From Streptomyces formicae (GTDB lineage Bacteria; Actinomycetota; Actinomycetes; Streptomycetales; Streptomycetaceae), in assembly GCF_002556545.1 (NCBI RefSeq), contig NZ_CP022685.1, forward strand, positions 9,526,001-9,590,000: 64,000 bases of DNA, given 5' to 3'. The notes beneath the pieces were generated by a model that was not told where the DNA came from, ran no database searches, and worked only from the letters and a program-made list of their open reading frames with translations. Position 1 is the first letter of the stretch, and the number at the start of each line of letters is the position of its first letter. A program made the translations under genes and the position numbers. Below are positions 1 through 64,000 of this stretch, piece after piece.

Positions 1-161
1 AGCGTCTCCACCCACGGTCCCGTGGTCCTGCCGTCCCAGCGGATTTCGCGTTCACCTTGCGGCCGTCTGGTGAGTACCACGACCTCATGGCCCGCGGCGG
101 TCAGAGCGCGGTTCAGGACCGCACCCACCTGACCGGTTCCTCCGGGTATCACGATCTTCAT
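1..161 (-). CDS. NAD-dependent epimerase/dehydratase family protein, N-terminal part (gene runs off the window)
   Basis: The first 53 codons of a leftward gene are present. Translation begins MKIVIPGGTGQVG, which contains the Gly-rich nucleotide-binding loop of extended short-chain dehydrogenases (residues 7-13). A WDGRT...GPW segment follows near residues 45-53. The WDG motif after the first strands is typical of the TIGR01777 (YfcH/SDR39U1-like) epimerases, which are predicted NAD(P)-dependent sugar-nucleotide-type epimerases of unknown substrate. The ATG is preceded by AGAGG at good spacing. The rest of the gene lies left of the window, so the catalytic Tyr/Lys cannot be checked. Confidence 0.8.
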   Translation of the reverse strand, partial: MKIVIPGGTGQVGAVLNRALTAAGHEVVVLTRRPQGEREIRWDGRTTGPWVET

Positions 162-469
162 CGGGTTCCTCTCCGCTGTCGTCGTACCGTAGGCCCGTGG
201 GTAACGTATGCGCTCGCGCGGTGGCCTCCTGCGCACGTCACCGGATCCTGAGCGCCCTCCCGCACTGGCAGGGCTGCTTCCTCCGCAATCGGCCTTGACG
301 GACCCGGCCAGCTCGCCGCAAGCGCCCAGGCCCGGGCCCTCCGCACCGGCCGGGACAGGACTTGCGCGCCCCGATCGGGGACCATCGGCCGCCCGATCGG
401 GAGTGCGGGCGGGTGTTCCATGGTGGGTGGAGCAGTGATGACACCGGCCCGTGTTCGGAGGTCCCCGCC

Positions 470-3400
470 GTGATCGAGGAGAGGCGCAGCTTCTGCACCC
501 TGTGCAAGTCGCGGTGCGGGGCCATCTACACCGTGACGGACGGCCGCATCACCGACGTACGGCCCGATCCGGAGCATCCGACCGGCGCGGCGATGTGCCC
601 AAAAGGGAAGTCGGCGCCCGAGATCGCACACAGCACGCGGCGGCTGACGACGCCCCTGCGGCGCACGAACCCCAAGTCGCACCCCGACCCGGGCTGGCGG
701 CCCATCTCCTGGGACGAGGCGCTCGACGAGATCGCCGAGCGGATGCGCGAGATCGCGGCGGAGAGCGGCCCCGAGGCGGTCGCCTTCGCGGTGGCCACCC
801 CGAGCGGCACCATGGTGTCCGACGCGACCGAGTGGATCGAACGGTTCATCCGCCTCTTCGGCAGCCCGAACACGGTGTACAGCGCCGAGATCTGCAACTG
901 GCACAAGGACTTCGCGCACGCCTTCACCTTCGGCACCCCGCTTCCCCCGCCGGACTACGCGCACGCCGACCTCGCCCTGCTGTGGGGCTTCAACCCGGCC
1001 AAGACCTGGCTCTCCCAGTCCGCCGCCGTCTCCGCCGCACAGGCGCGCGGCATGCGGCTCGCCGTCGTCGACCCGCGCCGGTCCACCAGCGCGCTGCGCG
1101 CCGACCACTGGCTGCGCGTGAGGCCGGGCACGGACGCCGCACTCGCCCTCGGCCTCGCCCACCTCCTGATCGAGAACGGTTCGTACGACGAGGAGTTCGT
1201 GCGCACGTGGACTAACGGCCCCCTGCTGGTGCGCCGCGACAACGGACGCTTCCTGCGGGCCGACGAACTGGCCGCCGAGACCCAGGGGTTCGTCGTCTGG
1301 GACGAGGCGGACGACGGGCCACGGGCCTACGACACCCACGCGGCGGCCCGGTCGCCCGAACGGTTCGCGCTCCGCGGCGCCCACCGCGTGCGCACCCTGC
1401 GCGGCTCCGTGCTCTGCGAACCCGCCTTCGAAAGGTACGCGCGGGCCTGCGCCGAGTGGCCCGCCGAGCGCGTCGCGCACACGACATGGATCCCCGAGCC
1501 GGAGATCCGGGCGCTCGCCGAGGAGATCGGCGCCGCCCGCTCGGTGACGTACTACGGCTGGACCGGCGTCGGCCAGAGCGCCAACGCCGCCCAGACCGAG
1601 CGCGCGCTGGCCACGCTGTACGCCTTGACCGGGTCCTACGACACGGAAGGCGGCAACCACCTGGTGCCCCCGCCGCCCTACAACCCGGCCACCTGGGCCG
1701 GCCAGCTCGCGCCCGAGCAGCGCGCCAAGGCGCTCGGTATCGACAAGCACCCGCTCGGCCCGCCTGCCTCCGGCTACGTCAACGCGGGCGACCTGTGCCG
1801 CGCCATCGAGACCCAAGAGCCGTACGCGGTGAGGGCGTTGATCGGATTCGGCTCCAACCTCGTGGTGGCGCAGCCCGACTCCGACCGCGTCGCACGGGCA
1901 CTGCGCTCCCTCGAGTTCCAGGTGCACCTGGACCTGTTCGCCAACCCGACCAGCACCACCGCGGACATCGTGCTGCCGGTGAACAGCGCCTACGAGCACG
2001 AGGCACTGCGCTTCGGCTTCGAGATCGACCACCGGGCCCAGGAGCACACCCAGTTGCGGCCGCGCCTGACGGAACCGGTCGGCACGTCACGCTCCGACAC
2101 CGAGGTCGTCTTCGACCTGGCGTGCCGCCTGGGGATGGGCGAGGAGTTCTTCGGCGGTGACGTCGAGGCCGCCTGGAACTGGCAGTTGGAGCCGCTCGGC
2201 CTGACCGTGGGCGAGTTGCGCGGGAGGCCGGGCGGGGTGCGGGTGCCGCGCCCCCGCGCGTTGCGGAAGTACGCCCGGCGCACGGGCGAGCCCGCGGCGC
2301 CCGGCGGCGAGGCCGTGGCCGGTTTCGGCACGCCCACCCGCAGGGTCGAGCTCTACTCGGAGCGCCTGTGGGAACACGGCCACCCGGCCGTCCCCGAGCA
2401 CCGTTCGCCGGTCGAGCCCGACGCGGCCTTCCCGCTCGTCCTCACCTGCGCCAAGCACGGCCACTTCGTCCACAGCCAGCACCGGTCCCTCACCACGCTG
2501 CGCCGCCGCTCGCCCGACCCCTGCGTGGACATGAGCCCCGAGGCGGCGGCGGCGCGAGGCATCAGCGAGGGACAGTGGGTGGAACTGTCCACGCGCCTCG
2601 GCGGCATCCGCCTGCGGGCCCGCTTCGACGGCTCGCTGCACCCGTCGGTGGTGGTCAGCGAGTACGGCTGGTGGCAGGACGCCCCCGACCTGGCCCTGCC
2701 CGGCGCGGACCCGGTGAGCGGGGAGGGCAGCAACCTCAACCGTCTGATCGGCTATGAGGGAAGCGACCCGCTGAGCGGTTCGGTGCCGCTGCGCGCCTCG
2801 GTGTGCGAGATCCGGCCACTGCCCTCCGACGGCACCTGGAGCGGCACCCGCCCCTTCACGGTCACCGCCGTGGGCGCCGAGGGAAGCGGCGTACGCACCC
2901 TGCGTCTGGAGCCCGCCGACGGCGGACCGCTGCCGGACTACCGGCCGGGCCAGCACGTGACGGTGCACGCCGAGGACGCCTCCGGCGCGGCACGGCATCC
3001 CTCGCTCGGCCGCAGCTACTCGCTCACCGGCCCGGCGACCGCACCCGCCCGTACCTCCTACGACCTGGCCGTCCGGCATGTCCCCGACGGATCCTTCTCC
3101 ACGTACGTCCACGAGGAACTGAGGGCCGGCAGCCGACTGCACCTGTCCGCGCCGGGCGGCACCTTCCGCATCCCCTCGGACACCGCCACCCCCGTGGTGC
3201 TGCTCGCGGGAGGCATCGGCGTCACCCCCTTCATGAGCTATCTGGAGACGCTCGCCGCGAGCGGAGGCACGGTCCCCGAGGTGGTCCTGCACCACGGCAA
3301 CACCAACTCCGCCGATCACCCCTTCCGTACCCGCCTGCACGAACTGCGGGGTCGGGTAAGGGCGTTGAGGATCATCGACCACTACACCGCCCCCGGCGCG

Positions 3401-3877
3401 GACGACGTACTCGGCCGGGACCACGAACGCCGCGGCTTCATCACCGCCGATGACATCGACCCCGAACTGATCGCCCGCCGCGCCCGCTTCTACCTGTGCG
3501 GACCGCTGCCGATGCTCGACGCGCTCACCGAGGGGCTGCGGGCCCGCGGTGTACCGCGCTTCGAGATCTTCAGCGAGCGCTTCCGCTCCGCACCCCGGGA
3601 GGTCGATGTCCCGGACGACGCCGAGTTCGCGGTGCGCTTCGCCCGTTCCGGACGCTCCGTCACCTGGCGTACGACGGACGGCAGCCTGCTCGAACTCGGC
3701 GAACGCGCGGGTGTGTCCCTGCCGAGCGGATGCCGCGTCGGACAGTGCGAGAGCTGCGCCTGCACCGTGCTCACCGGCCGGGCCACCTCGCTCGTGCGCG
3801 TACCTGACGACCTGCCGGAGGAGACCGTCCTGACCTGCCAGTCGGTCCCGGCCTCCGACCTCGTCCTGGACGCCTGA
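470..3877 (+). CDS. Molybdopterin oxidoreductase fused to FAD/NAD(P) reductase and 2Fe-2S ferredoxin domains
   Basis: This is a 1135-residue self-contained redox enzyme. The N-terminus has a 4Fe-4S site (Cys9, 12, 16, 43) followed by the catalytic core of the DMSO-reductase superfamily. Cys142, in an EICNWHKD context, is the likely Mo ligand. A molybdopterin-dinucleotide-binding domain follows near residues 630-780. The last 350 residues form a phthalate-dioxygenase-reductase-like module: FAD-binding (RSYSLTG), NAD-binding (AGGIGVTPFMSY), and a plant-type 2Fe-2S domain (Cys1088, 1093, 1096, 1123). The arrangement resembles assimilatory nitrate-reductase-like proteins with a built-in electron input, but the substrate is unknown. 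The GTG start is chosen because GGAGG lies 8 nt upstream; an upstream in-frame start at 362 lacks this. The convergent neighbour is a TauE/SafE permease, and xanthine dehydrogenase genes lie beyond it. Confidence 0.88.
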   Translation: MIEERRSFCTLCKSRCGAIYTVTDGRITDVRPDPEHPTGAAMCPKGKSAPEIAHSTRRLTTPLRRTNPKSHPDPGWRPISWDEALDEIAERMREIAAESGPEAVAFAVATPSGTMVSDATEWIERFIRLFGSPNTVYSAEICNWHKDFAHAFTFGTPLPPPDYAHADLALLWGFNPAKTWLSQSAAVSAAQARGMRLAVVDPRRSTSALRADHWLRVRPGTDAALALGLAHLLIENGSYDEEFVRTWTNGPLLVRRDNGRFLRADELAAETQGFVVWDEADDGPRAYDTHAAARSPERFALRGAHRVRTLRGSVLCEPAFERYARACAEWPAERVAHTTWIPEPEIRALAEEIGAARSVTYYGWTGVGQSANAAQTERALATLYALTGSYDTEGGNHLVPPPPYNPATWAGQLAPEQRAKALGIDKHPLGPPASGYVNAGDLCRAIETQEPYAVRALIGFGSNLVVAQPDSDRVARALRSLEFQVHLDLFANPTSTTADIVLPVNSAYEHEALRFGFEIDHRAQEHTQLRPRLTEPVGTSRSDTEVVFDLACRLGMGEEFFGGDVEAAWNWQLEPLGLTVGELRGRPGGVRVPRPRALRKYARRTGEPAAPGGEAVAGFGTPTRRVELYSERLWEHGHPAVPEHRSPVEPDAAFPLVLTCAKHGHFVHSQHRSLTTLRRRSPDPCVDMSPEAAAARGISEGQWVELSTRLGGIRLRARFDGSLHPSVVVSEYGWWQDAPDLALPGADPVSGEGSNLNRLIGYEGSDPLSGSVPLRASVCEIRPLPSDGTWSGTRPFTVTAVGAEGSGVRTLRLEPADGGPLPDYRPGQHVTVHAEDASGAARHPSLGRSYSLTGPATAPARTSYDLAVRHVPDGSFSTYVHEELRAGSRLHLSAPGGTFRIPSDTATPVVLLAGGIGVTPFMSYLETLAASGGTVPEVVLHHGNTNSADHPFRTRLHELRGRVRALRIIDHYTAPGADDVLGRDHERRGFITADDIDPELIARRARFYLCGPLPMLDALTEGLRARGVPRFEIFSERFRSAPREVDVPDDAEFAVRFARSGRSVTWRTTDGSLLELGERAGVSLPSGCRVGQCESCACTVLTGRATSLVRVPDDLPEETVLTCQSVPASDLVLDA

Positions 3878-3893
3878 TACCGGATACGCGATG

Positions 3894-3909
3894 CCTGACG
3901 CCGGTCAGG
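3894..3909. terminator. Short hairpin between convergent genes
   Basis: CCTGAC and GTCAGG form a 6-bp stem with a 4-nt loop, immediately after the oxidoreductase stop and overlapping the stop codon of the opposing permease gene. It could end transcription from both sides. The short stem and absence of a T tract keep confidence modest. Confidence 0.4.
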
Positions 3910-4693
3910 AGTGGAACGCCAGGTAAGGGGCCACCAGCAGGAGCATGGCGATCAAGGCCGTCTTGAGCCGCTGTGCGGGCACGCGACGGGCGATCTTCCA
4001 GCCGATGAGTACGCCGATCAGTTCGGGCACACCGATGAGCGCGGCCAGCGGCCAGTTCACGTCGCCGCCGAGCAGATAACCGACCGTACCGAGCGAGGCG
4101 ATCACCACGGACTGGGCCTGTGCCACGGCGAGCGCGGGCAGGACGGGGAGCCCGCACAGGATGAGGAGGGGAACGGAGAGCATCGGGCCGCCGAGCCCGA
4201 AGAGCCCCGCGGCGGTCGAGACCACCAGGCCCAGCGGCGCGGCGAGTCGGGCGGGCAGCCGCACGGGTGCGGTCCCGTCGTCCCCGGCACGCCGGACACG
4301 CCGCTCGCGGATCCACGTCAGGAGCGCGGTGACGGTCACCGCCGCGGCGAGCAGCACGCCGAACGCCCGGCCCTCGACCGCTCTGTTGAGCAGGACCCCC
4401 AGGGGCGTGCCCACCAGGGCCGTGGCGCAGAGGAGGAGAGCGGCGCGCCGGGTCGCCGGGTCGCGGAGTTGGCCGGAGCGTACGTACGCGGCGGTGCCCA
4501 GGGCCCCGGTCGCGACGTGCGTGGCGATGGCGGTACCGGCCACGGTGGCGGGGGACAGGCCGGTGAACAGGAACATGCCGATGGTGGGCAGCACGCCGCC
4601 GGGCCCGACCGCGGTGATGCCGATGCCGCCCGCCAGGCCGAAGAGGGCCAGGAGAACCGCCGTGGACGTGTCCACCTGAAAGGCCGCGTTCAT
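3905..4693 (-). CDS. TauE/SafE family membrane permease
   Basis: A 262-residue integral membrane protein with about eight hydrophobic segments. It shows the two-fold Gly/Pro pattern of TauE/SafE permeases: GGIGITAVGPGGVLPT near residue 22 and FGLGGPMLSVPLLI in the second repeat. The family exports sulfite, sulfoacetate and other organosulfur or anionic compounds; the substrate here is unknown. Its ATG overlaps the stop of the upstream GntR regulator (ATGA), so the two are translationally coupled, and the regulator probably controls it. It faces the molybdopterin oxidoreductase tail to tail, which makes transport of that enzyme's substrate or product a reasonable guess. Confidence 0.85.
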   Translation of the reverse strand: MNAAFQVDTSTAVLLALFGLAGGIGITAVGPGGVLPTIGMFLFTGLSPATVAGTAIATHVATGALGTAAYVRSGQLRDPATRRAALLLCATALVGTPLGVLLNRAVEGRAFGVLLAAAVTVTALLTWIRERRVRRAGDDGTAPVRLPARLAAPLGLVVSTAAGLFGLGGPMLSVPLLILCGLPVLPALAVAQAQSVVIASLGTVGYLLGGDVNWPLAALIGVPELIGVLIGWKIARRVPAQRLKTALIAMLLLVAPYLAFHS

Positions 4694-5487
4694 CGGGGCC
4701 CCCGGTGCAGGGACGTGCTCAGCGTCAACCGGTCGGCGCGGACGCGCAGTGACTCGGCGTCGACCGGGCGCCCGTCGGGCAGGTGCGTGAGCCGGTCGAT
4801 GGCGAAGAGCGGCGCGCCGTCCCGGATGCCGAGCAGGTCGGCCGAGTCACGGTCGGCGGTGATGGCGTGCACGGTGACGTCGGCGTAGCCCAGAGGACCG
4901 CCGATGACCTCCTCGATGAGGTCGAACACGTCGCGCCCGGCGAGATCGCGCTCCAGCAGGGGCGTTCCGATGTCCGGGGCGAGCCATGTCGTATCGACCG
5001 AGAGCGGTTCGCCGTCGAGCCGTCGCAGCCGCTCCAGGTGGACGGCCGGGCTGGTGTCGGGCAGGCGAAGGCGTTCGAGCGCGGAGCGGGGAGGCGCGGG
5101 CACGAGGCGCGCGACGCGCACCTCGTTGCGGACCGCGCCGTAGCCGTTCAGCGTCTCGGCGAGGCCGGTGAGACGGTCGAGTCCATGGCCGTACTTCGCG
5201 GTCACCACGCGGGTGCCCACCCCGCGCCGTCGGGTGATCAGTCCCTCGGCCCGCAGGAGGTCGAGTGCCGCGCGGACCGCGTTGCGCGAGCCGTCCAGGC
5301 TCCGGGCCAGCGCGTGCTCCTCGGGCAGTCGGCCGTCCTCGAAGGCGCCGCCGATGATCTGCTGGCGCAGCAGGTCGGCGAGCCTGCGGGCGCGCTGCGC
5401 ACGCGAGTCTGAGGACGTGCCGGTCGCCCGTGGCGGTTCTCCCGCGCCGCCCCACCCCACGTCGCCCCCGGTCGCCTCCTGGCCCAT
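4690..5487 (-). CDS. GntR family transcriptional regulator, UTRA (HutC-type) ligand domain
   Basis: This 265-residue protein has a winged-helix GntR domain at residues ~30-105 (RLADLLRQQIIGGAF, then LARSLDGSRNAVRAALDLLRAEGLI). A UTRA ligand-binding domain occupies the C-terminal half (AVHLERLRRLDGEPLSVDTTW, GAPLFAIDRLTHLPDG). HutC-type regulators usually repress neighbouring catabolic or transport genes and are released by a small metabolite. It overlaps the start of the permease by 4 nt and begins 66 nt after xdhC on the same strand. It is therefore probably either the last-but-one gene of the xdh operon or the head of a regulator-permease pair. A purine-related or organosulfur effector would fit the neighbours but is inferred only. 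Confidence 0.88.
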   Translation of the reverse strand: MGQEATGGDVGWGGAGEPPRATGTSSDSRAQRARRLADLLRQQIIGGAFEDGRLPEEHALARSLDGSRNAVRAALDLLRAEGLITRRRGVGTRVVTAKYGHGLDRLTGLAETLNGYGAVRNEVRVARLVPAPPRSALERLRLPDTSPAVHLERLRRLDGEPLSVDTTWLAPDIGTPLLERDLAGRDVFDLIEEVIGGPLGYADVTVHAITADRDSADLLGIRDGAPLFAIDRLTHLPDGRPVDAESLRVRADRLTLSTSLHRGPR

Positions 5488-5553
5488 GGCTCCACCGCCT
5501 CCTCGTCGCGGGCCGTGACCGGCCCCGGATTCGGCGGCGACGCTACTGCCCCA

Positions 5554-6450
5554 TCATTTCGCCGGAGTTACGCCACCCGATGTGACCTGCGAAAACGCCT
5601 GACCTGGCGGAACGTCCAAGCGCGGGGCGGCAACGCCAGGGTCGTTCCCCTCGGACGCGAAGGCGCGCAGCAGATCGGCGGCGACGCTCACGGCGATGGT
5701 GGCGGGATCCTTCCCGGTGATGGCGGCAAGCCCGATCGGGGTCTTGATCCGGTTGATGGTGGCCTCGTCATGACCGCCCTCGGTGGCGAGGCGCTTGCGG
5801 AACCGCCCCCACTTGGCCGCCGACCCGATCAGCCCGATCGAGCCGAGTCGCGTGGTGCGCAAGGCGGCGTCGCAGAGAGCGGCGTCCTCGGCGTGGTCAT
5901 GGGTCATGATCAGGACGTGGGTGCCGTGCGGCAGCTGGTCGAGAACCTCCTCGGGCAGCAGTGGCGTGTGATGCGTGTGGACCTGCGCCACCGCGTCCGC
6001 CAGCACGTCGAGCCGCTTCTCGGCGAGCATCTCGGAGCGGCTGTCGATCAGATGGAGGTCGAGGTCCTGACGGGCGAGGATGCGCGCCAGTTCGAGACCG
6101 ACGTGCCCGACGCCGAAGACCGCGACCGCCCGTACCACCGGCAGCGGTTCGAGCAGCACCGACACCGTGCCGCCGCAGCACTGCACTCCATGACGGTTGG
6201 TCACTTTGTCGTTGAGGGCGAAGTCGAGCAGCTCCGGCTCCGGCTCGGCCGCGCCGATCATCTCCCGGGCCCGGTCGATCGCGACGGCCTCGACGTTGCC
6301 GCCGCCGATCGAGCCCCACGTCTCGCTGAGCCCCACGACGAGCTTCGCACCGGCCTCGCGCGGCGCATGGCCGCGCACGGTCGCGACGGTCACCAGGACG
6401 CCGGGCTCCCGGCGTGCCCGCAACCGCGCGACCGCGGCGACCCACGTCAT
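5554..6450 (-). CDS. xdhC: XdhC/CoxI family molybdenum-cofactor chaperone
   Basis: A 298-residue XdhC-like protein. It has the N-terminal XdhC/CoxI segment (VRGHAPREAGAKLVV and GSIGGGNVEAVAI, followed by a CCGG motif near residue 95) and a C-terminal Rossmann domain (VAVFGVGHVGLELARIL). XdhC binds molybdenum cofactor, promotes its sulfuration and loads it into xanthine dehydrogenase. The ATG start gives the usual MTWV family start. A GTG 9 nt upstream overlaps the xdhB stop and is an alternative. It is the third gene of the xdhABC run. Confidence 0.9.
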   Translation of the reverse strand: MTWVAAVARLRARREPGVLVTVATVRGHAPREAGAKLVVGLSETWGSIGGGNVEAVAIDRAREMIGAAEPEPELLDFALNDKVTNRHGVQCCGGTVSVLLEPLPVVRAVAVFGVGHVGLELARILARQDLDLHLIDSRSEMLAEKRLDVLADAVAQVHTHHTPLLPEEVLDQLPHGTHVLIMTHDHAEDAALCDAALRTTRLGSIGLIGSAAKWGRFRKRLATEGGHDEATINRIKTPIGLAAITGKDPATIAVSVAADLLRAFASEGNDPGVAAPRLDVPPGQAFSQVTSGGVTPAK

Positions 6451-6451
6451 G

Positions 6452-8902
6452 TCAGGCACCGCTCAACGCTTCCGCGCCGGGGTGCGCCGTACCGTCCACA
6501 GCAGGCCCGCGCAGCCCGTTGCCGGAGGGGCTGACCGCGGCAACTCCCTCGCGTGCGTGACCGTTCGATGAGGCGTCGCCCTCACGCGCGGCCTGCACCG
6601 CCCAGAACACCGCCTCCGGCGTCGCGGGCGAGGCCAGGTCGACGGCGACACCGCTCGGCCCGAACGCCGCGGCGGCCTGCCGCAACGCTTCGCGCACCGA
6701 GAACGCCAGCATCAGCGGGGGCTCGCCGACCGCCTTGGACCCGTACACCGCGCCCTCTTCCGAGGCGTTCTCCAGCAGCGTGACGTGGAACTCCTCGGGC
6801 ATCTCCGAGAAGCTCGGCAGCTTGTACGTGCTCGCGGCCTGGGTGAGCAGACGCCCTCGGCCCGCACCGTCACCGGCGTCCCAGCGCAGGTCCTCCAGGG
6901 TCAGCCAGCCCGCGCCCTGCACGAAGCCGCCCTCGACCTGACCGATGTCGATCAGCGGGGACAGGCTGTCGCCGACGTCGTGCACGATGTCAACGCGCCG
7001 GATGCGGTACGCGCCCGTGAAGCCATCCACCTCCACCTCGGCCGCCGCGGCGCCGTGGGCGAAGTACTTGAACGGCGTACCCCGGAACGTCTTCGCGTCC
7101 CAGTGCAGCCCCTCCGTCCGGTAGAACCCGGCCGCCGACAGCTGAACCCGCTGGAAGTACGCGGTGCGCACCAGGTCGTCCCAGGCCAGCTCGGTGTCGT
7201 TGCCCAGGGCGCGCGCGACGCCCTCGACGATGCGTACGTCCGAGGCGCTCGACCCCAGTTGGGTGGCGGCCACCTGCAGGAGCCGCTCGCGCAGCTGCTC
7301 GCAGGCGTTCTTCACCGCCGCGCCGTTGAGGTCCGCGCCGGCGCTCGCGGCGGTGGCGGAGGTGTTGGGCACCTTGTCGGTCCGTGTCGGGGCGAGGCGC
7401 ACCTTGTGCAGCGGGATGCCCAGGGTGGTCGCGGCCACCTGCAGCATCTTGGTGTGCAGACCCTGCCCCATCTCGGTGCCGCCGTGGTTGATCAGGACCG
7501 AGCCGTCCTTGTAGATCAGGACGAGCGCGCCGCCCTGGTTGAAGGCGGTGAGGTTGAAGGAGATGCCGAACTTGAGGCCGGTGACCGCGAGCGCCCGCTT
7601 GGTGTGCGGATGCGCGGAGTTGAACGCGGCGATCTCCCGCCGGCGCTCGGCGACGCCGCCGTTCTCCTTGACCTGCTGCCAGACGGCGGCGATCCGCTCG
7701 GGCTGGACGACCTGCTGGCCGTACGGCGTCGACTGGCCCCGCTGGTAGAAGTTCCGCTCCCGCAGCTCCATCGGGTCGAGGCCGAGCAGGGGCGCGCACC
7801 GGCCCATGATGTCCTCGATCACCAGCATGCCCTGCGGGCCGCCGAAGCCGCGGAAGGCGGTGTTGGACACCTTGTTGGTCCTGGCGATGCGGCCGGTGAC
7901 GCGGGCGTTGGGAATCCAGTAGGTGTTGTCGATGTGGCACAGGGCGCGGGCCACCACCGGCTCGGACAGATCCAGGCTCCAGCCGCCGTCCGCGGTCAGC
8001 GTGGCGTCCAGGGCCCGGATGCGTCCGTCGGCGTCGAAGCCGATCCGCCACTCGGCGTGGAACCCGTGCCGCTTGCCGGACATGGTCAGGTCCTGGGTCC
8101 GGTTGAGGCGCAGCCGGACCGGGCGTCCGGTGAGCCTGGCACCGAGCGCCGCGACGGCCGCGAAGCCGTGCGGCTGCATCTCCTTGCCCCCGAAACCGCC
8201 GCCCATCCGCAGGCACTGCACGGTCACCTCGTGACTGTGCAGACCAAGGACGTGGGCGACGATCTCCTGGGTCTCCGAGGGGTGTTGGGTGCTGCTCTGC
8301 ACGAACACCTGGCCGCTCTCGTCGATGTGGGCGAGCGCCGCGTGCGTCTCCAGGTAGAAGTGTTCCTGGTCGGAGAAGTGGATCTCGCCGGTGAACACGT
8401 GCGCGGAGTCGGCGAGTCCGGCGTCGACATCACCGCTCAGCATCACGGGCCTCGCCCCGTGGAAGCTGTCGGCCGCCATCGCGTCCTGCAACGTGATCAG
8501 TGAGGGCAGCTCGTCGAGCTCCACCTCCACGGCCGCCGCACCGAGCCGGGCGGCCTCCAGGGTCTCGCCGAGCACCCAGGCGACCGCGTGGCCGTGGAAC
8601 ATGACCTCGTCGGGGAACAGCGGCTCGTCGTGCTTCATCCCCGCGTCGTTGACGCCGGGCACGTCGGCACCGGTCAGCACGCGGACCACACCGGGTACGG
8701 CGAGCGCGGGCTCGGTGCGCAGCGCGGTGATCCGGCCGTGGGCCCGCATCACCTGGACCGGGTAGGCGTGCAGCACGTCCTTGGTGCGGGCGACCAGGTC
8801 GTCGGTGTAGAGCGCGGCGCCGGTGACGTGCAGGGTGGCACTCTCGTGCGGCATCGAGACACCGACGACCGGCTTCTCGGGGCGCTGGGACAGCTGACTC
8901 AT
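6452..8902 (-). CDS. xdhB: Xanthine dehydrogenase, molybdopterin-binding subunit
   Basis: An 816-residue catalytic subunit of a xanthine-oxidase-family molybdenum hydroxylase. It carries the aldehyde oxidase/xanthine dehydrogenase a/b hammerhead domain at the N-terminus. The Mo-binding domain shows GGGFGGKE near residue 235, AFRGFGGPQ near residue 335, and the C-terminal GSKAVGEPP loop with the catalytic glutamate. The enzyme oxidises hypoxanthine and xanthine to urate. The ATG overlaps the xdhA stop (ATGA), so the two subunits are coupled. Longer upstream frames run into xdhA and are not credible starts. Confidence 0.95.
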   Translation of the reverse strand: MSQLSQRPEKPVVGVSMPHESATLHVTGAALYTDDLVARTKDVLHAYPVQVMRAHGRITALRTEPALAVPGVVRVLTGADVPGVNDAGMKHDEPLFPDEVMFHGHAVAWVLGETLEAARLGAAAVEVELDELPSLITLQDAMAADSFHGARPVMLSGDVDAGLADSAHVFTGEIHFSDQEHFYLETHAALAHIDESGQVFVQSSTQHPSETQEIVAHVLGLHSHEVTVQCLRMGGGFGGKEMQPHGFAAVAALGARLTGRPVRLRLNRTQDLTMSGKRHGFHAEWRIGFDADGRIRALDATLTADGGWSLDLSEPVVARALCHIDNTYWIPNARVTGRIARTNKVSNTAFRGFGGPQGMLVIEDIMGRCAPLLGLDPMELRERNFYQRGQSTPYGQQVVQPERIAAVWQQVKENGGVAERRREIAAFNSAHPHTKRALAVTGLKFGISFNLTAFNQGGALVLIYKDGSVLINHGGTEMGQGLHTKMLQVAATTLGIPLHKVRLAPTRTDKVPNTSATAASAGADLNGAAVKNACEQLRERLLQVAATQLGSSASDVRIVEGVARALGNDTELAWDDLVRTAYFQRVQLSAAGFYRTEGLHWDAKTFRGTPFKYFAHGAAAAEVEVDGFTGAYRIRRVDIVHDVGDSLSPLIDIGQVEGGFVQGAGWLTLEDLRWDAGDGAGRGRLLTQAASTYKLPSFSEMPEEFHVTLLENASEEGAVYGSKAVGEPPLMLAFSVREALRQAAAAFGPSGVAVDLASPATPEAVFWAVQAAREGDASSNGHAREGVAAVSPSGNGLRGPAVDGTAHPGAEALSGA

Positions 8903-10371
8903 GACGACACCGCCTCGGTGGTCCGTACGTGCAGTTTCCGCAGGCTCTGGCCGAGCATCGCGGATCGGTACAGGGCGCTCGCGCGATGATCGTCCATCGG
9001 CGTGCCCTCGCCCCGCAGCACCCGGGCCGCGTTCTCCACAGTCTGCGCCGACCACGGCTCGCCTTCCAGGACGGCCTCGGTGGCGAGGGCGCGGATCGGG
9101 GTCGCGGCCACGCCGCCCAGGCCGATCCGCGCCTTGCGTACGATCCCGTCCTCGATGTCGAGCGCGAGCGCGACCGCCACGCTGGAGATGTCGTCGAAGC
9201 GGCGCTTGGCGATCTTGTGGAAGGCCGTGACCCGCGACAACGGCAGGGGGAAGCGCACCGCGCGGATCAGTTCGCCGGGACGGCGCACGCTCTGCCGGTA
9301 TCCGGTGAAGTACTCCGCGAGCGGGACCTCGCGCTCACCGTCGGCGTCGGCGAGCACGACCGACGCCTCCAGGGCCAGGAGCACCGGGGGAGTGTCACCG
9401 ATGGGCGAGCCGGTGCCCAGATTGCCGCCGAGGGTCGCGCCGTTGCGGATGAGCCGGGAGGCGAACTGCGGGAAGAGCTCCGCGAGGAGCGGGACGCTGC
9501 CGTCGAGGCGGCGCTCGATCTCGGTGAGCGTCAGCGCCGCCCCGATCTCGATGGAGTCGGACTCCACACGCAGCCCCCGCAGTTCGGGCAGCCGGTCGAC
9601 GGCGAGCACGCAACGCGCGCGTCGCGAGCGGATGTTGACCTCCACGCCCCAGTCCGTGGACCCGGCGACCACGACGGCGTTGGGCCGCTCGCGCAGCAAC
9701 TCCAGCGTTTCGGCGAGAGTGTTCTTGCGCAGGAACGTGCTGTCGTCCCGGGTGTACTCGGTGGCGACCGGCGCGGGCGGGGACTGCTCGCGACGCTGTG
9801 CCAGAGGATCCTCGTCGGTGGGCATGCCGACGGCGAACGCGGCGTCGCGGATCGGGCGATAGCCGGTGCAGCGGCAGAGGTTGCCGCTCAACGCGTGCAG
9901 ATCGAAACCGTTCGGACCGTGCTCAGCATCGGTCGACCCCGTGGAGTCGGCCGGATCCGTGTGCGCGCAGCGGCCGGGCCGGTAGTACTCGGCGGCCATG
10001 CTGCAGACGAATCCCGGTGTGCAGTAACCGCATTGGGAGCCGCCGCGTACGGCCATCTCCTCCTGCACCGGATGCAGGGAAGGCGGCGAGCCGGGCCGGT
10101 CGACGGTGGCGAGGCCCTCGGACGTGACGACCTCCTGCCCGTCGAGCGCCGCGACCGGAACCAGGCAGGAGTTGACCGCCACCCAGTCGGTGGGCTTGTC
10201 CACCCCGGGGCGGGCCACCAGGACCGAGCAGGCGCCGCACTCACCCTCGGCGCAGCCCTCCTTCGTGCCGGTGAGGCCGCGCCCGCGCAGGAAGTCCAGC
10301 ACCGTGGCGTGCGGCGCGGCCGGTGCGATCGGTGTTTCGGTCCCGTTGACCGTGATCCGTGCCGCCGTCAT
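8899..10371 (-). CDS. xdhA: Xanthine dehydrogenase, 2Fe-2S/FAD small subunit
   Basis: A 490-residue subunit combining the two 2Fe-2S clusters and the FAD domain of xanthine dehydrogenase. The first cluster uses Cys40, 45, 48 and 69 (GCAEGECGAC). The second lies in QCGYCTPGF and NLCRCTGYRPI. The FAD-binding PCMH domain follows (VVAGSTDWGVEVN, and ATLGGNLGTGSPIGD for flavin contact) with the CO-dehydrogenase-type C-terminal domain at the end. It passes electrons from the Mo centre of XdhB to NAD+. It is the first gene of the leftward xdhABC run, and its promoter lies in the 550-nt gap shared with the divergent chitinase gene. Confidence 0.95.
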   Translation of the reverse strand: MTAARITVNGTETPIAPAAPHATVLDFLRGRGLTGTKEGCAEGECGACSVLVARPGVDKPTDWVAVNSCLVPVAALDGQEVVTSEGLATVDRPGSPPSLHPVQEEMAVRGGSQCGYCTPGFVCSMAAEYYRPGRCAHTDPADSTGSTDAEHGPNGFDLHALSGNLCRCTGYRPIRDAAFAVGMPTDEDPLAQRREQSPPAPVATEYTRDDSTFLRKNTLAETLELLRERPNAVVVAGSTDWGVEVNIRSRRARCVLAVDRLPELRGLRVESDSIEIGAALTLTEIERRLDGSVPLLAELFPQFASRLIRNGATLGGNLGTGSPIGDTPPVLLALEASVVLADADGEREVPLAEYFTGYRQSVRRPGELIRAVRFPLPLSRVTAFHKIAKRRFDDISSVAVALALDIEDGIVRKARIGLGGVAATPIRALATEAVLEGEPWSAQTVENAARVLRGEGTPMDDHRASALYRSAMLGQSLRKLHVRTTEAVSS

Positions 10372-10921
10372 GACGGGATTCCGCTGCGGCGCGCGTTCGG
10401 TCGGTGCGTCATGTTTGCCAATGTCAGGGAGCTTTCTGTGTGCGGACGCGCCGGACCGAAGGGGCAGGGGCCGACGCGGCCGAAGAAGCGGGCGCGAAAC
10501 GGCACGCGACAGCGGCGTACCGGAAGAGAAGAGACCGGAAGAGGAGAGAAGAGAAAAAGGGGCGGGAAGCCCCGGAATGTGCCACTACGGCACAAACGTG
10601 TGCGGCCAGGCACATCGGAACGGCGTGCTCAGCACCCGTACGTATTCAGCAGCCGTGCGCGATCCGACCAGGAACCCAGGCCGTGCACTGGGCGAGGCGA
10701 CCGAGATCAGAGCTGGTGTACATCCGCTGGTCGCCTCCTTTCGCTGGTCATGGGTCGGCGACTACCGAAAAGTAGTGGCCGGGGCCACGCAGGTCAAGGG
10801 ATCGGACGGGTTCGTCCCTCCAGAGGTCTTGACAACTCGATTGGTCTGGACCAACTATGCGCACAGCAGCGGTGGCCACCGTCGTTCACATCCGCCCTTC
10901 ACCTCTTCCTGGAGGCTCCCC
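10372..10921. other. Divergent intergenic region between xdhA and the chitinase gene
   Basis: No gene is credible in these 550 bases. The region contains a purine-rich tract (about 10521-10560) and a hairpin GGGGC...GCCCC (10559-10573). A small palindrome GTGCC-N5-GGCAC (10579-10593) could be an operator for either flank. The chitinase promoter is at the right-hand end. Confidence 0.6.
10829..10858 (+). promoter_or_regulatory. Chitinase promoter with DasR-type (dre) palindrome
   Basis: TTGACA (10829-10834) is followed about 18 nt later by AACTAT, giving a housekeeping-type promoter. Its spacer contains TTGGTCTGGACCAA (10841-10854), a near-perfect palindrome that closely matches the Streptomyces dre consensus built on TGGTCTAGACCA. 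DasR is the GntR-family sensor of amino-sugar phosphates and represses or activates chitin genes. Placement inside the promoter predicts direct repression by occlusion. The match is seen in the sequence; binding is inferred. Confidence 0.75.
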
Positions 10922-12655
10922 GTGGACCGTGTACGTCAGGGCAGACCCGGCGTTCGCCGGAGATTCGGCGCGGCGCTGGCCGTCGGTGCGGCGGCCGCGC
11001 TCGCCGTCACCGGGCTCGCCGCTCCCGCGCAGTCGGCGGACGTCGAAGCGGCGGCCGCCCAAGCGGACGTCAACGTCGCCAAGAACGCCGGGTTCGAGTC
11101 GGACCTGAGCAACTGGACCTGCACCGCGAACAGCGGCGCCGCCGTCACGTCCCCCGTGCACGGCGGCACGAAGGCACTCAAGGCCACCCCGGCGGGCCAG
11201 GACACCGCCGAGTGTTCCCAGATCGTCAAGGTCAAGCCCAACTCGACGTACAAGCTGAGCAGTTGGGTGCAGGGCAGCTACGCCTACCTCGGTGCCCGGG
11301 GCACCGGAACCACCGACGTGTCGACCTGGACGCCGGGCACCTCCGCCTGGCAGCAGCTCTCCACCAGCTTCACCACCGGCGCGAACACCACGTCGGTCAC
11401 CGTGTACACGCACGGCTGGTACGGGCAGAGCGCGTACTACGTGGACGACGTGAGCGTCCTCGGTCCCGACGGGGGCGGCGGCACCGACCCGGTGGAGATC
11501 CCGGCCGTGCCGACCGGACTCGCGGCGGGCACGACGACGTCCACGTCGGTGGACCTGTCCTGGACCCCGGTGTCCACGGCCACCGGGTACACCGTCTACC
11601 GCGACGGCACGAAGGTCGCCTCCTCCAGCGGCGCCGCCACGACGATCACCGGCCTCACGCCGGAGACCACGTACAGCTTCCAGGTGAGCGCGTCCAACGC
11701 GGCGGGTGAGTCCGCCAAGTCGACGGCGGTGTCCGCGCGGACCGGGAAGGGCGGTGGCGGGGACGGCGGCACCGTGCCCAAGCACGCGCTGACCGGTTAC
11801 TGGCAGAACTTCAACAACGGCGCGACCGTGCAGAAGCTGCGGGACGTGTCGTCGCAGTACGACATCATCGCCGTCTCCTTCGCCGACGCCACCACCACAC
11901 CGGGGCAGATCACCTTCAACCTGGACCCGGCCGTCGGCTACCCCTCCACCGCCGACTTCAAGGCGGACATCGCCGCGAAGCACGCGGCGGGCAAGTCCGT
12001 GATCCTCTCGGTCGGCGGCGAGAAGGGCACCATCTCGGTCAACAGCGACGCCTCCGCGACGGCCTTCGCGAACAGTGCCTACGCGCTGATGCAGGAGTAC
12101 GGCTTCGACGGCGTCGACATCGACCTGGAGAACGGCCTCAACCCCACCTACATGACCAAGGCGCTGCGCCAGCTCGCCGCGAAGGCGGGCTCGAAGCTGG
12201 TACTCACGATGGCACCGCAGACCATCGACATGCAGTCCACCTCCGGTGGCTACTTCCAGACGGCGCTGAACGTCAAGGACATCCTCACGGTCGTCAACAT
12301 GCAGTACTACAACAGCGGTTCGATGCTGGGCTGCGACGGCAAGGTCTACAGCCAGGGCAGCGTGGACTTCCTCACCTCGCTCGCCTGCATCCAGCTGGAG
12401 GGCGGCCTCGACCCCTCCCAGGTCGGCATCGGCGTCCCGGCGTCGACTCGCGCCGCGGGCAGCGGCTACGTGGCCCCCTCGGTCGTGAACAACGCCCTCG
12501 ACTGCCTGACCCGCGGCACCGGCTGCGGCTCCTTCAAGCCGTCGAAGACGTACCCGTCCCTGCGCGGCGCGATGACGTGGTCCACGAACTGGGACGCGAC
12601 AGCGGGCAGCACGTGGTCGAACTCCGTCGGCCCGAAGGTGCATAGCCTTCCGTAG
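10922..12655 (+). CDS. Secreted GH18 chitinase with carbohydrate-binding and fibronectin III domains
   Basis: A 577-residue extracellular chitinase. It has a twin-Arg-like charged N-terminus and signal peptide (cleavage near residue 40, after AQSA). A family-16-like carbohydrate-binding module follows at about 55-180 (NVAKNAGFESDLSNWTC). A fibronectin type III domain lies at about 200-280 (VPTGLAAGTTTSTSVDLSW) and a GH18 barrel covers 290-577. The catalytic motif DGVDIDLE places the acid at Glu403 with Asp396, 399 and 401. It hydrolyses chitin for carbon and nitrogen. GTG is the chosen start because GGAGG lies 6 nt upstream and the signal peptide begins there. A dre site in the promoter and a strong terminator flank this single-gene unit. 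Confidence 0.95.
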   Translation: MDRVRQGRPGVRRRFGAALAVGAAAALAVTGLAAPAQSADVEAAAAQADVNVAKNAGFESDLSNWTCTANSGAAVTSPVHGGTKALKATPAGQDTAECSQIVKVKPNSTYKLSSWVQGSYAYLGARGTGTTDVSTWTPGTSAWQQLSTSFTTGANTTSVTVYTHGWYGQSAYYVDDVSVLGPDGGGGTDPVEIPAVPTGLAAGTTTSTSVDLSWTPVSTATGYTVYRDGTKVASSSGAATTITGLTPETTYSFQVSASNAAGESAKSTAVSARTGKGGGGDGGTVPKHALTGYWQNFNNGATVQKLRDVSSQYDIIAVSFADATTTPGQITFNLDPAVGYPSTADFKADIAAKHAAGKSVILSVGGEKGTISVNSDASATAFANSAYALMQEYGFDGVDIDLENGLNPTYMTKALRQLAAKAGSKLVLTMAPQTIDMQSTSGGYFQTALNVKDILTVVNMQYYNSGSMLGCDGKVYSQGSVDFLTSLACIQLEGGLDPSQVGIGVPASTRAAGSGYVAPSVVNNALDCLTRGTGCGSFKPSKTYPSLRGAMTWSTNWDATAGSTWSNSVGPKVHSLP

Positions 12656-12668
12656 CGAACGGTCTGAC

Positions 12669-12704
12669 GAGGCGGGGCGAACCGACAACGGCTCGCCCCG
12701 CCTC
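12669..12704 (+). terminator. Strong stem-loop terminator after the chitinase gene
   Basis: GAGGCGGGGCGA and TCGCCCCGCCTC form a 12-bp perfect stem with a 12-nt loop, starting 13 nt after the chitinase stop. This is a typical Streptomyces terminator lacking a long U tract. Confidence 0.85.
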
Positions 12705-12714
12705 GCCCAACAGG

Positions 12715-13371
12715 ATGGGGGAAGGCGTGACGAAGCAGAGGCGCACGGAGAACGGGCTGAGCTGGATAGCCGGTGACCACAGGCCCGGTTTCACGCTCAC
12801 GCTCAGCGAGGGATTCTCTCCGTACGAGCTGCTGCGCGGCGTCGGCGCCGATGAACGTCACATCGTCCCGCTGACCAACGCCGCGGCGTACGAACTGTTG
12901 CTCAGGGACCAGGAGGACCACATCAGTGACCTCGACTTCCTGGACTGGGAGGACGAAGAGGCGGTTGCCCGGCTGACGAACGGGGGCTTTCTGCCCGATC
13001 CGCCGGACACCATCGTCCGTGCGGGCTCGGTGACGGGCTGGGCTTACGCGTTGGAGGAGTTCCACTGCCATACAGGGGGCTACATCGCGGAGCTGTCCGA
13101 GCGGGGCCGCGCCTTCTGCGTGCATCGCAACGGCAAGGGCTTCAGCCGCGTCGACTATGCCCTGCACGGCGAGGTGGTGACGTCCTTCGAACTGGGTCTG
13201 CCACCCCTGACGAACGGCGCCGAAGCCGATCCTGTGCTTCGCTTCGTGCACAGCGGTGACGCGATCGACGACGTCTCCTTCCTGCGCTTCCTGGAAGGCG
13301 AACTCGGCCTCTACATCCCTTGGGAGGAGACGGAGGCGGAGCTCGCGTCGGCCGCGTTCGACAACGGTTAA
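12715..13371 (+). CDS. DUF6461-like protein of unknown function
   Basis: A 218-residue soluble, acidic protein. The segment GWAYALEEF...GGYIAELSERGRAFCVHRN, followed by FSRVDYALHGEVVTSFE, matches the general pattern of the actinobacterial DUF6461 family. Those proteins occur in many copies in Streptomyces and have no established function. There is no signal peptide or membrane segment. The ATG at 12715 has only a weak Shine-Dalgarno sequence; GTG at 12727 is possible but sits too close to GGGGAAGG. The gene stands alone between the chitinase terminator and the monooxygenase gene. Confidence 0.7.
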   Translation: MGEGVTKQRRTENGLSWIAGDHRPGFTLTLSEGFSPYELLRGVGADERHIVPLTNAAAYELLLRDQEDHISDLDFLDWEDEEAVARLTNGGFLPDPPDTIVRAGSVTGWAYALEEFHCHTGGYIAELSERGRAFCVHRNGKGFSRVDYALHGEVVTSFELGLPPLTNGAEADPVLRFVHSGDAIDDVSFLRFLEGELGLYIPWEETEAELASAAFDNG

Positions 13372-13530
13372 CCCCCCACCAGCGCCCCCCGCGTGCGACG
13401 GCGCGCCCGGCTCCGTACCCCGTACGTGGTGATCGGCGCACCCCGAGCGGCGACACCACGTGCGCCTTCGCCCCGCGCGCTCCACCTGCGCATACGGTGG
13501 GCCTCCTCGCGAAGACAAGCAGGAGAGCGC

Positions 13531-14760
13531 GTGAAGATCGATTGTGTCGGCGGAGGGCCTGCCTCTCTGTATCTGGCCGTCCTCGCCAAGCTCCAGGACC
13601 CGGCCCACGAGGTCACGGTCCACGAGCGGCACTCGGCCGGTACCACCTACGGCTGGGGCGTGACGTACTGGCCCGACCTCCTCAGGGAGCTGCGGGCCCA
13701 CGACCCCGAATCCGCGCGGCTCATCGAGGAGCGGTCCGTGTCCTGGCAGGGCGGATTCGCCTACGTCGGCGACCGGACCACCGCGCACGACGGCGACCCC
13801 GGGCACGCCATCGGCCGCCACCGGCTGCGGACCGTCCTGGCCGACCGGGCCCGGTCGCTGGGGGTGCGCATCGAGTTCGGCAAGGAGATCGGCAGCAGCG
13901 CCGAGCTGCCGGACGCGGACCTCGTCGTCGCCGGGGACGGGGCCCACAGCAGGCTCCGCACGGAACACGCCGAACGGTTCGGCACGCGCGTGACCACGGG
14001 CGCCAACCGCTTCATCTGGCTCGGCACGAGCCGGGTCCTCACGGCGTTCACCTTCGCCTTCGCCGAGACCGAGCACGGCTGGATCTGGTGCTACGCCTAC
14101 GGCTTCAGCCCCGAACGCAGCACCTGCGTCGTGGAGTGCTCCGCCACGACCTGGGCGGGACTGGGATTCGACCGCCTCGACCACGACGCGTCCCTGCGCC
14201 TGCTGGAGAAACTCTTCGCGGACCTGCTCGACGGCCACGAACTCCTCGGCCGTACGGACATCGAGAGCCACGCCCAGTGGCAGACCTTCCCGACGGTCAC
14301 CAACGCGGCCTGGTCGTACGGCAATCTCACCCTGATCGGCGACGCCGCCCACACCACGCACTACTCCATCGGCGCCGGCACCACCCTCGCCCTGCGTGAC
14401 GCGATGGGCCTGGCCCGCGCGTTGCGCTCCGCCACCGCGCCCGCGCGGCTCCCCGCGGCACTCGCCGCGTACGAGAGGGACCGCAAGCAGGCCCTCCTCT
14501 CGGTGCAGAGCGCCGCACGACACAGCGCCCAGTGGTACGAGAACCTGCCCCGGTACATGGGTCTTGAGCCCCACCAGATGTTCGCCCTGCTCGGCCAGCG
14601 CCACTCGCCCCTGCTGCCCTACGTGCCGCCGCAGCTCTACTTCCACCTGGACCAGGCCGTCGGCCGCCTCCAGGCCCTGCGCTGGCTCAAGCAGCGGCTC
14701 GGGCCACGCCTGGCCCGCACCCTGCAGAGCCGGCAAGGGGCCGCCGACAAGGGGGCGTAG
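13531..14760 (+). CDS. FAD-dependent aromatic monooxygenase (salicylyl-/anthraniloyl-CoA hydroxylase-like)
   Basis: A 409-residue group A flavoprotein monooxygenase. It has the N-terminal FAD loop VGGGPASLYLA (residues 6-16), the DxxxGAHS motif (VVAGDGAHSRLRT, near residue 130) and the GD motif LIGDAAHTTHYSIGAG near residue 270. The sequence most resembles the flavin domain of anthraniloyl-CoA and salicylyl-CoA hydroxylases. The substrate is therefore probably an aryl-CoA or aromatic acid, and the reaction would use NADH, O2 and FADH2. AGGAGA 6 nt before the GTG fixes the start. A wrecked acyl-CoA synthetase gene lies immediately downstream, so a former aryl-CoA ligase plus hydroxylase pair may have lost its ligase. 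Confidence 0.85.
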   Translation: MKIDCVGGGPASLYLAVLAKLQDPAHEVTVHERHSAGTTYGWGVTYWPDLLRELRAHDPESARLIEERSVSWQGGFAYVGDRTTAHDGDPGHAIGRHRLRTVLADRARSLGVRIEFGKEIGSSAELPDADLVVAGDGAHSRLRTEHAERFGTRVTTGANRFIWLGTSRVLTAFTFAFAETEHGWIWCYAYGFSPERSTCVVECSATTWAGLGFDRLDHDASLRLLEKLFADLLDGHELLGRTDIESHAQWQTFPTVTNAAWSYGNLTLIGDAAHTTHYSIGAGTTLALRDAMGLARALRSATAPARLPAALAAYERDRKQALLSVQSAARHSAQWYENLPRYMGLEPHQMFALLGQRHSPLLPYVPPQLYFHLDQAVGRLQALRWLKQRLGPRLARTLQSRQGAADKGA

Positions 14761-14777
14761 CAGGGAGAGGTCAGACC

Positions 14778-15527
14778 GTGCCCGGCGGCACCGGCAACGC
14801 GTTGATCGTGGCGGTGCGGACCGTCGTCGCGACGCATTCCGGGTCGAGACCGCTGTTGAACTGCGGAACCGAGTTGATCATCGAGAAGACCGTCATCGGC
14901 CACTACCCGGACCTGCCGAACCGCGAGTACGACGTTGTGGGATTCCTGCCGATGGCCCACGTGGCACCGGCCAGGACGCCCTGCGTTCGGCGCGGCCGAC
15001 GGCACTGCTCTGGCCACCGCGGTTCTCCGAGAAGATCGCGGGCGAGCTGATCGCACGGACGAAGACCTGGCCGCGACCGCGCCGATAAGCCTGGACGGCT
15101 GGTTCCACACCGGTGACCTGGTGGAGTACACCACCCACGACGACATCCGGATCATCGGCAGGAAGAAGGACGTGATCATCACCCGCGGCGACAAGACGAT
15201 CAACCCCCAGCCCATCGAAGCCCGGTTGAAGGAGAGCGCGCTGATCCATGACGCGCGCGATCGTCGTCGGCGAAACGCGCAAGTACCTCACCGTCCTCCT
15301 TGAGCCCAGCACCACCGCGAACGCCCTGTCGGCGCAGGCGCGGGCCGAACGCCTGCGAGCCGAGGTCGACCGAGTCAACGCCGACCTCGCGCGCGCGGAG
15401 CAGCTCAAGCACTTCCGGGGCCTGCCGCGTCCCTTACGGGCCGAGCGCGGCGAGCGGACCGCGAACGGCAAGATCAAACGCGCTGACGTCGTGAGGTCGT
15501 TCGACGTACCGGCCGGGCCGGGGGCGC
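14778..15527 (+). pseudogene. Remnant of an AMP-dependent acyl-CoA synthetase
   Basis: Pieces of a long-chain acyl-CoA synthetase are spread over three reading frames. A VGFLPMAHV segment near 14937 resembles the family core. GWFHTGDLVEY...RIIGRKKDVIITRGDK lies at about 15090-15200. The C-terminal AIVVGETRKYLTVLLEP...EQLKHFRGLP...TANGKIKR lies at 15248-15500. The order is right, but the total length is under half of the usual ~600 residues, and at least two frameshifts and a large internal deletion separate the pieces. It follows the monooxygenase by 17 nt in the same direction and faces the LuxC fusion gene. Confidence 0.8.
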
Positions 15528-15552
15528 GCACCGCCCCCGGCCCGCCACACGG

Positions 15553-18156
15553 TCACACCGAAGTTGCCGCCCTGAGATCGATCACCGTACGCAACTTGCC
15601 GCTGCCCGCGGTGCGTTCGAGGTCCCGGCCATCGACGACCTCGACCGCGCAGGTCAGCAGCTCTTCATCGGTGACCGCCGCACCGAGCTCCGGGATCGCG
15701 GAGAGGAACGCGGCACGTGCCCGCTCGGGATCGGAGGCGTACTCCGCGTCCAGGCGTACGGTCAGCTGCTCGCGGGCGGTTCCCGCGCTCAGGACCAACT
15801 GGAGTTCGCCGCGGTAGCCCAGCTGTTCCTGCGCGGCCTCCACGAAGCGGCGGTAGTGGTAGAAGTACGTGCCGACGCGCACCACGTCGCCGTAGCGGCC
15901 CAGGAGTTCGATGCGCGGGGCGTGGCTGCCGCACGGGCAGACGCCGTCCACCGTGCGGCCCAGGTCGCCGATCTGGTAGCGCTCCAGGCGCTGGCTGGAG
16001 CGGGTGCGGCTGGTGAAGACCAGGCGGCCCGGCTGTCCGGGGGAGACCGGCCTGTCCTCCTGCGGGTCCAGGATCTCCAGGGTGTGCAGGTCGGTCAGGA
16101 CGTGGTGCACCGAGCCCTCGGCGTGGGTGCACTGGTAGCCGAGCGGTCCCAGGTCCGTACTGCCGTAGGAGGCGGAGCGGATCACCTCCACGCCGAAGGT
16201 GTCGGTGAGGATCCGGCGCTGCTCGGGGGTGAAGTGTTCGCCGCCGTAGAAGACCTTGCGGATCCCGCCGTAGGAGCGGAGCAGTTCGCTCTGGGAGTGG
16301 AAGAGCTGCCAGAGGTAGGAAGGCATGCCGAAGACCGTGTCGGCCCGGTGGGTCACCAGGGCCTCGGCGACGGCGGCGTGGTCGGCGCCCGCGGCCACGG
16401 GGATCTGGGTCGCGTTCAGCCGCTCAAGGATGGAGAAGAAGCTGATGAACCCGCCGTACATGCTGCCGCAGTAGAAGAGGTTGGCGGCGCGGTCGCGAGC
16501 CGGATCGAAGCCCGCGGCGAGCAGGCCGTGCGCCGCGGCCCGCATCTGGGTGTCGTAGTCGTTGTTGGTGAACACCGAGAGCGCAGGGGCGCCCGTGGTG
16601 CCGCCGCTGCGGAAGTACAACTGGGCGTGTTCGGGCGCCAGAGAGGTCAACTGCCGCTGCACGTCCGCCTTGTCGAGGAGGGGGCCGGTCGGCGGGGCGG
16701 GGATGGGGGCGGCCTCGACGAGGTCGTCCAGACAGCCCGTCGTCCGGAAGGTGTCGTCGGCCTGGACGCTGACCCGACGGCTGTAGCGCTGGAGCGCGTA
16801 CACGCCGTCGTGCGGCTCTCCGTCGTAGCTGTCCAGCATCGCGCCGACCGGGGTGACGCGCAGGGTGCCCGCCGTCAGCAGGGCGCGGGAGAGCCGGGCG
16901 ATGTCGGCGCGGCCGCCCCCGACGGCGGCGGTCTGGAGGTAGCGGCGCATCGGCCGCAGCGTGGCGGCGATGTCCCTGGCGGGCAGCGGCTTGACCCAGA
17001 TGCTGCGGTGCAGCGGCGACGCGGTGAGCGCGGGCCGGGTGTCGGCCAGGACGCGCCAGGTGCCGTCCTCGGCGGCGACGACCTTGGTCAGGCCGAGGTG
17101 TTGCTCGAGGCGGGCGAGCAGCTCGGTGGTGGTGATCTCGGCCTGCTCGGCGGCGTCCAGGGCCGGGCCAGGACGGTTCCCGGCAGCGAGCGCGGCCGCG
17201 GTGGCCTCGGCGAGGAAGGGCGCGAAGCCCTCGGCGAATGCGAAGACCTCATCGGCGTCCTCGGTGTCCAGGTAGACCACCTGCGGGCTGGAGCACGCCT
17301 GCTGGTCCAACCGGCACACGTCGGCGGCCAGGGCGGCCATCGTCACCGGGTCCTGCCACGCCTCGCGCGTCAGATAGGCGAAGGAGATCTTGTGCCCCCA
17401 CTCGATCAACCGGCAGCCGGGCGGCGCGAGTTCGGCGACCGAGGCGACCGCGTCCTCGCCGCCCCACACGGCTATCGCGTCCGCGGGCGCGCACATGAGT
17501 CCCAGCCATTCCCGGCGGGCGGAAGGGAAGCGCAGGGCCACGATGCGGCGGGCGAGCGCCCCTGTGGGATCGGCGGCCGCCAGTTCGGCCAGCAGGTGCA
17601 GCGCGAACGGGGTGTCACCGCTGCTGGTCTTCAGGACGTTGACGTTCCCGGCCAGCAGACCTTCGACGACGCTTAGCGGGGCGACCGCCGCCGCGTTGCC
17701 GGGGGCGATGTGCGCCAGCAGGCCGACGGGGGCCCAGGCCTCGAAGACGGTCTCCCGCGCGTCGGGCCGGGTCAGCCGCCCGGGTGTGATGCCGCCAAGC
17801 TCGCGTCGCAGCTTGCGTTCAAGGGCGGCCCTGGCGAGCGCGGCAGACAGCTCGGTGAGCGTCGCTTCTGCCTCCGCCAAGTCACCGTTGGAAGCCGCGA
17901 GTTGACCGGCGAGTCGGTCCCGTACGGAATTCCCGGCCTCTCCCAGTGCGGCGCTGAGCGTGTCACAGGCGCTCAGTACGGTCTCGGTCGGCAGCGGTTC
18001 GGCGAGTACCTGCTCGACCAGGCCGGGGAGATCAGTCAAGCGGTCAGCGGCCTCGGCATCGCCGATGAACTCGCCCTGCCAGTAGTGGAGTTGGCTGGTC
18101 ACGTCGGCGTTCGCTTCCCTGCTCTTCGTCGTCTCGATGGTCGTCACGGCGCTCAT
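15553..18156 (-). CDS. LuxC-type acyl-CoA/acyl-protein reductase fused to a PaaK-type AMP-forming ligase
   Basis: An 867-residue fusion. Residues ~20-465 are a LuxC fatty-acyl reductase of the aldehyde dehydrogenase fold: VGLLAHIAPGNAA at 144-156, putative catalytic Cys288 in LDQQACSSPQ, and the LuxC end motif HDGVYAL at 449-455. Residues ~495-867 are an adenylate-forming domain of the phenylacetate-CoA ligase type: P-loop YFRSGGTTGAPALSV, SYGSTDLGPLGYQC, and a C-terminal ACP-like subdomain. LuxC reduces an acyl thioester to the aldehyde with NADPH. The attached ligase could activate the acid or hand acyl groups across. It is the last gene of a five-gene coupled operon and starts inside the LuxE stop (ATGA). 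I do not recognise this fusion as a described enzyme. Confidence 0.85.
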   Translation of the reverse strand: MSAVTTIETTKSREANADVTSQLHYWQGEFIGDAEAADRLTDLPGLVEQVLAEPLPTETVLSACDTLSAALGEAGNSVRDRLAGQLAASNGDLAEAEATLTELSAALARAALERKLRRELGGITPGRLTRPDARETVFEAWAPVGLLAHIAPGNAAAVAPLSVVEGLLAGNVNVLKTSSGDTPFALHLLAELAAADPTGALARRIVALRFPSARREWLGLMCAPADAIAVWGGEDAVASVAELAPPGCRLIEWGHKISFAYLTREAWQDPVTMAALAADVCRLDQQACSSPQVVYLDTEDADEVFAFAEGFAPFLAEATAAALAAGNRPGPALDAAEQAEITTTELLARLEQHLGLTKVVAAEDGTWRVLADTRPALTASPLHRSIWVKPLPARDIAATLRPMRRYLQTAAVGGGRADIARLSRALLTAGTLRVTPVGAMLDSYDGEPHDGVYALQRYSRRVSVQADDTFRTTGCLDDLVEAAPIPAPPTGPLLDKADVQRQLTSLAPEHAQLYFRSGGTTGAPALSVFTNNDYDTQMRAAAHGLLAAGFDPARDRAANLFYCGSMYGGFISFFSILERLNATQIPVAAGADHAAVAEALVTHRADTVFGMPSYLWQLFHSQSELLRSYGGIRKVFYGGEHFTPEQRRILTDTFGVEVIRSASYGSTDLGPLGYQCTHAEGSVHHVLTDLHTLEILDPQEDRPVSPGQPGRLVFTSRTRSSQRLERYQIGDLGRTVDGVCPCGSHAPRIELLGRYGDVVRVGTYFYHYRRFVEAAQEQLGYRGELQLVLSAGTAREQLTVRLDAEYASDPERARAAFLSAIPELGAAVTDEELLTCAVEVVDGRDLERTAGSGKLRTVIDLRAATSV

Positions 18157-19340
18157 GCGCGTCCCTTCAAAAGCTCGGCCGCGGCCACCGCGCAGCTGCG
18201 GTTGCGGCTCACCCCGGCGCGCCCGTGGACGGTGAACCACGGCGTGGGCAGCGGGCAGCCGCACTCCTCGGCGGGGTGCAGCGAGGCGAGGTCGCCCATC
18301 ACGACGCTCTGCGCCGGCACGGAGGTGATGTACGGCGAGACCAGGTGCAGGAAGCCGCGCTCCCCGTACCCCAGCGGCCGCAGGGTACGGGTGTCGCGCA
18401 CCGCGGCCCGCGACCACACGGGCACGTGCAACCGGTGCTCGGCACACTCGATGTAGGGCACGCAGTGCTCCACCGAGCCGAAGGTGTCCCGGATCCGGTC
18501 AGGGGCGACACCGAGGAGCTCGGTGACCCGTGCGTAGAACTCCGCCTTGCCGATCTGCCGGTCGGCATGCCCCTTCCAGCCGCCGCCGAGGACGACCAGG
18601 GACCCCGCGGGCAGGTGGATCGGCGGCAGGCCCTGGGCGCGCATCCGCTCCAGGGTGAAGTGCAGGAACGCGGGGAAGCCGAGGATGCGGACCGGCAGGC
18701 CCTCCTCCGCGTACTGCCGCAGGGCCCTGATGCAGCCGTGCACGTCGAACTCGTGGCCTTCGCCGGTGTGACGCAGCGCGTGGGTCACCCCCTTGGCCGG
18801 GGCGAAGTCGCACAGGTAGTTGTCGGTGAAGGACGTGCCGAGCTTCATGCTCGGGGCCGGTTCGTAGCTGTAGAGGAGGTAGTTGACGGGCTGGTCGGGG
18901 GTGATCCAGCCGTAGTGGTCGAAGATTCGGGCCACCATGCGCTGCGCGGCGCGGATGGTCCACTCGTCGAAGAACATCTGCGACTTCTGGCCGGTGGTGC
19001 CGGAGGAGGTCAGATGGAGGAAGACGTCGTCGCGGGGGACGGAGAGCACCTCGTGACGCTTGAAGAAGTTGGCATGGATGAGCGGGGTGCGCACGTCCGT
19101 GCCCACCGTCGGCGCCGGGTCCTCCGGCCTGTCGGCGAGCAGCGAGCGGAAGAACGGCGAACGGGCCGCGTGCCAGTCGTTCGTCTCGGCCATGGCGGCC
19201 GCGAACAGCGCGTCGGTGTCCGGCCCTTGGGCGTACGGCTCGGACACGTCGCACAGCCGCTGGACCTGCGAGAGCGCCAGCGGATCAGGGACCTGGACAG
19301 GAGCGAGATACGTGTGGGGTGGCGTGGTGTCGATGCTCAC
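18153..19340 (-). CDS. LuxE-type acyl-protein synthetase
   Basis: A 395-residue adenylate-forming enzyme of the LuxE family, which activates a carboxylic acid with ATP and transfers it to its own cysteine for reduction by LuxC. Visible features are the phosphate loop HLTSSGTTGQKS near residue 150, DTFGSVEHCVPY, and the C-terminal SCAVAAAELLKG. In the last, Cys383 sits where bioluminescent LuxE carries its acyl-accepting cysteine. The GTG start overlaps the stop of the GNAT gene (GTGA), and its own stop overlaps the LuxC fusion start. LuxE and LuxC adjacent and coupled strongly suggest a working fatty-acid-reductase complex despite the absence of luciferase genes. Confidence 0.88.
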   Translation of the reverse strand: MSIDTTPPHTYLAPVQVPDPLALSQVQRLCDVSEPYAQGPDTDALFAAAMAETNDWHAARSPFFRSLLADRPEDPAPTVGTDVRTPLIHANFFKRHEVLSVPRDDVFLHLTSSGTTGQKSQMFFDEWTIRAAQRMVARIFDHYGWITPDQPVNYLLYSYEPAPSMKLGTSFTDNYLCDFAPAKGVTHALRHTGEGHEFDVHGCIRALRQYAEEGLPVRILGFPAFLHFTLERMRAQGLPPIHLPAGSLVVLGGGWKGHADRQIGKAEFYARVTELLGVAPDRIRDTFGSVEHCVPYIECAEHRLHVPVWSRAAVRDTRTLRPLGYGERGFLHLVSPYITSVPAQSVVMGDLASLHPAEECGCPLPTPWFTVHGRAGVSRNRSCAVAAAELLKGRA

Positions 19341-20488
19341 AGGGCAACCTCGTGACGGGGCAGGTAGGTGGCGGTCCAAGCCGTCAAGTAGGCGCTCACA
19401 TAAGGCTGGAGCGGCCCGCCGACGGCGAGGGACCGGAAGTCGATCTGACGACTCGTGCGGGAGAGCACGACGTAGTCGTGACAGCGCTCGCCGATGCGGC
19501 GCATGGCCGGGTAGACGGCGCTGGGGACGAAGCCCGCGGCCAGGAAGGCGCTCAGGCTCGCGGTGTCGGACAACGGAAGGAGCGTCTCGACGTAGTCGGC
19601 GCCCGCCCGGGAGACCGTAGCCATCAAGGGCTCCAGGGCATGGGTGACCGCCGCCGGATAGGGGTGCACCGCGACCAGCGCACAGCTCCCGGCGACCGGA
19701 TCGAGATCCACGTACGCCTCGAACGCGCCGTCCGGCGGCACCAGCACGGCGTTGGGCGCGTGCAGCGGGTAGTAGCGGCTCGCCGGATCGGGAAAGAGCT
19801 CCAGAAAACGACGGCGTACGAAGCCGGGCGCGCTGACCACTTCGAGGTCCGCGGTCGGCGGCGCGGCCGGACCCTCGGGACGCGCCGAGCCCAGGGTGTC
19901 CGAGGGCAGCACCGCGCCGTAGGGGACGCCGGTGCTGTGCTCGGCGGCGGCAAGGAGCGGGCCGAGCGCGGAAGGCGCCCGGGAGACCGTCTCGCGCCGG
20001 GGGAGCACCCCGTCGGCGAAGCGTGCGAAGAGACCGAGGCTCTCGCAGCCCGCCACCTCGGCGGCGTTGGGCAGCAGGCCGAGCGGCCTGAACCCGTTGC
20101 GGACCACGACGTGCTGGGGCCCCTCGGTGACCATCCGTACCGTGGCGTACACCGAGTCCAGACGACCGTCGTCGAAGGCCGCGCCGCACACCGCGCCGGT
20201 CAGCCGCCCCGCGAGTCCGCCGCGGCGGCGCTCCGGATGGACCGCGAGCCCGACGAGCTTGCCGATGCGGCTGCCGGGGTCGGTCTGCACGACCGCCGAC
20301 CCCGCGAGCTCCCCGCTCCCGTGCAGTCGAGCGGTGAGCCAGTGGGTGTGCGGGTCGGTGATCAACCGGCGCATCACCGCGGGGTCGCTGCCCAGCGGCA
20401 CCGGATACCCGTGGCCGTACACGTCGAAGTACAACTGGCGCAGTTCCGCGATGTCCTGGAGCGCCGCGGGGGCGATGGTGACGGTCAT
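19337..20488 (-). CDS. GNAT family N-acetyltransferase, two-domain
   Basis: A 383-residue protein. The first ~150 residues are a GNAT fold: ITDPHTHWLTARL, then LVGLAVHPERRRGGLAGRL, where the R/Q-x-x-G-x-G/A acetyl-CoA loop is expected. The remaining ~230 residues include VSAPGFVRRRFLELFPD and a second GNAT-like half of weaker pattern. Such enzymes acylate amines or, less often, hydroxyls. It is coupled by 4-nt overlaps to the MFS gene upstream and the LuxE gene downstream. It may therefore acylate or tailor the product of the reductase complex; the substrate is unknown. Confidence 0.8.
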   Translation of the reverse strand: MTVTIAPAALQDIAELRQLYFDVYGHGYPVPLGSDPAVMRRLITDPHTHWLTARLHGSGELAGSAVVQTDPGSRIGKLVGLAVHPERRRGGLAGRLTGAVCGAAFDDGRLDSVYATVRMVTEGPQHVVVRNGFRPLGLLPNAAEVAGCESLGLFARFADGVLPRRETVSRAPSALGPLLAAAEHSTGVPYGAVLPSDTLGSARPEGPAAPPTADLEVVSAPGFVRRRFLELFPDPASRYYPLHAPNAVLVPPDGAFEAYVDLDPVAGSCALVAVHPYPAAVTHALEPLMATVSRAGADYVETLLPLSDTASLSAFLAAGFVPSAVYPAMRRIGERCHDYVVLSRTSRQIDFRSLAVGGPLQPYVSAYLTAWTATYLPRHEVAL

Positions 20489-21858
20489 CGGGCAACTCCC
20501 AGGGAGGCGGCGTCGGCGTGCGTGTCCTCGGCGGAGGCGTACGGCGGGCCCACCTGATCCGCGATGTGCTGAGGGCCCGTCAGGGGCGCCCCCGCGTCCC
20601 CGTCCTCCGAGGCCACGCGCCCACCTCGGCCGAGGAGGAACAGCGCCACGGCGACCGGCGCCAGACCCACCCCCTGGACCAGACACAGCCAGCGCGCCTC
20701 CAGATGGTCGCCGAGCACCCCGAAGACCAGGGACGACAGCGGGAAGGTGGCGCCGAGGACGGCCTGCATCACCGCGAAGAACCCGGGCTTGTCGGCGGCC
20801 GGGACCGACCGCTGGAACAGGGCGACGAAGCGTACGCCGATCACCCCGACGCACCAGCCCGCCAGGAGCAGCGACACCAGGGCCACGGCCAGGCCCGGCG
20901 CCAGGCCGGGCATCCCCAGCGCGAGCGCCATCAGCGCCAGACAGGTCCCGCCGACGGCGGTGGGAGAGCCGGGCAGGCGCCCTCCGGTGAAGGACCCGAG
21001 CAGGGTCCCGACGCCCAAGGCCGCCTCCAGCGCGGCGACGGTCGATCCCTGTCCGTGCAGCACCGAGCGGGTGTAGAGGGGCATCACGACGTACACGGCC
21101 GTGGTGAAGACGTTCGCCGCGGCGAAGCAGAGCAACACCATCCGGATGAAGGGGAGGTCGGCCAGGATCTGTCGCAGCGTACGGTGCCGCGGCACATCCC
21201 CCGGGGCGTGCGCGGCGGGACCGGCGGCGGTCCGCGGGAAGCGGGCGGCCGCGACGAGCGCCGCTGCGACGAGGTAGGCGCCCGCGCACCCGGCGACGAT
21301 GCCCGCCAGGTCCCAGGCGTCGACGAGGAGCGGGCCGAGGAGCCCACCGGCCAGACCGGCCAGGGACTGCGTGGCGAGTTCGAAACCGGTCGCCGCCTCG
21401 ATGTCGGCGTCCTCGACCAGTTCGGGGACCGAGGTGGTCAGGCACGGGTCGAAGAGGGCCTGGCAGCCCGCGAGGAGGAGGGCCGCGCCGTAGATCACGC
21501 CGGTGGGCGGCTGTGCCGCGTACGTCCAGGTGGCGGTCGCCGCGGCGGCGAGCCCTGCCACCGCCGCCGCACCGGCCAGGACACTGCGGTGCGGACAGCG
21601 GGCGACGACTCGGGCGACCAGCGGGACGAGGGCCACCGCGGGCAGCGTGGAGACCGCGAGGAAGGCCCCGGAGGCCAGGCCCCTGTCCGTGTCCGCGGCC
21701 TGGCTGACCAGCCACCACACCACGCCGACCTGGAACATCCGGGCCGCCGCCTGGGTGAGGACCTGAGCGGTCCAGACCGCGCCGAAGGCGGGGTTGCGCA
21801 GCACGAGCGGGAGTTGCTCGCGGTTTCTCGGCCCGGTCGCGATGTCGGGCGGCGTCAT
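20485..21858 (-). CDS. MFS transporter (EntS-like exporter)
   Basis: A 457-residue membrane protein with about 11-12 hydrophobic helices. It starts ...NPAFGAVWTAQVLTQAAARMFQVGVVWWLV, the common start of EntS/MefA-type MFS exporters, and has the central cytoplasmic loop near residue 220. The C-terminal ~45 residues are hydrophilic. Its position inside the LuxE/LuxC operon, coupled on both sides by ATGA overlaps, points to export of the pathway product or self-protection. Confidence 0.88.
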   Translation of the reverse strand: MTPPDIATGPRNREQLPLVLRNPAFGAVWTAQVLTQAAARMFQVGVVWWLVSQAADTDRGLASGAFLAVSTLPAVALVPLVARVVARCPHRSVLAGAAAVAGLAAAATATWTYAAQPPTGVIYGAALLLAGCQALFDPCLTTSVPELVEDADIEAATGFELATQSLAGLAGGLLGPLLVDAWDLAGIVAGCAGAYLVAAALVAAARFPRTAAGPAAHAPGDVPRHRTLRQILADLPFIRMVLLCFAAANVFTTAVYVVMPLYTRSVLHGQGSTVAALEAALGVGTLLGSFTGGRLPGSPTAVGGTCLALMALALGMPGLAPGLAVALVSLLLAGWCVGVIGVRFVALFQRSVPAADKPGFFAVMQAVLGATFPLSSLVFGVLGDHLEARWLCLVQGVGLAPVAVALFLLGRGGRVASEDGDAGAPLTGPQHIADQVGPPYASAEDTHADAASLGVAR

Positions 21859-23117
21859 GACCCCAGCCGTTCGTCCACGACGCGGATGAGCTTGCCCGAG
21901 CGTGCGTTGACGGCCAGTTCGCCGTGGCGCACCCACTCCACCGACAGCGGGTGGATGTGCCCGGCGCCGACCGCGTCGGCGAACGAGGGCCGGTCGGCCA
22001 GGAGTTGCTTGCGCATCGTGTCGGCGAGGTCGCGGAGCCCGGCCGGGTCCCCGTCGCTCGCCAGGCGCAGCCGCAGGGCGTCCCGCCCCTCCCAGTGGCG
22101 CACCACCAGCTGCACGCCGGTCACCCGCCCCGCGACGTCGGCGGCTCGGACGAGGTCCTGCACGTCCTGGGTGTAGAGGGAGACGGGCCCGACACGGACG
22201 CCCTCCTGGGAACGGCCCAGGATGCGGAAGTGCCCGGGACCGGCGCCGGTCCACTCGGCCCGGTCGCCCGCCGGATAGCGCAGTACGGGCATCAGCCGTC
22301 GCCGCAGGTCAGTGACCACGACCTTGCCCGGCACCCCGGCCTCGGTGATCGGCTCGCCGCTCTCCTCGTCGAGGATCTCCACCACGGTGTACGGCGTGAA
22401 GGCGCGGTGCACGCGTGGGTCGGACCCCGGCACGGCGCAGCCCAGCAGCCCCGCGTCGACGCTGGCGTAACCCACCGAGCGGGGGCGGGCGTTGGGGAAC
22501 GCGCGGGCGAGCAGCGGCTCTTGATCCCGGTAGAGGCTCTCCCCGCCGAACAGGAGCAGCTCTACGAGCGGAAGCTGCCGCCCGGCGGCGACGAGGTGGT
22601 CGGCCAGGGCGCACAGCGTGGTCGGGGTCCCGGCGACCACCTCCACGTCGAACTCCTCCAGGGTGCGCACCGTCGACTCCAGGGGCGCGGCGCCGCCGAT
22701 CGGCAGGCGCACGTTGGAGACGGGGGAGCGGTGCAGGGAGTCGAGGATGAAGGTGAAGCTGGCGTACAGCTCTCCGGCGTAGAACAGGTCCGCGACCCGG
22801 TGCCCGGGGCGCAGCCCGGATTCGAGGAGCCCGGCGCCGAAAGCGCCGGTGAACTCCCGCCATTCCTCACGGGTGTAGAAGGAGAACTTCGGGGAGCCGG
22901 TCGTGCCGCCGCTCTTGAAGACGACGGCCTCGTCCAGCGGACCGGTCAGAAGCCGATTGTCGCGCGGCGTGTTGGCCCGCCAGAACTCGGCCTGGGGAAC
23001 GACCGGGAGTTGTGTGAGTTCGGTTACACGATCCGGGACTTCGGCATAGAGTTCGGCGTAGAAAGGGGACTGGCTGCGGACGAAACGTATGAGTTCCGTT
23101 AATGGTTGAACGGGCAT
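21855..23117 (-). CDS. Phenylacetate-CoA ligase (PaaK)-family AMP-forming enzyme
   Basis: A 420-residue adenylate-forming protein. It has FKSGGTTGSPKFSFYT (phosphate loop, ~residues 68-83), a GESLYRD...VGYASVDAG region in place of the usual YG(S/T)TE, and a C-terminal domain ending NARSGKLIRVVDE. PaaK relatives activate aryl or other carboxylic acids to acyl-CoA or acyl-carrier thioesters. The ATG start has AGGA 5 nt upstream; a TTG one codon earlier is less likely. It is the first gene of the operon that continues with MFS, GNAT, LuxE and LuxC fusion genes, and would supply the activated acid. Confidence 0.85.
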   Translation of the reverse strand: MPVQPLTELIRFVRSQSPFYAELYAEVPDRVTELTQLPVVPQAEFWRANTPRDNRLLTGPLDEAVVFKSGGTTGSPKFSFYTREEWREFTGAFGAGLLESGLRPGHRVADLFYAGELYASFTFILDSLHRSPVSNVRLPIGGAAPLESTVRTLEEFDVEVVAGTPTTLCALADHLVAAGRQLPLVELLLFGGESLYRDQEPLLARAFPNARPRSVGYASVDAGLLGCAVPGSDPRVHRAFTPYTVVEILDEESGEPITEAGVPGKVVVTDLRRRLMPVLRYPAGDRAEWTGAGPGHFRILGRSQEGVRVGPVSLYTQDVQDLVRAADVAGRVTGVQLVVRHWEGRDALRLRLASDGDPAGLRDLADTMRKQLLADRPSFADAVGAGHIHPLSVEWVRHGELAVNARSGKLIRVVDERLGS

Positions 23118-23503
23118 CAATTCCTGCTTTGCGGCATACGAAGGCGGCGAAATCCCCTACGGGGGAGGTCGCCTGGGTGGTCGATGTGGCATCCGTCTAC
23201 CGGGCCTGCCTGGGGCTCCCACCCTGAGCGGCCCACCGGAACTACGGAGTGCGACCACGACATTACCGCACCGCGAACGCCTTGATTTCCCGCCCAGGGG
23301 ATCCTTCGTCGCGGAACCGAAATCTTCCGGCCAACGTGAGAGGGGCGCCCCGAAGCGAGGGCCAGCGACTTTCTCTGTGGCCCCGGGTTGACGACGAGTC
23401 GCTCGCGATTGGCTAATTCGGCTGGAAACTATTCGTCGCGGCGCGTGCATGCTGAATGTATGCACCCTCCGCAAGGGTGATACATATTCACTGGGCCCGA
23501 TAC
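23118..23503. other. Upstream region of the LuxE/LuxC operon
   Basis: About 386 bases separate the sensor-kinase stop from the first ligase gene; both genes point left. The segment is less GC-rich at its right end (23430-23503), consistent with a promoter, but I cannot assign a clear -35/-10 pair. No coding frame in it looks real. Confidence 0.5.
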
Positions 23504-24832
23504 TCAATCATTAATACGCGTGCCGTGATTCAACTCACCAATGGAATCACCGGTTGGCTCACCAGCGGGCTCACCGGTTGCCTCGCTGATGGGGGAGTGG
23601 CCGAGTTCAAGAGTGGCGATCGCCCCTCCGTCCGGCGCGTTGGCGAAGGTCAGCCGGGCGCCGAGGACCGCGGCCTGGCCGAGTGCGATGGTCAGTCCGA
23701 GCCCGTGACCGCGTCCGCGTTCGGCGGCTTCCGTACGGAAGCGCTGCGGCCCGTGGTCAAGGATGTCGGCGGGGAAGCCGGAACCGTGGTCGCGTACGGC
23801 GATCCGGGCCCCGGTGACGCTGACCTGGACGGGGGCGGCCCCGTGCCGCTGTGCGTTGGTGATGAGGTTGGTGACGACGCGTTCCACCCGTCGCGGGTCG
23901 GTACGCACGATGTCCGCGTCCCGGGCGCTCACTTCGTCGACGCCCCCGAGGCGTCGGACCACGTCGGTCACCAGTTCGCCCAGGGGGACCTCGTCGAGCC
24001 TGGCGTGCTCGACCCCGGCGTCGAGGCGGGAGATCTCCAGGAGGTCCTCGGTCAGGCCGCGCAGCGTGCCCACCTGCGTGCGGACCAGGTCGGCGGCCTC
24101 GTCGTGGTCGGGGAGCAGGCTCGCGGCGGTGACCAGGCCCATCAGTGGGGTGCGCAGTTCATGGGCCACGTCGGCGGTGAAGCGCCGTTCCGACTCCAGC
24201 CTCTGCTGGAGGGTGGTGGCCATGACGTCCATGGCCGTGGACATCTCGGTGATCTCGTCGCGGGCCCGGCCGCGGCGCCCGATGCGGGCGTCGAGGTCGC
24301 CGTCGGCGATCCTGCGGGCGGTGCGGGCCCCGTGCCGCAGCCGCCGGTTGATCGGCTCGGTGGCGAGCGCGGCGAGGGGGACGACGACGGCGAGGGCGGC
24401 GAGAACGGCCTTCACGATGCTGCGGTCGAGGAGCTGGAGGCCGCGCACCTCGGCGCTCATGTCCGTGCGTACGACGAGCACCTTGTCGCCGACGGGCACG
24501 GCCGCCCACATCCAGTACCAGTTCGGTGGCTTCTCGTCGTACCAGAGGGCGTAATCACCGCTCCGGCCCAGCCCCGCGAGGTCCTGGGCCAGGGGGCCTG
24601 GCACCTCGTCCCGTGTCATGAGGTCGGCGGCCGCGGGCCTTTCGCCGGTACGGGCGTACTCCTGCTCGGCGGCGTGCAGTTGCGTGACAGCACGGTCACG
24701 TCCCGCCCGCTGCCCGTGGTCCTGCGTGGCCTGGTGGACGAGCAGACCGATGACCGTGGCGACCGCGCAACAGGCGGCCGCGGTCAGGGCGGCGATCTTC
24801 CAGCGCAGGGCGCGGGGGTTGAGGAATCCCAT
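23504..24832 (-). CDS. Two-component sensor histidine kinase, CseC-like
   Basis: A 442-residue inner-membrane kinase with TM1 at ~11-34, an extracytoplasmic domain of ~100 residues, TM2 at ~138-158 and a HAMP linker. The dimerisation helix carries phospho-acceptor His224 (DVAHELRTPL), and the ATPase domain has the N box (NLITNAQRHG) and G boxes (DHGSGFP, GRGHGLGL). It starts 10 nt after its response regulator. The pair resembles CseB/CseC, which in Streptomyces controls the sigma-E envelope-stress response. No sigma factor is present here, so the regulon is probably the adjacent VanJ-like and carboxypeptidase genes. Confidence 0.88.
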   Translation of the reverse strand: MGFLNPRALRWKIAALTAAACCAVATVIGLLVHQATQDHGQRAGRDRAVTQLHAAEQEYARTGERPAAADLMTRDEVPGPLAQDLAGLGRSGDYALWYDEKPPNWYWMWAAVPVGDKVLVVRTDMSAEVRGLQLLDRSIVKAVLAALAVVVPLAALATEPINRRLRHGARTARRIADGDLDARIGRRGRARDEITEMSTAMDVMATTLQQRLESERRFTADVAHELRTPLMGLVTAASLLPDHDEAADLVRTQVGTLRGLTEDLLEISRLDAGVEHARLDEVPLGELVTDVVRRLGGVDEVSARDADIVRTDPRRVERVVTNLITNAQRHGAAPVQVSVTGARIAVRDHGSGFPADILDHGPQRFRTEAAERGRGHGLGLTIALGQAAVLGARLTFANAPDGGAIATLELGHSPISEATGEPAGEPTGDSIGELNHGTRIND

Positions 24833-24842
24833 GGCCGCCGTC

Positions 24843-25598
24843 TCAGGACCGGTCGAGTTTGTAGCCGAAGCCGCGGACGGTCCTGATGCGGTCGGCGCCG
24901 ATCTTCTTGCGCAGCCGCACCACGCACAGGTCGACGACGCGGGTGTCGCCCTCCCAGCCGTAGTCCCAGACCTCGCGCAGCAGACGACGCCGGTCGAGCA
25001 CGATGCCGGGATGCTCGGCGAACGCCAGGAGCAGCCTCAGCTCGGTGGGGGTGAGGGGGACGGTCGCCCCGGCCCGGCTCACGGTCAGCCCGCGCAGGTC
25101 GATGGCCAGGTCACCGAAGACGAGCGGCCCCTCTTCGGAACCGCTGTCGGCGTCGGAGCCGGGACGGGGACCGGGACCCGGTTCGGCCGCGGCCTCGGCG
25201 GCCCCCGGGTGGAACGTGGCCCGGCGCAGCAGCACCCGGATACGGGCGACCATGACGCCGATGTCGACGGGCTTGACGACATAGTCGTCGGCCCCGGCCT
25301 CGAGACCAGACACGACGTCGAGGGCGTCGCCGCGGGCGGACATCATCAAGATGGGTACGAGGCTCTCGTCACGGATGCGTCGGCACAGGCCGATGCCGTC
25401 GAGGCCCGGCAGCATGACGTCCAGGATGAGCAGATCGTGCTGTCCGGCACGGAACGCCTCAAGACCGCCGAGACCGTCCTCGGCGACCGAGACGACGTAC
25501 CCGTAGCGCTCGAGAGCCAGTTGGACGGCGCGTCGGATGACCGCGTCGTCTTCGACCACGAGCACGCTGACCGTGCTCGGGACGGGGGATTCGGACAA
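24843..25598 (-). CDS. OmpR/PhoB-family response regulator, CseB-like
   Basis: A 251-residue response regulator. The receiver domain has the acidic pair DD17-18, phospho-acceptor Asp60 (LILDVMLPGLDG) and Lys109. A Pro/Gly/Glu-rich linker (~128-152) precedes a winged-helix DNA-binding domain ending VRTVRGFGYKL. The receiver segment LALERYGY...GLEAFRAG...LCRRIRDES is close to CseB as I recall it. TTG is the likely start: GGAAGG lies 7 nt upstream, and the next starts would cut into the receiver. The histidine kinase follows after 10 nt. Confidence 0.9.
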   Translation of the reverse strand: MSESPVPSTVSVLVVEDDAVIRRAVQLALERYGYVVSVAEDGLGGLEAFRAGQHDLLILDVMLPGLDGIGLCRRIRDESLVPILMMSARGDALDVVSGLEAGADDYVVKPVDIGVMVARIRVLLRRATFHPGAAEAAAEPGPGPRPGSDADSGSEEGPLVFGDLAIDLRGLTVSRAGATVPLTPTELRLLLAFAEHPGIVLDRRRLLREVWDYGWEGDTRVVDLCVVRLRKKIGADRIRTVRGFGYKLDRS

Positions 25599-25734
25599 GG
25601 ACTTACCTTCCCAAAACGTTCCTGCCGACTGATGATCGAATCGTAGCTACGTCGCGGTCCGCCCCTCGGCAGGCCGCGTGCTCCGTAAGGGCGGCGTGCG
25701 GAGCGGCGAGGCGGTGTCCGGATGGGCGGCGGCG

Positions 25735-26784
25735 TCACAGACGCAGGGAGGCCGCGACCGGAAGGTGATCACTGCCGGTGGCGGGCAGGGTCCACGACGA
25801 AACCGGAGTGACCCCCTTGACCATGATCTGATCGAGGCGGACCACAGGGAACGCGGCGGGCCACGTGAAGCCGAACCCGGCACCCGCCTCCCGCTGCGCC
25901 GAACGCAGCTGGCGGGTCAGCGGGGCCAGCGCGGAGTCCTCGGCCGCCCCGTTGAAATCGCCGACCACGACGACCCGGTCGAGCCGCTCGGCCCGCAAGG
26001 CATCGGCCAGCTTTCCCGCCGACTCGTTGCGGCGCTCCGTGGTGAACCCGGAGCTCGGCAGGACGCGCACGGAGGCGAGGTGTGCGACGTAGAGGGCGAC
26101 CTGCCCCTTCGGCGTGTCGACCGTGGCGCGCAGGGCCCGCGTCCAGGGCATGATCTCCACCGGTCGCACGGCCTTGAGCGGGTGCTTGCTCCACAGCCCG
26201 ACGCCCTCGCGCACCGCGGAGTACCGGTAGATGGGCGCCAGTTCGTCCTCGTACGCCGAGACGGCGGGGCGGGACAGTTCCTCCAGGGCCACGACGTCGG
26301 CACCCGAGGCGGCCAGCGCCCGCGCGGTCCCGCGCGGGTCGCGGTTCCCCTCGTGCACGTTGTGGCCGACCACGACCAAGTCCCCGCCGCTGGAGCGCTT
26401 GTCGAGGAACGTGCCCGCGAACAGGGAGCACCACGTGACAGCGGGTATCAGCACAGCCACGGCCGCGAGAGCGGAGCGACGCGCCACGGCGGCCGCCAAC
26501 AGCGCCACCACACTCAGCCCCATCCAGGGCAGGACGGTCTGCAACAGGCTGCCGAGGTTGCCGACGCCGTTCGGGACCTGGGTGTTGAGGGCCATGAGCA
26601 GGGTGCAGAGCACGGCGGCAGCGGCGACGAAGCGACCCCGTCGCCACATACCTGTGCGCCATGTGCGGACGCGCTCTGTGAGGACGCGCCACATACGTGT
26701 GCGCCACGGACCCGTGCGCGACATGTCGACCGGCTTCGCCGTGGGAGGGGAGTCGGTCCTGCTGATGACGGTGTTCTCACTCAT
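25735..26784 (-). CDS. Endonuclease/exonuclease/phosphatase-fold membrane protein, VanJ-like
   Basis: A 349-residue protein with an Arg-rich cytoplasmic N-terminus, three hydrophobic segments (~52-130), and an extracytoplasmic EEP-fold catalytic domain. The domain has GHNVHEGN near residue 142, VALEELSR, VVGDFNGAAEDS and GSDHLPVAA at the C-terminus. This is the organisation of VanJ, a teicoplanin-resistance membrane protein of S. coelicolor thought to act on an undecaprenyl-linked substrate. A role in lipid-carrier or peptidoglycan-precursor dephosphorylation is inferred. It overlaps the carboxypeptidase stop (ATGA), and the CseB-like regulator follows 136 nt downstream. Confidence 0.8.
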   Translation of the reverse strand: MSENTVISRTDSPPTAKPVDMSRTGPWRTRMWRVLTERVRTWRTGMWRRGRFVAAAAVLCTLLMALNTQVPNGVGNLGSLLQTVLPWMGLSVVALLAAAVARRSALAAVAVLIPAVTWCSLFAGTFLDKRSSGGDLVVVGHNVHEGNRDPRGTARALAASGADVVALEELSRPAVSAYEDELAPIYRYSAVREGVGLWSKHPLKAVRPVEIMPWTRALRATVDTPKGQVALYVAHLASVRVLPSSGFTTERRNESAGKLADALRAERLDRVVVVGDFNGAAEDSALAPLTRQLRSAQREAGAGFGFTWPAAFPVVRLDQIMVKGVTPVSSWTLPATGSDHLPVAASLRL

Positions 26785-27842
26785 CGACGACCGCCCTCGT
26801 CCCCGGCGTTGCCGCCCCCGTTCGCCGCGAGGGCGGCGGGCAACCTCTCCTGAAGGGCGTCGAGGAGTCGACCGCTGCTGGCCAGGGCCGCCTGGTTTCC
26901 CTCGGTCGGGGAGGTGCCCACGCGCTGGGAGAGGACGACGCCGTACACGACATGGTGCTTCTTGCCGTCCGGTATCTCGGCCGCCCACATCAGGTTGCCG
27001 CCCGCCGGGGTGCTCGATCCGGTCTTCAAACCGATCACACCGGGCCGTTCGAGCAGCTTGTTGGTGTTCCGCACCGGTTCGGTCTGCCCGGGGAGCTTCG
27101 TACTGCGCAGGGCCACCGTCGCGCGCAGCGCCGGTTCCTTCATCGCCTCGCGGGCGAGTGTGAGCTGGTCGGCGGCGGTGGAGCGGGTGGTGGACTCGAA
27201 ACCGCTGGCACCGGTGTACGTGGTGTCGGCCATTCCGAGCCGGGTTGCCGCGGCGTTCATCTTCGCCGTGAACTTCTTCTGGCTGCCCGAGTCCCAACGG
27301 GCCAGCAGCCGGGCGACATTGTTGCCGGACGGCAGGAGCATCAGCTCGAGCAGCTTGCGCTGGGAGAGCATCTGCCCCTGGCGTACGGGCGCGGTGGACT
27401 CACTGAGCGAATGCGCCTCGGCCGCGGCCTGCTCGTCGACCTTGACCACCGGCCCGTCGGCGCCGTCCTTCAGCGGATGCTCTTTCAAGATGACGTACGC
27501 GGTCATCACCTTGGTGAGGCTGGCGATCGGCACGGACTGCCGTGCCCGTCTGCCCTTGGCGCCGAGGGCACCGACGTTCTCCACCGCGATGGCCGTCTGC
27601 CCCTCCTCGGGCCACGGCAGTTCCAGCCGGTCGGCGACGGCCCGTGGCATCGAGGAGTGCTGTGCGACAGCGCTTCCCCGGCCACCCGCGCTGTCACCTT
27701 CGCCACCTTCGTCGGCGAAAGCGAGCAGGCCCCCGGCACATCCGGCGAGCAGCGCCGCGGTCAGGGCCCACGTCGTGCGGCGACGGCCCGGCGAAGGCCC
27801 TCCGAACACAGTGCGGACAGCACAGTGGGCACGTACGAACAC
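26781..27842 (-). CDS. D-alanyl-D-alanine carboxypeptidase (PBP5/S11 family)
   Basis: A 353-residue membrane-anchored or exported penicillin-binding protein with a hydrophobic signal segment at ~23-43. Active-site motifs are all present: Ser108-x-x-Lys111 (SLTK), Ser172-Gly-Asn174 (SGN) and Lys273-Thr-Gly (KTGS). It trims the terminal D-Ala from peptidoglycan stem peptides. The GTG start at 27842 is chosen because GGGAGG stands 8 nt upstream; an in-frame GTG at 27896 lacks such a site. It is coupled to the VanJ-like gene, and a two-component system follows, so a glycopeptide or envelope-stress response is likely. Confidence 0.9.
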   Translation of the reverse strand: MFVRAHCAVRTVFGGPSPGRRRTTWALTAALLAGCAGGLLAFADEGGEGDSAGGRGSAVAQHSSMPRAVADRLELPWPEEGQTAIAVENVGALGAKGRRARQSVPIASLTKVMTAYVILKEHPLKDGADGPVVKVDEQAAAEAHSLSESTAPVRQGQMLSQRKLLELMLLPSGNNVARLLARWDSGSQKKFTAKMNAAATRLGMADTTYTGASGFESTTRSTAADQLTLAREAMKEPALRATVALRSTKLPGQTEPVRNTNKLLERPGVIGLKTGSSTPAGGNLMWAAEIPDGKKHHVVYGVVLSQRVGTSPTEGNQAALASSGRLLDALQERLPAALAANGGGNAGDEGGRR

Positions 27843-28001
27843 GTCAACCGCCTCCCGAAGCCAGGTACGCGTACACCGGACATCGGGTACGTGCACAGCT
27901 TTGGGGAAGGCGGCTTCCGGGCCGTCAGGGCGAAGCTTCCGCTGTCGCGCGGTTGTGTATCAGCCGCGTATCAGCCCTTCGCCGCGTCGACGTCCGCGCA
28001 G

Positions 28002-28610
28002 TCAGCGCGCCGGCGCCGGGTTGATCCTGATCTCGGCGACCGTTCCCTCGCCGCTCAGGACCAGCGGCCCGGCGCCTTCGTGACGTACGCAGTCGAGTGG
28101 ACCGAGTGTGGCCAGGTGACCTCCCGGGTCTGCGACAGTGACCCCTTCGGTGACGGCCATGACGAGGAGGATCTCGCCCGCGGCACACGCCATCGTGTCC
28201 GTCCGCGCGGCGGCGACGGAGAGGATCCGGACACGGGCCGTCGCGTGTCCCCGACGGGTCATCACATTCATGTCGCGGACCGCGCCTGCCTCCAGTCGGC
28301 AGTCCGTCGCCGCGTCGCCGGAGAAGGCGAAGGGGTCCAAGGGCGCGACCGGTTGAGGTCGCCCGTCCACGGTGAGGACCATGCCTTCGCCCTCGACCAG
28401 GGTGATCACGCGGTCGATCCCGGGGAAGGCGGAGAAGGGCCCTTGTGTGTCCACGTCCGCGACACTCACCCGCCAGTCGAACCGGTCCGCGGACTCAGCT
28501 GACGCCAAGGCCGACGGCACGACACCCGACGCGACCTCCCGGGTCACGCCGCCACCGTTCTTCCAGGGCACGCTGGGGTACTCGCTCCAGCGCAGGACAT
28601 CGGTGCCCAT
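28002..28610 (-). CDS. HutD/Ves family protein
   Basis: A 202-residue cupin-like protein beginning RWSEYPSVPWKNGGGVTREVA, the hallmark of the HutD/Ves family, followed by FDWRVSVADV...GPFSAFPGIDR. HutD is linked to histidine-utilisation genes and may bind formylglutamate-type ligands; Ves is cold-inducible. No hut genes are nearby, so its role here is open. GGAGG lies 9 nt before the ATG. It is a single-gene unit. Confidence 0.9.
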   Translation of the reverse strand: MGTDVLRWSEYPSVPWKNGGGVTREVASGVVPSALASAESADRFDWRVSVADVDTQGPFSAFPGIDRVITLVEGEGMVLTVDGRPQPVAPLDPFAFSGDAATDCRLEAGAVRDMNVMTRRGHATARVRILSVAAARTDTMACAAGEILLVMAVTEGVTVADPGGHLATLGPLDCVRHEGAGPLVLSGEGTVAEIRINPAPAR

Positions 28611-28808
28611 ACAGCGCCGCCTCCCTCTTCCGTCAGTCCGTCACCGGGGTCAGCCTACGTGTGGCCAACGCGCGCGGAGCGAGGTGCGCCCCCACCGCCC
28701 CGCCCCAGGAAGAACGAGGGCGCCGGGCACGGGCAGCCCGGCCTTCCTGGTGGCGAGCGTGGCCGTCACGGTCAGGCCGCCACCGGCGCCGAGTCACCGG
28801 CGAAAGCG

Positions 28809-28982
28809 ATGGATTCCGGGGTGATCCCGTCGTCCCGCGGAAACGACGCGGAGGAAATCGCGACCACCAGCGGACTCATCGAAGCGGCCCTGGACCCCGC
28901 ACAGTTGCACGCCGCAGGGCAGGCGCTATGGCACCTATCCGCCGTACTCGAACGCGACAAGATCGGCACGCCTGCTTGCTGA
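28809..28982 (+). CDS. Small hypothetical protein (57 aa)
   Basis: A short frame encodes a mainly helical peptide: TTSGLIEAALDPAQLHAAGQ followed by LWHLSAVLERDKIG. Third positions are G/C-biased, which favours coding, but no clear Shine-Dalgarno sequence precedes the ATG and no family is recognised. It could be a remnant. The rest of the 475-nt gap between the HutD and lipoprotein genes shows nothing else. Confidence 0.35.
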   Translation: MDSGVIPSSRGNDAEEIATTSGLIEAALDPAQLHAAGQALWHLSAVLERDKIGTPAC

Positions 28983-29085
28983 GGGGGATTTCGGTGAGGC
29001 AGACGCGTACCGGTGTTCCGTGTGCCCGGTGTCGACCGGATCGGCCTCTTCCTCCCCACGAGTGCGGCGCACTACCGTTCACCGC

Positions 29086-29709
29086 ATGAGTGGACGACGT
29101 AGGTGCGCCTTACCGCTCCTTGCCGTCGCTGGCACGGCAGCGCTGCTGACGGTCACGGCTTGCGGCAGTGCCGTCGACACACCGGGGCCGGTTTCACGCG
29201 AGGGCAATGCCGATTCCGCAGCATCCGCATCCGCATCCGGTGGCAAGGCCGGCCGCTTCAAAGTGAAGTGCCTTGCGATCTTTGTCGAGGGAACCCCGCC
29301 GCCCTCCGTCGAGACAGCTTGCCCCAAAGAGCCCACGAAGCCCGCGAAACCGACGCCCACCGTCACGATGACCCCGCGGTTGGATCCGACGAGGAGCTGG
29401 GGTGGCCCGACGTGCGGGCCCCGGGACGAGTGGGGTGTGACCCGCCACGGCTCGCTGCTGAAGTGCTCGCCGAACGGAGAGGGGCACGGGGAGTGGGTCT
29501 GGCCTCCTGGCCCGGCCGAAGGCGAGCCCTGTGTCGACGAGGGGGAGTGGGTCATCCGTACTCCTGCGCGCAGCATGGTGTGTCGCGACGGCACATGGCT
29601 GCGGAAGTCGCTGGTGACCCCCAGCGCCACGCCCACACCTTCTGAAACCCCCCGCTTGATGCCGTGCCTCGCAGCGCACGTTGACAGCCGCCACTGCGAG
29701 GATCGGTGA
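29086..29709 (+). CDS. Putative lipoprotein of unknown function
   Basis: A 207-residue exported protein. A basic N-terminus and hydrophobic segment end in a lipobox LTVTAC, making Cys23 the predicted lipidated residue. The mature part is Pro/Thr-rich (TPRLDPTRSWGG, TPSATPTPSETP) and has several cysteines that may form disulfides. No domain is recognised. It lies 27 nt before the VOC gene in the same direction, but a functional link is not evident. Confidence 0.65.
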   Translation: MSGRRRCALPLLAVAGTAALLTVTACGSAVDTPGPVSREGNADSAASASASGGKAGRFKVKCLAIFVEGTPPPSVETACPKEPTKPAKPTPTVTMTPRLDPTRSWGGPTCGPRDEWGVTRHGSLLKCSPNGEGHGEWVWPPGPAEGEPCVDEGEWVIRTPARSMVCRDGTWLRKSLVTPSATPTPSETPRLMPCLAAHVDSRHCEDR

Positions 29710-29736
29710 CCATCAAGGACTGCAAGGGAGATGTCC

Positions 29737-30129
29737 ATGGAACTTGCCCAAGTCCGTCTTCTCATCACGGACTTCCCCAGTTGTTATCGCTTCTACCGAG
29801 ATGTGCTGGGGCTGAAGCCGCAGTTCGACGCGGAGGAGGGCCCGTACGCGAAATTCACTCCCGACGGCGGCAGCGCGGGTATCGCCTTGCAGGACCGTAC
29901 GCAGATGACCCAGGTACTGGGCGAACTCGCCGCTGAGCCGACCGGCTACCGCTCTCTTGTCGTCTTGAGAGTGGACGACGTGGACCGCTACTGCGCCGAG
30001 ATCACCCGGCGAGGAGCCGTCCTGGTCCATGGTCCGGCTCCCATGACGGATCGCATGCGCGTCGCGCACCTCAGGGATCCAGCGGGGAACCTCGTTGAAC
30101 TCCAGCAGTGGCTTGTTCCGCGCGGCTGA
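29737..30129 (+). CDS. VOC (glyoxalase/bleomycin-resistance fold) family protein
   Basis: A 130-residue single-domain vicinal-oxygen-chelate protein. It has the two beta-alpha-beta repeats with LLITDFPSCYRFYRDVLGL, the middle FTPDGGSAGIALQDR, and the C-terminal metal-site segment LRDPAGNLVELQQW. It may bind or modify a small molecule such as an antibiotic or alpha-keto compound. GGGAG 6 nt upstream selects this ATG rather than one two codons earlier. A closely similar but broken copy exists at 42101-42436. The next gene begins 28 nt after its stop. Confidence 0.88.
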   Translation: MELAQVRLLITDFPSCYRFYRDVLGLKPQFDAEEGPYAKFTPDGGSAGIALQDRTQMTQVLGELAAEPTGYRSLVVLRVDDVDRYCAEITRRGAVLVHGPAPMTDRMRVAHLRDPAGNLVELQQWLVPRG

Positions 30130-30157
30130 CCCTGTTGTTGTGCAGTGGAGGGGTTTC

Positions 30158-31336
30158 ATGGAAGGAAAGGGACGGCTGCATGTCAGTGCGGAGTTGGCGG
30201 GGGTGCTGGAGCGGATCGACGCGCTCGGTGGATTGATTGATGAACGGGCCGATGCTGCCGATGAGTTGGGAAGACTGCCGGAGGATTCGGCGTGGGCGCT
30301 GCTGGACACAGGGATTGTGCGGGCCGGGATCCCGCTGGGCCTTGGCGGATACGAGTGCGCGCCGCGGCAGTTGATCGAGACGGCGGTGCGGTTGAGTTAT
30401 CACGATGCCGCGGCCGGGTGGACCATGTTCGCGCTGCAGATGGTGACGGGGACCACCGCGGCGTACGTTGCGGAGGACGCGGCGGCCGCGCTGTTTCCCG
30501 ACGTGCCGAACGGAGAGTACGCGCTGCTTGCCGGGCACGGCACACGCCCTGGCCGGGCCGTCCCCGTGGCGGGCGGCTACCGGGTCAGCGGGCAGTGGCA
30601 GTTCGCCTCCGGGATGGCGCACGCCACCCACATCCACAGCGCGGTCCAGGTCGGGGACACCGGTGAGCTGCGGGTCCTTGCGATGCCGAAGTCACAGGTG
30701 ACGCTGGACGGGAACTGGGAGGTGCTCGGGCTGCGTGCGACACACAGCATCGACTACCACTGCACCGATGTGTACGTACCGCACGAGTACACCTACGTCG
30801 CGACCACGAACGCACCGGTCAACGGCGGCGCCGTCTACCGGCTCGGCCTGGTCAACATGTCGGCGATCGGGCACACGGGCTGGGCCCTCGGCGTCGGCCG
30901 GCGGCTCCTTGACGAGCTGAAGCGGGTGGCCGCGGCGCGGACCGGTTCGCGGGGCGCCGCGGTCGACACCTCCCAGTTCCACGCCGAGTACGCGACGGCG
31001 GAGGCCCGGCTCAGGGCGGCCCGGGCGTGGGTGAACGAGGTCTGGCGGGACGTCGAACAGACCCTGGACCAGGGGGAGGTGCCGAGCACGGAGCAGGACA
31101 CGTTGATCCGTCTCGTCCTCAACCATGTGACCTCGACCGCGTACGAGGTGGGCCGCACTGTCCACCGCTGGGCCGGGTCGGCGGCGATCCGACGCGGCCC
31201 GATCGACCGTTTCCTGCGCGACCTGGGGACGGGCACACAGCACATCACGTCGGGCCCGGTCGTGCTCCAGAACTGCGGCAGGTGGCTCAGCGGTGCCGAG
31301 CCGGACGCCCGGTGGAGCTTCCTCGACCTGGCCTGA
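30158..31336 (+). CDS. Acyl-CoA dehydrogenase-fold flavoprotein (group D monooxygenase-like)
   Basis: A 392-residue protein with the three-part acyl-CoA dehydrogenase fold. The N-terminal helices contain GIPLGLGGYECAPRQ, the middle beta domain has VSGQWQFASGM, and the C-terminal helical bundle includes VGRTVHRWAGSAAIRRG and RFLRDLGTG. The W-x-F-x-SG motif with a late RFLRD and QHIT segment is seen in flavin-dependent hydroxylases such as HsaA/HpaB relatives as well as dehydrogenases. Oxidation of an aromatic or acyl substrate is likely but unspecified. TGGAGGGG precedes the ATG. The VOC gene upstream may be co-transcribed. Confidence 0.8.
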   Translation: MEGKGRLHVSAELAGVLERIDALGGLIDERADAADELGRLPEDSAWALLDTGIVRAGIPLGLGGYECAPRQLIETAVRLSYHDAAAGWTMFALQMVTGTTAAYVAEDAAAALFPDVPNGEYALLAGHGTRPGRAVPVAGGYRVSGQWQFASGMAHATHIHSAVQVGDTGELRVLAMPKSQVTLDGNWEVLGLRATHSIDYHCTDVYVPHEYTYVATTNAPVNGGAVYRLGLVNMSAIGHTGWALGVGRRLLDELKRVAAARTGSRGAAVDTSQFHAEYATAEARLRAARAWVNEVWRDVEQTLDQGEVPSTEQDTLIRLVLNHVTSTAYEVGRTVHRWAGSAAIRRGPIDRFLRDLGTGTQHITSGPVVLQNCGRWLSGAEPDARWSFLDLA

Positions 31337-31360
31337 CCACCCACGTCCGCCCGGGAGGTC

Positions 31361-31843
31361 TCAGAGCTGACGGAAGTAGACCGCGAGGGGGTGAGGAGTG
31401 CAGCCGAGCGCCTCGTAGAGGGCTCGAGCCGGTGCGTGGAACTGGTCTCCTCCGGTGCCGATCTCGACGACCTCGGCGCCGAGGGCACGCATCTGTTGGA
31501 AGGCGTGCTCGCACAGTGCCGTGCCCACGTGGTGTCGTCGGTACGGGGCCGAGACGGCCAGGATCGTCACCTCCCCCTTCTTGCGGGCCGGATCGACGCT
31601 CCACGCCACGTATCCCGCGATGCTGTCTTCGACGTCGGCGATGGCGACATACGTGTGCTGTTCAGGTGCATGGAGTTCGGCGACCTGTCTGCGGTAGTCG
31701 TCGCGCCAGTTCCCGTGCTGAACGGCGAAGACGGCCTCGCCCACCAGGGGGCGGAAGGAGTCCTCGTAGAACGGACGGAACGTGTCGATGGTCAGTTCGG
31801 AGAGTGCTGCCAGATCCTACTGGGTGAACGCACGAATGAGCAC
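31361..31843 (-). pseudogene. GNAT acetyltransferase with an in-frame amber codon near the N-terminus
   Basis: Reading left from GTG at 31843 gives MLIRAFTQ, then TAG (31817-31819), then DLAALSELTIDTFRPFYEDS running in the same frame into a normal GNAT domain. That domain contains VTILAVSAPYRRHHVGTALCEHA with the acetyl-CoA-binding loop, and ends in LYEALGCTPHPLAVYFRQL. The full product would be about 160 residues, normal for the family. The stop removes the first eight codons. Either the gene is inactive, translation restarts at an internal GTG (31744), or there is a base error. It is convergent with the preceding flavoprotein gene. Confidence 0.7.
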
Positions 31844-32254
31844 GGAAGTGTGCCTCTCAGGCTGAGGGCTTGATACCCGGGCGGAACAAGGGCATGGGTC
31901 GGCCCGCTCCCTGCCAGAGGATCGGCGGTGAGTCGGGCTCCTCAGCGACGTGTACGCCAGGCGTCAAAACACTCCATGGTCCGCATCGTAGTGCGCGGCG
32001 TGTTGCTCCGAATACGGCGACGGTGAGGGCCTCGTCGCTGAAGCGCCGCTCCGCCCCTGAACCCACCCGCAGGGTGGTGGGGTTGTCCATACCCCTGACC
32101 GGGGGGCTCCATCATGGCCGCGCGGCACCCTTCCATGAGGCAATGATCTTGGAAGGTCGCACGGTGCGACCCGCCCGCCCGATGCCACAACCTCCTTGAT
32201 CCGCAGGCTAGTTGTGGCCGTCGGGCGTTCGACGAGCGAGATGAGACAGCCACC
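31844..32254. other. Gap with one doubtful small frame
   Basis: A leftward 77-codon frame (31857-32090, ATG start) has G/C-rich third positions over its first half only and no recognisable domain. It may be a fragment. The remainder holds the promoter region of the serine hydrolase gene; no clear hexamers were identified. Confidence 0.3.
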
Positions 32255-33460
32255 ATGACGTACATACGAAACTCCGCCCCCGCGCGCCGCAGAGTCGCTC
32301 TGGGTGCCGTGACCGTGGCCACCGTCACGGCGGCCCTGGCGATGCCGCTCTCCACGGCCTGGGCCCAGCAGGACGCGCGGTCGGCGGGCCCGGGGCGGGC
32401 GGCCCTGCAGCGGAATCTGGACGATATCGTCCACAAGGATGGAGTGGTCGGCGCCCAGGCCGCCCTGGTGGACGGCAAGAGCCGCATCTCCGTACGCAGT
32501 GGCACCGCCGAACGCGGCACCGGCCGGAAGGTTCCGCACGACGGCTACTTCCGGATGGGCAGCAACACCAAGACGTTCGTCGCCACGGTCATGCTGCAGT
32601 TGGAGGCCGAAGGCCGCCTCCGGCTCGACGACAAGGTCGACGACTGGCTGCCCGGGGTGGTGGAGGGGCAGGGCAATGACGGGAAGCGCATCACCGTGCG
32701 GCAGTTGCTCCAGCACACGAGCGGTGTGCCCGACTACGCCCCTCACCTGCCGGGCATCTTCGACGAGGAGGGATTCCAGAAGCACCGCTTCGATACCCTC
32801 GAGCCGCGTGAACTGGTCCAGCTGGCCATGCGGGACAAGCCCACGTTCGAGCCCGGCAAGGGCTGGAACTACTCCAACACCAATTACATACTCGCCGGGA
32901 TGATCATCGAAAAGGTGACGGGCCGGAACTGGACCGAGGAGGTCCGCAGCCGGATCATCAAGCCCCTCGGCCTCAAGCACACCTACTCCGCGCGCGAACG
33001 CGCCGACTTCGGCCTGCCGCGGCCCCACGCCAACAGCTACCACCAGTTCAAGCCCGGGGGCCCGCTGGTCGAAAGCACCGAGGTCAACATGAGCTGGGGT
33101 GACTCGGCAGGTGACCTCGTCACCACCTCCAAGGACCTCACGCGCTTCTGGCGGGGGCTGCTCGGCGGCGAGCTGCTCAAGCCGAAGCAGCTGAAGGAGA
33201 TGCAGACGACAGTGCCCGCGCCGAGGGAGGGCCGCGATACGCAGGAGAGGATGGGGCTCGGCATCTTCTGGCGGCCGCTCAGCTGCGGAGGCGGGTACTG
33301 GGGGCACGGCGGGACCACCCTCGGCCACCTCAACGCCAACGGCTTCATCGGCAAGGGGGAGCGAGGCGTCGTCATGATGCGCTCCACCAACCTCAACACG
33401 GACGACCGCGACGACCGCGCCGACAAGCTCGTCGACGACGCCCTGTGCAAGCGGAAGTGA
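32255..33460 (+). CDS. Secreted serine hydrolase, class C beta-lactamase / D-Ala-D-Ala peptidase fold
   Basis: A 401-residue exported enzyme. The signal peptide has an RRR motif and a hydrophobic core and is probably cleaved after AWA (residue 37). Catalytic motifs of the S12 family are visible: Ser103-x-x-Lys106 (GSNTK), Tyr206-Ser-Asn208 (YSN), and a late HGG replacing the KTG triad (GYWGHGGTTLGH). Family members include D,D-peptidases, esterases and class C beta-lactamases; the HGG form is common in Streptomyces R61-type enzymes. The substrate is likely a peptidoglycan peptide or small ester or amide. It is a single-gene unit followed by a strong hairpin. Confidence 0.92.
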   Translation: MTYIRNSAPARRRVALGAVTVATVTAALAMPLSTAWAQQDARSAGPGRAALQRNLDDIVHKDGVVGAQAALVDGKSRISVRSGTAERGTGRKVPHDGYFRMGSNTKTFVATVMLQLEAEGRLRLDDKVDDWLPGVVEGQGNDGKRITVRQLLQHTSGVPDYAPHLPGIFDEEGFQKHRFDTLEPRELVQLAMRDKPTFEPGKGWNYSNTNYILAGMIIEKVTGRNWTEEVRSRIIKPLGLKHTYSARERADFGLPRPHANSYHQFKPGGPLVESTEVNMSWGDSAGDLVTTSKDLTRFWRGLLGGELLKPKQLKEMQTTVPAPREGRDTQERMGLGIFWRPLSCGGGYWGHGGTTLGHLNANGFIGKGERGVVMMRSTNLNTDDRDDRADKLVDDALCKRK

Positions 33461-33592
33461 CCGTACGAAGGGTCTGTAGGCCCGGACCCGGCCCAGCCGG
33501 TCGGCTGCGTTCCCGCACCAGTGAGCGAGGCAAACGCAGAAAGAACTCACCGAGTTGAAGCCAACCGGCGACACGGCGTAGAAGCGCGACAA

Positions 33593-33650
33593 CAGGGCCT
33601 CCGGGCAGCCGAGTTGGTGTCACAACCCTCGTGCTGCACCGGAGGCCCTG
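33593..33650. terminator. Long stem-loop between convergent genes
   Basis: CAGGGCCTCCGG and CCGGAGGCCCTG form a perfect 12-bp stem. It is extended inward by GCAGC/GCTGC with a single bulged A, enclosing a loop of about 23 nt. It lies between the serine hydrolase and the opposing GNAT gene and would work as a bidirectional terminator. Its length is unusual, and a role as a remnant inverted repeat of a small mobile element cannot be excluded. Confidence 0.6.
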
Positions 33651-33709
33651 CTGCCTTCATGCGCCCACCCGGCCGAAATCACGTGACCAGGCAACGTCAG
33701 CCGGTGATG

Positions 33710-34621
33710 TCAGTGGGCACTGGCCGCGGTCCGGGCGACGGGATGGAAGTTGATCCGTTCGCGCACCACGGGGAAACCGGCCTTGGTGAAGTTCGCGGCC
33801 ATGGGGAAGTTGCCCCGGTCCGTGGCGCCGGTGACGGCCTCCGCGCCTTGTTCCACCAGGAAGTGGGTGCACTCGGCGAGAAGGTCGTAGGCGTAACCGT
33901 GGCCCCGCTGCTCCGGGAGGACGCCGATGAAACCGACGGTCGGTCCGGAGGGGTTGTGCGCCGGGATGTGGATGCCGACCAGTTCGCCCTCCGGGGTGCG
34001 GGCGAGCTGCCACCATTCCCGCGGGGACGGGCACCAGTGGAAGAACTCCAGTTCTTGCCGCGCGGCCTGGTCGAGGCCGCCCTCCTCGATGGCCTTCAGC
34101 GCGTGGGCGTCCAGCGTGGCCGAGTGGATGCGGCGCAGCGCGTCGAAGAAGACCGCGTCGTCGGCCTCGGGGCCGAAGACGAGGCGTCCGGGCCGCTCGG
34201 GCAGCCCGCGTTGCGGGGTCCAGCGGTACAGGAAGCGCTCCACCAGGAGCTCGTAGCCGGCGGCCCGGGCGGCGGCGAAGCGCGTCTCGGCGGCCGCGAC
34301 CAGGGCGGGGTGCTCGCGCCAGTCGCCGGGCAGGTTGAGCTCGAGTTCGACCTGCCACGGTGCGGAACGCAGGAGTTCGGCCCCCGCCTCGACCTCGCCC
34401 TCGGCGACGTCGAACCAGTTGAGGTTGACGGGTTCCTCATCATCGGGACCGCCCCACCAGGCACCGCGGGCGACAACGACGCCGTCGCGCAGGGCCACCC
34501 GCTTCCAGTGGGGGCGGTGCGTGGTCCGCTGGTGCGCGGCACGGGCATTCAGCGGGTCGGGGTGTGCGTCGAACAGATGGGCGTCGCTCTCGTCGAGCGC
34601 GCGGATGACCGTATCGGTCAT
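33710..34621 (-). CDS. GNAT family N-acetyltransferase
   Basis: A 303-residue protein whose C-terminal third is a clear GNAT domain: VGFIGVLPEQRGHGYAYDLL with the Q-x-x-G-x-G/A acetyl-CoA loop, then GATDRGNFPMAANFTKAGF. The N-terminal part looks like a degenerate GNAT half with a WWGGPDDEEP loop. This two-domain layout is common in Streptomyces acetyltransferases of unknown substrate. GGAGG precedes the ATG. A small divergent frame begins 84 nt away. Confidence 0.88.
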   Translation of the reverse strand: MTDTVIRALDESDAHLFDAHPDPLNARAAHQRTTHRPHWKRVALRDGVVVARGAWWGGPDDEEPVNLNWFDVAEGEVEAGAELLRSAPWQVELELNLPGDWREHPALVAAAETRFAAARAAGYELLVERFLYRWTPQRGLPERPGRLVFGPEADDAVFFDALRRIHSATLDAHALKAIEEGGLDQAARQELEFFHWCPSPREWWQLARTPEGELVGIHIPAHNPSGPTVGFIGVLPEQRGHGYAYDLLAECTHFLVEQGAEAVTGATDRGNFPMAANFTKAGFPVVRERINFHPVARTAASAH

Positions 34622-34704
34622 GGGTTCCTCCGGGATGCGTACGGCAGAAGCGCTCCCAGTCGGATCAGAGGTGCCACACCGGGGTAGCGGGGAGGGAGCG
34701 CTGG

Positions 34705-34893
34705 ATGACTGACAACTGCACGGCACTCGCCTCCTTCCGTCTCGTCTCACGCGGCGTGGTCCGTGCCAGACGCTACTTGAACACCGACGGACCCGTCCAC
34801 GGAATTTCCGAACCGCGCCGACGACGCCCCCCACCTCGCCGATTCACCTGGCTTGCGGCTGGTGGGGGCAGAAACACGAAACGTGCTCAATGA
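34705..34893 (+). CDS. Possible small basic protein (62 aa)
   Basis: A short frame with GGGGAGGGAG before its ATG. The product starts MTDNCTALASFRLVSRGVVR and is Arg-rich thereafter, without any recognised domain. The ribosome-binding site is its best support. It could be a leader peptide or a chance frame. It occupies part of the 530-nt gap between the GNAT and ADP-ribosylglycohydrolase genes. Confidence 0.3.
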   Translation: MTDNCTALASFRLVSRGVVRARRYLNTDGPVHGISEPRRRRPPPRRFTWLAAGGGRNTKRAQ

Positions 34894-34913
34894 CCATGAC
34901 CATGACCATGACC
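34890..34913. repeat. Four perfect copies of the hexamer ATGACC
   Basis: A 24-bp microsatellite of ATGACC units lies in non-coding DNA upstream of the ADP-ribosylglycohydrolase gene. Slippage here could change spacing but would not affect a gene directly. Confidence 0.9.
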
Positions 34914-35114
34914 GGGGCGGCTGCCTGGACCTCGGCCGTGGGCTCTTCGATCTTGTAAGGGCGCGAACCACGCGTACGGCTGCAGGCCCGCTCGGGCGAG
35001 CGGGGGGTTCCCTCTAGCTAGCGGGGATGGACGTGGCGGGGGTCGTGCGGTGCTATCGGAGGCGACTGTGCCCGGCGGACTTATGCGCCCTGTACAGACG
35101 CCCAGGGAAAAGAT

Positions 35115-35147
35115 TTGCGCGGGCGGCGGGGGCGCCCCAGATAACCT
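35115..35147 (+). promoter_or_regulatory. Possible promoter giving a leaderless mRNA
   Basis: TTGCGC (35115-35120) and GATAAC/TAACCT (35140-35147) resemble -35/-10 elements. They are placed so that transcription would begin at or next to the ATG of the ADP-ribosylglycohydrolase gene. The spacer is slightly long at 19 nt. No Shine-Dalgarno sequence precedes that ATG, which fits leaderless translation. Confidence 0.4.
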
Positions 35148-35153
35148 GCACGG

Positions 35154-36092
35154 ATGGGGCGGCTGGGGTGGAGGGAACGGGCGGCCGGCGCGATCGTCGG
35201 CTCGGCGGTGGGTGACGCGCTGGGCGCCCCCTTCGAGTTCGGCCCCGGGGGAGTGTTCTCCGCGCGATTTCCCGCGCCTGGCGCTGGTGGCGAGTTGTGC
35301 GGAGGCGGTGGCTGGGACCCGGGCGAGGCCACTGACGACACGCAGATGGCCGTCCTGGTCGCGGAGTCCCTTGTGGAGAGGGGCGGACTGGACCTGCCGG
35401 ACATCTTCGCCCGTTTTCAGCGGTGGGCGGCATCAGAGCCGAAGGACATCGGCTTGCAGACCGAAGACGTCCTGACCAACGGCATGCCCTGGGACCTCGC
35501 CGCCGCGATCCATTTCCAGGTGAACCAACGAGCAGCGGGAAACGGCTCCTTGATGCGGGCATCGACCTCCGCAGTCCACTTCGCTGCCGCCGACCAAGAA
35601 GCCACCATGGACGCGGCCCGCCGCATCGCCGCCCTTACCCACGGCGACCGCGCGGCCTGGGAAGGCACCGCGATCTTCCATGAACTCATCCGCGTCACAT
35701 TCGAGGACACCGACCCCCTCACCGCACTCCCGGACATCCTGCCCCTCGTCCACCCCGACCACCGCGGCCGCTACGCCACAGTCCTCGCACCTGACTGGCA
35801 CCCCGATCAGGCAACCGAGTTCAACGGCGCCGTCTGGCCCTGCCTGGGCTCCGCCGTCTGGTCCCTGCGCACCACCACCAGCTTCGAGGAGGCGATACGC
35901 GCGGCGATGGACCTTGGCGGTGACACGGACACCGTGGCTGCGGTGACGGGAGGTCTCGCGGGGGCCTACTACGGGCTGGACGCCATCCCCACACGCTGGA
36001 CCGAGCCACTCCATGTCCCCCTCCCAGGCTTCGACGGCCGGGTGCTACACCTGGCCGATCTGCTCCGCCTCGCCCACCGCCTCGGAGGCTGA
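35154..36092 (+). CDS. ADP-ribosylglycohydrolase family protein
   Basis: A 312-residue member of the DraG/ARH family, which removes ADP-ribose from proteins or cleaves related glycosidic bonds using two Mg ions. The N-terminal GSAVGDALGAPFEFG and metal ligands TDDTQM (Thr60, Asp61, Asp62) are present. The C-terminal metal motif GGDTDTVAAVTGGLAGAYYG supplies the second Asp pair. Full length and soluble. The gene stands alone and probably has a leaderless transcript. It is the last clearly ordinary gene before a 14-kb region of gene fragments. Confidence 0.93.
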   Translation: MGRLGWRERAAGAIVGSAVGDALGAPFEFGPGGVFSARFPAPGAGGELCGGGGWDPGEATDDTQMAVLVAESLVERGGLDLPDIFARFQRWAASEPKDIGLQTEDVLTNGMPWDLAAAIHFQVNQRAAGNGSLMRASTSAVHFAAADQEATMDAARRIAALTHGDRAAWEGTAIFHELIRVTFEDTDPLTALPDILPLVHPDHRGRYATVLAPDWHPDQATEFNGAVWPCLGSAVWSLRTTTSFEEAIRAAMDLGGDTDTVAAVTGGLAGAYYGLDAIPTRWTEPLHVPLPGFDGRVLHLADLLRLAHRLGG

Positions 36093-36262
36093 ACCTGCTG
36101 GCATGGAGTGAGTTTCCGCGAGGGGTATGGTGGCCTACTACTGGCTCGCGCGACGGCATGTTCGTATTCGCTATGGCCGATTGCGTCGCATCTGCGCCGC
36201 CTGCGGAAGAAGCGTAAGCAGCTCCACCCGAGCCAGAACCTGGCGAAGTTGTAGAAGTTGCA

Positions 36263-36520
36263 CTAGGAAGGATCGTGCGTACACGTGCCGCGGTAGGCCT
36301 GCCCTGCGAGAGTCGTCGTCCATGCCGAAACAATGCATGGAGCGTCATCGCCGTTGAGCCTCAAGTCTCCGCACCGGAGAGTGGCCGCGCTCTCAGGAAC
36401 GGCGTTGTCGCACAGCTCGGAGAGGGAGGGCGGCGAGGCGGCGGCAGCCGCCGGTGACGCCAACCCGAAGGCCAGGACGGGTGTGAGGGCACCAAGAGAT
36501 CGGACTGCGAGTCTGTTCAC
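36263..36520 (-). CDS. Small putative secreted protein (85 aa)
   Basis: A basic start (MNRLAVRS), a hydrophobic stretch and an Ala-rich cleavage region (AAAASP) form a plausible signal peptide. The 60-residue mature part has four cysteines (ELCDN, LRCGD, APCIV, GTCTH), consistent with two disulfides. The GTG start has GAGGG close upstream. No family is recognised. Confidence 0.45.
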   Translation of the reverse strand: MNRLAVRSLGALTPVLAFGLASPAAAAASPPSLSELCDNAVPESAATLRCGDLRLNGDDAPCIVSAWTTTLAGQAYRGTCTHDPS

Positions 36521-36555
36521 ACCCTCACAACGTCCGAACGTCCCTCCAGGACACC

Positions 36556-36846
36556 CTAGGTCGCCCGGACGGGCCCAGCTCTTGACCCCGGTCCGGTGAA
36601 ACCCCAGCGGATGATGGAATGCCCGTACTTCGGGTCGGGCAGGTCGTCCGTGCTGAGGGACACGAGCCTCGCCAGGTCTGCCCTCCCCACGAGTTTCTCC
36701 ACCTTGAGCTCGGGCGCGTGGGGGCTGACGACGCAGGCATCAGGCGGCAGTTGGCCAGGTTGCGAGGCGCGACGTTGCGCCCACAGGGCCAGGTGATCTG
36801 TCCAGTTTGATACTGGGCCCTGCGCGCTGAAGCTGGCGATCGTCAT
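36556..36846 (-). CDS. Hypothetical protein whose 5' end abuts an 8-bp tandem repeat
   Basis: A 96-codon leftward frame (MTIASFSAQGP... KVEKLVGRADLARLV... DPKYGHSIIRWGF) has G/C-rich third positions and looks coding, but no family is recognised. No Shine-Dalgarno sequence is seen. The frame continues open through the neighbouring repeat, where each 24 bp encodes MHQCTNAP. It is either truncated or the 3' remnant of a larger gene. The repeat unit is not a multiple of three, so copy-number change could alter the upstream frame. Confidence 0.35.
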   Translation of the reverse strand: MTIASFSAQGPVSNWTDHLALWAQRRASQPGQLPPDACVVSPHAPELKVEKLVGRADLARLVSLSTDDLPDPKYGHSIIRWGFTGPGSRAGPVRAT

Positions 36847-36852
36847 GATGCT

Positions 36853-36916
36853 GGTGCATTGGTGCATTGGTGCATTGGTGCATTGGTGCATTGGTGCATT
36901 GGTGCATTGGTGCATT
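36853..36916. repeat. Eight perfect tandem copies of GGTGCATT
   Basis: An 8-bp unit is repeated eight times without mismatch; a ninth copy on the right is degenerate (GGGGCATG). The AT content is high for this genome. Read leftward it is an open frame into the hypothetical gene, so gain or loss of one unit would shift that frame. Confidence 0.97.
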
Positions 36917-37049
36917 GGGGCATGCTCGGGGCGGAGTCCAGAACACTGGCCGCGGTGAAAGTGGCGGCGCGCTCGACCGGGCGCGGGTCGTAGTTTTCGA
37001 AGGCGGCGTCGCATATCAGGGCGGGGCGGTGCCAGCGTTCTCCGTTCCA

Positions 37050-37160
37050 TCAGTAGCCGCCATGCCGGTAGAGGAATCCCGCGTCACCGTACTTCCACTG
37101 GTAGTGCAGATCGTTCTGGTCGCTGTCACGGATGAGGAGGACGGGCCGCACTGCTGGAAG
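37050..37160 (-). pseudogene. C-terminal fragment of a lost gene
   Basis: A frame without a start reads LLIRDSDQNDLHYQWKYGDAG, then FLYRHGGY and stop. The pattern (I-x-D-S-D...W-x-x-G-D-x-G-x-L-Y) recalls the end of DUF1963/YwqG-type proteins, but the match is only by eye. Nothing upstream continues it, so it is treated as a fossil. Confidence 0.3.
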
Positions 37161-37470
37161 AAGCGAAAGGCCGAGTCAGGACAGGCATCGGCAGGCAGAC
37201 GATGCGCCGACCGTTTCCCAGCAGAGGCGTCTTGGCGACGCCAGGACCGTGCCATGCGTCTGCCACGGTTCTTCATCTGGCCAATCGGTGCTGGCCGGAA
37301 GGGGGTGCGGGGCTAGCCGTCCGCTCCTTCATGGTGCTGTCCGCGACGAACTCCGTCTGGCGGTGCTGTCGCTGCTCCACGCCGGCACGCAAAAGTGTGG
37401 AGGACTTCATGCTCCACCTCGCTCGCCACGGAAGCGTCATGTGCCCAGCCCCGGAAGGGATCACCAGCCC

Positions 37471-37685
37471 ATGACCTCGATCAATCCCTACCACCAAAAC
37501 CCGCAGCCTCACGAGCCGCGTGACCCGCTCCTCGTCGCCTTGGCCATGACGGTGTCTCTGCTGATCGTCGGCGCCTCCAGCTACCTCGTCTGCACCCATC
37601 CGCGCCTGGCCGGTCTTCTCGGCGCGGGCAGCGCGATCGCACCCTGCTGGCCGCCCTGGCCCCGGTCATCATCCGGCGCCGCTAG
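37471..37685 (+). pseudogene. Small membrane protein gene with a frameshift
   Basis: From ATG 37471 the frame encodes MTSINPYHQNPQPHEPRDP, then a transmembrane helix (LLVALAMTVSLLIVGASSYLV). After about residue 55 the sense is lost, but the +2 frame continues as RTLLAALAPVIIRRR and stops at 37685, giving the expected basic end of a two-helix membrane protein of ~70 residues. GGAAGGG lies about 10 nt upstream. A single indel near 37630 would restore the gene. Such small proteins are frequent in Streptomyces integrative elements. Confidence 0.45.
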
Positions 37686-38350
37686 CAACGGCAAGCCCCG
37701 GGATCCGTCACGGTCCCCGGGCGCTGCTGATGGTCAGGATCACCTCGTTCAACGGCCGGAGTGCGTCACTGTCACGAGGTGACCGGCTGGGGTACTTCCG
37801 GGGCATCAGCCCCCTGCGCGCCATCGGGGCTGTCTGCGGTGGGAGGTAGCTGTCCAGGGCGTCGACGTCATCGCACAGCTTTGGCGTGCAGCCCGTGCAG
37901 AAACGCATCGGTGAACAGCTTCGGCGGATCGTCGGAGGCCATCCCGCCGCTTTCAGCGCGCGCTTGACCCCATGTGTGCCGCAGGTGGGCCTCAGTGTCG
38001 TCTTCATTGGCCGGGGGCTCGCCCAGCATCCCGCAGGGAAGGCGATTGCTTGTCAGCGGCTGGTCCGGTAGCCCGCGGCTTGGGCTCGGTGTGGTCTATT
38101 TGGCCGACGATGGGCCGCCGCCTCTGACGTCCTGGGTGGATGAGGTGACCTGCCGGACGAACTTCGCCGGGTGGGCGCTCGCCCCGGGTCAGGTGCGTAG
38201 CTCGATGAGTTGGAGCCCGCTGTCGCCTGCGGCCGCGAGGGTTGTCTGATCGTGATCCGCGGGTGCACAACCCCGCATGGCCCCCGGCTGTCTGATAAGC
38301 GCCGGAGGAGGGCTCTCCGGCGTCTTACGGTACAGAGAATCGGAGATCAG
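37686..38350. other. Gap without a supportable gene
   Basis: These 665 bases hold several short open frames on both strands, none with a ribosome-binding site, recognisable domain and codon bias together. The right end serves as promoter region for the secreted protein gene. Confidence 0.5.
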
Positions 38351-39115
38351 GTGGGCAAGAAAGTCTGGAGAGCTGTCATAGCCGGTGGCGCGGCGGCGGT
38401 CTTCACGGGCGTGGCCGCGGTTCCGGCCGGGGCGGCCGAGGGCGGGGTCTCCTTCACCCGCGTCAAGGTGAACAGCGGCAAGCCGATCGTGATCGGGGTG
38501 TCCAAGGAAGTCGCGGCGCCCACCTCCTTCCGGATGACGACCACCCACAAGTGGAAGTGGCCGGCGGTGTTCCTCTACCGCGGCAATACGGGTGAGCGAC
38601 TGTGGCACGCCATCGAAACGAGCGACTGCCACGAGGTGAGCCCGGGCGTCTGCGACTTCAACGAGACGATGTACTTTGACCCCAGTGTGTGGGACATGCG
38701 CAACAGCGAGGCCGGAGCCTGGAAGGTCGCGGCCGAGGTGTCCTTCAAGGGCGGCGGCGGTGACACGGACGACAAGGGCCTGACCGTCTACGTCAAGCGC
38801 AACTCCCGCCTGAGTGTGAACGCCGCGCCCGAGCCGGTGGCCAAGGGCAAGACCCTCACCGTGACCGGCAAGGTGACGCGGGCCAACTGGGAGAGGAAAA
38901 AGTACGCCTCCTACGGAAACCGCCTGGTGAACCTGCAGTTCAAGCCCAGCGGAGCCACCTCCTACACCACGGTGAAGAAGGTGCACGCCAACGGCTCGGG
39001 TGATCTCAAGACGACCGTGAAGGCGTCCAAGACGGGCTCGTGGCGCTGGACGTACTACGGCAACACCACCACCGGACCCTCGACTTCGGCCGCGGACAAC
39101 GTCGTGGTGCGGTGA
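38351..39115 (+). CDS. Secreted protein of unknown function
   Basis: A 254-residue exported protein with signal peptide (MGKKVWRAVIAGGAAAVFTG, cleavage after AGA near residue 29). The mature chain looks all-beta: an N-terminal domain with two cysteines (SDCHEVSPGVCDF) and a C-terminal Ig-like domain (LSVNAAPEPVAKGKTLTVTG ... GSWRWTYYGN) of the kind found in many Streptomyces secreted proteins. No enzymatic motif is seen; binding to the cell surface or ligands is possible. GTG is supported by GGAG 5-6 nt upstream. It is one of the few intact genes in this eroded region. Confidence 0.8.
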   Translation: MGKKVWRAVIAGGAAAVFTGVAAVPAGAAEGGVSFTRVKVNSGKPIVIGVSKEVAAPTSFRMTTTHKWKWPAVFLYRGNTGERLWHAIETSDCHEVSPGVCDFNETMYFDPSVWDMRNSEAGAWKVAAEVSFKGGGGDTDDKGLTVYVKRNSRLSVNAAPEPVAKGKTLTVTGKVTRANWERKKYASYGNRLVNLQFKPSGATSYTTVKKVHANGSGDLKTTVKASKTGSWRWTYYGNTTTGPSTSAADNVVVR

Positions 39116-39151
39116 GAACCCGTCCTGCCTCGTGAGGCGCGCCTGAGCCGG

Positions 39152-39398
39152 TCCGCTCGTACGATCGGAGGCCGGGCCGGTGCGGGTGGGTTTCGTAGTC
39201 GTGGGCGAGTCCGCGGTGGTGCATGAGCCAGCCGATGCTGCGTTCGATGGTCCAGCGGCACGGAGTGATCGCGAGCCTGCGGACGCCCGGAGGGCGTTGG
39301 GCGGGGTGGACGCCGATGCCGAGCCGGGCGCCGCGCTCGATGGCGGTGGTGCGGTAGTCGGCGTCCACGCAGGCCGTACGCATCTGCGGGCGGGCTAC
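39152..39398 (-). mobile_element. Fossil of an IS5-type transposase (C-terminal part)
   Basis: The leftward translation includes PCRWTIERSIGWLMHHRGLA, then HDYETHPHR, a variant of the PRRWVVER..WL...R.L..DYE block near the end of IS5-family DDE transposases. The preceding residues are diverged, and no N-terminal part or inverted ends are visible. It is an inactive remnant. Confidence 0.7.
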
Positions 39399-39960
39399 GA
39401 CGGGACGAGCCCGCGGGGAACCGTTTCGTTCGGAGACTGGGCCTTCTGCGTCGAGGAAGAGCGCCAGAGGGTCAAGTTGGCCGAGGTGATCGTGGCTGTG
39501 GAGAAACAGATGCCGGACTCCAGTAGCTGCTGGCCTCATCCTCGCCGCATTGCCCGCACAGGCAACGGGCGAGTCGTCCGGACTCAGCAGATCCGGCAGT
39601 TGTCGGCTGCGGAGGGGTCCTGATCGTCGCGGTATTCGCCCTGCCAGGGTTTCTCGCGAAGGACGGTCCGCTGGCGGTCTACATGACCGCTCTTGCACAT
39701 GGTGATGGGGGCTCTCTGGGCGAGGGAGAGGCTGCGGTCATGATCCGGGCCGCCGGTAGGCGACCCGCGCGCGGATCCCGTGCAGCGCCAGGGCACGCCT
39801 CTTGTGGCTGTGAGTGGTAGCTGGGGCCTGGGATGGGTGACTGGAACCGGAGCCGAGTTCAGGTCGGACGTCCTCCGTGACGGAGATGGGAGCCCTGTCA
39901 GTGTCGGCAACTTCAGTCGGAACAGGTGCAGTTGAGGTCGATCCTTGGATACTGGTGAGC
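39399..39960. other. Gap without a supportable gene
   Basis: No frame in this ~560-base stretch combines a start signal with a recognisable product. It probably contains further decayed transposon sequence upstream of the IS5-type fossil. Confidence 0.4.
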
Positions 39961-40239
39961 ATGACGAACAGTGGGTCAGGGTGGCGGCCGAAGGGGTACA
40001 CAGGGCCGGGTTGGGAGCCACCCAAGGGTCCGTCCGACGGCCCGCCCGAGAACAACGAAGGCGCCTCAGGGGGACGATCGCGTTGGAGTCGGCCGGGTGT
40101 GGCTGCGGTGATCGCGGTCGCGATTTGGACCGTCCTCGCTTACCAGTGGACTGAGCAAAACGACTGCGGGGTCGCTGAGTCGTACGGACTGGTCCTTTCC
40201 CACGGAACTCCGGATCGTTGGGAGAGGTGCGGAGATTAG
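39961..40239 (+). CDS. Small single-pass membrane protein (92 aa)
   Basis: The product has a Gly/Pro-rich hydrophilic start (GWRPKGYTGPGWEPPKGPSD), one transmembrane helix (PGVAAVIAVAIWTVLAYQW) and a short outer domain with two cysteines (NDCGVAES and RWERCGD). This layout is typical of small Streptomyces membrane proteins. The ribosome-binding site is weak. No family is recognised. Confidence 0.5.
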   Translation: MTNSGSGWRPKGYTGPGWEPPKGPSDGPPENNEGASGGRSRWSRPGVAAVIAVAIWTVLAYQWTEQNDCGVAESYGLVLSHGTPDRWERCGD

Positions 40240-40339
40240 AGGGCAGGCGACTTCTGGCGTCAGGCCCTGGGATGTGTGCGGCGGCCTCCGCGTTATGAAG
40301 GTGGTGACTGGATCGTCCTGGAGCCTGCGCCGGGTGTGC

Positions 40340-40530
40340 CTGGTGTCGCGATCGCGATGGACGTGAGCGAGAGCCCCGCGGAGGAGTTTCCCCGTATTCA
40401 AGTTGATCTCGACGCCGGTGAGAGCGAGTTTGACCAGGAAGTCGGCGGCGAAGCAGTCGTCGTCAGTGAGGGACGGCGCGAGTCGGTTCCGCTCGGCGGC
40501 CTCTTCGTAGGGCCTGAAGCGGGTGAACCT
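40340..40530 (-). pseudogene. Coding-like fragment without a start
   Basis: A leftward frame reads RFRPYEEAAERNRLAPSLTD, then DDCFAADFLVKLALTGVEIN and LNTGKLLRGALAH. Its codons have strongly G/C third positions, better than the opposite-strand frame. A stop lies just upstream and no start codon is available. It is probably an internal piece of a deleted gene of unknown family. Confidence 0.3.
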
Positions 40531-40922
40531 AGACCGCGCCCCGCCGCGTCACGCGGCCAAGCTTCCCCTTACTCCTTGTGAAGCGACCAGCCGGTCCGCC
40601 CCTGCAACACGTGCACCGCCGAGTACGGTACGAGGTCCAACCGACGTGAGAGGGGCGGCAGTGGCGGCACCCATGTACGAACCCGCCGACGAGGTGACGA
40701 CAACATTCACTGATCCTGACCTCCCTGAAGGCATAAGAGGCGTCGTCAGATAAGTTCACAAGGACCCGGTCGATGGCGTCGACGTGGATTTCTCGACAGG
40801 CCCCTTCAACGTGATGGCGAGTGGACTCCAGCTTCTTGAATCCCCCGCATAGGTACATGAAACGAGCGATCACGTCACGCAGTTACTTGCAGCTCGCATC
40901 CCATCACCGGTGTCGCCAAGAG

Positions 40923-41120
40923 CTAGCTCGCGCGGTCACTCGAAACGAGCTGGACCTGTGTCGGAATGAACCTCCGCAACCGTGGGGCGCCGACGCCGAC
41001 CTCCCGACCGGGCCCGGCGCCCACCAACTGCGTTCCTGCGGCAGCCATGCCTGCGGCCGTAACTCCGCCCCCCCCGAGCAGTCGACGCCGGTCGATACCC
41101 CGTAAGGAATCCGATTCCAT
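40923..41120 (-). pseudogene. Orphan Tat signal peptide (truncated exported protein)
   Basis: A 65-residue frame starts MESDSLRGIDRRRLLGGGGV and continues TAAGMAAAGTQLVGAG. This is a clear twin-arginine signal with hydrophobic region. It stops about 25 residues after the expected cleavage site, far too short for a Tat substrate. The rest of the gene appears lost by frameshift or deletion. Confidence 0.5.
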
Positions 41121-41300
41121 GAGTACGTCCCTCTCTTGATCGACGAACCGACCGTGGATGTGCGGTGGTTCATGCCGGCACTGAAGACGTAGGGGTGTTG
41201 CGCAGACGTATGCGCTTTTCGATACGTCCGCGATACACCCCCACGAGAGGTCACGCATCGAGGCGGGGATCCAGGGTGTGCTCACATCCGCCGACGGGTT

Positions 41301-42061
41301 CTAGGGTGCTCCGTCGTCGCCCTCGCCGTAGCCGGGGTAGTAGCAGCGCCCGGCGTCGCCGCCGCCTTCACACCGGAAGTCGAGGGACTCGAAGGGCCGC
41401 ACTATCGTGGAGCGGGCGCCCGGGGTGACAGAGCTGAGGACGACGTCGTAGCTGCCGCTACCCCTCGCCTTGAACTCCAGTTGCTTGCTTTTGCCCCCCC
41501 CTCGGTGAACGTGAAGTTCCTGGTGGCGCCGACGGGTACCGTGGCGCGGTCCTCCGATACGAAGCCGCCGATCGGCTGCGGAACCCAGTCCTCGATCTTG
41601 CGTGCGGCGGCGACCGGCGTGATCGCGATCCCGTCCGCGACGGACTTGTTCTGCACTGTCATCTCGAGGAGGTTCGTGCCGCGTCCGCTCAGGTGGAAGT
41701 GGAGCTGGAGGCGGATGTCGCCCCGGTAGACACAGCCGTTGCGGCCGCAGTCGTAGACGGGCCCTTGCCTGCCGGACGCGCTCTTCGAGAGCTTCCAGCC
41801 GTAGTAGTAGCCGTCGGCTCCTTGGTCGACGGTGTACCCGTACCCGGAGGCCCTCTTGGTGTTGATCAGTTTCCGGGCGCCTTCGACACTGCCCGCTTTG
41901 CGATAGGCCTGTTCGCACTCCTGCCGCGATTCCAGACAGACCCACCGCTGGGACTTCTGCCCCACGGGGTGTTCGGGGGCGGCGGCCGCGGTGGGTGTCG
42001 CCACTGCCGCGGAGAGCAGGGCTCCCGCGCCGAATCCCGCAGGGGTTTGAACCTTCTGCAA
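41301..42061 (-). pseudogene. Secreted protein gene interrupted by a frameshift at a C tract
   Basis: The first frame carries a signal peptide (GFGAGALLSAAVATPTAAAA), a cysteine-containing region (RWVCLESRQECEQAY, YDCGRNGCVYRGD) and a C-terminal Ig-like beta domain (TVPVGATRNFTFTEGG). At about 41492-41499, a run of eight Cs, the sense passes to the next frame. It continues KSKQLEFKARGSGSYDVVLS, ends FRCEGGGDAGRCYYPGYGEG, and stops at 41301. Restoring one base would give a ~250-residue secreted protein. The start is uncertain (TTG at 42061 or further upstream). A homopolymer sequencing error is a real alternative. Confidence 0.6.
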
Positions 42062-42100
42062 CCGATGCCGTAGACCTCGTGCGGTACTGAAGGGAACGTC

Positions 42101-42436
42101 ATGGAACTCGCCCAAGTCCTGCTTCTCGTCGCGGACTTCATCAGGTGCTACCGCTTCTGCCGCGGCGTACTGGACTCACGCCGCTGTTCGACGCGGAGCA
42201 CGGTCCGTACGCGAAGTTCACCCCCGACGGCGGCACCGCGGGCTTCGCCCTGCAGGACCGCACACAGATGGCCGAGGTGCTGGGCGAACTCGCAGCGGAG
42301 GCGACCGGGTACCGGTCCCTCGTCGTCCTACGAGTCGACGATGTGGACCGCTACTGCGAGGAGATCACCGGGCGAGGAGCCTTGCTCGTCCACAGTCCGG
42401 CCCCCAGTCCAGGAGTGGCTGGCCCTGCGTGGGTGA
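42101..42436 (+). pseudogene. Broken second copy of the VOC-family gene
   Basis: This matches the intact VOC gene at 29737 almost codon for codon: MELAQVLLLVADF versus MELAQVRLLITDF, FDAEHGPYAKFTPDGG versus FDAEEGPYAKFTPDGG. One base is missing near 42173 (CTGGACTC instead of a frame-keeping CTGGGACTC). A later deletion of about 60 bp removes the metal-site segment and joins PAP to VQEWLALRG and stop. The ribosome-binding region is also similar. It is a recently duplicated, inactivated paralogue. Confidence 0.85.
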
Positions 42437-42465
42437 CGTGACGTCTTAGGGATCCGGATGGGTTC

Positions 42466-43446
42466 CTACGGCACCGATGCGGGCGATGCGAGTGATGCGG
42501 CCAGCGAGACTGCGAGCCTGCTGGCTTGCTCGGGGCGCGGGTTGGCGCCGGTCAGCACCGTCGCCACACGATCACCCGGGACGGCGCCCTCGGCGATCGC
42601 CGCCAGGCCCGCCGCACCGGCCGGCTCCAGCACGATGCCAAGCGTGCGCGCCGCCAACTCCATGGCGGAGGCGATGGATTCGTCCGTCACCAGGACGACC
42701 TCGTCCACCAGCTCACGGGCACGCCGCACGGAGGCCTCCAACGGGGTACGTATCGCGATACCGTCGGCGAAGGTGCCGCCATGCTTGACGGTGACCGGGC
42801 GGCCAACGCGCAGACTCTCCCTCATCGAGGGAACACCCGAGGCGTTGACACCCACGATGCGTGTGCCGGGCGCGTGTTCCTTGGTCCAGCGCGCGACACC
42901 ATTGATCAGTGCGCCGTCGCCGACCGGCAGCACGATCGCGTCGAAGCGCGCGCCGCGAGTGAGTTCGACCCCGATCGTTCCCGCGCCCTCGGCGACCGCC
43001 GCCTGAAGGCCGTCCTGGATATGGACCAGTTGAGGGTGGCGCGCGGCGTGAGCGGCCGCAGCCTCGCGCGCCGAGGCTCCCTCGGGCCCGGCGACGACCA
43101 CACGCGCGCCGAAGGCCTCGATACGAGCCCGTTTGGCGGGGTTGATGGTCTCGGGCACGAACACCTCCACCGACATCCCGCGGGTGCGCCCCGCATACGC
43201 GAGGGCCTGCCCGAAGTTGCCGGAGCTGGCACACACCACCGCGGTGCCCGCGGCAAGCGTGCTCAGCATCATGTCAGCGCCCCGGCCCTTGAAACTGCGC
43301 ACCGGGTTGGCCGTCTCCAGCTTCACCGTCACGCAGCGCCCGCCCAGCGCATGGCACAGCTGCTCGTCCACGTACTGCGGGGTGTCGAGGAACACCGGGT
43401 CGATCACGCGCAGAGCCTTCTCGATCCGTGTCACATCCAGATCCAT
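42466..43446 (-). CDS. Threonine/serine dehydratase family PLP enzyme
   Basis: A 326-residue fold-type II PLP enzyme. The cofactor Lys is Lys53 in NPVRSFKGRGA. The Asn-containing loop ASSGNFGQALAYA and the glycine-rich phosphate-binding segment LPVGDGALINGV (PVGXG type) are in place, with the Ser/Cys near VLTGANPRPEQ contacting the pyridine N. Likely activity is deamination of L-threonine or L-serine to an alpha-keto acid, or a related beta-elimination. There is no ACT domain, so it is of the catabolic type. AGGAAGG precedes the ATG. A divergent Lrp regulator starts 104 nt away and is the probable controller. Confidence 0.9.
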   Translation of the reverse strand: MDLDVTRIEKALRVIDPVFLDTPQYVDEQLCHALGGRCVTVKLETANPVRSFKGRGADMMLSTLAAGTAVVCASSGNFGQALAYAGRTRGMSVEVFVPETINPAKRARIEAFGARVVVAGPEGASAREAAAAHAARHPQLVHIQDGLQAAVAEGAGTIGVELTRGARFDAIVLPVGDGALINGVARWTKEHAPGTRIVGVNASGVPSMRESLRVGRPVTVKHGGTFADGIAIRTPLEASVRRARELVDEVVLVTDESIASAMELAARTLGIVLEPAGAAGLAAIAEGAVPGDRVATVLTGANPRPEQASRLAVSLAASLASPASVP

Positions 43447-43550
43447 GCCTGCCGCCTTCCTGAGCCGAGGACGTCCGGACCAAGCCGACGCTAACGGAGC
43501 GACCGATCAAGGCGATTGAGGATTTTCGCGCGGGCACGCAATAATCTCGC

Positions 43551-44045
43551 GTGCCCGAGATACCTCCGCCCCACCTGGACGACATCGACACCCACCTGCT
43601 GGACCTCCTCCAGCACGACGCCGAACGCACCCTGCACGATCTCGGCGAAGAGGTCGGACTCTCGCCCAGCGCAGTCCAGCGCCGCATCGCCCGCTACCGC
43701 AAGCACGGTCTGATCAGCAGGCAGGTCGCCGTCCTTGACCCACATCGTTTCGGGCCCGTGGTGCTGGCAGCGGTCATGGTGACGCTCGATCAGGAATCGT
43801 TCGAGCACCACCGCGTCTTCGCGACGCGGATGAATGCTGAACCGCAGGTCCAGCAGTGTTACCGGACCGCGGGCCCATGGGACTACCTGGTCGTGATGGC
43901 GGCGCCGAGCACACGTGAGTGCGGCCGCCTGGGCGACCGTTTGTTCAAGGCGGACGACAACATCCGGCGCTACGAAACCCTGGTCGTCTTCGACACCGTC
44001 AAGTCCGGCCTGACCTTTCCCCTGCCGCTCTGGCCGGCCCCTTGA
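43551..44045 (+). CDS. Lrp/AsnC family transcriptional regulator
   Basis: A 164-residue regulator with an N-terminal helix-turn-helix (HLDDIDTHLLDLLQHDAER and LGEEVGLSPSAVQRRIARYRK, residues ~8-52). A C-terminal RAM/AsnC ligand-binding domain follows (PHRFGPVVLAAVMVTLD ... RTAGPWDYLVVM). Such proteins sense amino acids and usually act on a divergent catabolic gene, here the threonine/serine dehydratase. A -10-like TAATCT lies 4 nt before the GTG, with TTGAGG about 20 nt further upstream and no Shine-Dalgarno sequence, so the mRNA may be leaderless. Confidence 0.92.
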   Translation: MPEIPPPHLDDIDTHLLDLLQHDAERTLHDLGEEVGLSPSAVQRRIARYRKHGLISRQVAVLDPHRFGPVVLAAVMVTLDQESFEHHRVFATRMNAEPQVQQCYRTAGPWDYLVVMAAPSTRECGRLGDRLFKADDNIRRYETLVVFDTVKSGLTFPLPLWPAP

Positions 44046-44701
44046 GAGGCGTCGTCGGAGTGGTCCGGCCGGGGTGAAGCGCAACCCCACAGCCTGCTGG
44101 GCCCGTTGGCGTGTCCGTCCAAGGCGAGGAGCTGGTGATCGATGAGCCATGCGACCCATTTCCGCAGGGCCTCTTCCGTGCTGATCTGGCATTCCGCCGC
44201 AGCCGCTACGCCGAAGAGGAGCAGGAGCGTCGTTCACTAGCTGGTTCGCGATGTGCAGTAGCCGCTGCAGCACATCACCATGCTGGGACCGGCGCCCCTT
44301 CGGCTGCGCACGGAGTTGCTTGCGATACCGGAAGTCGGCGGCCAGCAGACCGGTACCACGAGCCGCACCGAGGTTGCACGCACAGGCTGTCATGCTCGAA
44401 AAACGACACGAGGCGAAGTGGAGATCTCCTCTGTCCCCCACGTGGCGTGGCGCCGAGGGACAACGAGCGGGCGTTGGCGATTCGCACGGCGAGGGCTCTC
44501 AGAGCGCGCGACGGCACCGTCCCACCCGGGTCCCCCACCAACGCGCGGGACCTTTCGGTCCGGCCAGGGGCTGTGTGGGGGCGGGGGCTGTTGCAGGTCA
44601 CGGAAGTGACCGTGGGTCAGTCGGTGGCCGAGAGGCCGTTTCGACCGGGGCGGTGCGCCGGTGCGCTTCGTGAAGGGGGGGAGACGTGAAAGGGCGTTGC
44701 T
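44046..44701. other. Gap with decayed coding fragments
   Basis: A leftward frame around 44070-44230 reads ISTEEALRKWVAWLIDHQLL then ALDGHANGPSRLWG, and another around 44260-44390 also looks protein-like, but starts and continuous frames are missing. They may belong to one lost gene. A strong GGGGGGAG site before GTG 44686 leads only to a 16-codon frame. Confidence 0.35.
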
Positions 44702-44953
44702 GTACTACGCGAGACCGCCGCGGTCGCCCGGCCTAACCCCGCCGCCTACGCCTGGAACCTGCACACCCACTACGTCACCGCCCGCACCGGCACCACCACC
44801 AGCCGGGAACAGGACACGGCTCTCATGCACGACGGGCTCCACCTCACCGTCGACCGCATCGCCACCCTCACCGGCACCGAACCCGCCACCGTCACCGCCC
44901 TGCTCGCCGCCGCACGACGCTGGATCGGACAACCAGCACGAGGGCGAGGATGA
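44702..44953 (+). pseudogene. C-terminal fragment of an accessory-element protein
   Basis: A frame without a usable start reads ETAAVARPNPAAYAWNLHTH, then YVTARTGTTTSREQDTALMH and LTVDRIATLTGTEPATVTAL, ending LLAAARRWIGQPARGRG. The sequence is regular, helix-rich and G/C-biased, so it was coding. A frameshift separates it from the strong ribosome-binding site and GTG at 44686. The family is not recognised. Confidence 0.45.
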
Positions 44954-45310
44954 ACAAGCTCGCCCCCGTTGGCCGTGATGGAGGTGTTGGGCCGAGCCAC
45001 CCGGGCGCGGCACTGGATGTCCGCCGCGCGCCCGTCGCGCTGCTGCTCCAGCACTCGCACAGCGGAGCGGTGAACCGTGATCGTCCTGGTGGTACTTCTC
45101 CGACAGTGTTCAGAGAGGGGGCGGGGCAGCCATAGGTGGGATCGGTCCCCGGCGTGCGAACTGCTGCTGTCAGAGTCCGAGCTGCCCACGTCATGTCGCC
45201 ACGGCGGTTTCGGGCTGTTCAAACTGTGGAGGATCAGCGTCTCGAGGACGGGCGGCGGGCTGAGGCACTCAGGAGCTCAATCTGGGTACGTCGGTGCGAT
45301 CCACGAGTCG
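44954..45310. other. Gap without a supportable gene
   Basis: No convincing frame, hairpin or repeat was seen in these 357 bases. Confidence 0.4.
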
Positions 45311-46504
45311 TTACTGGTTCCGGTATTTTTGATCAAGGGTCCAAACGTAGTACCAACGCCCATCGCGAATCGGCTGCTTGCTGCTGTCCGCGAACTGATT
45401 CAGTACTGGCCACAAGGAAGTGCTCGTCACGAGGCCCGCGAGAGCTGCGTTCATTAGCGATCCATTCACCGCCGTCAACGTTGCAACGGTCAATCCGATT
45501 GATCCGTGTGTGGCCGCGAGTATCCGCTGGCGCTTCGGGCTTTTCAACTGGGCGTTAACGGAAAGTATCTGATCTTGGATTTCGCGCTCGATCTTCGCGA
45601 GGCCCTTTTCGGATTGATTCGACTCCAGCTCTCGCCCCATGCCGTCGAATTGATCCCTCAGGAAGCCGCGAAATCCTTCATATGACGAGAACTCGTTTAC
45701 GGTGATTTCGCTGAAATCGCGAAGGGTCACCCCATCGATGAAGGGGAGGTCGATGCGAGCGACAGGGCGGATCAGTTCGCCCTTTTCGGGGGTTGCTCCT
45801 GAGGCGTCGATGATTCTTTTGTCTCGGACAATGTAATCAATCGGGTTGACTGGGGGCTGGGCGACGCTGCCCGCGAGGTGGTGTCCGGAGCGTGCGGCTT
45901 GACCGCGGCGTTCCTCGACCCTCTCCGGCCGGTACAGGCCGTCCATGGCCGCATACGGTGCGGGGCGACGCCTTCTGGTGAACGTGTCAACCTCTGGCGG
46001 CTCCATCCTTGTGGCGTATGAGTAAATTGGGAGATACCACCAGAGTCCTGCCTCGAGCATTTCCTTGCTATCTCTGATCCATTCCCCCAGGGCGGGCAGA
46101 TCGGGGCAGTGGATTCCGAAGTACTCCACCGGGACTTCGTAAGACGTCGGAATCTGCATGCTCAGGTCCGTGTAATGTCCGATCGGTACGTACCGTGAAG
46201 ATCCGCGATGGCTTAAAAGGAGCGTGTCGGAGACTAGGGATGCACGTTTTGCGATGAACGCGAGCTCGCGGTTGTCTGTCGAAAGGCTTACGTGGTAGCG
46301 GGATCGCCTGGGGATCTTCTCGTAGCCTCCGCCCAGGTTGACTACGTGTGGCCACATGTACTTTGCGTATTGTCGGGCCACTGCCTCGCTCGGGAGGCTG
46401 GCGCGCCCCAGCTTTGCGTGTTCGAGTTCACGGAAGAATCCCTTCATTTTCTTGGCGATGAGGGGATCTTGTATGCGTGAGCGGCGCCAGAATGGGTGGG
46501 GCAT
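45311..46504 (-). CDS. Unrecognised protein, lower-GC, likely acquired
   Basis: A 397-residue protein matching no family I recognise. The N-terminal ~150 residues are mixed and aromatic-rich (FFRELEHAKLGRASLPSEAV, WPHVVNLGGGYEKIPRRSRY). A central Arg-rich, probably disordered stretch lies at ~180-215. A conserved-looking region IDLPFIDGVTLRDFSEITVN follows, then a helical segment (RELESNQSEKGLAKIEREIQ) and a hydrophobic stretch (~340-375) that could span the membrane once or twice. A/T third positions are much more frequent than in neighbouring genes, and rare codons such as AAA, ATT and TCT are present. This indicates horizontal acquisition. Its promoter suggests a leaderless mRNA. It is the best candidate for cargo of the eroded region. 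Confidence 0.75.
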   Translation of the reverse strand: MPHPFWRRSRIQDPLIAKKMKGFFRELEHAKLGRASLPSEAVARQYAKYMWPHVVNLGGGYEKIPRRSRYHVSLSTDNRELAFIAKRASLVSDTLLLSHRGSSRYVPIGHYTDLSMQIPTSYEVPVEYFGIHCPDLPALGEWIRDSKEMLEAGLWWYLPIYSYATRMEPPEVDTFTRRRRPAPYAAMDGLYRPERVEERRGQAARSGHHLAGSVAQPPVNPIDYIVRDKRIIDASGATPEKGELIRPVARIDLPFIDGVTLRDFSEITVNEFSSYEGFRGFLRDQFDGMGRELESNQSEKGLAKIEREIQDQILSVNAQLKSPKRQRILAATHGSIGLTVATLTAVNGSLMNAALAGLVTSTSLWPVLNQFADSSKQPIRDGRWYYVWTLDQKYRNQ

Positions 46505-46510
46505 GCGCAG

Positions 46511-46539
46511 ATTATGGGGTGGACCTGGAGCCGTGTCCA
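46511..46539 (-). promoter_or_regulatory. Promoter for a leaderless transcript
   Basis: On the lower strand TGGACA (46539-46534) and CATAAT (46516-46511) are separated by exactly 17 nt. The -10 box ends 6 nt before the ATG of the lower-GC gene. Transcription would therefore start at the ATG; no Shine-Dalgarno sequence is present. Confidence 0.65.
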
Positions 46540-46899
46540 GGGCGGCGTAGTGTCCCGGCCACGGTCCGTAAAGCTCTCCTGAGAAGCTGACCGCGGACCG
46601 GCTGCGAGCGGTGTCATTGCGAGGACGTCCTTATCGCGGAGTCGCCGCCCTTGAGATCGGCGCCTCGGGCGTCGACGGCGAATCTTGCCCACCGCGATGC
46701 CCCGTCCAGCGACACTGCACCGCCCCGGTCACCGGCACCGGACCAATGCAGAATGCAGAAGCCGTCTTCGACGTGCTGCCCACTCAACGAACCAACGGAT
46801 CGTCCGGCACGGACGTCGTCGGCACCCGCCGCAGCCGGAGGTTCAGAGTCGGAGTTCCTCTTCGCGACCGCGGCCGCCGCGCTCCGGGTGCGTCGGGCA
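46540..46899. other. Gap without a supportable gene
   Basis: Short frames exist but none has supporting features. The region may contain decayed sequence of the truncated regulator on its right. Confidence 0.4.
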
Positions 46900-47337
46900 T
46901 CAGGCGGTTTCGTTGAGGAAGTCCTTCACGACTGGGATGGCGCGGTACTGGGTGAACTCGGCGCGCAGACCGGTCAGGGTGTCGCTGCCGCGGGCCGTGT
47001 TGACGCCGCCCATCAGGGCGACGGCCCGCTGCGCGGTGTCGACGGCGCCGTCCAGGTCGCCGAGCGCAAGGTACGCCGACGATTGTCGAGCGAGATAGAT
47101 CGAGGTGCCGCGGGGCTCTTTCTCCGGGGCGTACGGGTCGGGATGTGCGGCGGCCGCGGAGAAGTAGGTGAGGGCCCGGTGCGGTTCACCGAGGCTGAGT
47201 GCGGTGGAGGCCGCGGCCTGGGGAACTTCGCCCGTGGTGATCCAGTACATGGATGCCAGGTCCTGGCCCGGCGGGGTGCCCTGGTCGTACGCGCCGAGCG
47301 CGTTGTCGATCGCGCGGTACGCGGCTACAGGGCACAC
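46900..47337 (-). pseudogene. C-terminal fragment of a TPR-containing transcriptional regulator
   Basis: The frame encodes tetratricopeptide-like repeats (ASTALSLGEPHRALTYFSAA, SSAYLALGDLDGAVDTAQRA) and ends AIPVVKDFLNETA. This is the usual C-terminus of Streptomyces XRE regulators with a TPR effector domain. The N-terminal helix-turn-helix and about two thirds of the protein are missing. Its left-running frame is joined at its 5' side to an unrelated fragment at about 47327-47340, marking a deletion. Confidence 0.65.
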
Positions 47338-47429
47338 GCCTTCAGCCAGCTATCCGACCGGACATGCACGTAGGGGTAGTACAGGCAGAGTTCCGCCCCG
47401 CCCAGGTAGAGGTCCCCCTTCAACTGCAC
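47325..47429 (-). pseudogene. N-terminal fragment of a DUF6236-like protein
   Basis: GTG 47429, with GGAGG 7 nt upstream, begins MQLKGDLYLGGAELCLYYPY followed by VHVRSDSWLKACAL and a stop. The YYPYVH.R...WLK.xAL pattern is the start of DUF6236 proteins, which are common near phage or defence genes. The other ~300 residues are absent. The break coincides with the TPR-regulator fragment, so one deletion fused both genes. Confidence 0.6.
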
Positions 47430-48156
47430 GCAGATGCCTCCAGATCGCCGCCCATGCTCGTACGAGGCCCCCGTTCAGTGTCGCGTGCGGCGGGGCCGGG
47501 CCCGCCGCCCTTTCCCGAGAATCCCCCGCCCTGTGCCGGGATTGAGCCGGACAGGGCTGCCATGATCAGCCAGCGTCGCGGCTCGGTAAAGCCCGCACCG
47601 GAAGCGGGACCGCGTCCGGACCGTGCTCGGTCGTCGCCTCTTCGCGCATCGGCTGCTCGCCCGGGGCCCGCACCACCTGGAAGTCGCTCAGAGGCTCGGG
47701 CTGCGCCCGGAGACCGCGGGCGAGTGCTGCACCGCGCGAAGCATGGTCGCGCGCGGCTGTCCCACCGGCATCATCGAACCCATGCCGCGCGGCCCACGTG
47801 ACGCGCCGCCCGCCCACTTCGCGTAACCCCGACGGTCGTCATCTTCAGGGTGGCCAAACAGGTACCACGTCTACTTACCATCGGTCTCCGCCGCCTGCGG
47901 TGATGTCACAACCCCTTGGGACATCACCGCTCTTTCATGTGACGTCACAGGGTCTGACCTGGGCGAAAACGGCACCACGGGGATGGTGCTGGGGAATGTC
48001 ACACCGCGTCACACGCAGTTCACCATGGAACAGCCCCGCAGGGACGTCGCCTAACGACTCGTAACGAAATGAGCTCGTGGATGCATCGGGAATGATCCTG
48101 CGTCAGCTCCCGTTGACGCGTCCGGATGGGGGTGTAAGTCAGTCGAGACGAAGAGA
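47430..48156. other. Gap with two inverted repeats and no clear gene
   Basis: Two structures are visible. GCGGCGGG/CCCGCCGC with a 6-nt loop (47487-47508) is terminator-like. GGTGATGTC/GACATCACC with a 12-nt loop (47899-47928) is operator-like and lies in a stretch rich in TGATGTCAC/TGACGTCAC elements. Open frames here have no recognisable products. Confidence 0.5.
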
Positions 48157-48510
48157 GTGAGCAAGCCGTGGGAGGTCGACGACGGACTGTGGACACGGAT
48201 CGAGCCGCTGGTGCTGGTGGTCCAGCGCCGGTACCGTCACCCTGGCCGACGGCGCTTGGATGGTTGGCAGGTGTTCTGCAGAATTCTGTTTGTCGTCCAC
48301 ACAGGTATCCCGTGGCGGTTTCTGCCCCAGGAACTGGGCTTCGGCTCGGGGATGACGTGCTGGAGACGGCTTCGGGATTGGAACGAGGCCGGAGTCCGGC
48401 AACGGCTGCACGAGCTGCTGCTCGCCGAGTTGCGGACGGCCGACATGCTCGTCCTTTCTAGGGCTGCCGTCGACTCCAGCCATATCCGGGCGATGAAGCG
48501 TGGGCCGGCC
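48157..48510 (+). mobile_element. Truncated IS5-family transposase
   Basis: The translation MSKPWEVDDGLWTRIEPLVL ... HTGIPWRFLPQELGFGSGMT, CWRRLRDWNEAGVRQRLHEL ... AAVDSSHIRAMKRGP is the N-terminal half of an IS5-family (IS427/IS1031-type) transposase, including the first catalytic Asp region (VDSSHIRA). After about residue 118 the sequence no longer matches, and the second Asp and Glu are missing. The open frame runs on to 48648 by chance. No flanking inverted repeats were identified. The element is dead. Confidence 0.85.
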
Positions 48511-48745
48511 ACGGACCGGTCGTGCGGGCCGTCTCTGTCCGCGGCGCCGGACCGGTCTGCCGGACTCTGTCACGACCGCCGCCCTCGGTGTGGACACGGG
48601 GGCAGGGCCCGATGCGCTTCTTCACCTGGACAGTGCCTCCGGCGGTGACGGGAACCAGCACCTCAACGATCCTCGTGCCTGCGGACCGAGGCACTTCCTG
48701 CGTTCGTGAACCAGTGGGGCAGCCTGTGCAGACGCGAGGCTGGGA

Positions 48746-49129
48746 TCAGGGCTGCGCCTTGCAGGCCGCGCGGGCCGCGCCGACCACGGCGACTGCGTCC
48801 TTGTATGAGATGTCGAGCTTCTTCTTGGTCTCCCGGGTGATGTTGACGGCGCTGCCGATGGCGCCGCCCACACCACCGTTGCCGTCGGCGGCGCAGATTG
48901 CGTTGCCTTGGCTGACGAGTTCCTCGTCGCTGACCCCGGAGGGTTTGTTCTTGGTGTTCTCAAGGACATTGAAGAAGATTTTCTTCCTGGCTCCGATCAG
49001 TTCATTGGAGCTGGAGGTGCCGGTCGTTGCATGGTCCGATGAGCCGGACTCTCCATCGGCCGGGCCGCAGGCGGTCATGAAGGCCATTCCCATGATCGCG
49101 ACACCAAAGGCGACAATTTTTTTCGTCAT
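48746..49129 (-). CDS. Small lipoprotein, DUF732-like
   Basis: A 127-residue exported lipoprotein. The lipobox FMTAC gives the lipidated Cys21. The mature part is Ser/Thr-rich, then carries VSDEELVSQGNAICAADGNG and YKDAVAVVGAARAACKAQP. The paired cysteines and helical pattern resemble the DUF732 domain of actinobacterial exported proteins. Function unknown. The ATG overlaps the stop of the small membrane protein gene upstream (ATGA). Third positions are less G/C-biased than typical, suggesting recent acquisition. Confidence 0.75.
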   Translation of the reverse strand: MTKKIVAFGVAIMGMAFMTACGPADGESGSSDHATTGTSSSNELIGARKKIFFNVLENTKNKPSGVSDEELVSQGNAICAADGNGGVGGAIGSAVNITRETKKKLDISYKDAVAVVGAARAACKAQP

Positions 49130-49308
49130 TTGTTCTTGAACTCCCTGCGCCAGTGAATCGCTGTCAACACGCAACCCGTACCGGCCGGCAGGGAGCCCGC
49201 TAAGGGCTGGCACTTTGCCGCCCATTCGAGAAAGGCATAGTCTTCCTCCTGGGCGTCCGTGACAATGGAGCCGACGCCCAGGATAATCATTACTATTCCT
49301 GCTCCCAT
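49126..49308 (-). CDS. Small membrane protein coupled to the lipoprotein gene (60 aa)
   Basis: The product begins with one hydrophobic helix (MGAGIVMIILGVGSIVTDAQ) and continues with an acidic then Cys-containing segment (EWAAKCQPLAG, GTGCVLTAIHW). GAGGTGAC precedes the ATG. Its last codons overlap the lipoprotein start, so the two are translated together and likely act in the same place at the membrane. Family unknown. Confidence 0.6.
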   Translation of the reverse strand: MGAGIVMIILGVGSIVTDAQEEDYAFLEWAAKCQPLAGSLPAGTGCVLTAIHWRREFKNK

Positions 49309-49735
49309 GTCACCTCATCGCTCACACGGCATCGAAGTCGCAGAAATACTGTACAAGCGAAAGGCTGGAGGGAGGTGAGGCCTTCACGTGGCAGTGGAAA
49401 TTTCATTCCCAGGTACAAGGCCGGGTACACCTTTCGATGTATTCCTTCGAGGGTGGGGTGGGGGCGTGGACGACATTTCGCACGGCTGCCAGCTTCAGTT
49501 GGTGCTGCTCGGACCGGCGGCTGCCGCTCGGGTGCCGGGTCCCGGGTGGGCCCCCGAGCGGGGCTGTGCCTCAGGCCGGTCCGGCCGGTGCGGCGGAGAT
49601 TTCGGCCCCCGGGTGGGCGCGACGTGGTAGTCGTCCCTGAGGGCCGCACTCGCCAGTGCCGCGTGGTGCTTGCCGTGTGCGCGGCAGGAGTCGCTCGCCT
49701 GTGCTGGAGATACGCAAAAGTCGCGGGGGGAGCCA
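49309..49735. other. Gap with one long hairpin
   Basis: CCGCTCGGG (49524-49532) and CCCGAGCGG (49553-49561) form a 9-bp stem around a 20-nt GC-rich loop. No gene is supported in these 427 bases. Confidence 0.5.
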
Positions 49736-50245
49736 TGGCTGCGCTGCGGCTTGCGCCTCACCGCTGCGAGTGCACTGATCTATTCGATCAACTTTGCAAA
49801 CCGAGCTTCGGCCATCGTGGGCGTACAATTCGACCTCCGCCCACTGGAGTGGGAAGTGTTGACCGTGTTAGGCGCAGGAATCGGCATGCCGCTCATAGTC
49901 GGTGGTCTCACCATGCCTTCCTGGGGCCCTCGCCTTTCGGCCCTGTGCGTCTGGTGGAATAATTACCGCGCCTACCGCAGCCTTGCACCTTTATGGCTCG
50001 CGATGCATCAAGAACTACCCGAGATCGTTCTGCATCCCCCAACTTCTCCCCTGCCCAATCTGGACTATCGCTTGTACCGTCGGGTCATCGAGGTCCGCGA
50101 CGGACAGATCGCGCTGCGCCCCTACATGAATCCTGAGACCGCCATGCTGGCAGCCGAACTGGGCAGAGAAGCCGGATTAGTTGGCAATGAGCTAAGAGCC
50201 GTGGTTGAAGCAGCCCAGTTGAAGGTGGCGCTGAAGGCCGGCGGA
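49736..50245 (+). pseudogene. 3' fragment of a MAB_1171c-like membrane protein gene
   Basis: The frame carries one or two transmembrane helices (LTAASALIYSINFANRASAI, VLTVLGAGIGMPLIVGGLTM). It then has the cytoplasmic C-terminal domain WWNNYRAYRSLAPLWLAMHQ ... LDYRLYRRVIEVRDGQIALR, characteristic of MAB_1171c-like (DUF6545) proteins. The first five or so helices are missing, and the 3' end is cut near 50243, where the sequence becomes that of a hemerythrin gene in the opposite direction. An intact homologue lies at 52444-53685. Third positions are less G/C-rich than in that copy, so it came from a different source. Confidence 0.75.
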
Positions 50246-50749
50246 TCCGGGCTTCGGTGTCGGCGTACTCCTCGGCGCTCACCCAACGGGTCATCACAGG
50301 GAAGAGGTTCCGCTCCTCGGCGGCGATGTGCTCGATGAGCAGGTTACGCTCCTCGGCGAGCAGCGCCGCGAGCCGCCCCGCGCCGTCGGCCGGGTCCTCC
50401 AGCGGGCCGCGGCTTCGTCGCAGGTGTCCTGGAGCGGATCGAGGGCGCTGTGCTCGTCGACGTGGGGCGTGAGGTCGATCGTATGCCCCGCGGAGAGGGC
50501 GATGAGCGGCCAGAGGGTGTCGTCCTCGTTGTGGTGGTGATGCCGTACGGCGGCGTTGTCCTGATGGATGTACGCCGCGACGGCGCGGGCGCGGGGCTCC
50601 GGTACGTCGGTGTGGGCGAGCGAGGCGAGGAGCTCGGCGAGCCGCGTGATGTCGCCGGTGAGGGCGCGGTGGCTCAGCCGCATACCGGTGAGATCGGGCA
50701 CCGGCTCGGACGTGCTGGAAGGAGGCGTGAGGGATGTGCTGTTGGACAT
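50246..50749 (-). pseudogene. Hemerythrin-domain protein, frameshifted and truncated
   Basis: From ATG 50749 the frame gives MRLSHRALTGDITRLAELLA and AVRHHHHNEDDTLWPLIALS, the first two metal-ligand helices of a hemerythrin HHE domain (H..H..E). Near 50415 the sense moves to another frame: RGPLEDPADGAGRLAALLAE, LLIEHIAAEERNLFPVMTRW with the second HxxxE pair, then YADTEARIR. The final ~15 residues are replaced by the fused MAB_1171c fragment. Both a frameshift and the truncation make it inactive. Confidence 0.75.
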
Positions 50750-50833
50750 GGCGCCAGGCTCTCCGAGCCCGCTCCACGCGCGGTGACCATCCACTCAACG
50801 CGATTACTCCTTGAGACGACCGGACCGAGCTGG

Positions 50834-52447
50834 TCAGGCTCTGTCCGAGCGCGCCCCCGCGTCGCTCTCCACACCGGCCTTCGGATCCGACTCCGATCCG
50901 GCCCCCTGTTCGGCGCGGCCCCCGTCGGCCTGCGCGTGCGTGGGCAGATGGCGCAGGCGTACCGCGGCGAGGACGGCGGCGGCGAGGACGATCGTGCCGG
51001 CCGCCGCGGCGGTGACGCCGAGGCCGCTGGCGAACGCCTCGTGGGCCGCCGCGAGGAGCGGGGTGGCGAGGGCGTCGGGCAGGGGCTCGGCAGCCTCCGT
51101 CGCCCCGGCGAGGGCGGAGCGGGCGGCGTCCGCGGTCGCCTCGGGCAGGCCGTCGGGCAGCTGGTCGGTGAGCTGGGTGCGGTAGACGGCGGTGCCGACC
51201 GTGCCGAGCAGGGCGACGCCGAGGGCCACGCCCATTTCGCCGCTGCTCTCCGAGAGGGCGGAGGCCGCTCCGGCGCGCTGGGGCGGTGCGGTGCTGATGA
51301 CCAGGTCCGTGCAGAGGGTGATCATCGGGCTCAGGCCGAGGGCCACGAGTTCATAGCCGGTGATGAGCAACGCCAGGTCGTCCCCGTCGACTTGGGAGAG
51401 GGTGGCGAAGCCGAGCGCCGCCACCAGGAGGCTGCCCGTGATGACCGTCGCGGGGCGAAAGCGCCGCGCGAGCAGCGGGGCGAGCAGGGAGCCGACGATG
51501 GTGCCCACGGAGGCGGGGACCATCCAGGCACCGGCCATGAAGGGGGAGAGGTCGAGGACTTCTTGAAGGTAGAGGGCGATGAAGAGCTGGGTGCCGCCCA
51601 TCGCGAACAGGCCCAGCAGGTAGGTGCCCAACGAGGTGTTGATGACGCGGTCGCGCAGCAGGGACAGGTCGAGCAGCGGGTCGTCCAGGTGGTTCTGGCG
51701 CCGTACGAAGACCACACCGAGGGCCAGTCCGGCCACCAGGGTCAAGGCGAAGGACAGGTCGGGGCCCGCGGCGCTGACGTGTTTTACCGCGTAGACGACG
51801 CCGAGCACGGCGGCCAGGGCGAGTGCGGCGCTGAACCAGTCGAGGCGCCCGCCTTGCGGGTCGCGGTACTCGGGCAGCAGGACGGGGCCGATGGCGAGCA
51901 GCAGCACCATCACCGGCACGCCCGCGAGGAAGACCGAGCCCCACCAGAAGTGCTCCAGGAGCGCGCCGCCGAGCAGCGGTCCGATGGTGGTGCCGACGGA
52001 GAAGCTCGTCATGACGACGGCCACCGCGAAGCTGCGTTGGCCGGCCCGTTGGAACATGACGCGGACCAGGGAGAGGGCGGACGGCATCAGGGTGGCCCCG
52101 GCCAGGCCGAGCAGCGCGCGGGAGACGATGAGCATGAGCGGGCTGGTGGCGTAGGCGGCGAGTGCCGAGGCGATGCCGAAGAGCGCGGCGCCGAAGAGCA
52201 TGATGCGCCTGCGGCCGATGCGGTCACCGAGGGCGCCTGCGGGCACCAGGGCTCCGGCGATCAGGAATCCGTAGATGTCCATGATCCACAGGAGTTCGGT
52301 GGAGCTCGGCCCCAGGTCGGCGCTCAGGTGCGGTACCGCCAGATACAGGACGGTCATGTCCATGGAGATCAGCAGCGTCGGCAGGGCCAGGACGGTGAGT
52401 CCGATCCACTCCCGTCGGCCGGCGAGGGGAGGGGTGTCGGTGGTCAT
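50834..52447 (-). CDS. MFS drug transporter, DHA2 (14-helix) family
   Basis: A 537-residue exporter with 14 predicted helices. It starts REWIGLTVLALPTLLISMDM and has the DHA2 signature LWIMDIYGFLIAGALVPAGA with the G-x-x-D-R-x-G-R-R loop (GALGDRIGRRRIML). Proteins of this group export drugs, quaternary amines and secondary metabolites by proton antiport. Its ATG overlaps the stop of the MAB_1171c-like gene, placing it last in the XRE - ImmA/IrrE - MAB_1171c - MFS operon. Induction by a toxic compound via protease cleavage of the XRE repressor is a testable inference. Confidence 0.92.
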   Translation of the reverse strand: MTTDTPPLAGRREWIGLTVLALPTLLISMDMTVLYLAVPHLSADLGPSSTELLWIMDIYGFLIAGALVPAGALGDRIGRRRIMLFGAALFGIASALAAYATSPLMLIVSRALLGLAGATLMPSALSLVRVMFQRAGQRSFAVAVVMTSFSVGTTIGPLLGGALLEHFWWGSVFLAGVPVMVLLLAIGPVLLPEYRDPQGGRLDWFSAALALAAVLGVVYAVKHVSAAGPDLSFALTLVAGLALGVVFVRRQNHLDDPLLDLSLLRDRVINTSLGTYLLGLFAMGGTQLFIALYLQEVLDLSPFMAGAWMVPASVGTIVGSLLAPLLARRFRPATVITGSLLVAALGFATLSQVDGDDLALLITGYELVALGLSPMITLCTDLVISTAPPQRAGAASALSESSGEMGVALGVALLGTVGTAVYRTQLTDQLPDGLPEATADAARSALAGATEAAEPLPDALATPLLAAAHEAFASGLGVTAAAAGTIVLAAAVLAAVRLRHLPTHAQADGGRAEQGAGSESDPKAGVESDAGARSDRA

Positions 52448-53685
52448 CGTGGTGCTTCCTCTGGTACGGGGGTGTGCGGGTGGACAGAGGTGGGGGCCGA
52501 TCGGTAGATCCGGGCCACCGTGAGCAGGAACGTCGTCTCGTCGGCCAGGGTGTCGGCGCCGATCGGCGCGATGGGCGGGGTGTCGCGTCGCGGTTCCCCG
52601 CCGGTCAGGTGGGCCGCGCGGGCGCCTTTGAGGACGGCGGCGAGTACGGCGGCCGAGTGTTCCTCGGCCGGTGGCGCCGCCGCGCGCGTGTCACCGTCGT
52701 ACGGGTGTGCCGGGACGCCGTCGCTCACGGTGTCCGCGAACGCCCGGGCGCGGGAGTGCAGTTCGGGGGTGGCGTACTGGTCGAGCACGAGGATGGCGTC
52801 ACGGATCTCCATGAGCTTGCGGTACAGCAGGAGGCGGCGCGGGCCCTGTGGCCACAGGGCCTCCATGAGGCGGCTGCGCCGGGGTGCGAGCAGCACCTGC
52901 GGACACACCTCCACCAGGTCGCGCCAGAGCGGCCAGATCCGCCACAGGTGTCCGAGGTCGGTGAGCGCGCGGCGGGCGGCGCGGGTGGTGGGGACGGTCA
53001 GGGCCGCCGCGACGAGCAGACCGTGCAGCGCCAGGGCGAAGGGTTGTATGGGCACCGACCAGGCGGAGCCGAGGAGTTGGGACAGCGCGCCGAGCCAGAA
53101 CACGCCCGCCATGGCGGTGCCGGATCCGAGCAGGAGCAGGGCGGCCGTCAAGGAGCGGTTGCCGCTGCGCCGCCCGCGGCGTACGCACACCGCGAGGCAC
53201 AGGGTGTTGGCGATCAGGTGTGTGCCGATGATCAGCAGCCAGTACGGCGGGGAGGGTGTGGGGGAGGGGCCTTCGAGGATGAGGTGCCGTCCGTGGGGGC
53301 TGTGCAGCGTGTCCAGGGCGACGGCGCCCACCACGACGCAGCACGCGGTGACCCGTAACCAGCGGAGCAGCGTCCGGCTCCGGGAGCCCGCCGCGAGCGA
53401 GTGGACCAGTTCAAGCAGCGCGAACGCCGAGATGAGGCCGCATACGTTGCGGACCAGGTCCACGCTGTGCGCGCTGCCGGAGTTCCGGTCGACGAAGTCG
53501 CCGACGCCGTCCAGGTCGAGCGTCGTGGCGGCTGCCGCAGCCAAGCAGGCCAGCCACAGTTCGCGCTGCTGGCGTGAGCCCAGAGCGTGCGGCAGGCGAA
53601 GGAGCACGGCCGTCCACATGCATACCGTGCCCGCGACCTGCGCGTCGGTGCCAAGGGCCGCGAGGTCAGTCGCCGGAAGCAGCAT
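52444..53685 (-). CDS. MAB_1171c-like integral membrane protein
   Basis: A 413-residue protein with about seven hydrophobic helices in the first 240 residues. A cytoplasmic domain follows (LGHLWRIWPLWRDLVEVCPQ, RRLLLYRKLMEIRDAILVLD) and then a Pro/Ala-rich tail. This topology and the Y-R-K/R-x-x-E-I-R-D motif are typical of the MAB_1171c family, annotated as putative transporters and regularly found next to XRE regulators and ImmA/IrrE proteins in actinobacteria. Molecular function is not established. The gene starts 20 nt inside the ImmA/IrrE gene and ends in an ATGA overlap with the MFS gene. Confidence 0.8.
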   Translation of the reverse strand: MLLPATDLAALGTDAQVAGTVCMWTAVLLRLPHALGSRQQRELWLACLAAAAATTLDLDGVGDFVDRNSGSAHSVDLVRNVCGLISAFALLELVHSLAAGSRSRTLLRWLRVTACCVVVGAVALDTLHSPHGRHLILEGPSPTPSPPYWLLIIGTHLIANTLCLAVCVRRGRRSGNRSLTAALLLLGSGTAMAGVFWLGALSQLLGSAWSVPIQPFALALHGLLVAAALTVPTTRAARRALTDLGHLWRIWPLWRDLVEVCPQVLLAPRRSRLMEALWPQGPRRLLLYRKLMEIRDAILVLDQYATPELHSRARAFADTVSDGVPAHPYDGDTRAAAPPAEEHSAAVLAAVLKGARAAHLTGGEPRRDTPPIAPIGADTLADETTFLLTVARIYRSAPTSVHPHTPVPEEAPR

Positions 53686-54193
53686 GGAGCCCCAGCGCCC
53701 TTTCCACCGTCTTCGCCGTGCCGTGGGCGTTGAGGTACGTCGGGCGCAGCACTCCGCTGAGGATCAGGCTCGCGACCATCTCGGCCTCCTGTTCCTGGCG
53801 CGTGCTGTGCGAGGCGCGGCGCAACAGCCGCCGGATCAGGCGGGGGTCGAGGTCTGGGAGAACATCGCGCACCGGCTCGGTGTCGTCGGTCAGGGGGCGG
53901 TGGTGGCCGAGGAGTATGTGGCCGATCTCGTGCAGGATGATGTGGTCTTGGTGGGGGCGGGTGGTGCCCGGTTCGAAGAAGACGTGGTCGTCGGTGTCGG
54001 TGGCGATCCACGCGCCGCAGGTGCCGTCGGTGCGGCCTTGGGCGGGCAGCGGATAGAGATGGATGGGGCGGCCGCGCCGCCGCGCGACGTATCGGCACAG
54101 TTCGTGTGCCGAGGCGGATCGGGGCAGCGCGAGCTCCTCAAGGACTGATTCGCACCGCTGTCGCAGCGCTCGGTAAGGGAACAGCAAGGTCAC
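53666..54193 (-). CDS. ImmA/IrrE family metallo-endopeptidase
   Basis: A 175-residue zinc protease-like protein with the gluzincin motif HEIGH (His88, Glu89, His92) in DHIILHEIGHILLGHH, and a downstream Glu (RQEQEAEMVASLIL) suited to be the third zinc ligand. ImmA/IrrE proteins cleave or de-repress XRE-type regulators encoded beside them. Here the XRE gene lies directly upstream. The GTG start would overlap the original XRE stop by GTGA. It also overlaps the following membrane-protein gene by 20 nt. Confidence 0.9.
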   Translation of the reverse strand: MTLLFPYRALRQRCESVLEELALPRSASAHELCRYVARRRGRPIHLYPLPAQGRTDGTCGAWIATDTDDHVFFEPGTTRPHQDHIILHEIGHILLGHHRPLTDDTEPVRDVLPDLDPRLIRRLLRRASHSTRQEQEAEMVASLILSGVLRPTYLNAHGTAKTVERALGLHAASGD

Positions 54194-54291
54194 TCGTCCT
54201 TTGGGGGGCGGCGGGTCGTGCTGGCCAGTGATGCCGAGTTCTCGTCCTCCTCTTCTGGGTCCTCGTCGTCGCCTTCGTCCTCGTCATCGCG
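54190..54291 (-). other. In-frame acidic extension beyond the XRE stop codon
   Basis: After the XRE TGA (54294-54292) the same frame stays open for 33 codons: RDDEDEGDDEDPEEEDENSA then SLASTTRRPPKDE. It ends in TGA overlapping the ImmA/IrrE GTG as GTGA. Such an acidic tail ending exactly at the coupled start implies the gene once continued to here, or that the first TGA is a sequence error. Confidence 0.6.
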
Positions 54292-54789
54292 TCACGACCG
54301 GGGGTCGGCCGCGGCGTCCGCTGATCCGTCCTCGGGTCTCGCTTCCTCGACGGCCGGGAGGCGGTGCAGCTTGCGTGCCTGGTCGACCATGGTCAGCAGC
54401 GCGTCGAGGGTTTCGCCGGAGAGCCCTTCGGCGCGCAGCGCCAGGGAGCGGACCCGTGCGTCCCGCAGTGCGGTGGCGAGTTGGAGCTGGGCGTTGACCC
54501 GCCCAGCGACCTCCTCGTTGAAGAAGTACTCGGGGGGGACGCCGAAGAAGTCGGCCAGAACGCCCAGTTGCTCGACCGTGACGTTGTGCTTCTTGCCGGT
54601 GGCCAGCTCCCACAGGTAGGTGCCCGAGAGCGCGCCGCCGGTGGTCTCCCTGATCTCCTTGGCCAGGCGCGCGTAGCCGGGTCTGGCGCGTTCGTCCGGG
54701 TAGAGCGTGCAGATGAGGTGGGTCAGCCGTGCGCTGATCTTGCCCGCCAGCTGACGGTTCGATGGCCGCCTGCCCTGGTTGCCCGTCAT
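54292..54789 (-). CDS. XRE-family transcriptional regulator
   Basis: A 165-residue DNA-binding protein. The N-terminal helix-turn-helix region includes YARLAKEIRETTGGALSGTY, LWELATGKKHNVTVEQLGVL and ADFFGVPPEYFF, the standard XRE pattern of Streptomyces regulators partnered with ImmA/IrrE or membrane proteins. The C-terminal half is helical (ALRDARVRSLALRAEGLSGE). GGAGG 5 nt upstream fixes ATG 54789 over a GTG nine codons earlier. It is the first gene of a four-gene operon. A perfect palindrome lies 51 nt upstream of the start and is a likely binding site. Its stop codon appears premature. Confidence 0.85.
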   Translation of the reverse strand: MTGNQGRRPSNRQLAGKISARLTHLICTLYPDERARPGYARLAKEIRETTGGALSGTYLWELATGKKHNVTVEQLGVLADFFGVPPEYFFNEEVAGRVNAQLQLATALRDARVRSLALRAEGLSGETLDALLTMVDQARKLHRLPAVEEARPEDGSADAAADPRS

Positions 54790-54840
54790 GTGTGCCTCCG
54801 TGGCTGAACGCGTCACTCCGCAAGCGGGGCGACGTCCCCC

Positions 54841-54856
54841 GTCCGCTGCAGCGGAC
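54841..54856. promoter_or_regulatory. Perfect 16-bp palindrome, candidate XRE operator
   Basis: GTCCGCTGCAGCGGAC is fully palindromic and lies between the divergent XRE gene and acyl-AMP ligase gene. The half-site GTCCGCTG recurs exactly at 54939-54946, closer to the ligase gene. Two sites in a divergent promoter suit an autoregulatory XRE protein controlling both directions. Confidence 0.6.
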
Positions 54857-54894
54857 GCAGTCTAGCGCTCCAAGTCGCTTCGTGTTCGCCACTG

Positions 54895-54925
54895 TTGACA
54901 GGCTGCGATCGTTTCAGCGTAAGCT
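54895..54925 (+). promoter_or_regulatory. Possible promoter of the acyl-AMP ligase gene
   Basis: TTGACA (54895-54900) is followed by TAAGCT (54920-54925) with a 19-nt spacer. It lies between the palindrome and its repeated half-site, so a regulator bound at either could affect it. The spacing is slightly long. Confidence 0.4.
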
Positions 54926-54985
54926 TCTTGGTGTGGTTGTCCGCTGTAGTGTACGACCTGATCGTGTAGGGAAGGTGATCCACCT

Positions 54986-56731
54986 GTGGCCACTGGTGAG
55001 TCGACCTCACTCGCCGTTGACACCCCACCTCTGACGATTCCCTCGGCGTTCGCGCGTTCCGCCCTCGCGCGCCCCCTGTCACCCGCGCTCACCGATGGCC
55101 TGTTGGGCCTGACGTACCAGCAACTCCAGGACGAGACGGACGACATCAGCCGCGCCCTGGCGCCTCTGGTGAACCCCGGTGACCGGGTGGCCCTTCAGCT
55201 ACCCCGCAGCGCCGAATACATGGTGACCTATCTCGCCGTTCTCTCCCTCGGTGCCACCGTGGTGCCCCTCGCCCATGACCTGAGCGCGGCGGAGACCGAC
55301 ACCGAACTCGCCTCCTGCGCACCGGTGTTGCTGCTGCAAGATCCGGATTTGCGGGGCGCGCGCCCGCATCGTGTCTCCGCCGCGAGCGACCGCGGGGGCG
55401 GCGCGTCGGCCACGGTCGTGCACGTTCCCGTACGCGCCCGGGCCGACGGTGATCTGACGTCCCTGCGGTCGGTCTGCGGGGCGGCGGAGGGTGCCGGTCC
55501 GGCTCCCGGCCGTGGCGCGAACCCGGCGGAACCCGCCGTGCTGCTCGCCACTTCCGGCTCGTACGGCCTGCCCAAGCGCGTCGTGCTGACCCATAGCGCC
55601 CTGCTCGCCAGCGCCCGCGCGCACCGCGCCTCGCTAGACGGCGCGACGGACGCGACGGATGCGACGGATGCGACGGCGGACGCCACGACGGGCGAGGGGG
55701 AGACCACGCTTGCCGCCGTGCCGCTGAACTTCGGCTACTGCAACACCGTGCAGATCGTCGGGCAGTTGGACAGCGGCGGGCATGTCGTGCTCCTCGACGG
55801 CGACTTCCTGCCCAGCCGGTTCGGGCGCCTCGTCCAGGAGCACCGGGTTACCTCGACGCTGCTCGTGCCCTCCATGCTGCGGCTGCTCACCCTCGGCGAC
55901 TGGCACCGCGCGTACGACCTCTCCTCGCTTCGGCACATCGTCTACGGCGGCGCCCCCACCCCGCCCGAGATCCTGGCCGGCATCGAACAGCGCCTGCCCG
56001 ATGTGGAGTTGGTCGAGACGTACGGACAGACCGAGGCCGGACCTCGGGTCACCACCATGCGGCGCCGCGACCGCCAGGACCACCCGGGATCCGTCGGACG
56101 CCCGCTGCCCGGCGTCGAAGTGGCCATCCGCGACCGGGACTTCCGCCCGCTGCCGCCCGGCGCGACCGGGGAGATCGTGGTACGCGGGCCCGGCGTGATG
56201 ACGGGGTACCACGGCCGTCCCGAGGAGAGCGCGCGGGTGCTGCGCGACGGCTGGCTGCTCACCGGCGATCTCGGCCGCCTCGACGAGGACGGCTTCCTCT
56301 ATCTGCGCGGCAGGCTGCGCAACGTCGCCATCGTGAGCGGGATGAACGTCTCCCTCGAAGAGGTGGAGGCATGCCTGACGGCGCACCCGGCGGTGGCCGA
56401 GGCCGTGTGCGGGGTGCGCGCGGACGACCGCGCGGGGGAGACGCTGGTGGCCTGGGTACGCCTGGCCGCCGACGGACCGGGCGCGGGCCCGGGTGAACAG
56501 ATCGCGGCCCCCGCCGGACAAGCCGCCCTCCTCCAGGAGCTGACCGGCTTCTGCCGAGAGCGCCTGAGCGCCCACAAGCTTCCGCGCCGCATCGCGACGG
56601 TGGCGGATCTCCCGCGTACCCGGACCGGCAAGATCGACCGGTCCGCGCTGCTCGCCCGCAGCCGGAACGTTCCCGGGGAGCCAGCTGCGCCCGGTCGGGG
56701 CGCGCCCGATGTCGAGGAGGCAGTGCGGTGA
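54986..56731 (+). CDS. Acyl-AMP ligase / acyl-CoA synthetase
   Basis: A 581-residue adenylate-forming enzyme. Core motifs are VETYGQTEAGPRV near 340, LTGDLGRLDEDGFLYLRGR near 430 and the C-terminal lysine in RTGKIDRSA. The phosphate loop reads SGSYGLPK instead of the usual SG(T/S)TGxPK, an unusual change. A low-complexity run of Asp-Ala-Thr repeats (~residues 219-232, encoded at 55641-55685) interrupts the N-domain. It overlaps the carrier-protein gene by GTGA, so it most likely loads an acyl group onto that carrier. GGGAAGG stands 10 nt before the GTG. First gene of the biosynthetic locus that runs to the window end. Confidence 0.88.
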   Translation: MATGESTSLAVDTPPLTIPSAFARSALARPLSPALTDGLLGLTYQQLQDETDDISRALAPLVNPGDRVALQLPRSAEYMVTYLAVLSLGATVVPLAHDLSAAETDTELASCAPVLLLQDPDLRGARPHRVSAASDRGGGASATVVHVPVRARADGDLTSLRSVCGAAEGAGPAPGRGANPAEPAVLLATSGSYGLPKRVVLTHSALLASARAHRASLDGATDATDATDATADATTGEGETTLAAVPLNFGYCNTVQIVGQLDSGGHVVLLDGDFLPSRFGRLVQEHRVTSTLLVPSMLRLLTLGDWHRAYDLSSLRHIVYGGAPTPPEILAGIEQRLPDVELVETYGQTEAGPRVTTMRRRDRQDHPGSVGRPLPGVEVAIRDRDFRPLPPGATGEIVVRGPGVMTGYHGRPEESARVLRDGWLLTGDLGRLDEDGFLYLRGRLRNVAIVSGMNVSLEEVEACLTAHPAVAEAVCGVRADDRAGETLVAWVRLAADGPGAGPGEQIAAPAGQAALLQELTGFCRERLSAHKLPRRIATVADLPRTRTGKIDRSALLARSRNVPGEPAAPGRGAPDVEEAVR

Positions 56732-56988
56732 CACCCGTGGACGAAGTGGACGACTGGGTCGTGCGCCAGCTGGCCGTGCTGAGCATTCCGCCACGCCCGG
56801 CGGAGGAGATCACGGCGCAGCAGTCGCTGACCGAGGACCTCGGAGTGGACTCGCTGGCCTTCATCGAGGCCCTCGTCTCCTTCGAGGAGAAGTTCGGCGT
56901 GCGGCTCGACGAGGACCGGCTGCTGCTTTCCTCGTACGCCAAGGTCCAGGACCTCGCCGACTATCTGCGCGACTCCCGTACCAGCTGA
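56728..56988 (+). CDS. Acyl carrier protein
   Basis: An 86-residue carrier with the phosphopantetheine site in DLGVDSLAFIE (Ser42) and the normal four-helix pattern (FIEALVSFEEKFGVRLDEDR). The GTG start overlaps the ligase stop. A free-standing ACP coupled to an acyl-AMP ligase is the usual way of supplying an acyl chain to a tailoring acyltransferase or polyketide/peptide assembly. No acyltransferase or synthase is present within the window. Confidence 0.93.
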   Translation: MTPVDEVDDWVVRQLAVLSIPPRPAEEITAQQSLTEDLGVDSLAFIEALVSFEEKFGVRLDEDRLLLSSYAKVQDLADYLRDSRTS

Positions 56989-57041
56989 CTACCGCCCGAC
57001 CCGCCGGACGGCCCGGGCGACCCAGCAGAACGGAGCACTCA

Positions 57042-57656
57042 GTGGAACCCGACAGCTACCTCCGCATGTTGGTCGACGCCGTACGCGGCATCGAGACCGG
57101 CCAGGTGACCGCTGCCGTCGACCGGATCGCGGCGGCCTGGACCCGCGGCGCCACCGTCTTCGTGGCCGGGAACGGCGGCAGCGCCGCCACGGCCTCACAC
57201 ATGGCGTGCGATCTGGCGAAGACGGCGACCCCAGGACTGGCGGCGGGGGTGCGGGTCGTCCCGCTGCTCGATACGTCGGTGCTGACAGCCTGGGCCAACG
57301 ACGTCTCCTACGAAGCGGTGTTCGCCGCCCAGCTCGCCACCCAGGCGAGAGCCGGTGACGTCCTCGTCGTGATCAGCGCGAGCGGCAACTCGCCCAATAT
57401 CGTGCAGGCGTTGACCACCGCCCGCGCCCACCGGGTGGAGACCGTCGCGCTCCTCGGCTTCGACGGCGGTACGGCGCGGTCCCTCGCGGACAAGGTGATC
57501 ATGGTGCCCGCCGACCACTACGGGGTCGTCGAGGATCTGCACCTCGCCGTCAACCACATGATCACCGAACAGCTCGGCGCCCGGACGGGCGCCCGTGCCG
57601 TCGGGGGAGCGGCCGCGGTGAGCGCGGCCCCGCCGGTCGTGGGCGGTGCGCGGTGA
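57042..57656 (+). CDS. gmhA: SIS-domain phosphoheptose isomerase (GmhA-like)
   Basis: A 204-residue sugar isomerase domain protein with FVAGNGGSAATASHMACDLA (residues ~42-61) and VVISASGNSPNIVQAL (~108-123), the sugar-phosphate-binding loops of GmhA. The family converts sedoheptulose 7-phosphate to D-glycero-D-manno-heptose 7-phosphate. GmhA and diadenosine/glucosamine SIS proteins are similar, but the HMACDLAK segment favours GmhA. GGAG precedes the GTG. A sugar-phosphate nucleotidyltransferase gene further down (62431) could be its pathway partner, giving NDP-heptose. Confidence 0.85.
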   Translation: MEPDSYLRMLVDAVRGIETGQVTAAVDRIAAAWTRGATVFVAGNGGSAATASHMACDLAKTATPGLAAGVRVVPLLDTSVLTAWANDVSYEAVFAAQLATQARAGDVLVVISASGNSPNIVQALTTARAHRVETVALLGFDGGTARSLADKVIMVPADHYGVVEDLHLAVNHMITEQLGARTGARAVGGAAAVSAAPPVVGGAR

Positions 57657-58410
57657 GCGGCGGCACGGCCCGTGCCGGGACGGACAGCTGGGACGAGCGG
57701 GCCGGGCGCCCCGGCCTCTACGCGGTACTCTCCGGCCGGATGGACCCTTGAGCAGTGCGCCCAGGTCGACCAGGAGCAGAAGGCGCTGATCGCGCGGCTC
57801 CTTCCCGGCCTGGACGAGGACCGGGTGGCCGATCTCGGCTGCGGAGTCGGGCGGGCTCACCACCTGGCTGAGCGGACGGGCCCGCTGGACGGTGGGCGTC
57901 GACCGGTCGCCGGAGATGGTGCGCAGGGGCGACCCACGCGCTGGAGGGGAAACCGGCCCGCGCGGTGTGCTCCGGCATCGACCGACTGCCCTTCGAGGAC
58001 GGCTCCTTCGACACCGTCCTCGCCGTCTTCACCCTCCAACACCTCACGGACGACGCGGAGTTGGGGGCCGCCTGCGTGAGATGGGCCGGATCGGTGGCGC
58101 CGGACGGCGGCCGCCTGCTCGTCGTGGACGGTCACAACCCCGCCGCCGAGCGCCGTGACGTCTCCAGCCCCACCACCTCGACCGTGATCCGGCCGCTCGC
58201 CGCCTACCAGGACCTGGCGGCGGTCGCCGAGCGCACGGCCGTGGAGGAACTGACGTACGTCGGTGACCGATACCTCGCCCAGCTCTGGCGGACCGGCCGA
58301 CAGGACGGACAGGGCAGACAGGGCCGACAGGACAGGCAGGGCCGACAGGACAGGCAGGCTGACAGGACTGGCAGAACGACCGACACGGCCCGCCGACGAA
58401 AGGGAGCGCC
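57653..58410 (+). pseudogene. Class I SAM-dependent methyltransferase, multiple frameshifts
   Basis: From a GTG overlapping the gmhA-like stop, the sense passes through several frames: SWDERAGRPGLYAVLSGRMD and a stop, then WTLEQCAQVDQEQKALIARL with RVADLGCGVGR (SAM motif I), then WTVGVDRSPEMVRRGD (motif II region). The longer final stretch is GIDRLPFEDGSFDTVLAVFT (motif III) to TYVGDRYLAQLWRTG. All motifs occur in the right order and spacing, so the ancestral gene was complete. At least three indels interrupt it. They may be true decay or assembly errors; the same pattern continues into the next gene. The 3' end contains 18-bp tandem repeats. Confidence 0.75.
58323..58358. repeat. Two perfect 18-bp tandem copies with degenerate flanks
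   Basis: GCCGACAGGACAGGCAGG occurs twice in direct succession. Flanking DNA (58290-58380) is built of partial GACAGG/GGCAGAC units. It lies at the 3' end of the methyltransferase remnant, just before the glycosyltransferase gene. Confidence 0.9.
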
Positions 58411-59656
58411 GTGCACCTCTGGTTTCTCACCCCCACCTTCCCGCCCGTCCACGGCGGGTCGGAGACACAGATCTACACCCTGGCGGCCGGGCTGGTACGG
58501 CGCGGCCACCAGGTCGACGTGCTCACCGAGCGCTACCCGGGCACCGAGGAGTTCGAGACCTGCTCGGCGTGCGGGTGCACCGGGTGCGCACCGACGCCGC
58601 GCGCTGGTCCGAGCCCGACCGGGTGCCGTGGAGGAGCGGGTCTTCGGGCTGCTCGGGGATGCCGAACGCCTCATCGACCCCGGCCGGATCGACATCCTGC
58701 AGACGTTTTGCCAAGTGGGCGCCGTACTGGGGGGCGATGATGCGGGACACCCTCGGCTGCCCCTGGTCGTGACGGATGAACGAGACCACCCCCGACACCG
58801 ACCCGTTCGGCGCTCCCGATCCCGGCTCGTCTTCGGAGGGCTGCCGCACGACGCGGATGGGTGACCGGCAGCCGCGCCTACCGGGAACAGGCCATCGGCT
58901 ACGGCGCGGACCCGGACCGGGTGCACATCGCGCGCTATGGCATCGAGACCGACCTGTACGGCGGCGCGGGCGAGCGGTGAAGTCCGGCACGCCCGCGGCT
59001 GGCTCGGGGTCGCGCCGAAGGATCCCCTGGTGCTGCTCGTGGGCCGGTACAAGGAACGCAAGGGGCAGCGTGAACTCGTGCGGGCGATGGCCCGGATCGT
59101 GGCACGCCACCCCACGGCCAGAGCCGCCCTCGTGGGCTCCCTCAACTCCGCGTCGGCCGCGTACAAACGGCAGTTGGAGGACGACGTCGAGGCGCTCGGG
59201 CTGGGCGAGCACGTGCTCCTGCGCTCGTCCGACCGGCCGTTCGGCTCGATGCGCGCCCTCTACGGCGCCGCGGACGTGGTGGTGCAGCCGAGCCACGCCG
59301 AGGGCCTCGGCCTCTCCGCCATCGAGGCGATCGCCGCGGGCCGCCCCTTGGTGGCGGCCTCCGTGTCGGGCTTGTCGGAGGTCCTGGAGTGCTGCCCGGG
59401 AACGGTTCCCGTACCTCCGCGCGACCCCGAGGCGCTGGCCCGTGCGGTCTGCGGGCTGCTCGACGATCCGGCGGCCGCGGCCAAGGAAGCGCGCCGGGCC
59501 CAGGAGGCGGCACGGCGGGAGTTCGGCGCCGAGTCGATGGTGGACGGGTACCTGGCGGTGTACGAGCGACTGCGCGCGGCCCGCGCCCAGGCCCCGGCTC
59601 CGGTGGGGGCGGCGGCGCCTGCCGAGGCCAGGGCCGGGGCCGAGGTCAGCCCGTGA
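58411..59656 (+). pseudogene. GT4-family glycosyltransferase, frameshifted in its first half
   Basis: GTG 58411 (GGGAG upstream) begins MHLWFLTPTFPPVHGGSETQ, the donor-side start of GT4 enzymes, with LAAGLVRRGHQVDVLTERYPG. Between about 58565 and 58980 the sense changes frame at least four times (LLGVRVHRVRTDAARWSEPD, VFGLLGDAERLIDPGRID, MMRDTLGCP, ETTPDTDPFGAPD, AIGYGADPDRVHIARYGIET). From 59000 the C-terminal half is clean: LVLLVGRYKERKGQRELVRA, LYGAADVVVQPSHAEGLGLS with the E-x7-E motif. It would transfer a nucleotide sugar, possibly the heptose made by its neighbours. The clustered indels mean loss of function or poor sequence here. Confidence 0.8.
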
Positions 59657-60410
59657 CCGTCAGGCCGGGGATCCGGCGCAGCTCGGGCAGTTCCCCGACG
59701 GCATCCGCGAGTTGGGGCGAGGCGAGCACGACGCAGCCGCGCCGGTATCCGGTCTCCTCCCGTGCGGGGCAGCTCGGCCACAGAATGTGGCTCTCGGCCA
59801 GAGCGCTCTGCCCGAGATAGTCGACGGACAGTTCGGTTGGGCCGTACGCGTCGAATCCGTAGCCGCTGTCGTCCGGGACTTTGAAGTCGTCGATGACGAT
59901 GACGGACAGCGGCCATTTCTGAAGAATGAAGGCCACCTCGTCGCGCAGGGGAAGATCGGCGTCCCAGTGCGCGTCCAAATAGCACAGGAAAGGTTTCGAG
60001 GAGGGAATGTGTGCGCCCGTGTGCAAGATCCGCAAGGCGTCCCGTGAATCGTGGTTGAGGACTTTGACTTCGGGTACGTGGCGAAATTCTCGGGCCACGT
60101 AGCGGGCGAAGTTGGGATTCTTCTCCGCTGTGTAGACGGGCTTTCCCGAGACATGCCACAGAAAGCGTGTCGAGGCTCCCCGGTAGCTGCCCGACTCGAA
60201 GAGGGATGCTGGCCGCACCGCGCTGACCAGGGAGCGGAACATGCGCTGCCGGGCGTGCTGACCGTTGAACGGTTCCAGCCAGGGGCCGTCGAGCGAGGGC
60301 AGATTCCGGCCGATCAACTCGGCGACGGAAGGGTGCAGAGGGCGGGAAAGGGAGTCGTAGGTCCGGGCCAGGAGGCCAGTCGTCTGCTTGGCGAGGTCGA
60401 TGAGTGCCAT
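59646..60410 (-). CDS. Class I methyltransferase-like protein
   Basis: A 254-residue protein with a Rossmann-like pattern: SLFESGSYRGASTRFLWHVS (glycine-rich SAM-loop equivalent, residues ~67-86), PVYTAEKNPNFARYVAREFR, LCYLDAHWDADLPLRDEVAF and VIVIDDFKVPDDSGYGFD. The DAHW...DD arrangement is typical of CmcI/TylF- or FkbM-related O-methyltransferases that bind metal through acidic residues. It runs opposite to its neighbours and overlaps the end of the glycosyltransferase gene by 11 nt. Its role in the pathway is plausible but not proven; it could methylate a sugar hydroxyl. Confidence 0.7.
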   Translation of the reverse strand: MALIDLAKQTTGLLARTYDSLSRPLHPSVAELIGRNLPSLDGPWLEPFNGQHARQRMFRSLVSAVRPASLFESGSYRGASTRFLWHVSGKPVYTAEKNPNFARYVAREFRHVPEVKVLNHDSRDALRILHTGAHIPSSKPFLCYLDAHWDADLPLRDEVAFILQKWPLSVIVIDDFKVPDDSGYGFDAYGPTELSVDYLGQSALAESHILWPSCPAREETGYRRGCVVLASPQLADAVGELPELRRIPGLTVTG

Positions 60411-60692
60411 GGAACTTCACCTCCGAAGTGAATGAGCTCGGCTCAGTATTCACTGGGCTTGGTTCGCCTTGCATTGATAAGCCAGCGTGCGAGCGGCCGT
60501 CAAGTGGGCCGGATGTGAAGGACTTCGAAATAGGGTGTTGTGTGAACGGAAAACACTGCTACGTTGTTGAATGACCGCCCCGAATGTGCCCCGGTCATCG
60601 CTGCCGCGGCCTCGGGAGCCGGTATTCATGATTCATGCTCATCGTGCGCTGAACCCGATGAAGCTGAACCCGATGAATGAGAGAGGGTTGGC
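60411..60692. other. Divergent promoter region with a 15-bp direct duplication
   Basis: This 282-bp region separates the leftward methyltransferase gene from the rightward aminotransferase gene and is notably A/T-richer, as expected for promoters. GCTGAACCCGATGAA occurs twice in immediate succession (60648-60662, 60663-60677), ending just before the aminotransferase ribosome-binding site (GAGAGGG). Confidence 0.8.
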
Positions 60693-61817
60693 ATGCCATT
60701 CGTTCCGGCCGTCGAGATCGAGGTGTCCGACGCCGAGCGTCGCCAGGTCCTCGACGAGGTCGACCGGCTGCTGCGCGCCGGGAGGTTCTCCCAGGGCGTC
60801 AACGTCGAGGCGTTCGAGGAGGAGTTCGCGGCCTTCACCCGGGCCCCGCACGCCGTCGCCGCCGCCAGCGGCACCACCGCCCTCGAGCTGATCTTCCGCG
60901 CCGTGGACGTGGGCGGCCGTGAAGTCGTCGTGCCGGGCGGCACCAACTACGCCACGTACGTCGCGGCCGAACGGGCGGGCGCCACCGTCCGCCTCGCCGA
61001 CACCGACCCGACGACCATGGCGCCCACCCTCGAACACGTCCGCGCGGTGTGCACCGAACGCACCGCCGCTGTGACGATCGTCCACACCGGCGGTCTGATC
61101 AGCCCCGAGACCGCGGCCATCGCGGCCTGGTGCGAGCAGCGCGGCATCGCCTTCGTCGAAGACTGCGCACACGCCCACGGCAGCGAGCGCGACGGGCGGC
61201 ACGCGGGCACGTTCGGCGTCGCGGGGGCCTTCTCGTTCTTCGCCACCAAGGTCATGACCACCGGCGAAGGCGGCATGGTGATCACCGCGGACCCCCAACT
61301 CGCCGAAGAGATACGGCTGTTACGCAACCTCGGCAAGCCCGAAGCCTGGGTGAGCAGGCACACCCGCCCCGGCTGGAACGCCCGGCTACCGGAGCTCGCC
61401 GCCATCCTGGGGCGCGCCCAACTCGCCCGGCTCCCAGATGTGTTGACGGCGCGCCGCGCGGTCGCCGCCGACTACGCCGACGCCCTGCGTGACCTCCCGG
61501 TCGGTGACTTCCTGCTGCCCGAGCACCCCTACAGCGGCTACAAAGCGATGCTGCTGCTCCCGCCCGGCACCGACCGCGATGCCCTCAAGGCCGCCCTGCG
61601 GGAGTGCTCCGTACAGGCGGCGGGCGAGGTGTACGCGACCCCGCTGCACCATCAGCCGGTACTGGCCGAGCGCCACCAGGGCGTGCGGCTGCCCGGGACC
61701 GAACGGGCCTGCGCCGGACAGCTGTGCCTGCCGATCTATCCCGGCCTGGACGAGAAGCGCCTGACCCACGTCGTGCAGAGCCTGTGCGAGTGTCTGGCGG
61801 AGGTGAGTACACGGTGA
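60693..61817 (+). CDS. DegT/DnrJ/EryC1/StrS family sugar aminotransferase
   Basis: A 374-residue PLP enzyme of the sugar-nucleotide aminotransferase family. Lys186 (SFFATKVMTTGEGGM) is the PLP lysine. The phosphate-binding loop AAASGTTALELIF and the cofactor-contacting FVEDCAHAHG are present. It would install an amino group on a keto-sugar nucleotide, or act as a dehydratase variant. GAGAGGG precedes the ATG. It overlaps the Nudix gene by 4 nt. With GmhA-like and nucleotidyltransferase genes nearby, an amino-heptose is a reasonable product. Confidence 0.92.
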   Translation: MPFVPAVEIEVSDAERRQVLDEVDRLLRAGRFSQGVNVEAFEEEFAAFTRAPHAVAAASGTTALELIFRAVDVGGREVVVPGGTNYATYVAAERAGATVRLADTDPTTMAPTLEHVRAVCTERTAAVTIVHTGGLISPETAAIAAWCEQRGIAFVEDCAHAHGSERDGRHAGTFGVAGAFSFFATKVMTTGEGGMVITADPQLAEEIRLLRNLGKPEAWVSRHTRPGWNARLPELAAILGRAQLARLPDVLTARRAVAADYADALRDLPVGDFLLPEHPYSGYKAMLLLPPGTDRDALKAALRECSVQAAGEVYATPLHHQPVLAERHQGVRLPGTERACAGQLCLPIYPGLDEKRLTHVVQSLCECLAEVSTR

Positions 61818-62434
61818 CGGCAGCCCAATACCCACCCGGGACGGAGCCCTCCGCGCAGCGGCACGGTTCCTCGCTCACCGCCTTCCACACCCCCTGGCTC
61901 ACCGTCCGCGAGGCACACGTGCCGGAGCCCGGCGGCCCCGGGCGCGACTGGTACTACGTGGACCACCCGGGCTGTGCCCTGGTGCTTCCAGTGACCGCCG
62001 ACGGCACGCTGCTGCTCATCCGGTCCTGGCGGATCGCGGTGCGCCGGTGGTGCCTGGAGGCGCCGGCCGGACGGTGCGAGCCGGGTGAGACCCCGCGTGA
62101 GACGGCCGTGCGTGAACTGGCCGAGGAGACCGGAGCCCGCGCCGAGGTGCTGCATCCGCTGGGCAGCGTCTGGCCCTCCAGCGGCTCCTCCAACGAAGAG
62201 GTCCACCTGTTCCTCGCGCCCTCCGTCGCTCCCGGACAGCCGCGCCTCGACCACGGCGAGGTCATCCTCCCCGGCCCGCTCCCTGTCGAGGAGGCGCTGG
62301 AACTCGCCACCGGCGGCGAACTCCAGGACGCTCCCACCGCGCTCGCCCTGCTCCGCGCCCACCGCCGGGGACTGCTGCCCGCCCCGGCTCATGGTGCGGC
62401 CTCGGTGCCGCTGGCCCAAGGGGAGCCGCGATGA
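61814..62434 (+). CDS. Nudix hydrolase
   Basis: A 206-residue protein with a complete Nudix box, GRCEPGETPRETAVRELAEE followed by TGA (G-x5-E-x7-R-E-U-x-E-E-x-G-U), at residues ~92-114. An ADP-ribose-pyrophosphatase-like N-terminal strand region (WYYVDHPGCALVLPVTADGT) precedes it. It would cleave a nucleoside diphosphate linked to another group, such as an NDP-sugar or ADP-ribose. It is coupled by GTGA to the aminotransferase upstream and by ATGA to the nucleotidyltransferase downstream, implying a role in nucleotide-sugar handling. Confidence 0.9.
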   Translation: MTAAQYPPGTEPSAQRHGSSLTAFHTPWLTVREAHVPEPGGPGRDWYYVDHPGCALVLPVTADGTLLLIRSWRIAVRRWCLEAPAGRCEPGETPRETAVRELAEETGARAEVLHPLGSVWPSSGSSNEEVHLFLAPSVAPGQPRLDHGEVILPGPLPVEEALELATGGELQDAPTALALLRAHRRGLLPAPAHGAASVPLAQGEPR

Positions 62435-63249
62435 GTGGCGCACCCGGCCGGCACCTCGACCGGCGCCTTGGTGAGCAGCCCCGCCCGACCCCCTCCGGCC
62501 TCCAAGTGGTCGTCCTCGCGGGCGGGTTGGGCAGCCGCCTCGGCGAACTGGGCACCCACCTGCCCAAGATCCTGCTCCCCGTCGCCGGTCGCCCCTTCCT
62601 GGACCTGCTCCTCGCGCCGCTCCTCGACGCCGGACTGAGCCGTTTCCACTTCTGCCTGGGGCATCTCGCGGATCCAGTCCTCGAACACCTCCACCGGCTG
62701 CCCGAGCCCATCGAGGCGACCTCCCACATCGACACCGTCCCGCGCGGCACGGGCGGCGCGCTGCGGGCCGCCGCGCCGTACCTGAACGAGACGTTCCTGC
62801 TGGTCCTCGGCGACACCCTGCTCGACATCCCGTACGCCGACGCGGCCCGCTGGCCGGGCCGCCGGGACGAGGCCGCCATGGTCGTCACCTCCGCCGACAC
62901 CGGCGTACACCCCAACACCCGTGTTCAGGACGGCCGGGTGAGCGCATACGACAAGAACGCACACGCCCAGAACGCCACCGACCCCGACGGCAGCACTCTC
63001 ACGACCGACACCGGCGTGTGCGTGCTGCGCCGCGATGCCCTGCGCCACCTGGCGCAGCACGAGGACCCGGTGGACCTCGGCGTGCTGTTCCGCGCGCTCA
63101 TCCGGCGCCGGGCGCTCGCCGCCCACCTGGTCGACCGCCCCTTCACCGACATCGGCACACCCGAGCGCTACACCCGCTTTCGAGACGGGCGCGAACACCA
63201 CGAACACCGTGAACACCACGAACGCCGCGAACAACCCCCCGCTCCCTGA
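62431..63249 (+). CDS. Sugar-phosphate nucleotidyltransferase (HddC-like)
   Basis: A 272-residue NTP-transferase. The signature VVVLAGGLGSRLGELGTHLP then KILLPVAGRPFLD (residues 27-58) contains the G-x-G-x-R and P-K nucleotide-binding residues. LVLGDTLLD gives the metal-binding Asp, and DIGTPERYTRF is near the end. The short length and pattern fit D-glycero-D-manno-heptose 1-phosphate guanylyltransferase (HddC) or related enzymes. The C-terminus is a curious His/Glu/Arg repeat (EHHEHREHHERREQ) encoded by 9-bp repeats. It is coupled to the Nudix gene. It may complete an NDP-heptose with the GmhA-like protein; heptose kinase and phosphatase are not in view. Confidence 0.82.
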   Translation: MSGAPGRHLDRRLGEQPRPTPSGLQVVVLAGGLGSRLGELGTHLPKILLPVAGRPFLDLLLAPLLDAGLSRFHFCLGHLADPVLEHLHRLPEPIEATSHIDTVPRGTGGALRAAAPYLNETFLLVLGDTLLDIPYADAARWPGRRDEAAMVVTSADTGVHPNTRVQDGRVSAYDKNAHAQNATDPDGSTLTTDTGVCVLRRDALRHLAQHEDPVDLGVLFRALIRRRALAAHLVDRPFTDIGTPERYTRFRDGREHHEHREHHERREQPPAP

Positions 63250-63305
63250 CGGGACGTGCACCTGCCCGCAGGAGCCCGATCGCCCCCACGGACCCGAGGA
63301 GCCAC

Positions 63306-64000
63306 GTGCGCATATTGCTGGTCGAACCCGCCGTCTACACCCCGGAGGGCCTGGACAAACGCGAGATGCGGCCCTCGCAGCTGATCTCCCTCACGCTGCC
63401 CTACCTGGCCGCCATGATCCCGTCCGACTGGGAGGTCGACCTCGCGTACGAAGTCTGCGAGGACCTGGAACGCGAGTACGACCTCGCTTCCTACGACGTC
63501 GTCGGCATCACCACCCAGACCATCCAGCTCAAACGAACCCTGGAACTCGCCCGCATGATCCGCCGATTGGGGCCCCGCGTCGTCGTCGGCGGCCCCGCCA
63601 CCATCGAGGACGACCACAGCCTGGTGCCGGTGATCAGCCGCTTCAGCGACTCCGTCGTGGTCGGCGAGGCCGACGTCCTGTGGCAGCACCTCCTGGACGA
63701 CCTGGCCCGCGGCGAACTCAAGGAGATCTACCAGACCGAACTGCCGGTCCCCATGAACGGCCACCCCCTGCCCCGCTTCGACCTCGTCGACTTCAGCAAG
63801 ATCGAGGAGCCGTACGTCCTGCCGTCGTTCACCGCGCGGGGCTGCCCGCGCAGGTGCACCTTCTGCAGCGAGTTCCTCTACAGCAAGTGGCGCTACCGCC
63901 CCGTCGGCGACGTGTACGACGAACTCATCGCCTACCGCGACCGGTTCCACATCCCCCGTGTGGTCTTCCGCGACGACGACTTCCTCGTCTTCCCCAAGCG
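63306..64000 (+). CDS. B12-binding radical SAM enzyme, N-terminal part (cut by window end)
   Basis: The first 231 codons are present. Residues 1-150 form a cobalamin-binding-like Rossmann domain (MRILLVEPAVYTPEGLD, YDVVGITTQTIQLKRTLELA, RVVVGGPATIEDD, VVVGEADVLW). The radical SAM motif CPRRCTFC follows (Cys180-x3-Cys184-x2-Cys187) in SFTARGCPRRCTFCSEF. GAGGA lies just before the GTG. Enzymes of this class methylate unactivated carbons, rearrange sugars or form C-C bonds. It lies 56 nt after the nucleotidyltransferase gene in the same direction and is probably part of the same pathway. Confidence 0.9.
   Translation, partial: MRILLVEPAVYTPEGLDKREMRPSQLISLTLPYLAAMIPSDWEVDLAYEVCEDLEREYDLASYDVVGITTQTIQLKRTLELARMIRRLGPRVVVGGPATIEDDHSLVPVISRFSDSVVVGEADVLWQHLLDDLARGELKEIYQTELPVPMNGHPLPRFDLVDFSKIEEPYVLPSFTARGCPRRCTFCSEFLYSKWRYRPVGDVYDELIAYRDRFHIPRVVFRDDDFLVFPK

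Follow-up and report, generated by a model that had tools for sequence, protein, structure and literature searches.

A probable Streptomyces counterpart of the leupeptin operon, encoding a LuxC-PaaK fusion protein

Introduction

Fatty and aromatic acids are the substrates chiefly associated with the LuxE, LuxC and PaaK families; GriC/GriD is a carboxylic acid reductase that takes an aryl acid substrate in a grixazone-type cluster. What, then, is the role of an operon in Streptomyces formicae that brings all three families together with an acetyltransferase and a transporter, and in which a PaaK-like domain is joined to LuxC within a single protein? The question is addressed here for a 64,000-nucleotide stretch of the chromosome (the window, to which all positions refer) by comparison of the encoded proteins with solved structures, with the leupeptin operon of enterobacteria and with related loci in actinobacteria.

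Organisation of the operon

The operon occupies positions 15553-23117 on the minus strand and comprises, in gene order, a PaaK-like ligase, an MFS transporter, a GNAT acetyltransferase, LuxE and the LuxC-PaaK fusion (Table 1). None of the five reading frames has an in-frame stop, and their GC3 values lie between 0.89 and 0.94. An earlier, sequence-only reading of the locus had described the genes as all joined by 4-nt stop/start overlaps, and four such overlaps are indeed found (ATGA, ATGA, GTGA and ATGA, in gene order). The same reading held that the operon has no luciferase, which agrees with the finding that neither luciferase LuxAB nor the thioesterase LuxD is present in the five operon genes or in ten scanned flanking frames. 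Among the five operon proteins Pfam identifies no LuxD, luciferase or carrier protein, and Pfam and NCBIfam together identify no condensation, carrier or terminal/thioester-reductase domain. The MFS protein also matches TIGR00900, at 115.4 bits, which is under the cut-off of that family.

Table 1 Features of the operon and their positions in the window.
Feature	Position	Strand	Evidence and proposed role
PaaK-like adenylate-forming ligase (420 aa, ATG)	21855..23117	-	AMP-binding Pfam 31.7 bits; proposed amide ligase
MFS transporter (457 aa, ATG)	20485..21858	-	MFS_1 72.4 bits; proposed exporter
GNAT acetyltransferase (383 aa, ATG)	19337..20488	-	Acetyltransf_1 31.8 bits; proposed leucine N-acetyltransferase
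LuxE-type acyl-protein synthetase (395 aa, GTG)	18153..19340	-	LuxE Pfam 88.5 bits
LuxE Cys383 codon, presumed acyl-acceptor cysteine	18192..18194	-	LuxE alignments
LuxC-PaaK fusion (867 aa, ATG)	15553..18156	-	Pfam LuxC + AMP-binding
LuxC reductase domain, residues 55-460	16777..17994	-	PF05893 276.4 bits; 7xc6_A match E 1.1e-13
LuxC Cys288 codon, presumed catalytic cysteine	17293..17295	-	alignment to 7xc6_A
PaaK-like ligase domain of fusion, ~residues 488-863	15568..16695	-	NF041878 match; 4r1l, 2y27 matches

Profile searches bear out the joining of LuxC to a second adenylate-forming domain, with the AMP-binding Pfam matched at 45.3 bits over residues 500-716 of the fusion. This PaaK domain is without roughly the first 60-80 residues of the free protein, such that NF041878 is matched at 82-426 of its 427 positions, and it carries SGGTTG at residue 517 and SGKL at 852; in the ligase of the first gene the P-loop SGGTTG is at residue 69 and the C-terminal SGKL at 407. 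An assembly artefact as the origin of the fusion is ruled out by matches of 797-889 aa from many records (among the 120 listed of 785).

The two cysteines that had been put forward as active residues align as expected. Cys288 of the LuxC domain, in the context DQQACSSPQ, pairs with the cysteine of DQQAC in the solved LuxC (7xc6_A) and is invariant in all 29 aligned fusions, while Cys383 of LuxE pairs with the C-terminal cysteine of the solved LuxE (7xc6_E, chain position 364 by our own count) and is conserved without exception across the 15 LuxE proteins aligned. The operon thus shares with the LuxC-LuxE fatty acid reductase complex (PDB 7xc6) the division into LuxE activation and LuxC reduction together with both aligned cysteines, but differs from it in having no luciferase or LuxD and in the PaaK domain fused to LuxC.

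Relationship to the enterobacterial leup operon

A leupeptin operon, leupABCD, was reportedly characterised by Li et al. in 2020. The sequence-only reading did not recognise the arrangement of LuxC with PaaK, but the layout is already known, as LeupB of that operon. The published leupB reverse primer (PMC8283571) encodes the peptide EQLKDH. Of 68 Klebsiella-type fusions (P0211-P0278, 40 of them named Klebsiella by our own count), 64 have this peptide at residue 47, and for this reason the Klebsiella michiganensis fusion is taken to be LeupB. With 41.3% identity to that fusion (P0212) over 762 aligned positions, the window fusion is, as judged by sequence comparison, the counterpart of LeupB.

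The remaining genes were compared with the copy on Salmonella plasmid CP054717, where LuxE, the fusion, PaaK and GNAT lie inside 5759 bp; leupABCD itself is given as 5831 bp with a neighbouring transporter (PMC8283571). The LuxE of the window is 53.1% identical to the plasmid LuxE over 375 aligned positions, and adjoins the fusion in both, in contrast to 22-26% identity to the four non-leup LuxE proteins compared. More generally, LuxE and LuxC group with the leup-type proteins; against the non-leup forms compared they reach only 22-27% identity. The first-gene ligase and the plasmid PaaK are 40.6% identical over 421 aligned positions, and a GNAT domain is present in both acetyltransferases, the overall identity of which is just 25%. 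LuxE is accordingly matched here with LeupA as a presumed counterpart, the K. michiganensis LeupA being judged via the Salmonella plasmid copy; likewise the first-gene ligase is presumed to correspond to LeupC and the GNAT to LeupD, the comparisons being with the PaaK and the GNAT of the Salmonella plasmid. In position and in size leupA agrees with LuxE, which suggests that the two are the same gene. The peptide MKIAIHN, read by eye from the leupA_f primer, is absent from the three reading frames inspected in the region of the Salmonella LuxE, and a DNA search of E. coli genomes with the Salmonella LuxE-fusion stretch gave no match.

Common to the Streptomyces operon and to leupABCD of K. michiganensis (and Xenorhabdus bovienii) is therefore the LuxC-PaaK fusion, identified as LeupB by the primer, and, going by the copy on the Salmonella plasmid, LuxE and a second PaaK; a GNAT domain occurs on both sides, at the low overall identity given above. 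A transporter gene accompanies both operons, as judged by presence: adjacent to leup, and in Streptomyces as the MFS gene inside the operon. The Streptomyces operon also differs in its longer GNAT, in its 4-nt overlaps throughout and in a fusion with 41% identity to that of K. michiganensis. Its order of PaaK-MFS-GNAT-LuxE-fusion shares only the LuxE-fusion adjacency with the LuxE-fusion-PaaK-GNAT of Salmonella. The leup operon is not defined enzymatically by the order of its genes.

Distribution among actinobacteria

Is this arrangement peculiar to one strain? A survey of the genome neighbourhood found the five genes on one strand and in this order in 75 of the 80 actinobacterial loci fetched (the best 80 of 396), so that the arrangement is more than chance. 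Three of the exceptions (L055, L069 and L089) have genes missing at a contig edge, and in the other two (L080 and L082) no MFS match is found between the ligase and the GNAT. The 4-nt overlaps recur at the successive junctions in 56/74, 72/76, 45/75 and 38/78 cases, counts that are rough in that start codons were chosen automatically. In the flanking 4 kb on each side (77 stretches upstream, 76 downstream, open frames of at least 150 codons) any further gene family is shared by at most 7 of the 80 loci, and the cassette therefore looks self-contained. This survey replaced an earlier one with a GC3 gene caller, which was insensitive and returned LuxE as its own family in only 20 of the 80 loci. 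Two candidates for regulation were set aside: the histidine kinase/response regulator pair at 23504-25598, considered as a dedicated two-component regulator, is not conserved beside the operon, and control by bldA, considered because residue 6 of the first gene is encoded by TTA, finds little echo among 77 relatives, only 4 of which have a TTA in that gene.

Proposed pathway

Taken as a whole, the operon is very probably the Streptomyces counterpart of leup, making an N-acyl peptide aldehyde without a non-ribosomal peptide synthetase (NRPS). In X. bovienii leupeptin is described as arising through separate AMP-dependent ligases that form the amide bonds and a reductase that forms the aldehyde (PMC11212599). 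The parts of the Streptomyces operon fit acetyl-Leu-Leu-argininal, with an acetyltransferase, a pair of amide ligases, a single reduction by LuxE/LuxC and an exporter. The GNAT would acetylate leucine. Two peptide bonds would then be formed by the PaaK-like ligases, encoded by the first gene and by the C-terminal half of the fusion, which would activate the N-acylated acid as its adenylate and couple it to the amino group of the following amino acid. LuxE would then adenylate the free C-terminal carboxylate and transfer the acyl group to Cys383, from where LuxC would take it on Cys288 and reduce it with NADPH to the aldehyde, and the MFS protein may export the product.

The three acid-activating modules noted previously are thus present, but are best read as two amide ligases and one activator for reduction, and the substrates are therefore likely to be amino acids and peptides. 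By the same token, the suggestion of a dedicated pathway from acid to aldehyde survives in the form of a small natural product, probably exported, though with amino acids or peptides likelier than a generic carboxylic acid as the starting material. The further suggestion of a signal finds nothing pointing to it in Streptomyces; a leupeptin-derived pyrazinone is described as a signal in Klebsiella (PMC11480411).

Leupeptin producers and alternative explanations

Leupeptin has been known since 1969, when actinomycetes yielded it. Leupeptin or a close analogue is most likely the product here too, and leupeptin itself probably so, a reading for this strain that draws on gene order, domains, the conserved cysteines, the homology of the fusion to LeupB and the presence of the operon in a leupeptin producer. 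That producer is S. roseus ATCC 31245, in use as such (PMC10548850), which has the complete five-gene set, likewise joined by four 4-nt overlaps (L078), and whose proteins are 55-75% identical to those of the window. Leupeptin masses are reported for S. virginiae (tentatively) and S. anandii, and acetyl-Leu-Leu for a phosphopantetheinyl transferase mutant of S. xanthophaeus, the operon being seen in another strain of each. Among eight named Streptomyces species for which leupeptin or acetyl-Leu-Leu is reported in the sources consulted, four are represented in the best 80 of 396 loci, whereas those 80 include none from S. exfoliatus, S. griseus, S. lavendulae or S. erythrochromogenes.

Could the product be an aldehyde of the same class with other amino acids, a dipeptide, or a different acyl cap such as propionyl? 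The identity to the S. roseus proteins leaves room for a shift in specificity, a lysine analogue of leupeptin is among the products of K. oxytoca (PMC11480411), and propionyl-Leu-Leu is described from S. xanthophaeus (PMC9769936). Such a product is nevertheless unlikely, given that species with leupeptin masses fall both nearer to the window (S. anandii) and further from it (S. roseus, S. virginiae) in LuxE relatedness, and that the more distant Klebsiella operon makes leupeptin.

It is more doubtful still that leupeptin in Streptomyces comes from NRPSs with a terminal reductase, leaving the conserved operon to make something else. In PMC11212599 an antipain NRPS is credited with the leupeptin of one isolate, PMC10548850 refers to NRPS routes to leupeptin in Streptomyces, and the host genome has two thioester-reductase domains over the TIGR01746 cut-off. 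Against this, the draft genome of S. roseus ATCC 31245 has none over that cut-off, its best match (66.5 bits) being an epimerase-like domain beside an adenylation-carrier protein, and an NRPS source was on this basis rejected for that strain. The control genome of L082 gave four such domains at 284-330 bits, candidate NRPS domains by the length of their frames (1113-2292 aa). Weighing on the other side, the S. anandii genome has a split thioester-reductase match of 194 and 35 bits. The assignment of the fusion as LeupB counterpart also argues for the operon. The NRPS peptide aldehydes antipain, MAPI and livipeptin are alike in product class, as acyl-peptide aldehyde protease inhibitors, but the Streptomyces operon is without their condensation, carrier and thioester-reductase domains. 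BagE and FevW are likewise PaaK-family enzymes in natural-product pathways, to which the fusion (59.6 bits) and the first gene (23.2 bits) have weak NCBIfam matches, far below the family cut-off of 800; a paper on bagremycin and ferroverdin offered no helpful connection.

A generic fatty- or aryl-acid reductase pathway, whether a luciferase-free lux-like aldehyde supply or one resembling GriC/GriD, would suit the best-known substrates of the three families but is highly improbable in view of the grouping of LuxE and LuxC with leup-type proteins and of an operon without LuxD, luciferase or carrier protein; a fatty-aldehyde or bioluminescence origin was rejected on the low identity to the non-leup forms compared and on the absent partners.

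Implications

For S. roseus ATCC 31245 the operon provides a concrete five-gene candidate for the source of leupeptin, which is in wide use as a protease inhibitor, whereas two papers (PMC10548850 and PMC11212599) link Streptomyces leupeptin to NRPSs; no assignment of a leup-type operon to actinomycete leupeptin was found in the open papers searched. The operon illustrates a way in which a pair of simple ligases, together with LuxE and LuxC, could stand in for an NRPS, and the LuxC-PaaK fusion offers a search profile for peptide-aldehyde clusters that NRPS-based mining may miss. A LuxE/LuxC reductase directed at peptides would, if true, be a useful biocatalyst. More tentatively, the operon family might be what encodes the classical leupeptin of actinomycetes, a genetic basis so far unreported, in about one in ten Streptomyces species, with LuxE/LuxC as a portable peptide-carboxylate reductase that may also have been recruited, without the ligase domain, to a gene cluster that includes an MNIO (MbnB/TglH/ChrH) enzyme (L105) to give a ribosomal peptide with a C-terminal aldehyde.

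Architecture and catalytic residues

The five-gene operon is best read as a Streptomyces leup operon, the type characterised as leupABCD in Klebsiella michiganensis, where it makes leupeptin (acetyl-Leu-Leu-argininal). Its minus-strand genes lie exactly where the sequence-only reading had placed them, within a window covering 9526001-9590000 of a single-contig genome of 9611874 bases, so that the operon end is about 63 kb from the right contig end. They contain no in-frame stops, their four junctions are, as had been claimed, 4-nt stop/start overlaps (ATGA, ATGA, GTGA, ATGA), and their Pfam domains (AMP-binding, MFS, GNAT, LuxE, LuxC plus AMP-binding) agree with the genes proposed. In profile searches the ligase half of the LuxC-PaaK fusion aligns with PaaK models only beyond about position 80, up to the model end, and thus lacks roughly the first 60-80 residues; it retains SGGTTG at 517 as P-loop and SGKL at 852 as C-terminal lysine motif.

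The two proposed catalytic cysteines, which we take to be the acyl acceptors of LuxC and LuxE, align with those of the solved LuxC-LuxE complex. Cys288 (DQQACSSPQ) falls on the cysteine of DQQAC in chain 7xc6_A and is invariant across 29 aligned fusions from Actinobacteria and Proteobacteria. Likewise, in a profile of 15 LuxE sequences, one from Salmonella and one from Chloroflexota, Cys383 aligns with the C-terminal cysteine of 7xc6_E and is invariant in all 15.

Coordinates of features in the window and in related records
Feature	Record	Coordinates	Remark
Operon	window	15553-23117 (-)	five genes
Gene remnants, apparently	window	13393-15817 (+)	frames matching part of a FAD_binding_3 protein and an AMP-binding enzyme C-terminus; point towards operon 3' end
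Histidine kinase, response regulator	window	23504-25598 (-)	upstream of operon; not a conserved neighbour among relatives
Separate biosynthetic-looking region	window	50834-63998	adenylation enzyme, carrier protein, DegT aminotransferase, nucleotidyl transferase, B12-binding/radical SAM start, MFS
Thioester-reductase domains	host genome, G000:C1	9417697-9418806; 7867905-7868825	both over TIGR01746 cut-off
leupABCD	K. michiganensis CAV1374	315353-321183	transporter adjoining (extract of PMC8283571)
GNAT, two overlapping frames	Salmonella plasmid CP053580 (L104)	12872-13755	after PaaK-like ligase
Peptidase inhibitor family I36, three genes	Streptomyces plasmid (L107)	12458-13825	just downstream of operon
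Unfused LuxE/LuxC	S. europaeiscabiei plasmid NZ_CP109155.1 (L105)	7110-11519	51% and 46% identical to window's
Unfused LuxE/LuxC, second pair	genome G003 (L108)	8147-10722	same divergent type as L105

Proposed pathway and link to leupABCD

Leupeptin biosynthesis calls for a single N-acetylation, the formation of two peptide bonds, a reduction step and export. In the S. formicae strain these steps would fall, respectively, to the single GNAT, the two PaaK-like ligases, the LuxE/LuxC pair and the MFS transporter. The ligase that is joined to the reductase is the likelier one to form the last peptide bond. Older enzymology of S. roseus reportedly distinguished a leucine acyltransferase, an ATP-dependent leupeptin acid synthetase and an ATP- and NADPH-dependent leupeptin acid reductase.

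The link to leupABCD comes from a primer. Within the K. oxytoca complex the leup genes were found in K. michiganensis, according to PMC8283571, which also prints the leupB reverse primer. The complement of this primer encodes EQLKDH, which stands at residue 47 in 64 of 68 Klebsiella-type fusions (P0211-P0278) and occurs in 2 of 246 other compared proteins, a match that identifies the K. michiganensis fusion as LeupB. Measured by hand, leupA would run for about 1.08 kb between its forward primer and the leupB start as computed, which fits LuxE. Li et al. 2020, as summarised in PMC11212599, assign the amide bonds to separate AMP-dependent ligases and the aldehyde to a reductase. The finding is real and was mostly well read, but the layout of the fusion, which had seemed unfamiliar, is known from the leup system. 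The operon as an explanation of actinomycete leupeptin was not met with in searches of listings and passages of open papers, subscription papers (including Li et al. 2020) lying outside the scope.

Distribution

An alignment of 13 fusions gave 396 coding matches to genome contigs, and among the best 80 the proposed five-gene order recurs on one strand in 75 loci; of the remaining five, three run off a contig edge and two show no MFS match. Most are from Streptomyces, with some from Kitasatospora and Streptantibioticus, one Streptosporangium-named record and one Actinobacteria bacterium. No open-frame family within 4 kb either side is found in more than 7 of the 80. Of 238 genomes drawn evenly from the genus, with the host's own among them, 26 carry a LuxE match (E 1e-40 or better); that in one of the 26, G003 (54% identity), is of a divergent, unfused type. 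The operon is therefore an occasional, self-contained cassette. In Streptomyces genome G211 leup-type LuxE is encoded twice, at 77% and 61% identity to the window's LuxE, which may point to a second, divergent operon.

Protein searches with LuxE against plasmids found two Salmonella plasmids at 53% identity and two more with a partial gene (49%); outside these and Streptomyces/Streptantibioticus, one Chloroflexota plasmid reached 40% and the rest at most 26%. The Salmonella order is LuxE, an 802-aa LuxC-PaaK fusion, a PaaK-like ligase and a GNAT, intact in CP054717, and the four genes span 5759 bp as against 5831 bp for leupABCD. Ahead of LuxE both plasmids have only a 121-aa frame of membrane-protein character, which by eye resembles an MFS remnant but has no Pfam match. 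Among the best 120 of 554 matches, the Salmonella fusion finds full-length relatives in K. michiganensis, Erwinia, Morganella, Providencia and Yersinia rochesterensis, and also in Chromobacterium, Chitinimonas, Janthinobacterium and others.

Leupeptin producers and thioester reductases

S. roseus ATCC 31245, used as a leupeptin producer in PMC10548850, has all five genes and four 4-nt overlaps, its proteins being 55-75% identical to the window's. In its draft genome no thioester-reductase domain passes the TIGR01746 cut-off (213 bits): the top match scores 66.5 bits and lies in an epimerase-like domain. The control S. noursei B-3066 has four (284-330 bits). None passes the cut-off in the genomes of S. 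virginiae (best 53.7 bits), S. xanthophaeus (61.8) or S. anandii (a split match, 194 and 35). In published accounts, leupeptin masses are given for S. virginiae (tentatively) and S. anandii, and acetyl-Leu-Leu and propionyl-Leu-Leu for an S. xanthophaeus phosphopantetheinyl transferase mutant, in strains other than those of the genomes; acetyl-Leu-Leu is considered there a leupeptin degradation product. Formation of acetyl-Leu-Leu by the mutant would agree with a route without carriers, but the strain may have further transferases of this kind. Against this reading stands the attribution, in PMC11212599, of one isolate's leupeptin to an antipain NRPS. Moreover, S. exfoliatus, S. griseus, S. 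lavendulae and S. erythrochromogenes, reported with leupeptin or acetyl-Leu-Leu, are absent from the best 80 of 396 loci. The two host thioester-reductase domains possibly belong to further peptide-aldehyde or alcohol pathways.

Unfused relatives

In midpoint-rooted trees with several long deep branches, LuxE of Streptomyces, Salmonella (placement unsure) and Chloroflexota separates from luminescence, Priestia, Rhizobium and Ponticoccus forms (support 97/97), as does LuxC more weakly (82/85). Fused LuxC proteins of Proteobacteria cluster together (86/99). The fused Streptomyces proteins take in the unfused LuxC of L105 and L108 (86/89), which could mean that the ligase domain was lost or that fusion happened a second time. 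No MNIO enzyme was seen in four neighbouring frames scanned at L108. At L105, genes for an MbnB/TglH/ChrH (MNIO) enzyme and an MBL-fold protein, together with a 51-aa ORF, lie immediately upstream of the pair, and the opposite strand carries a YcaO-like gene; the product may be a ribosomal peptide whose C-terminus is an aldehyde.
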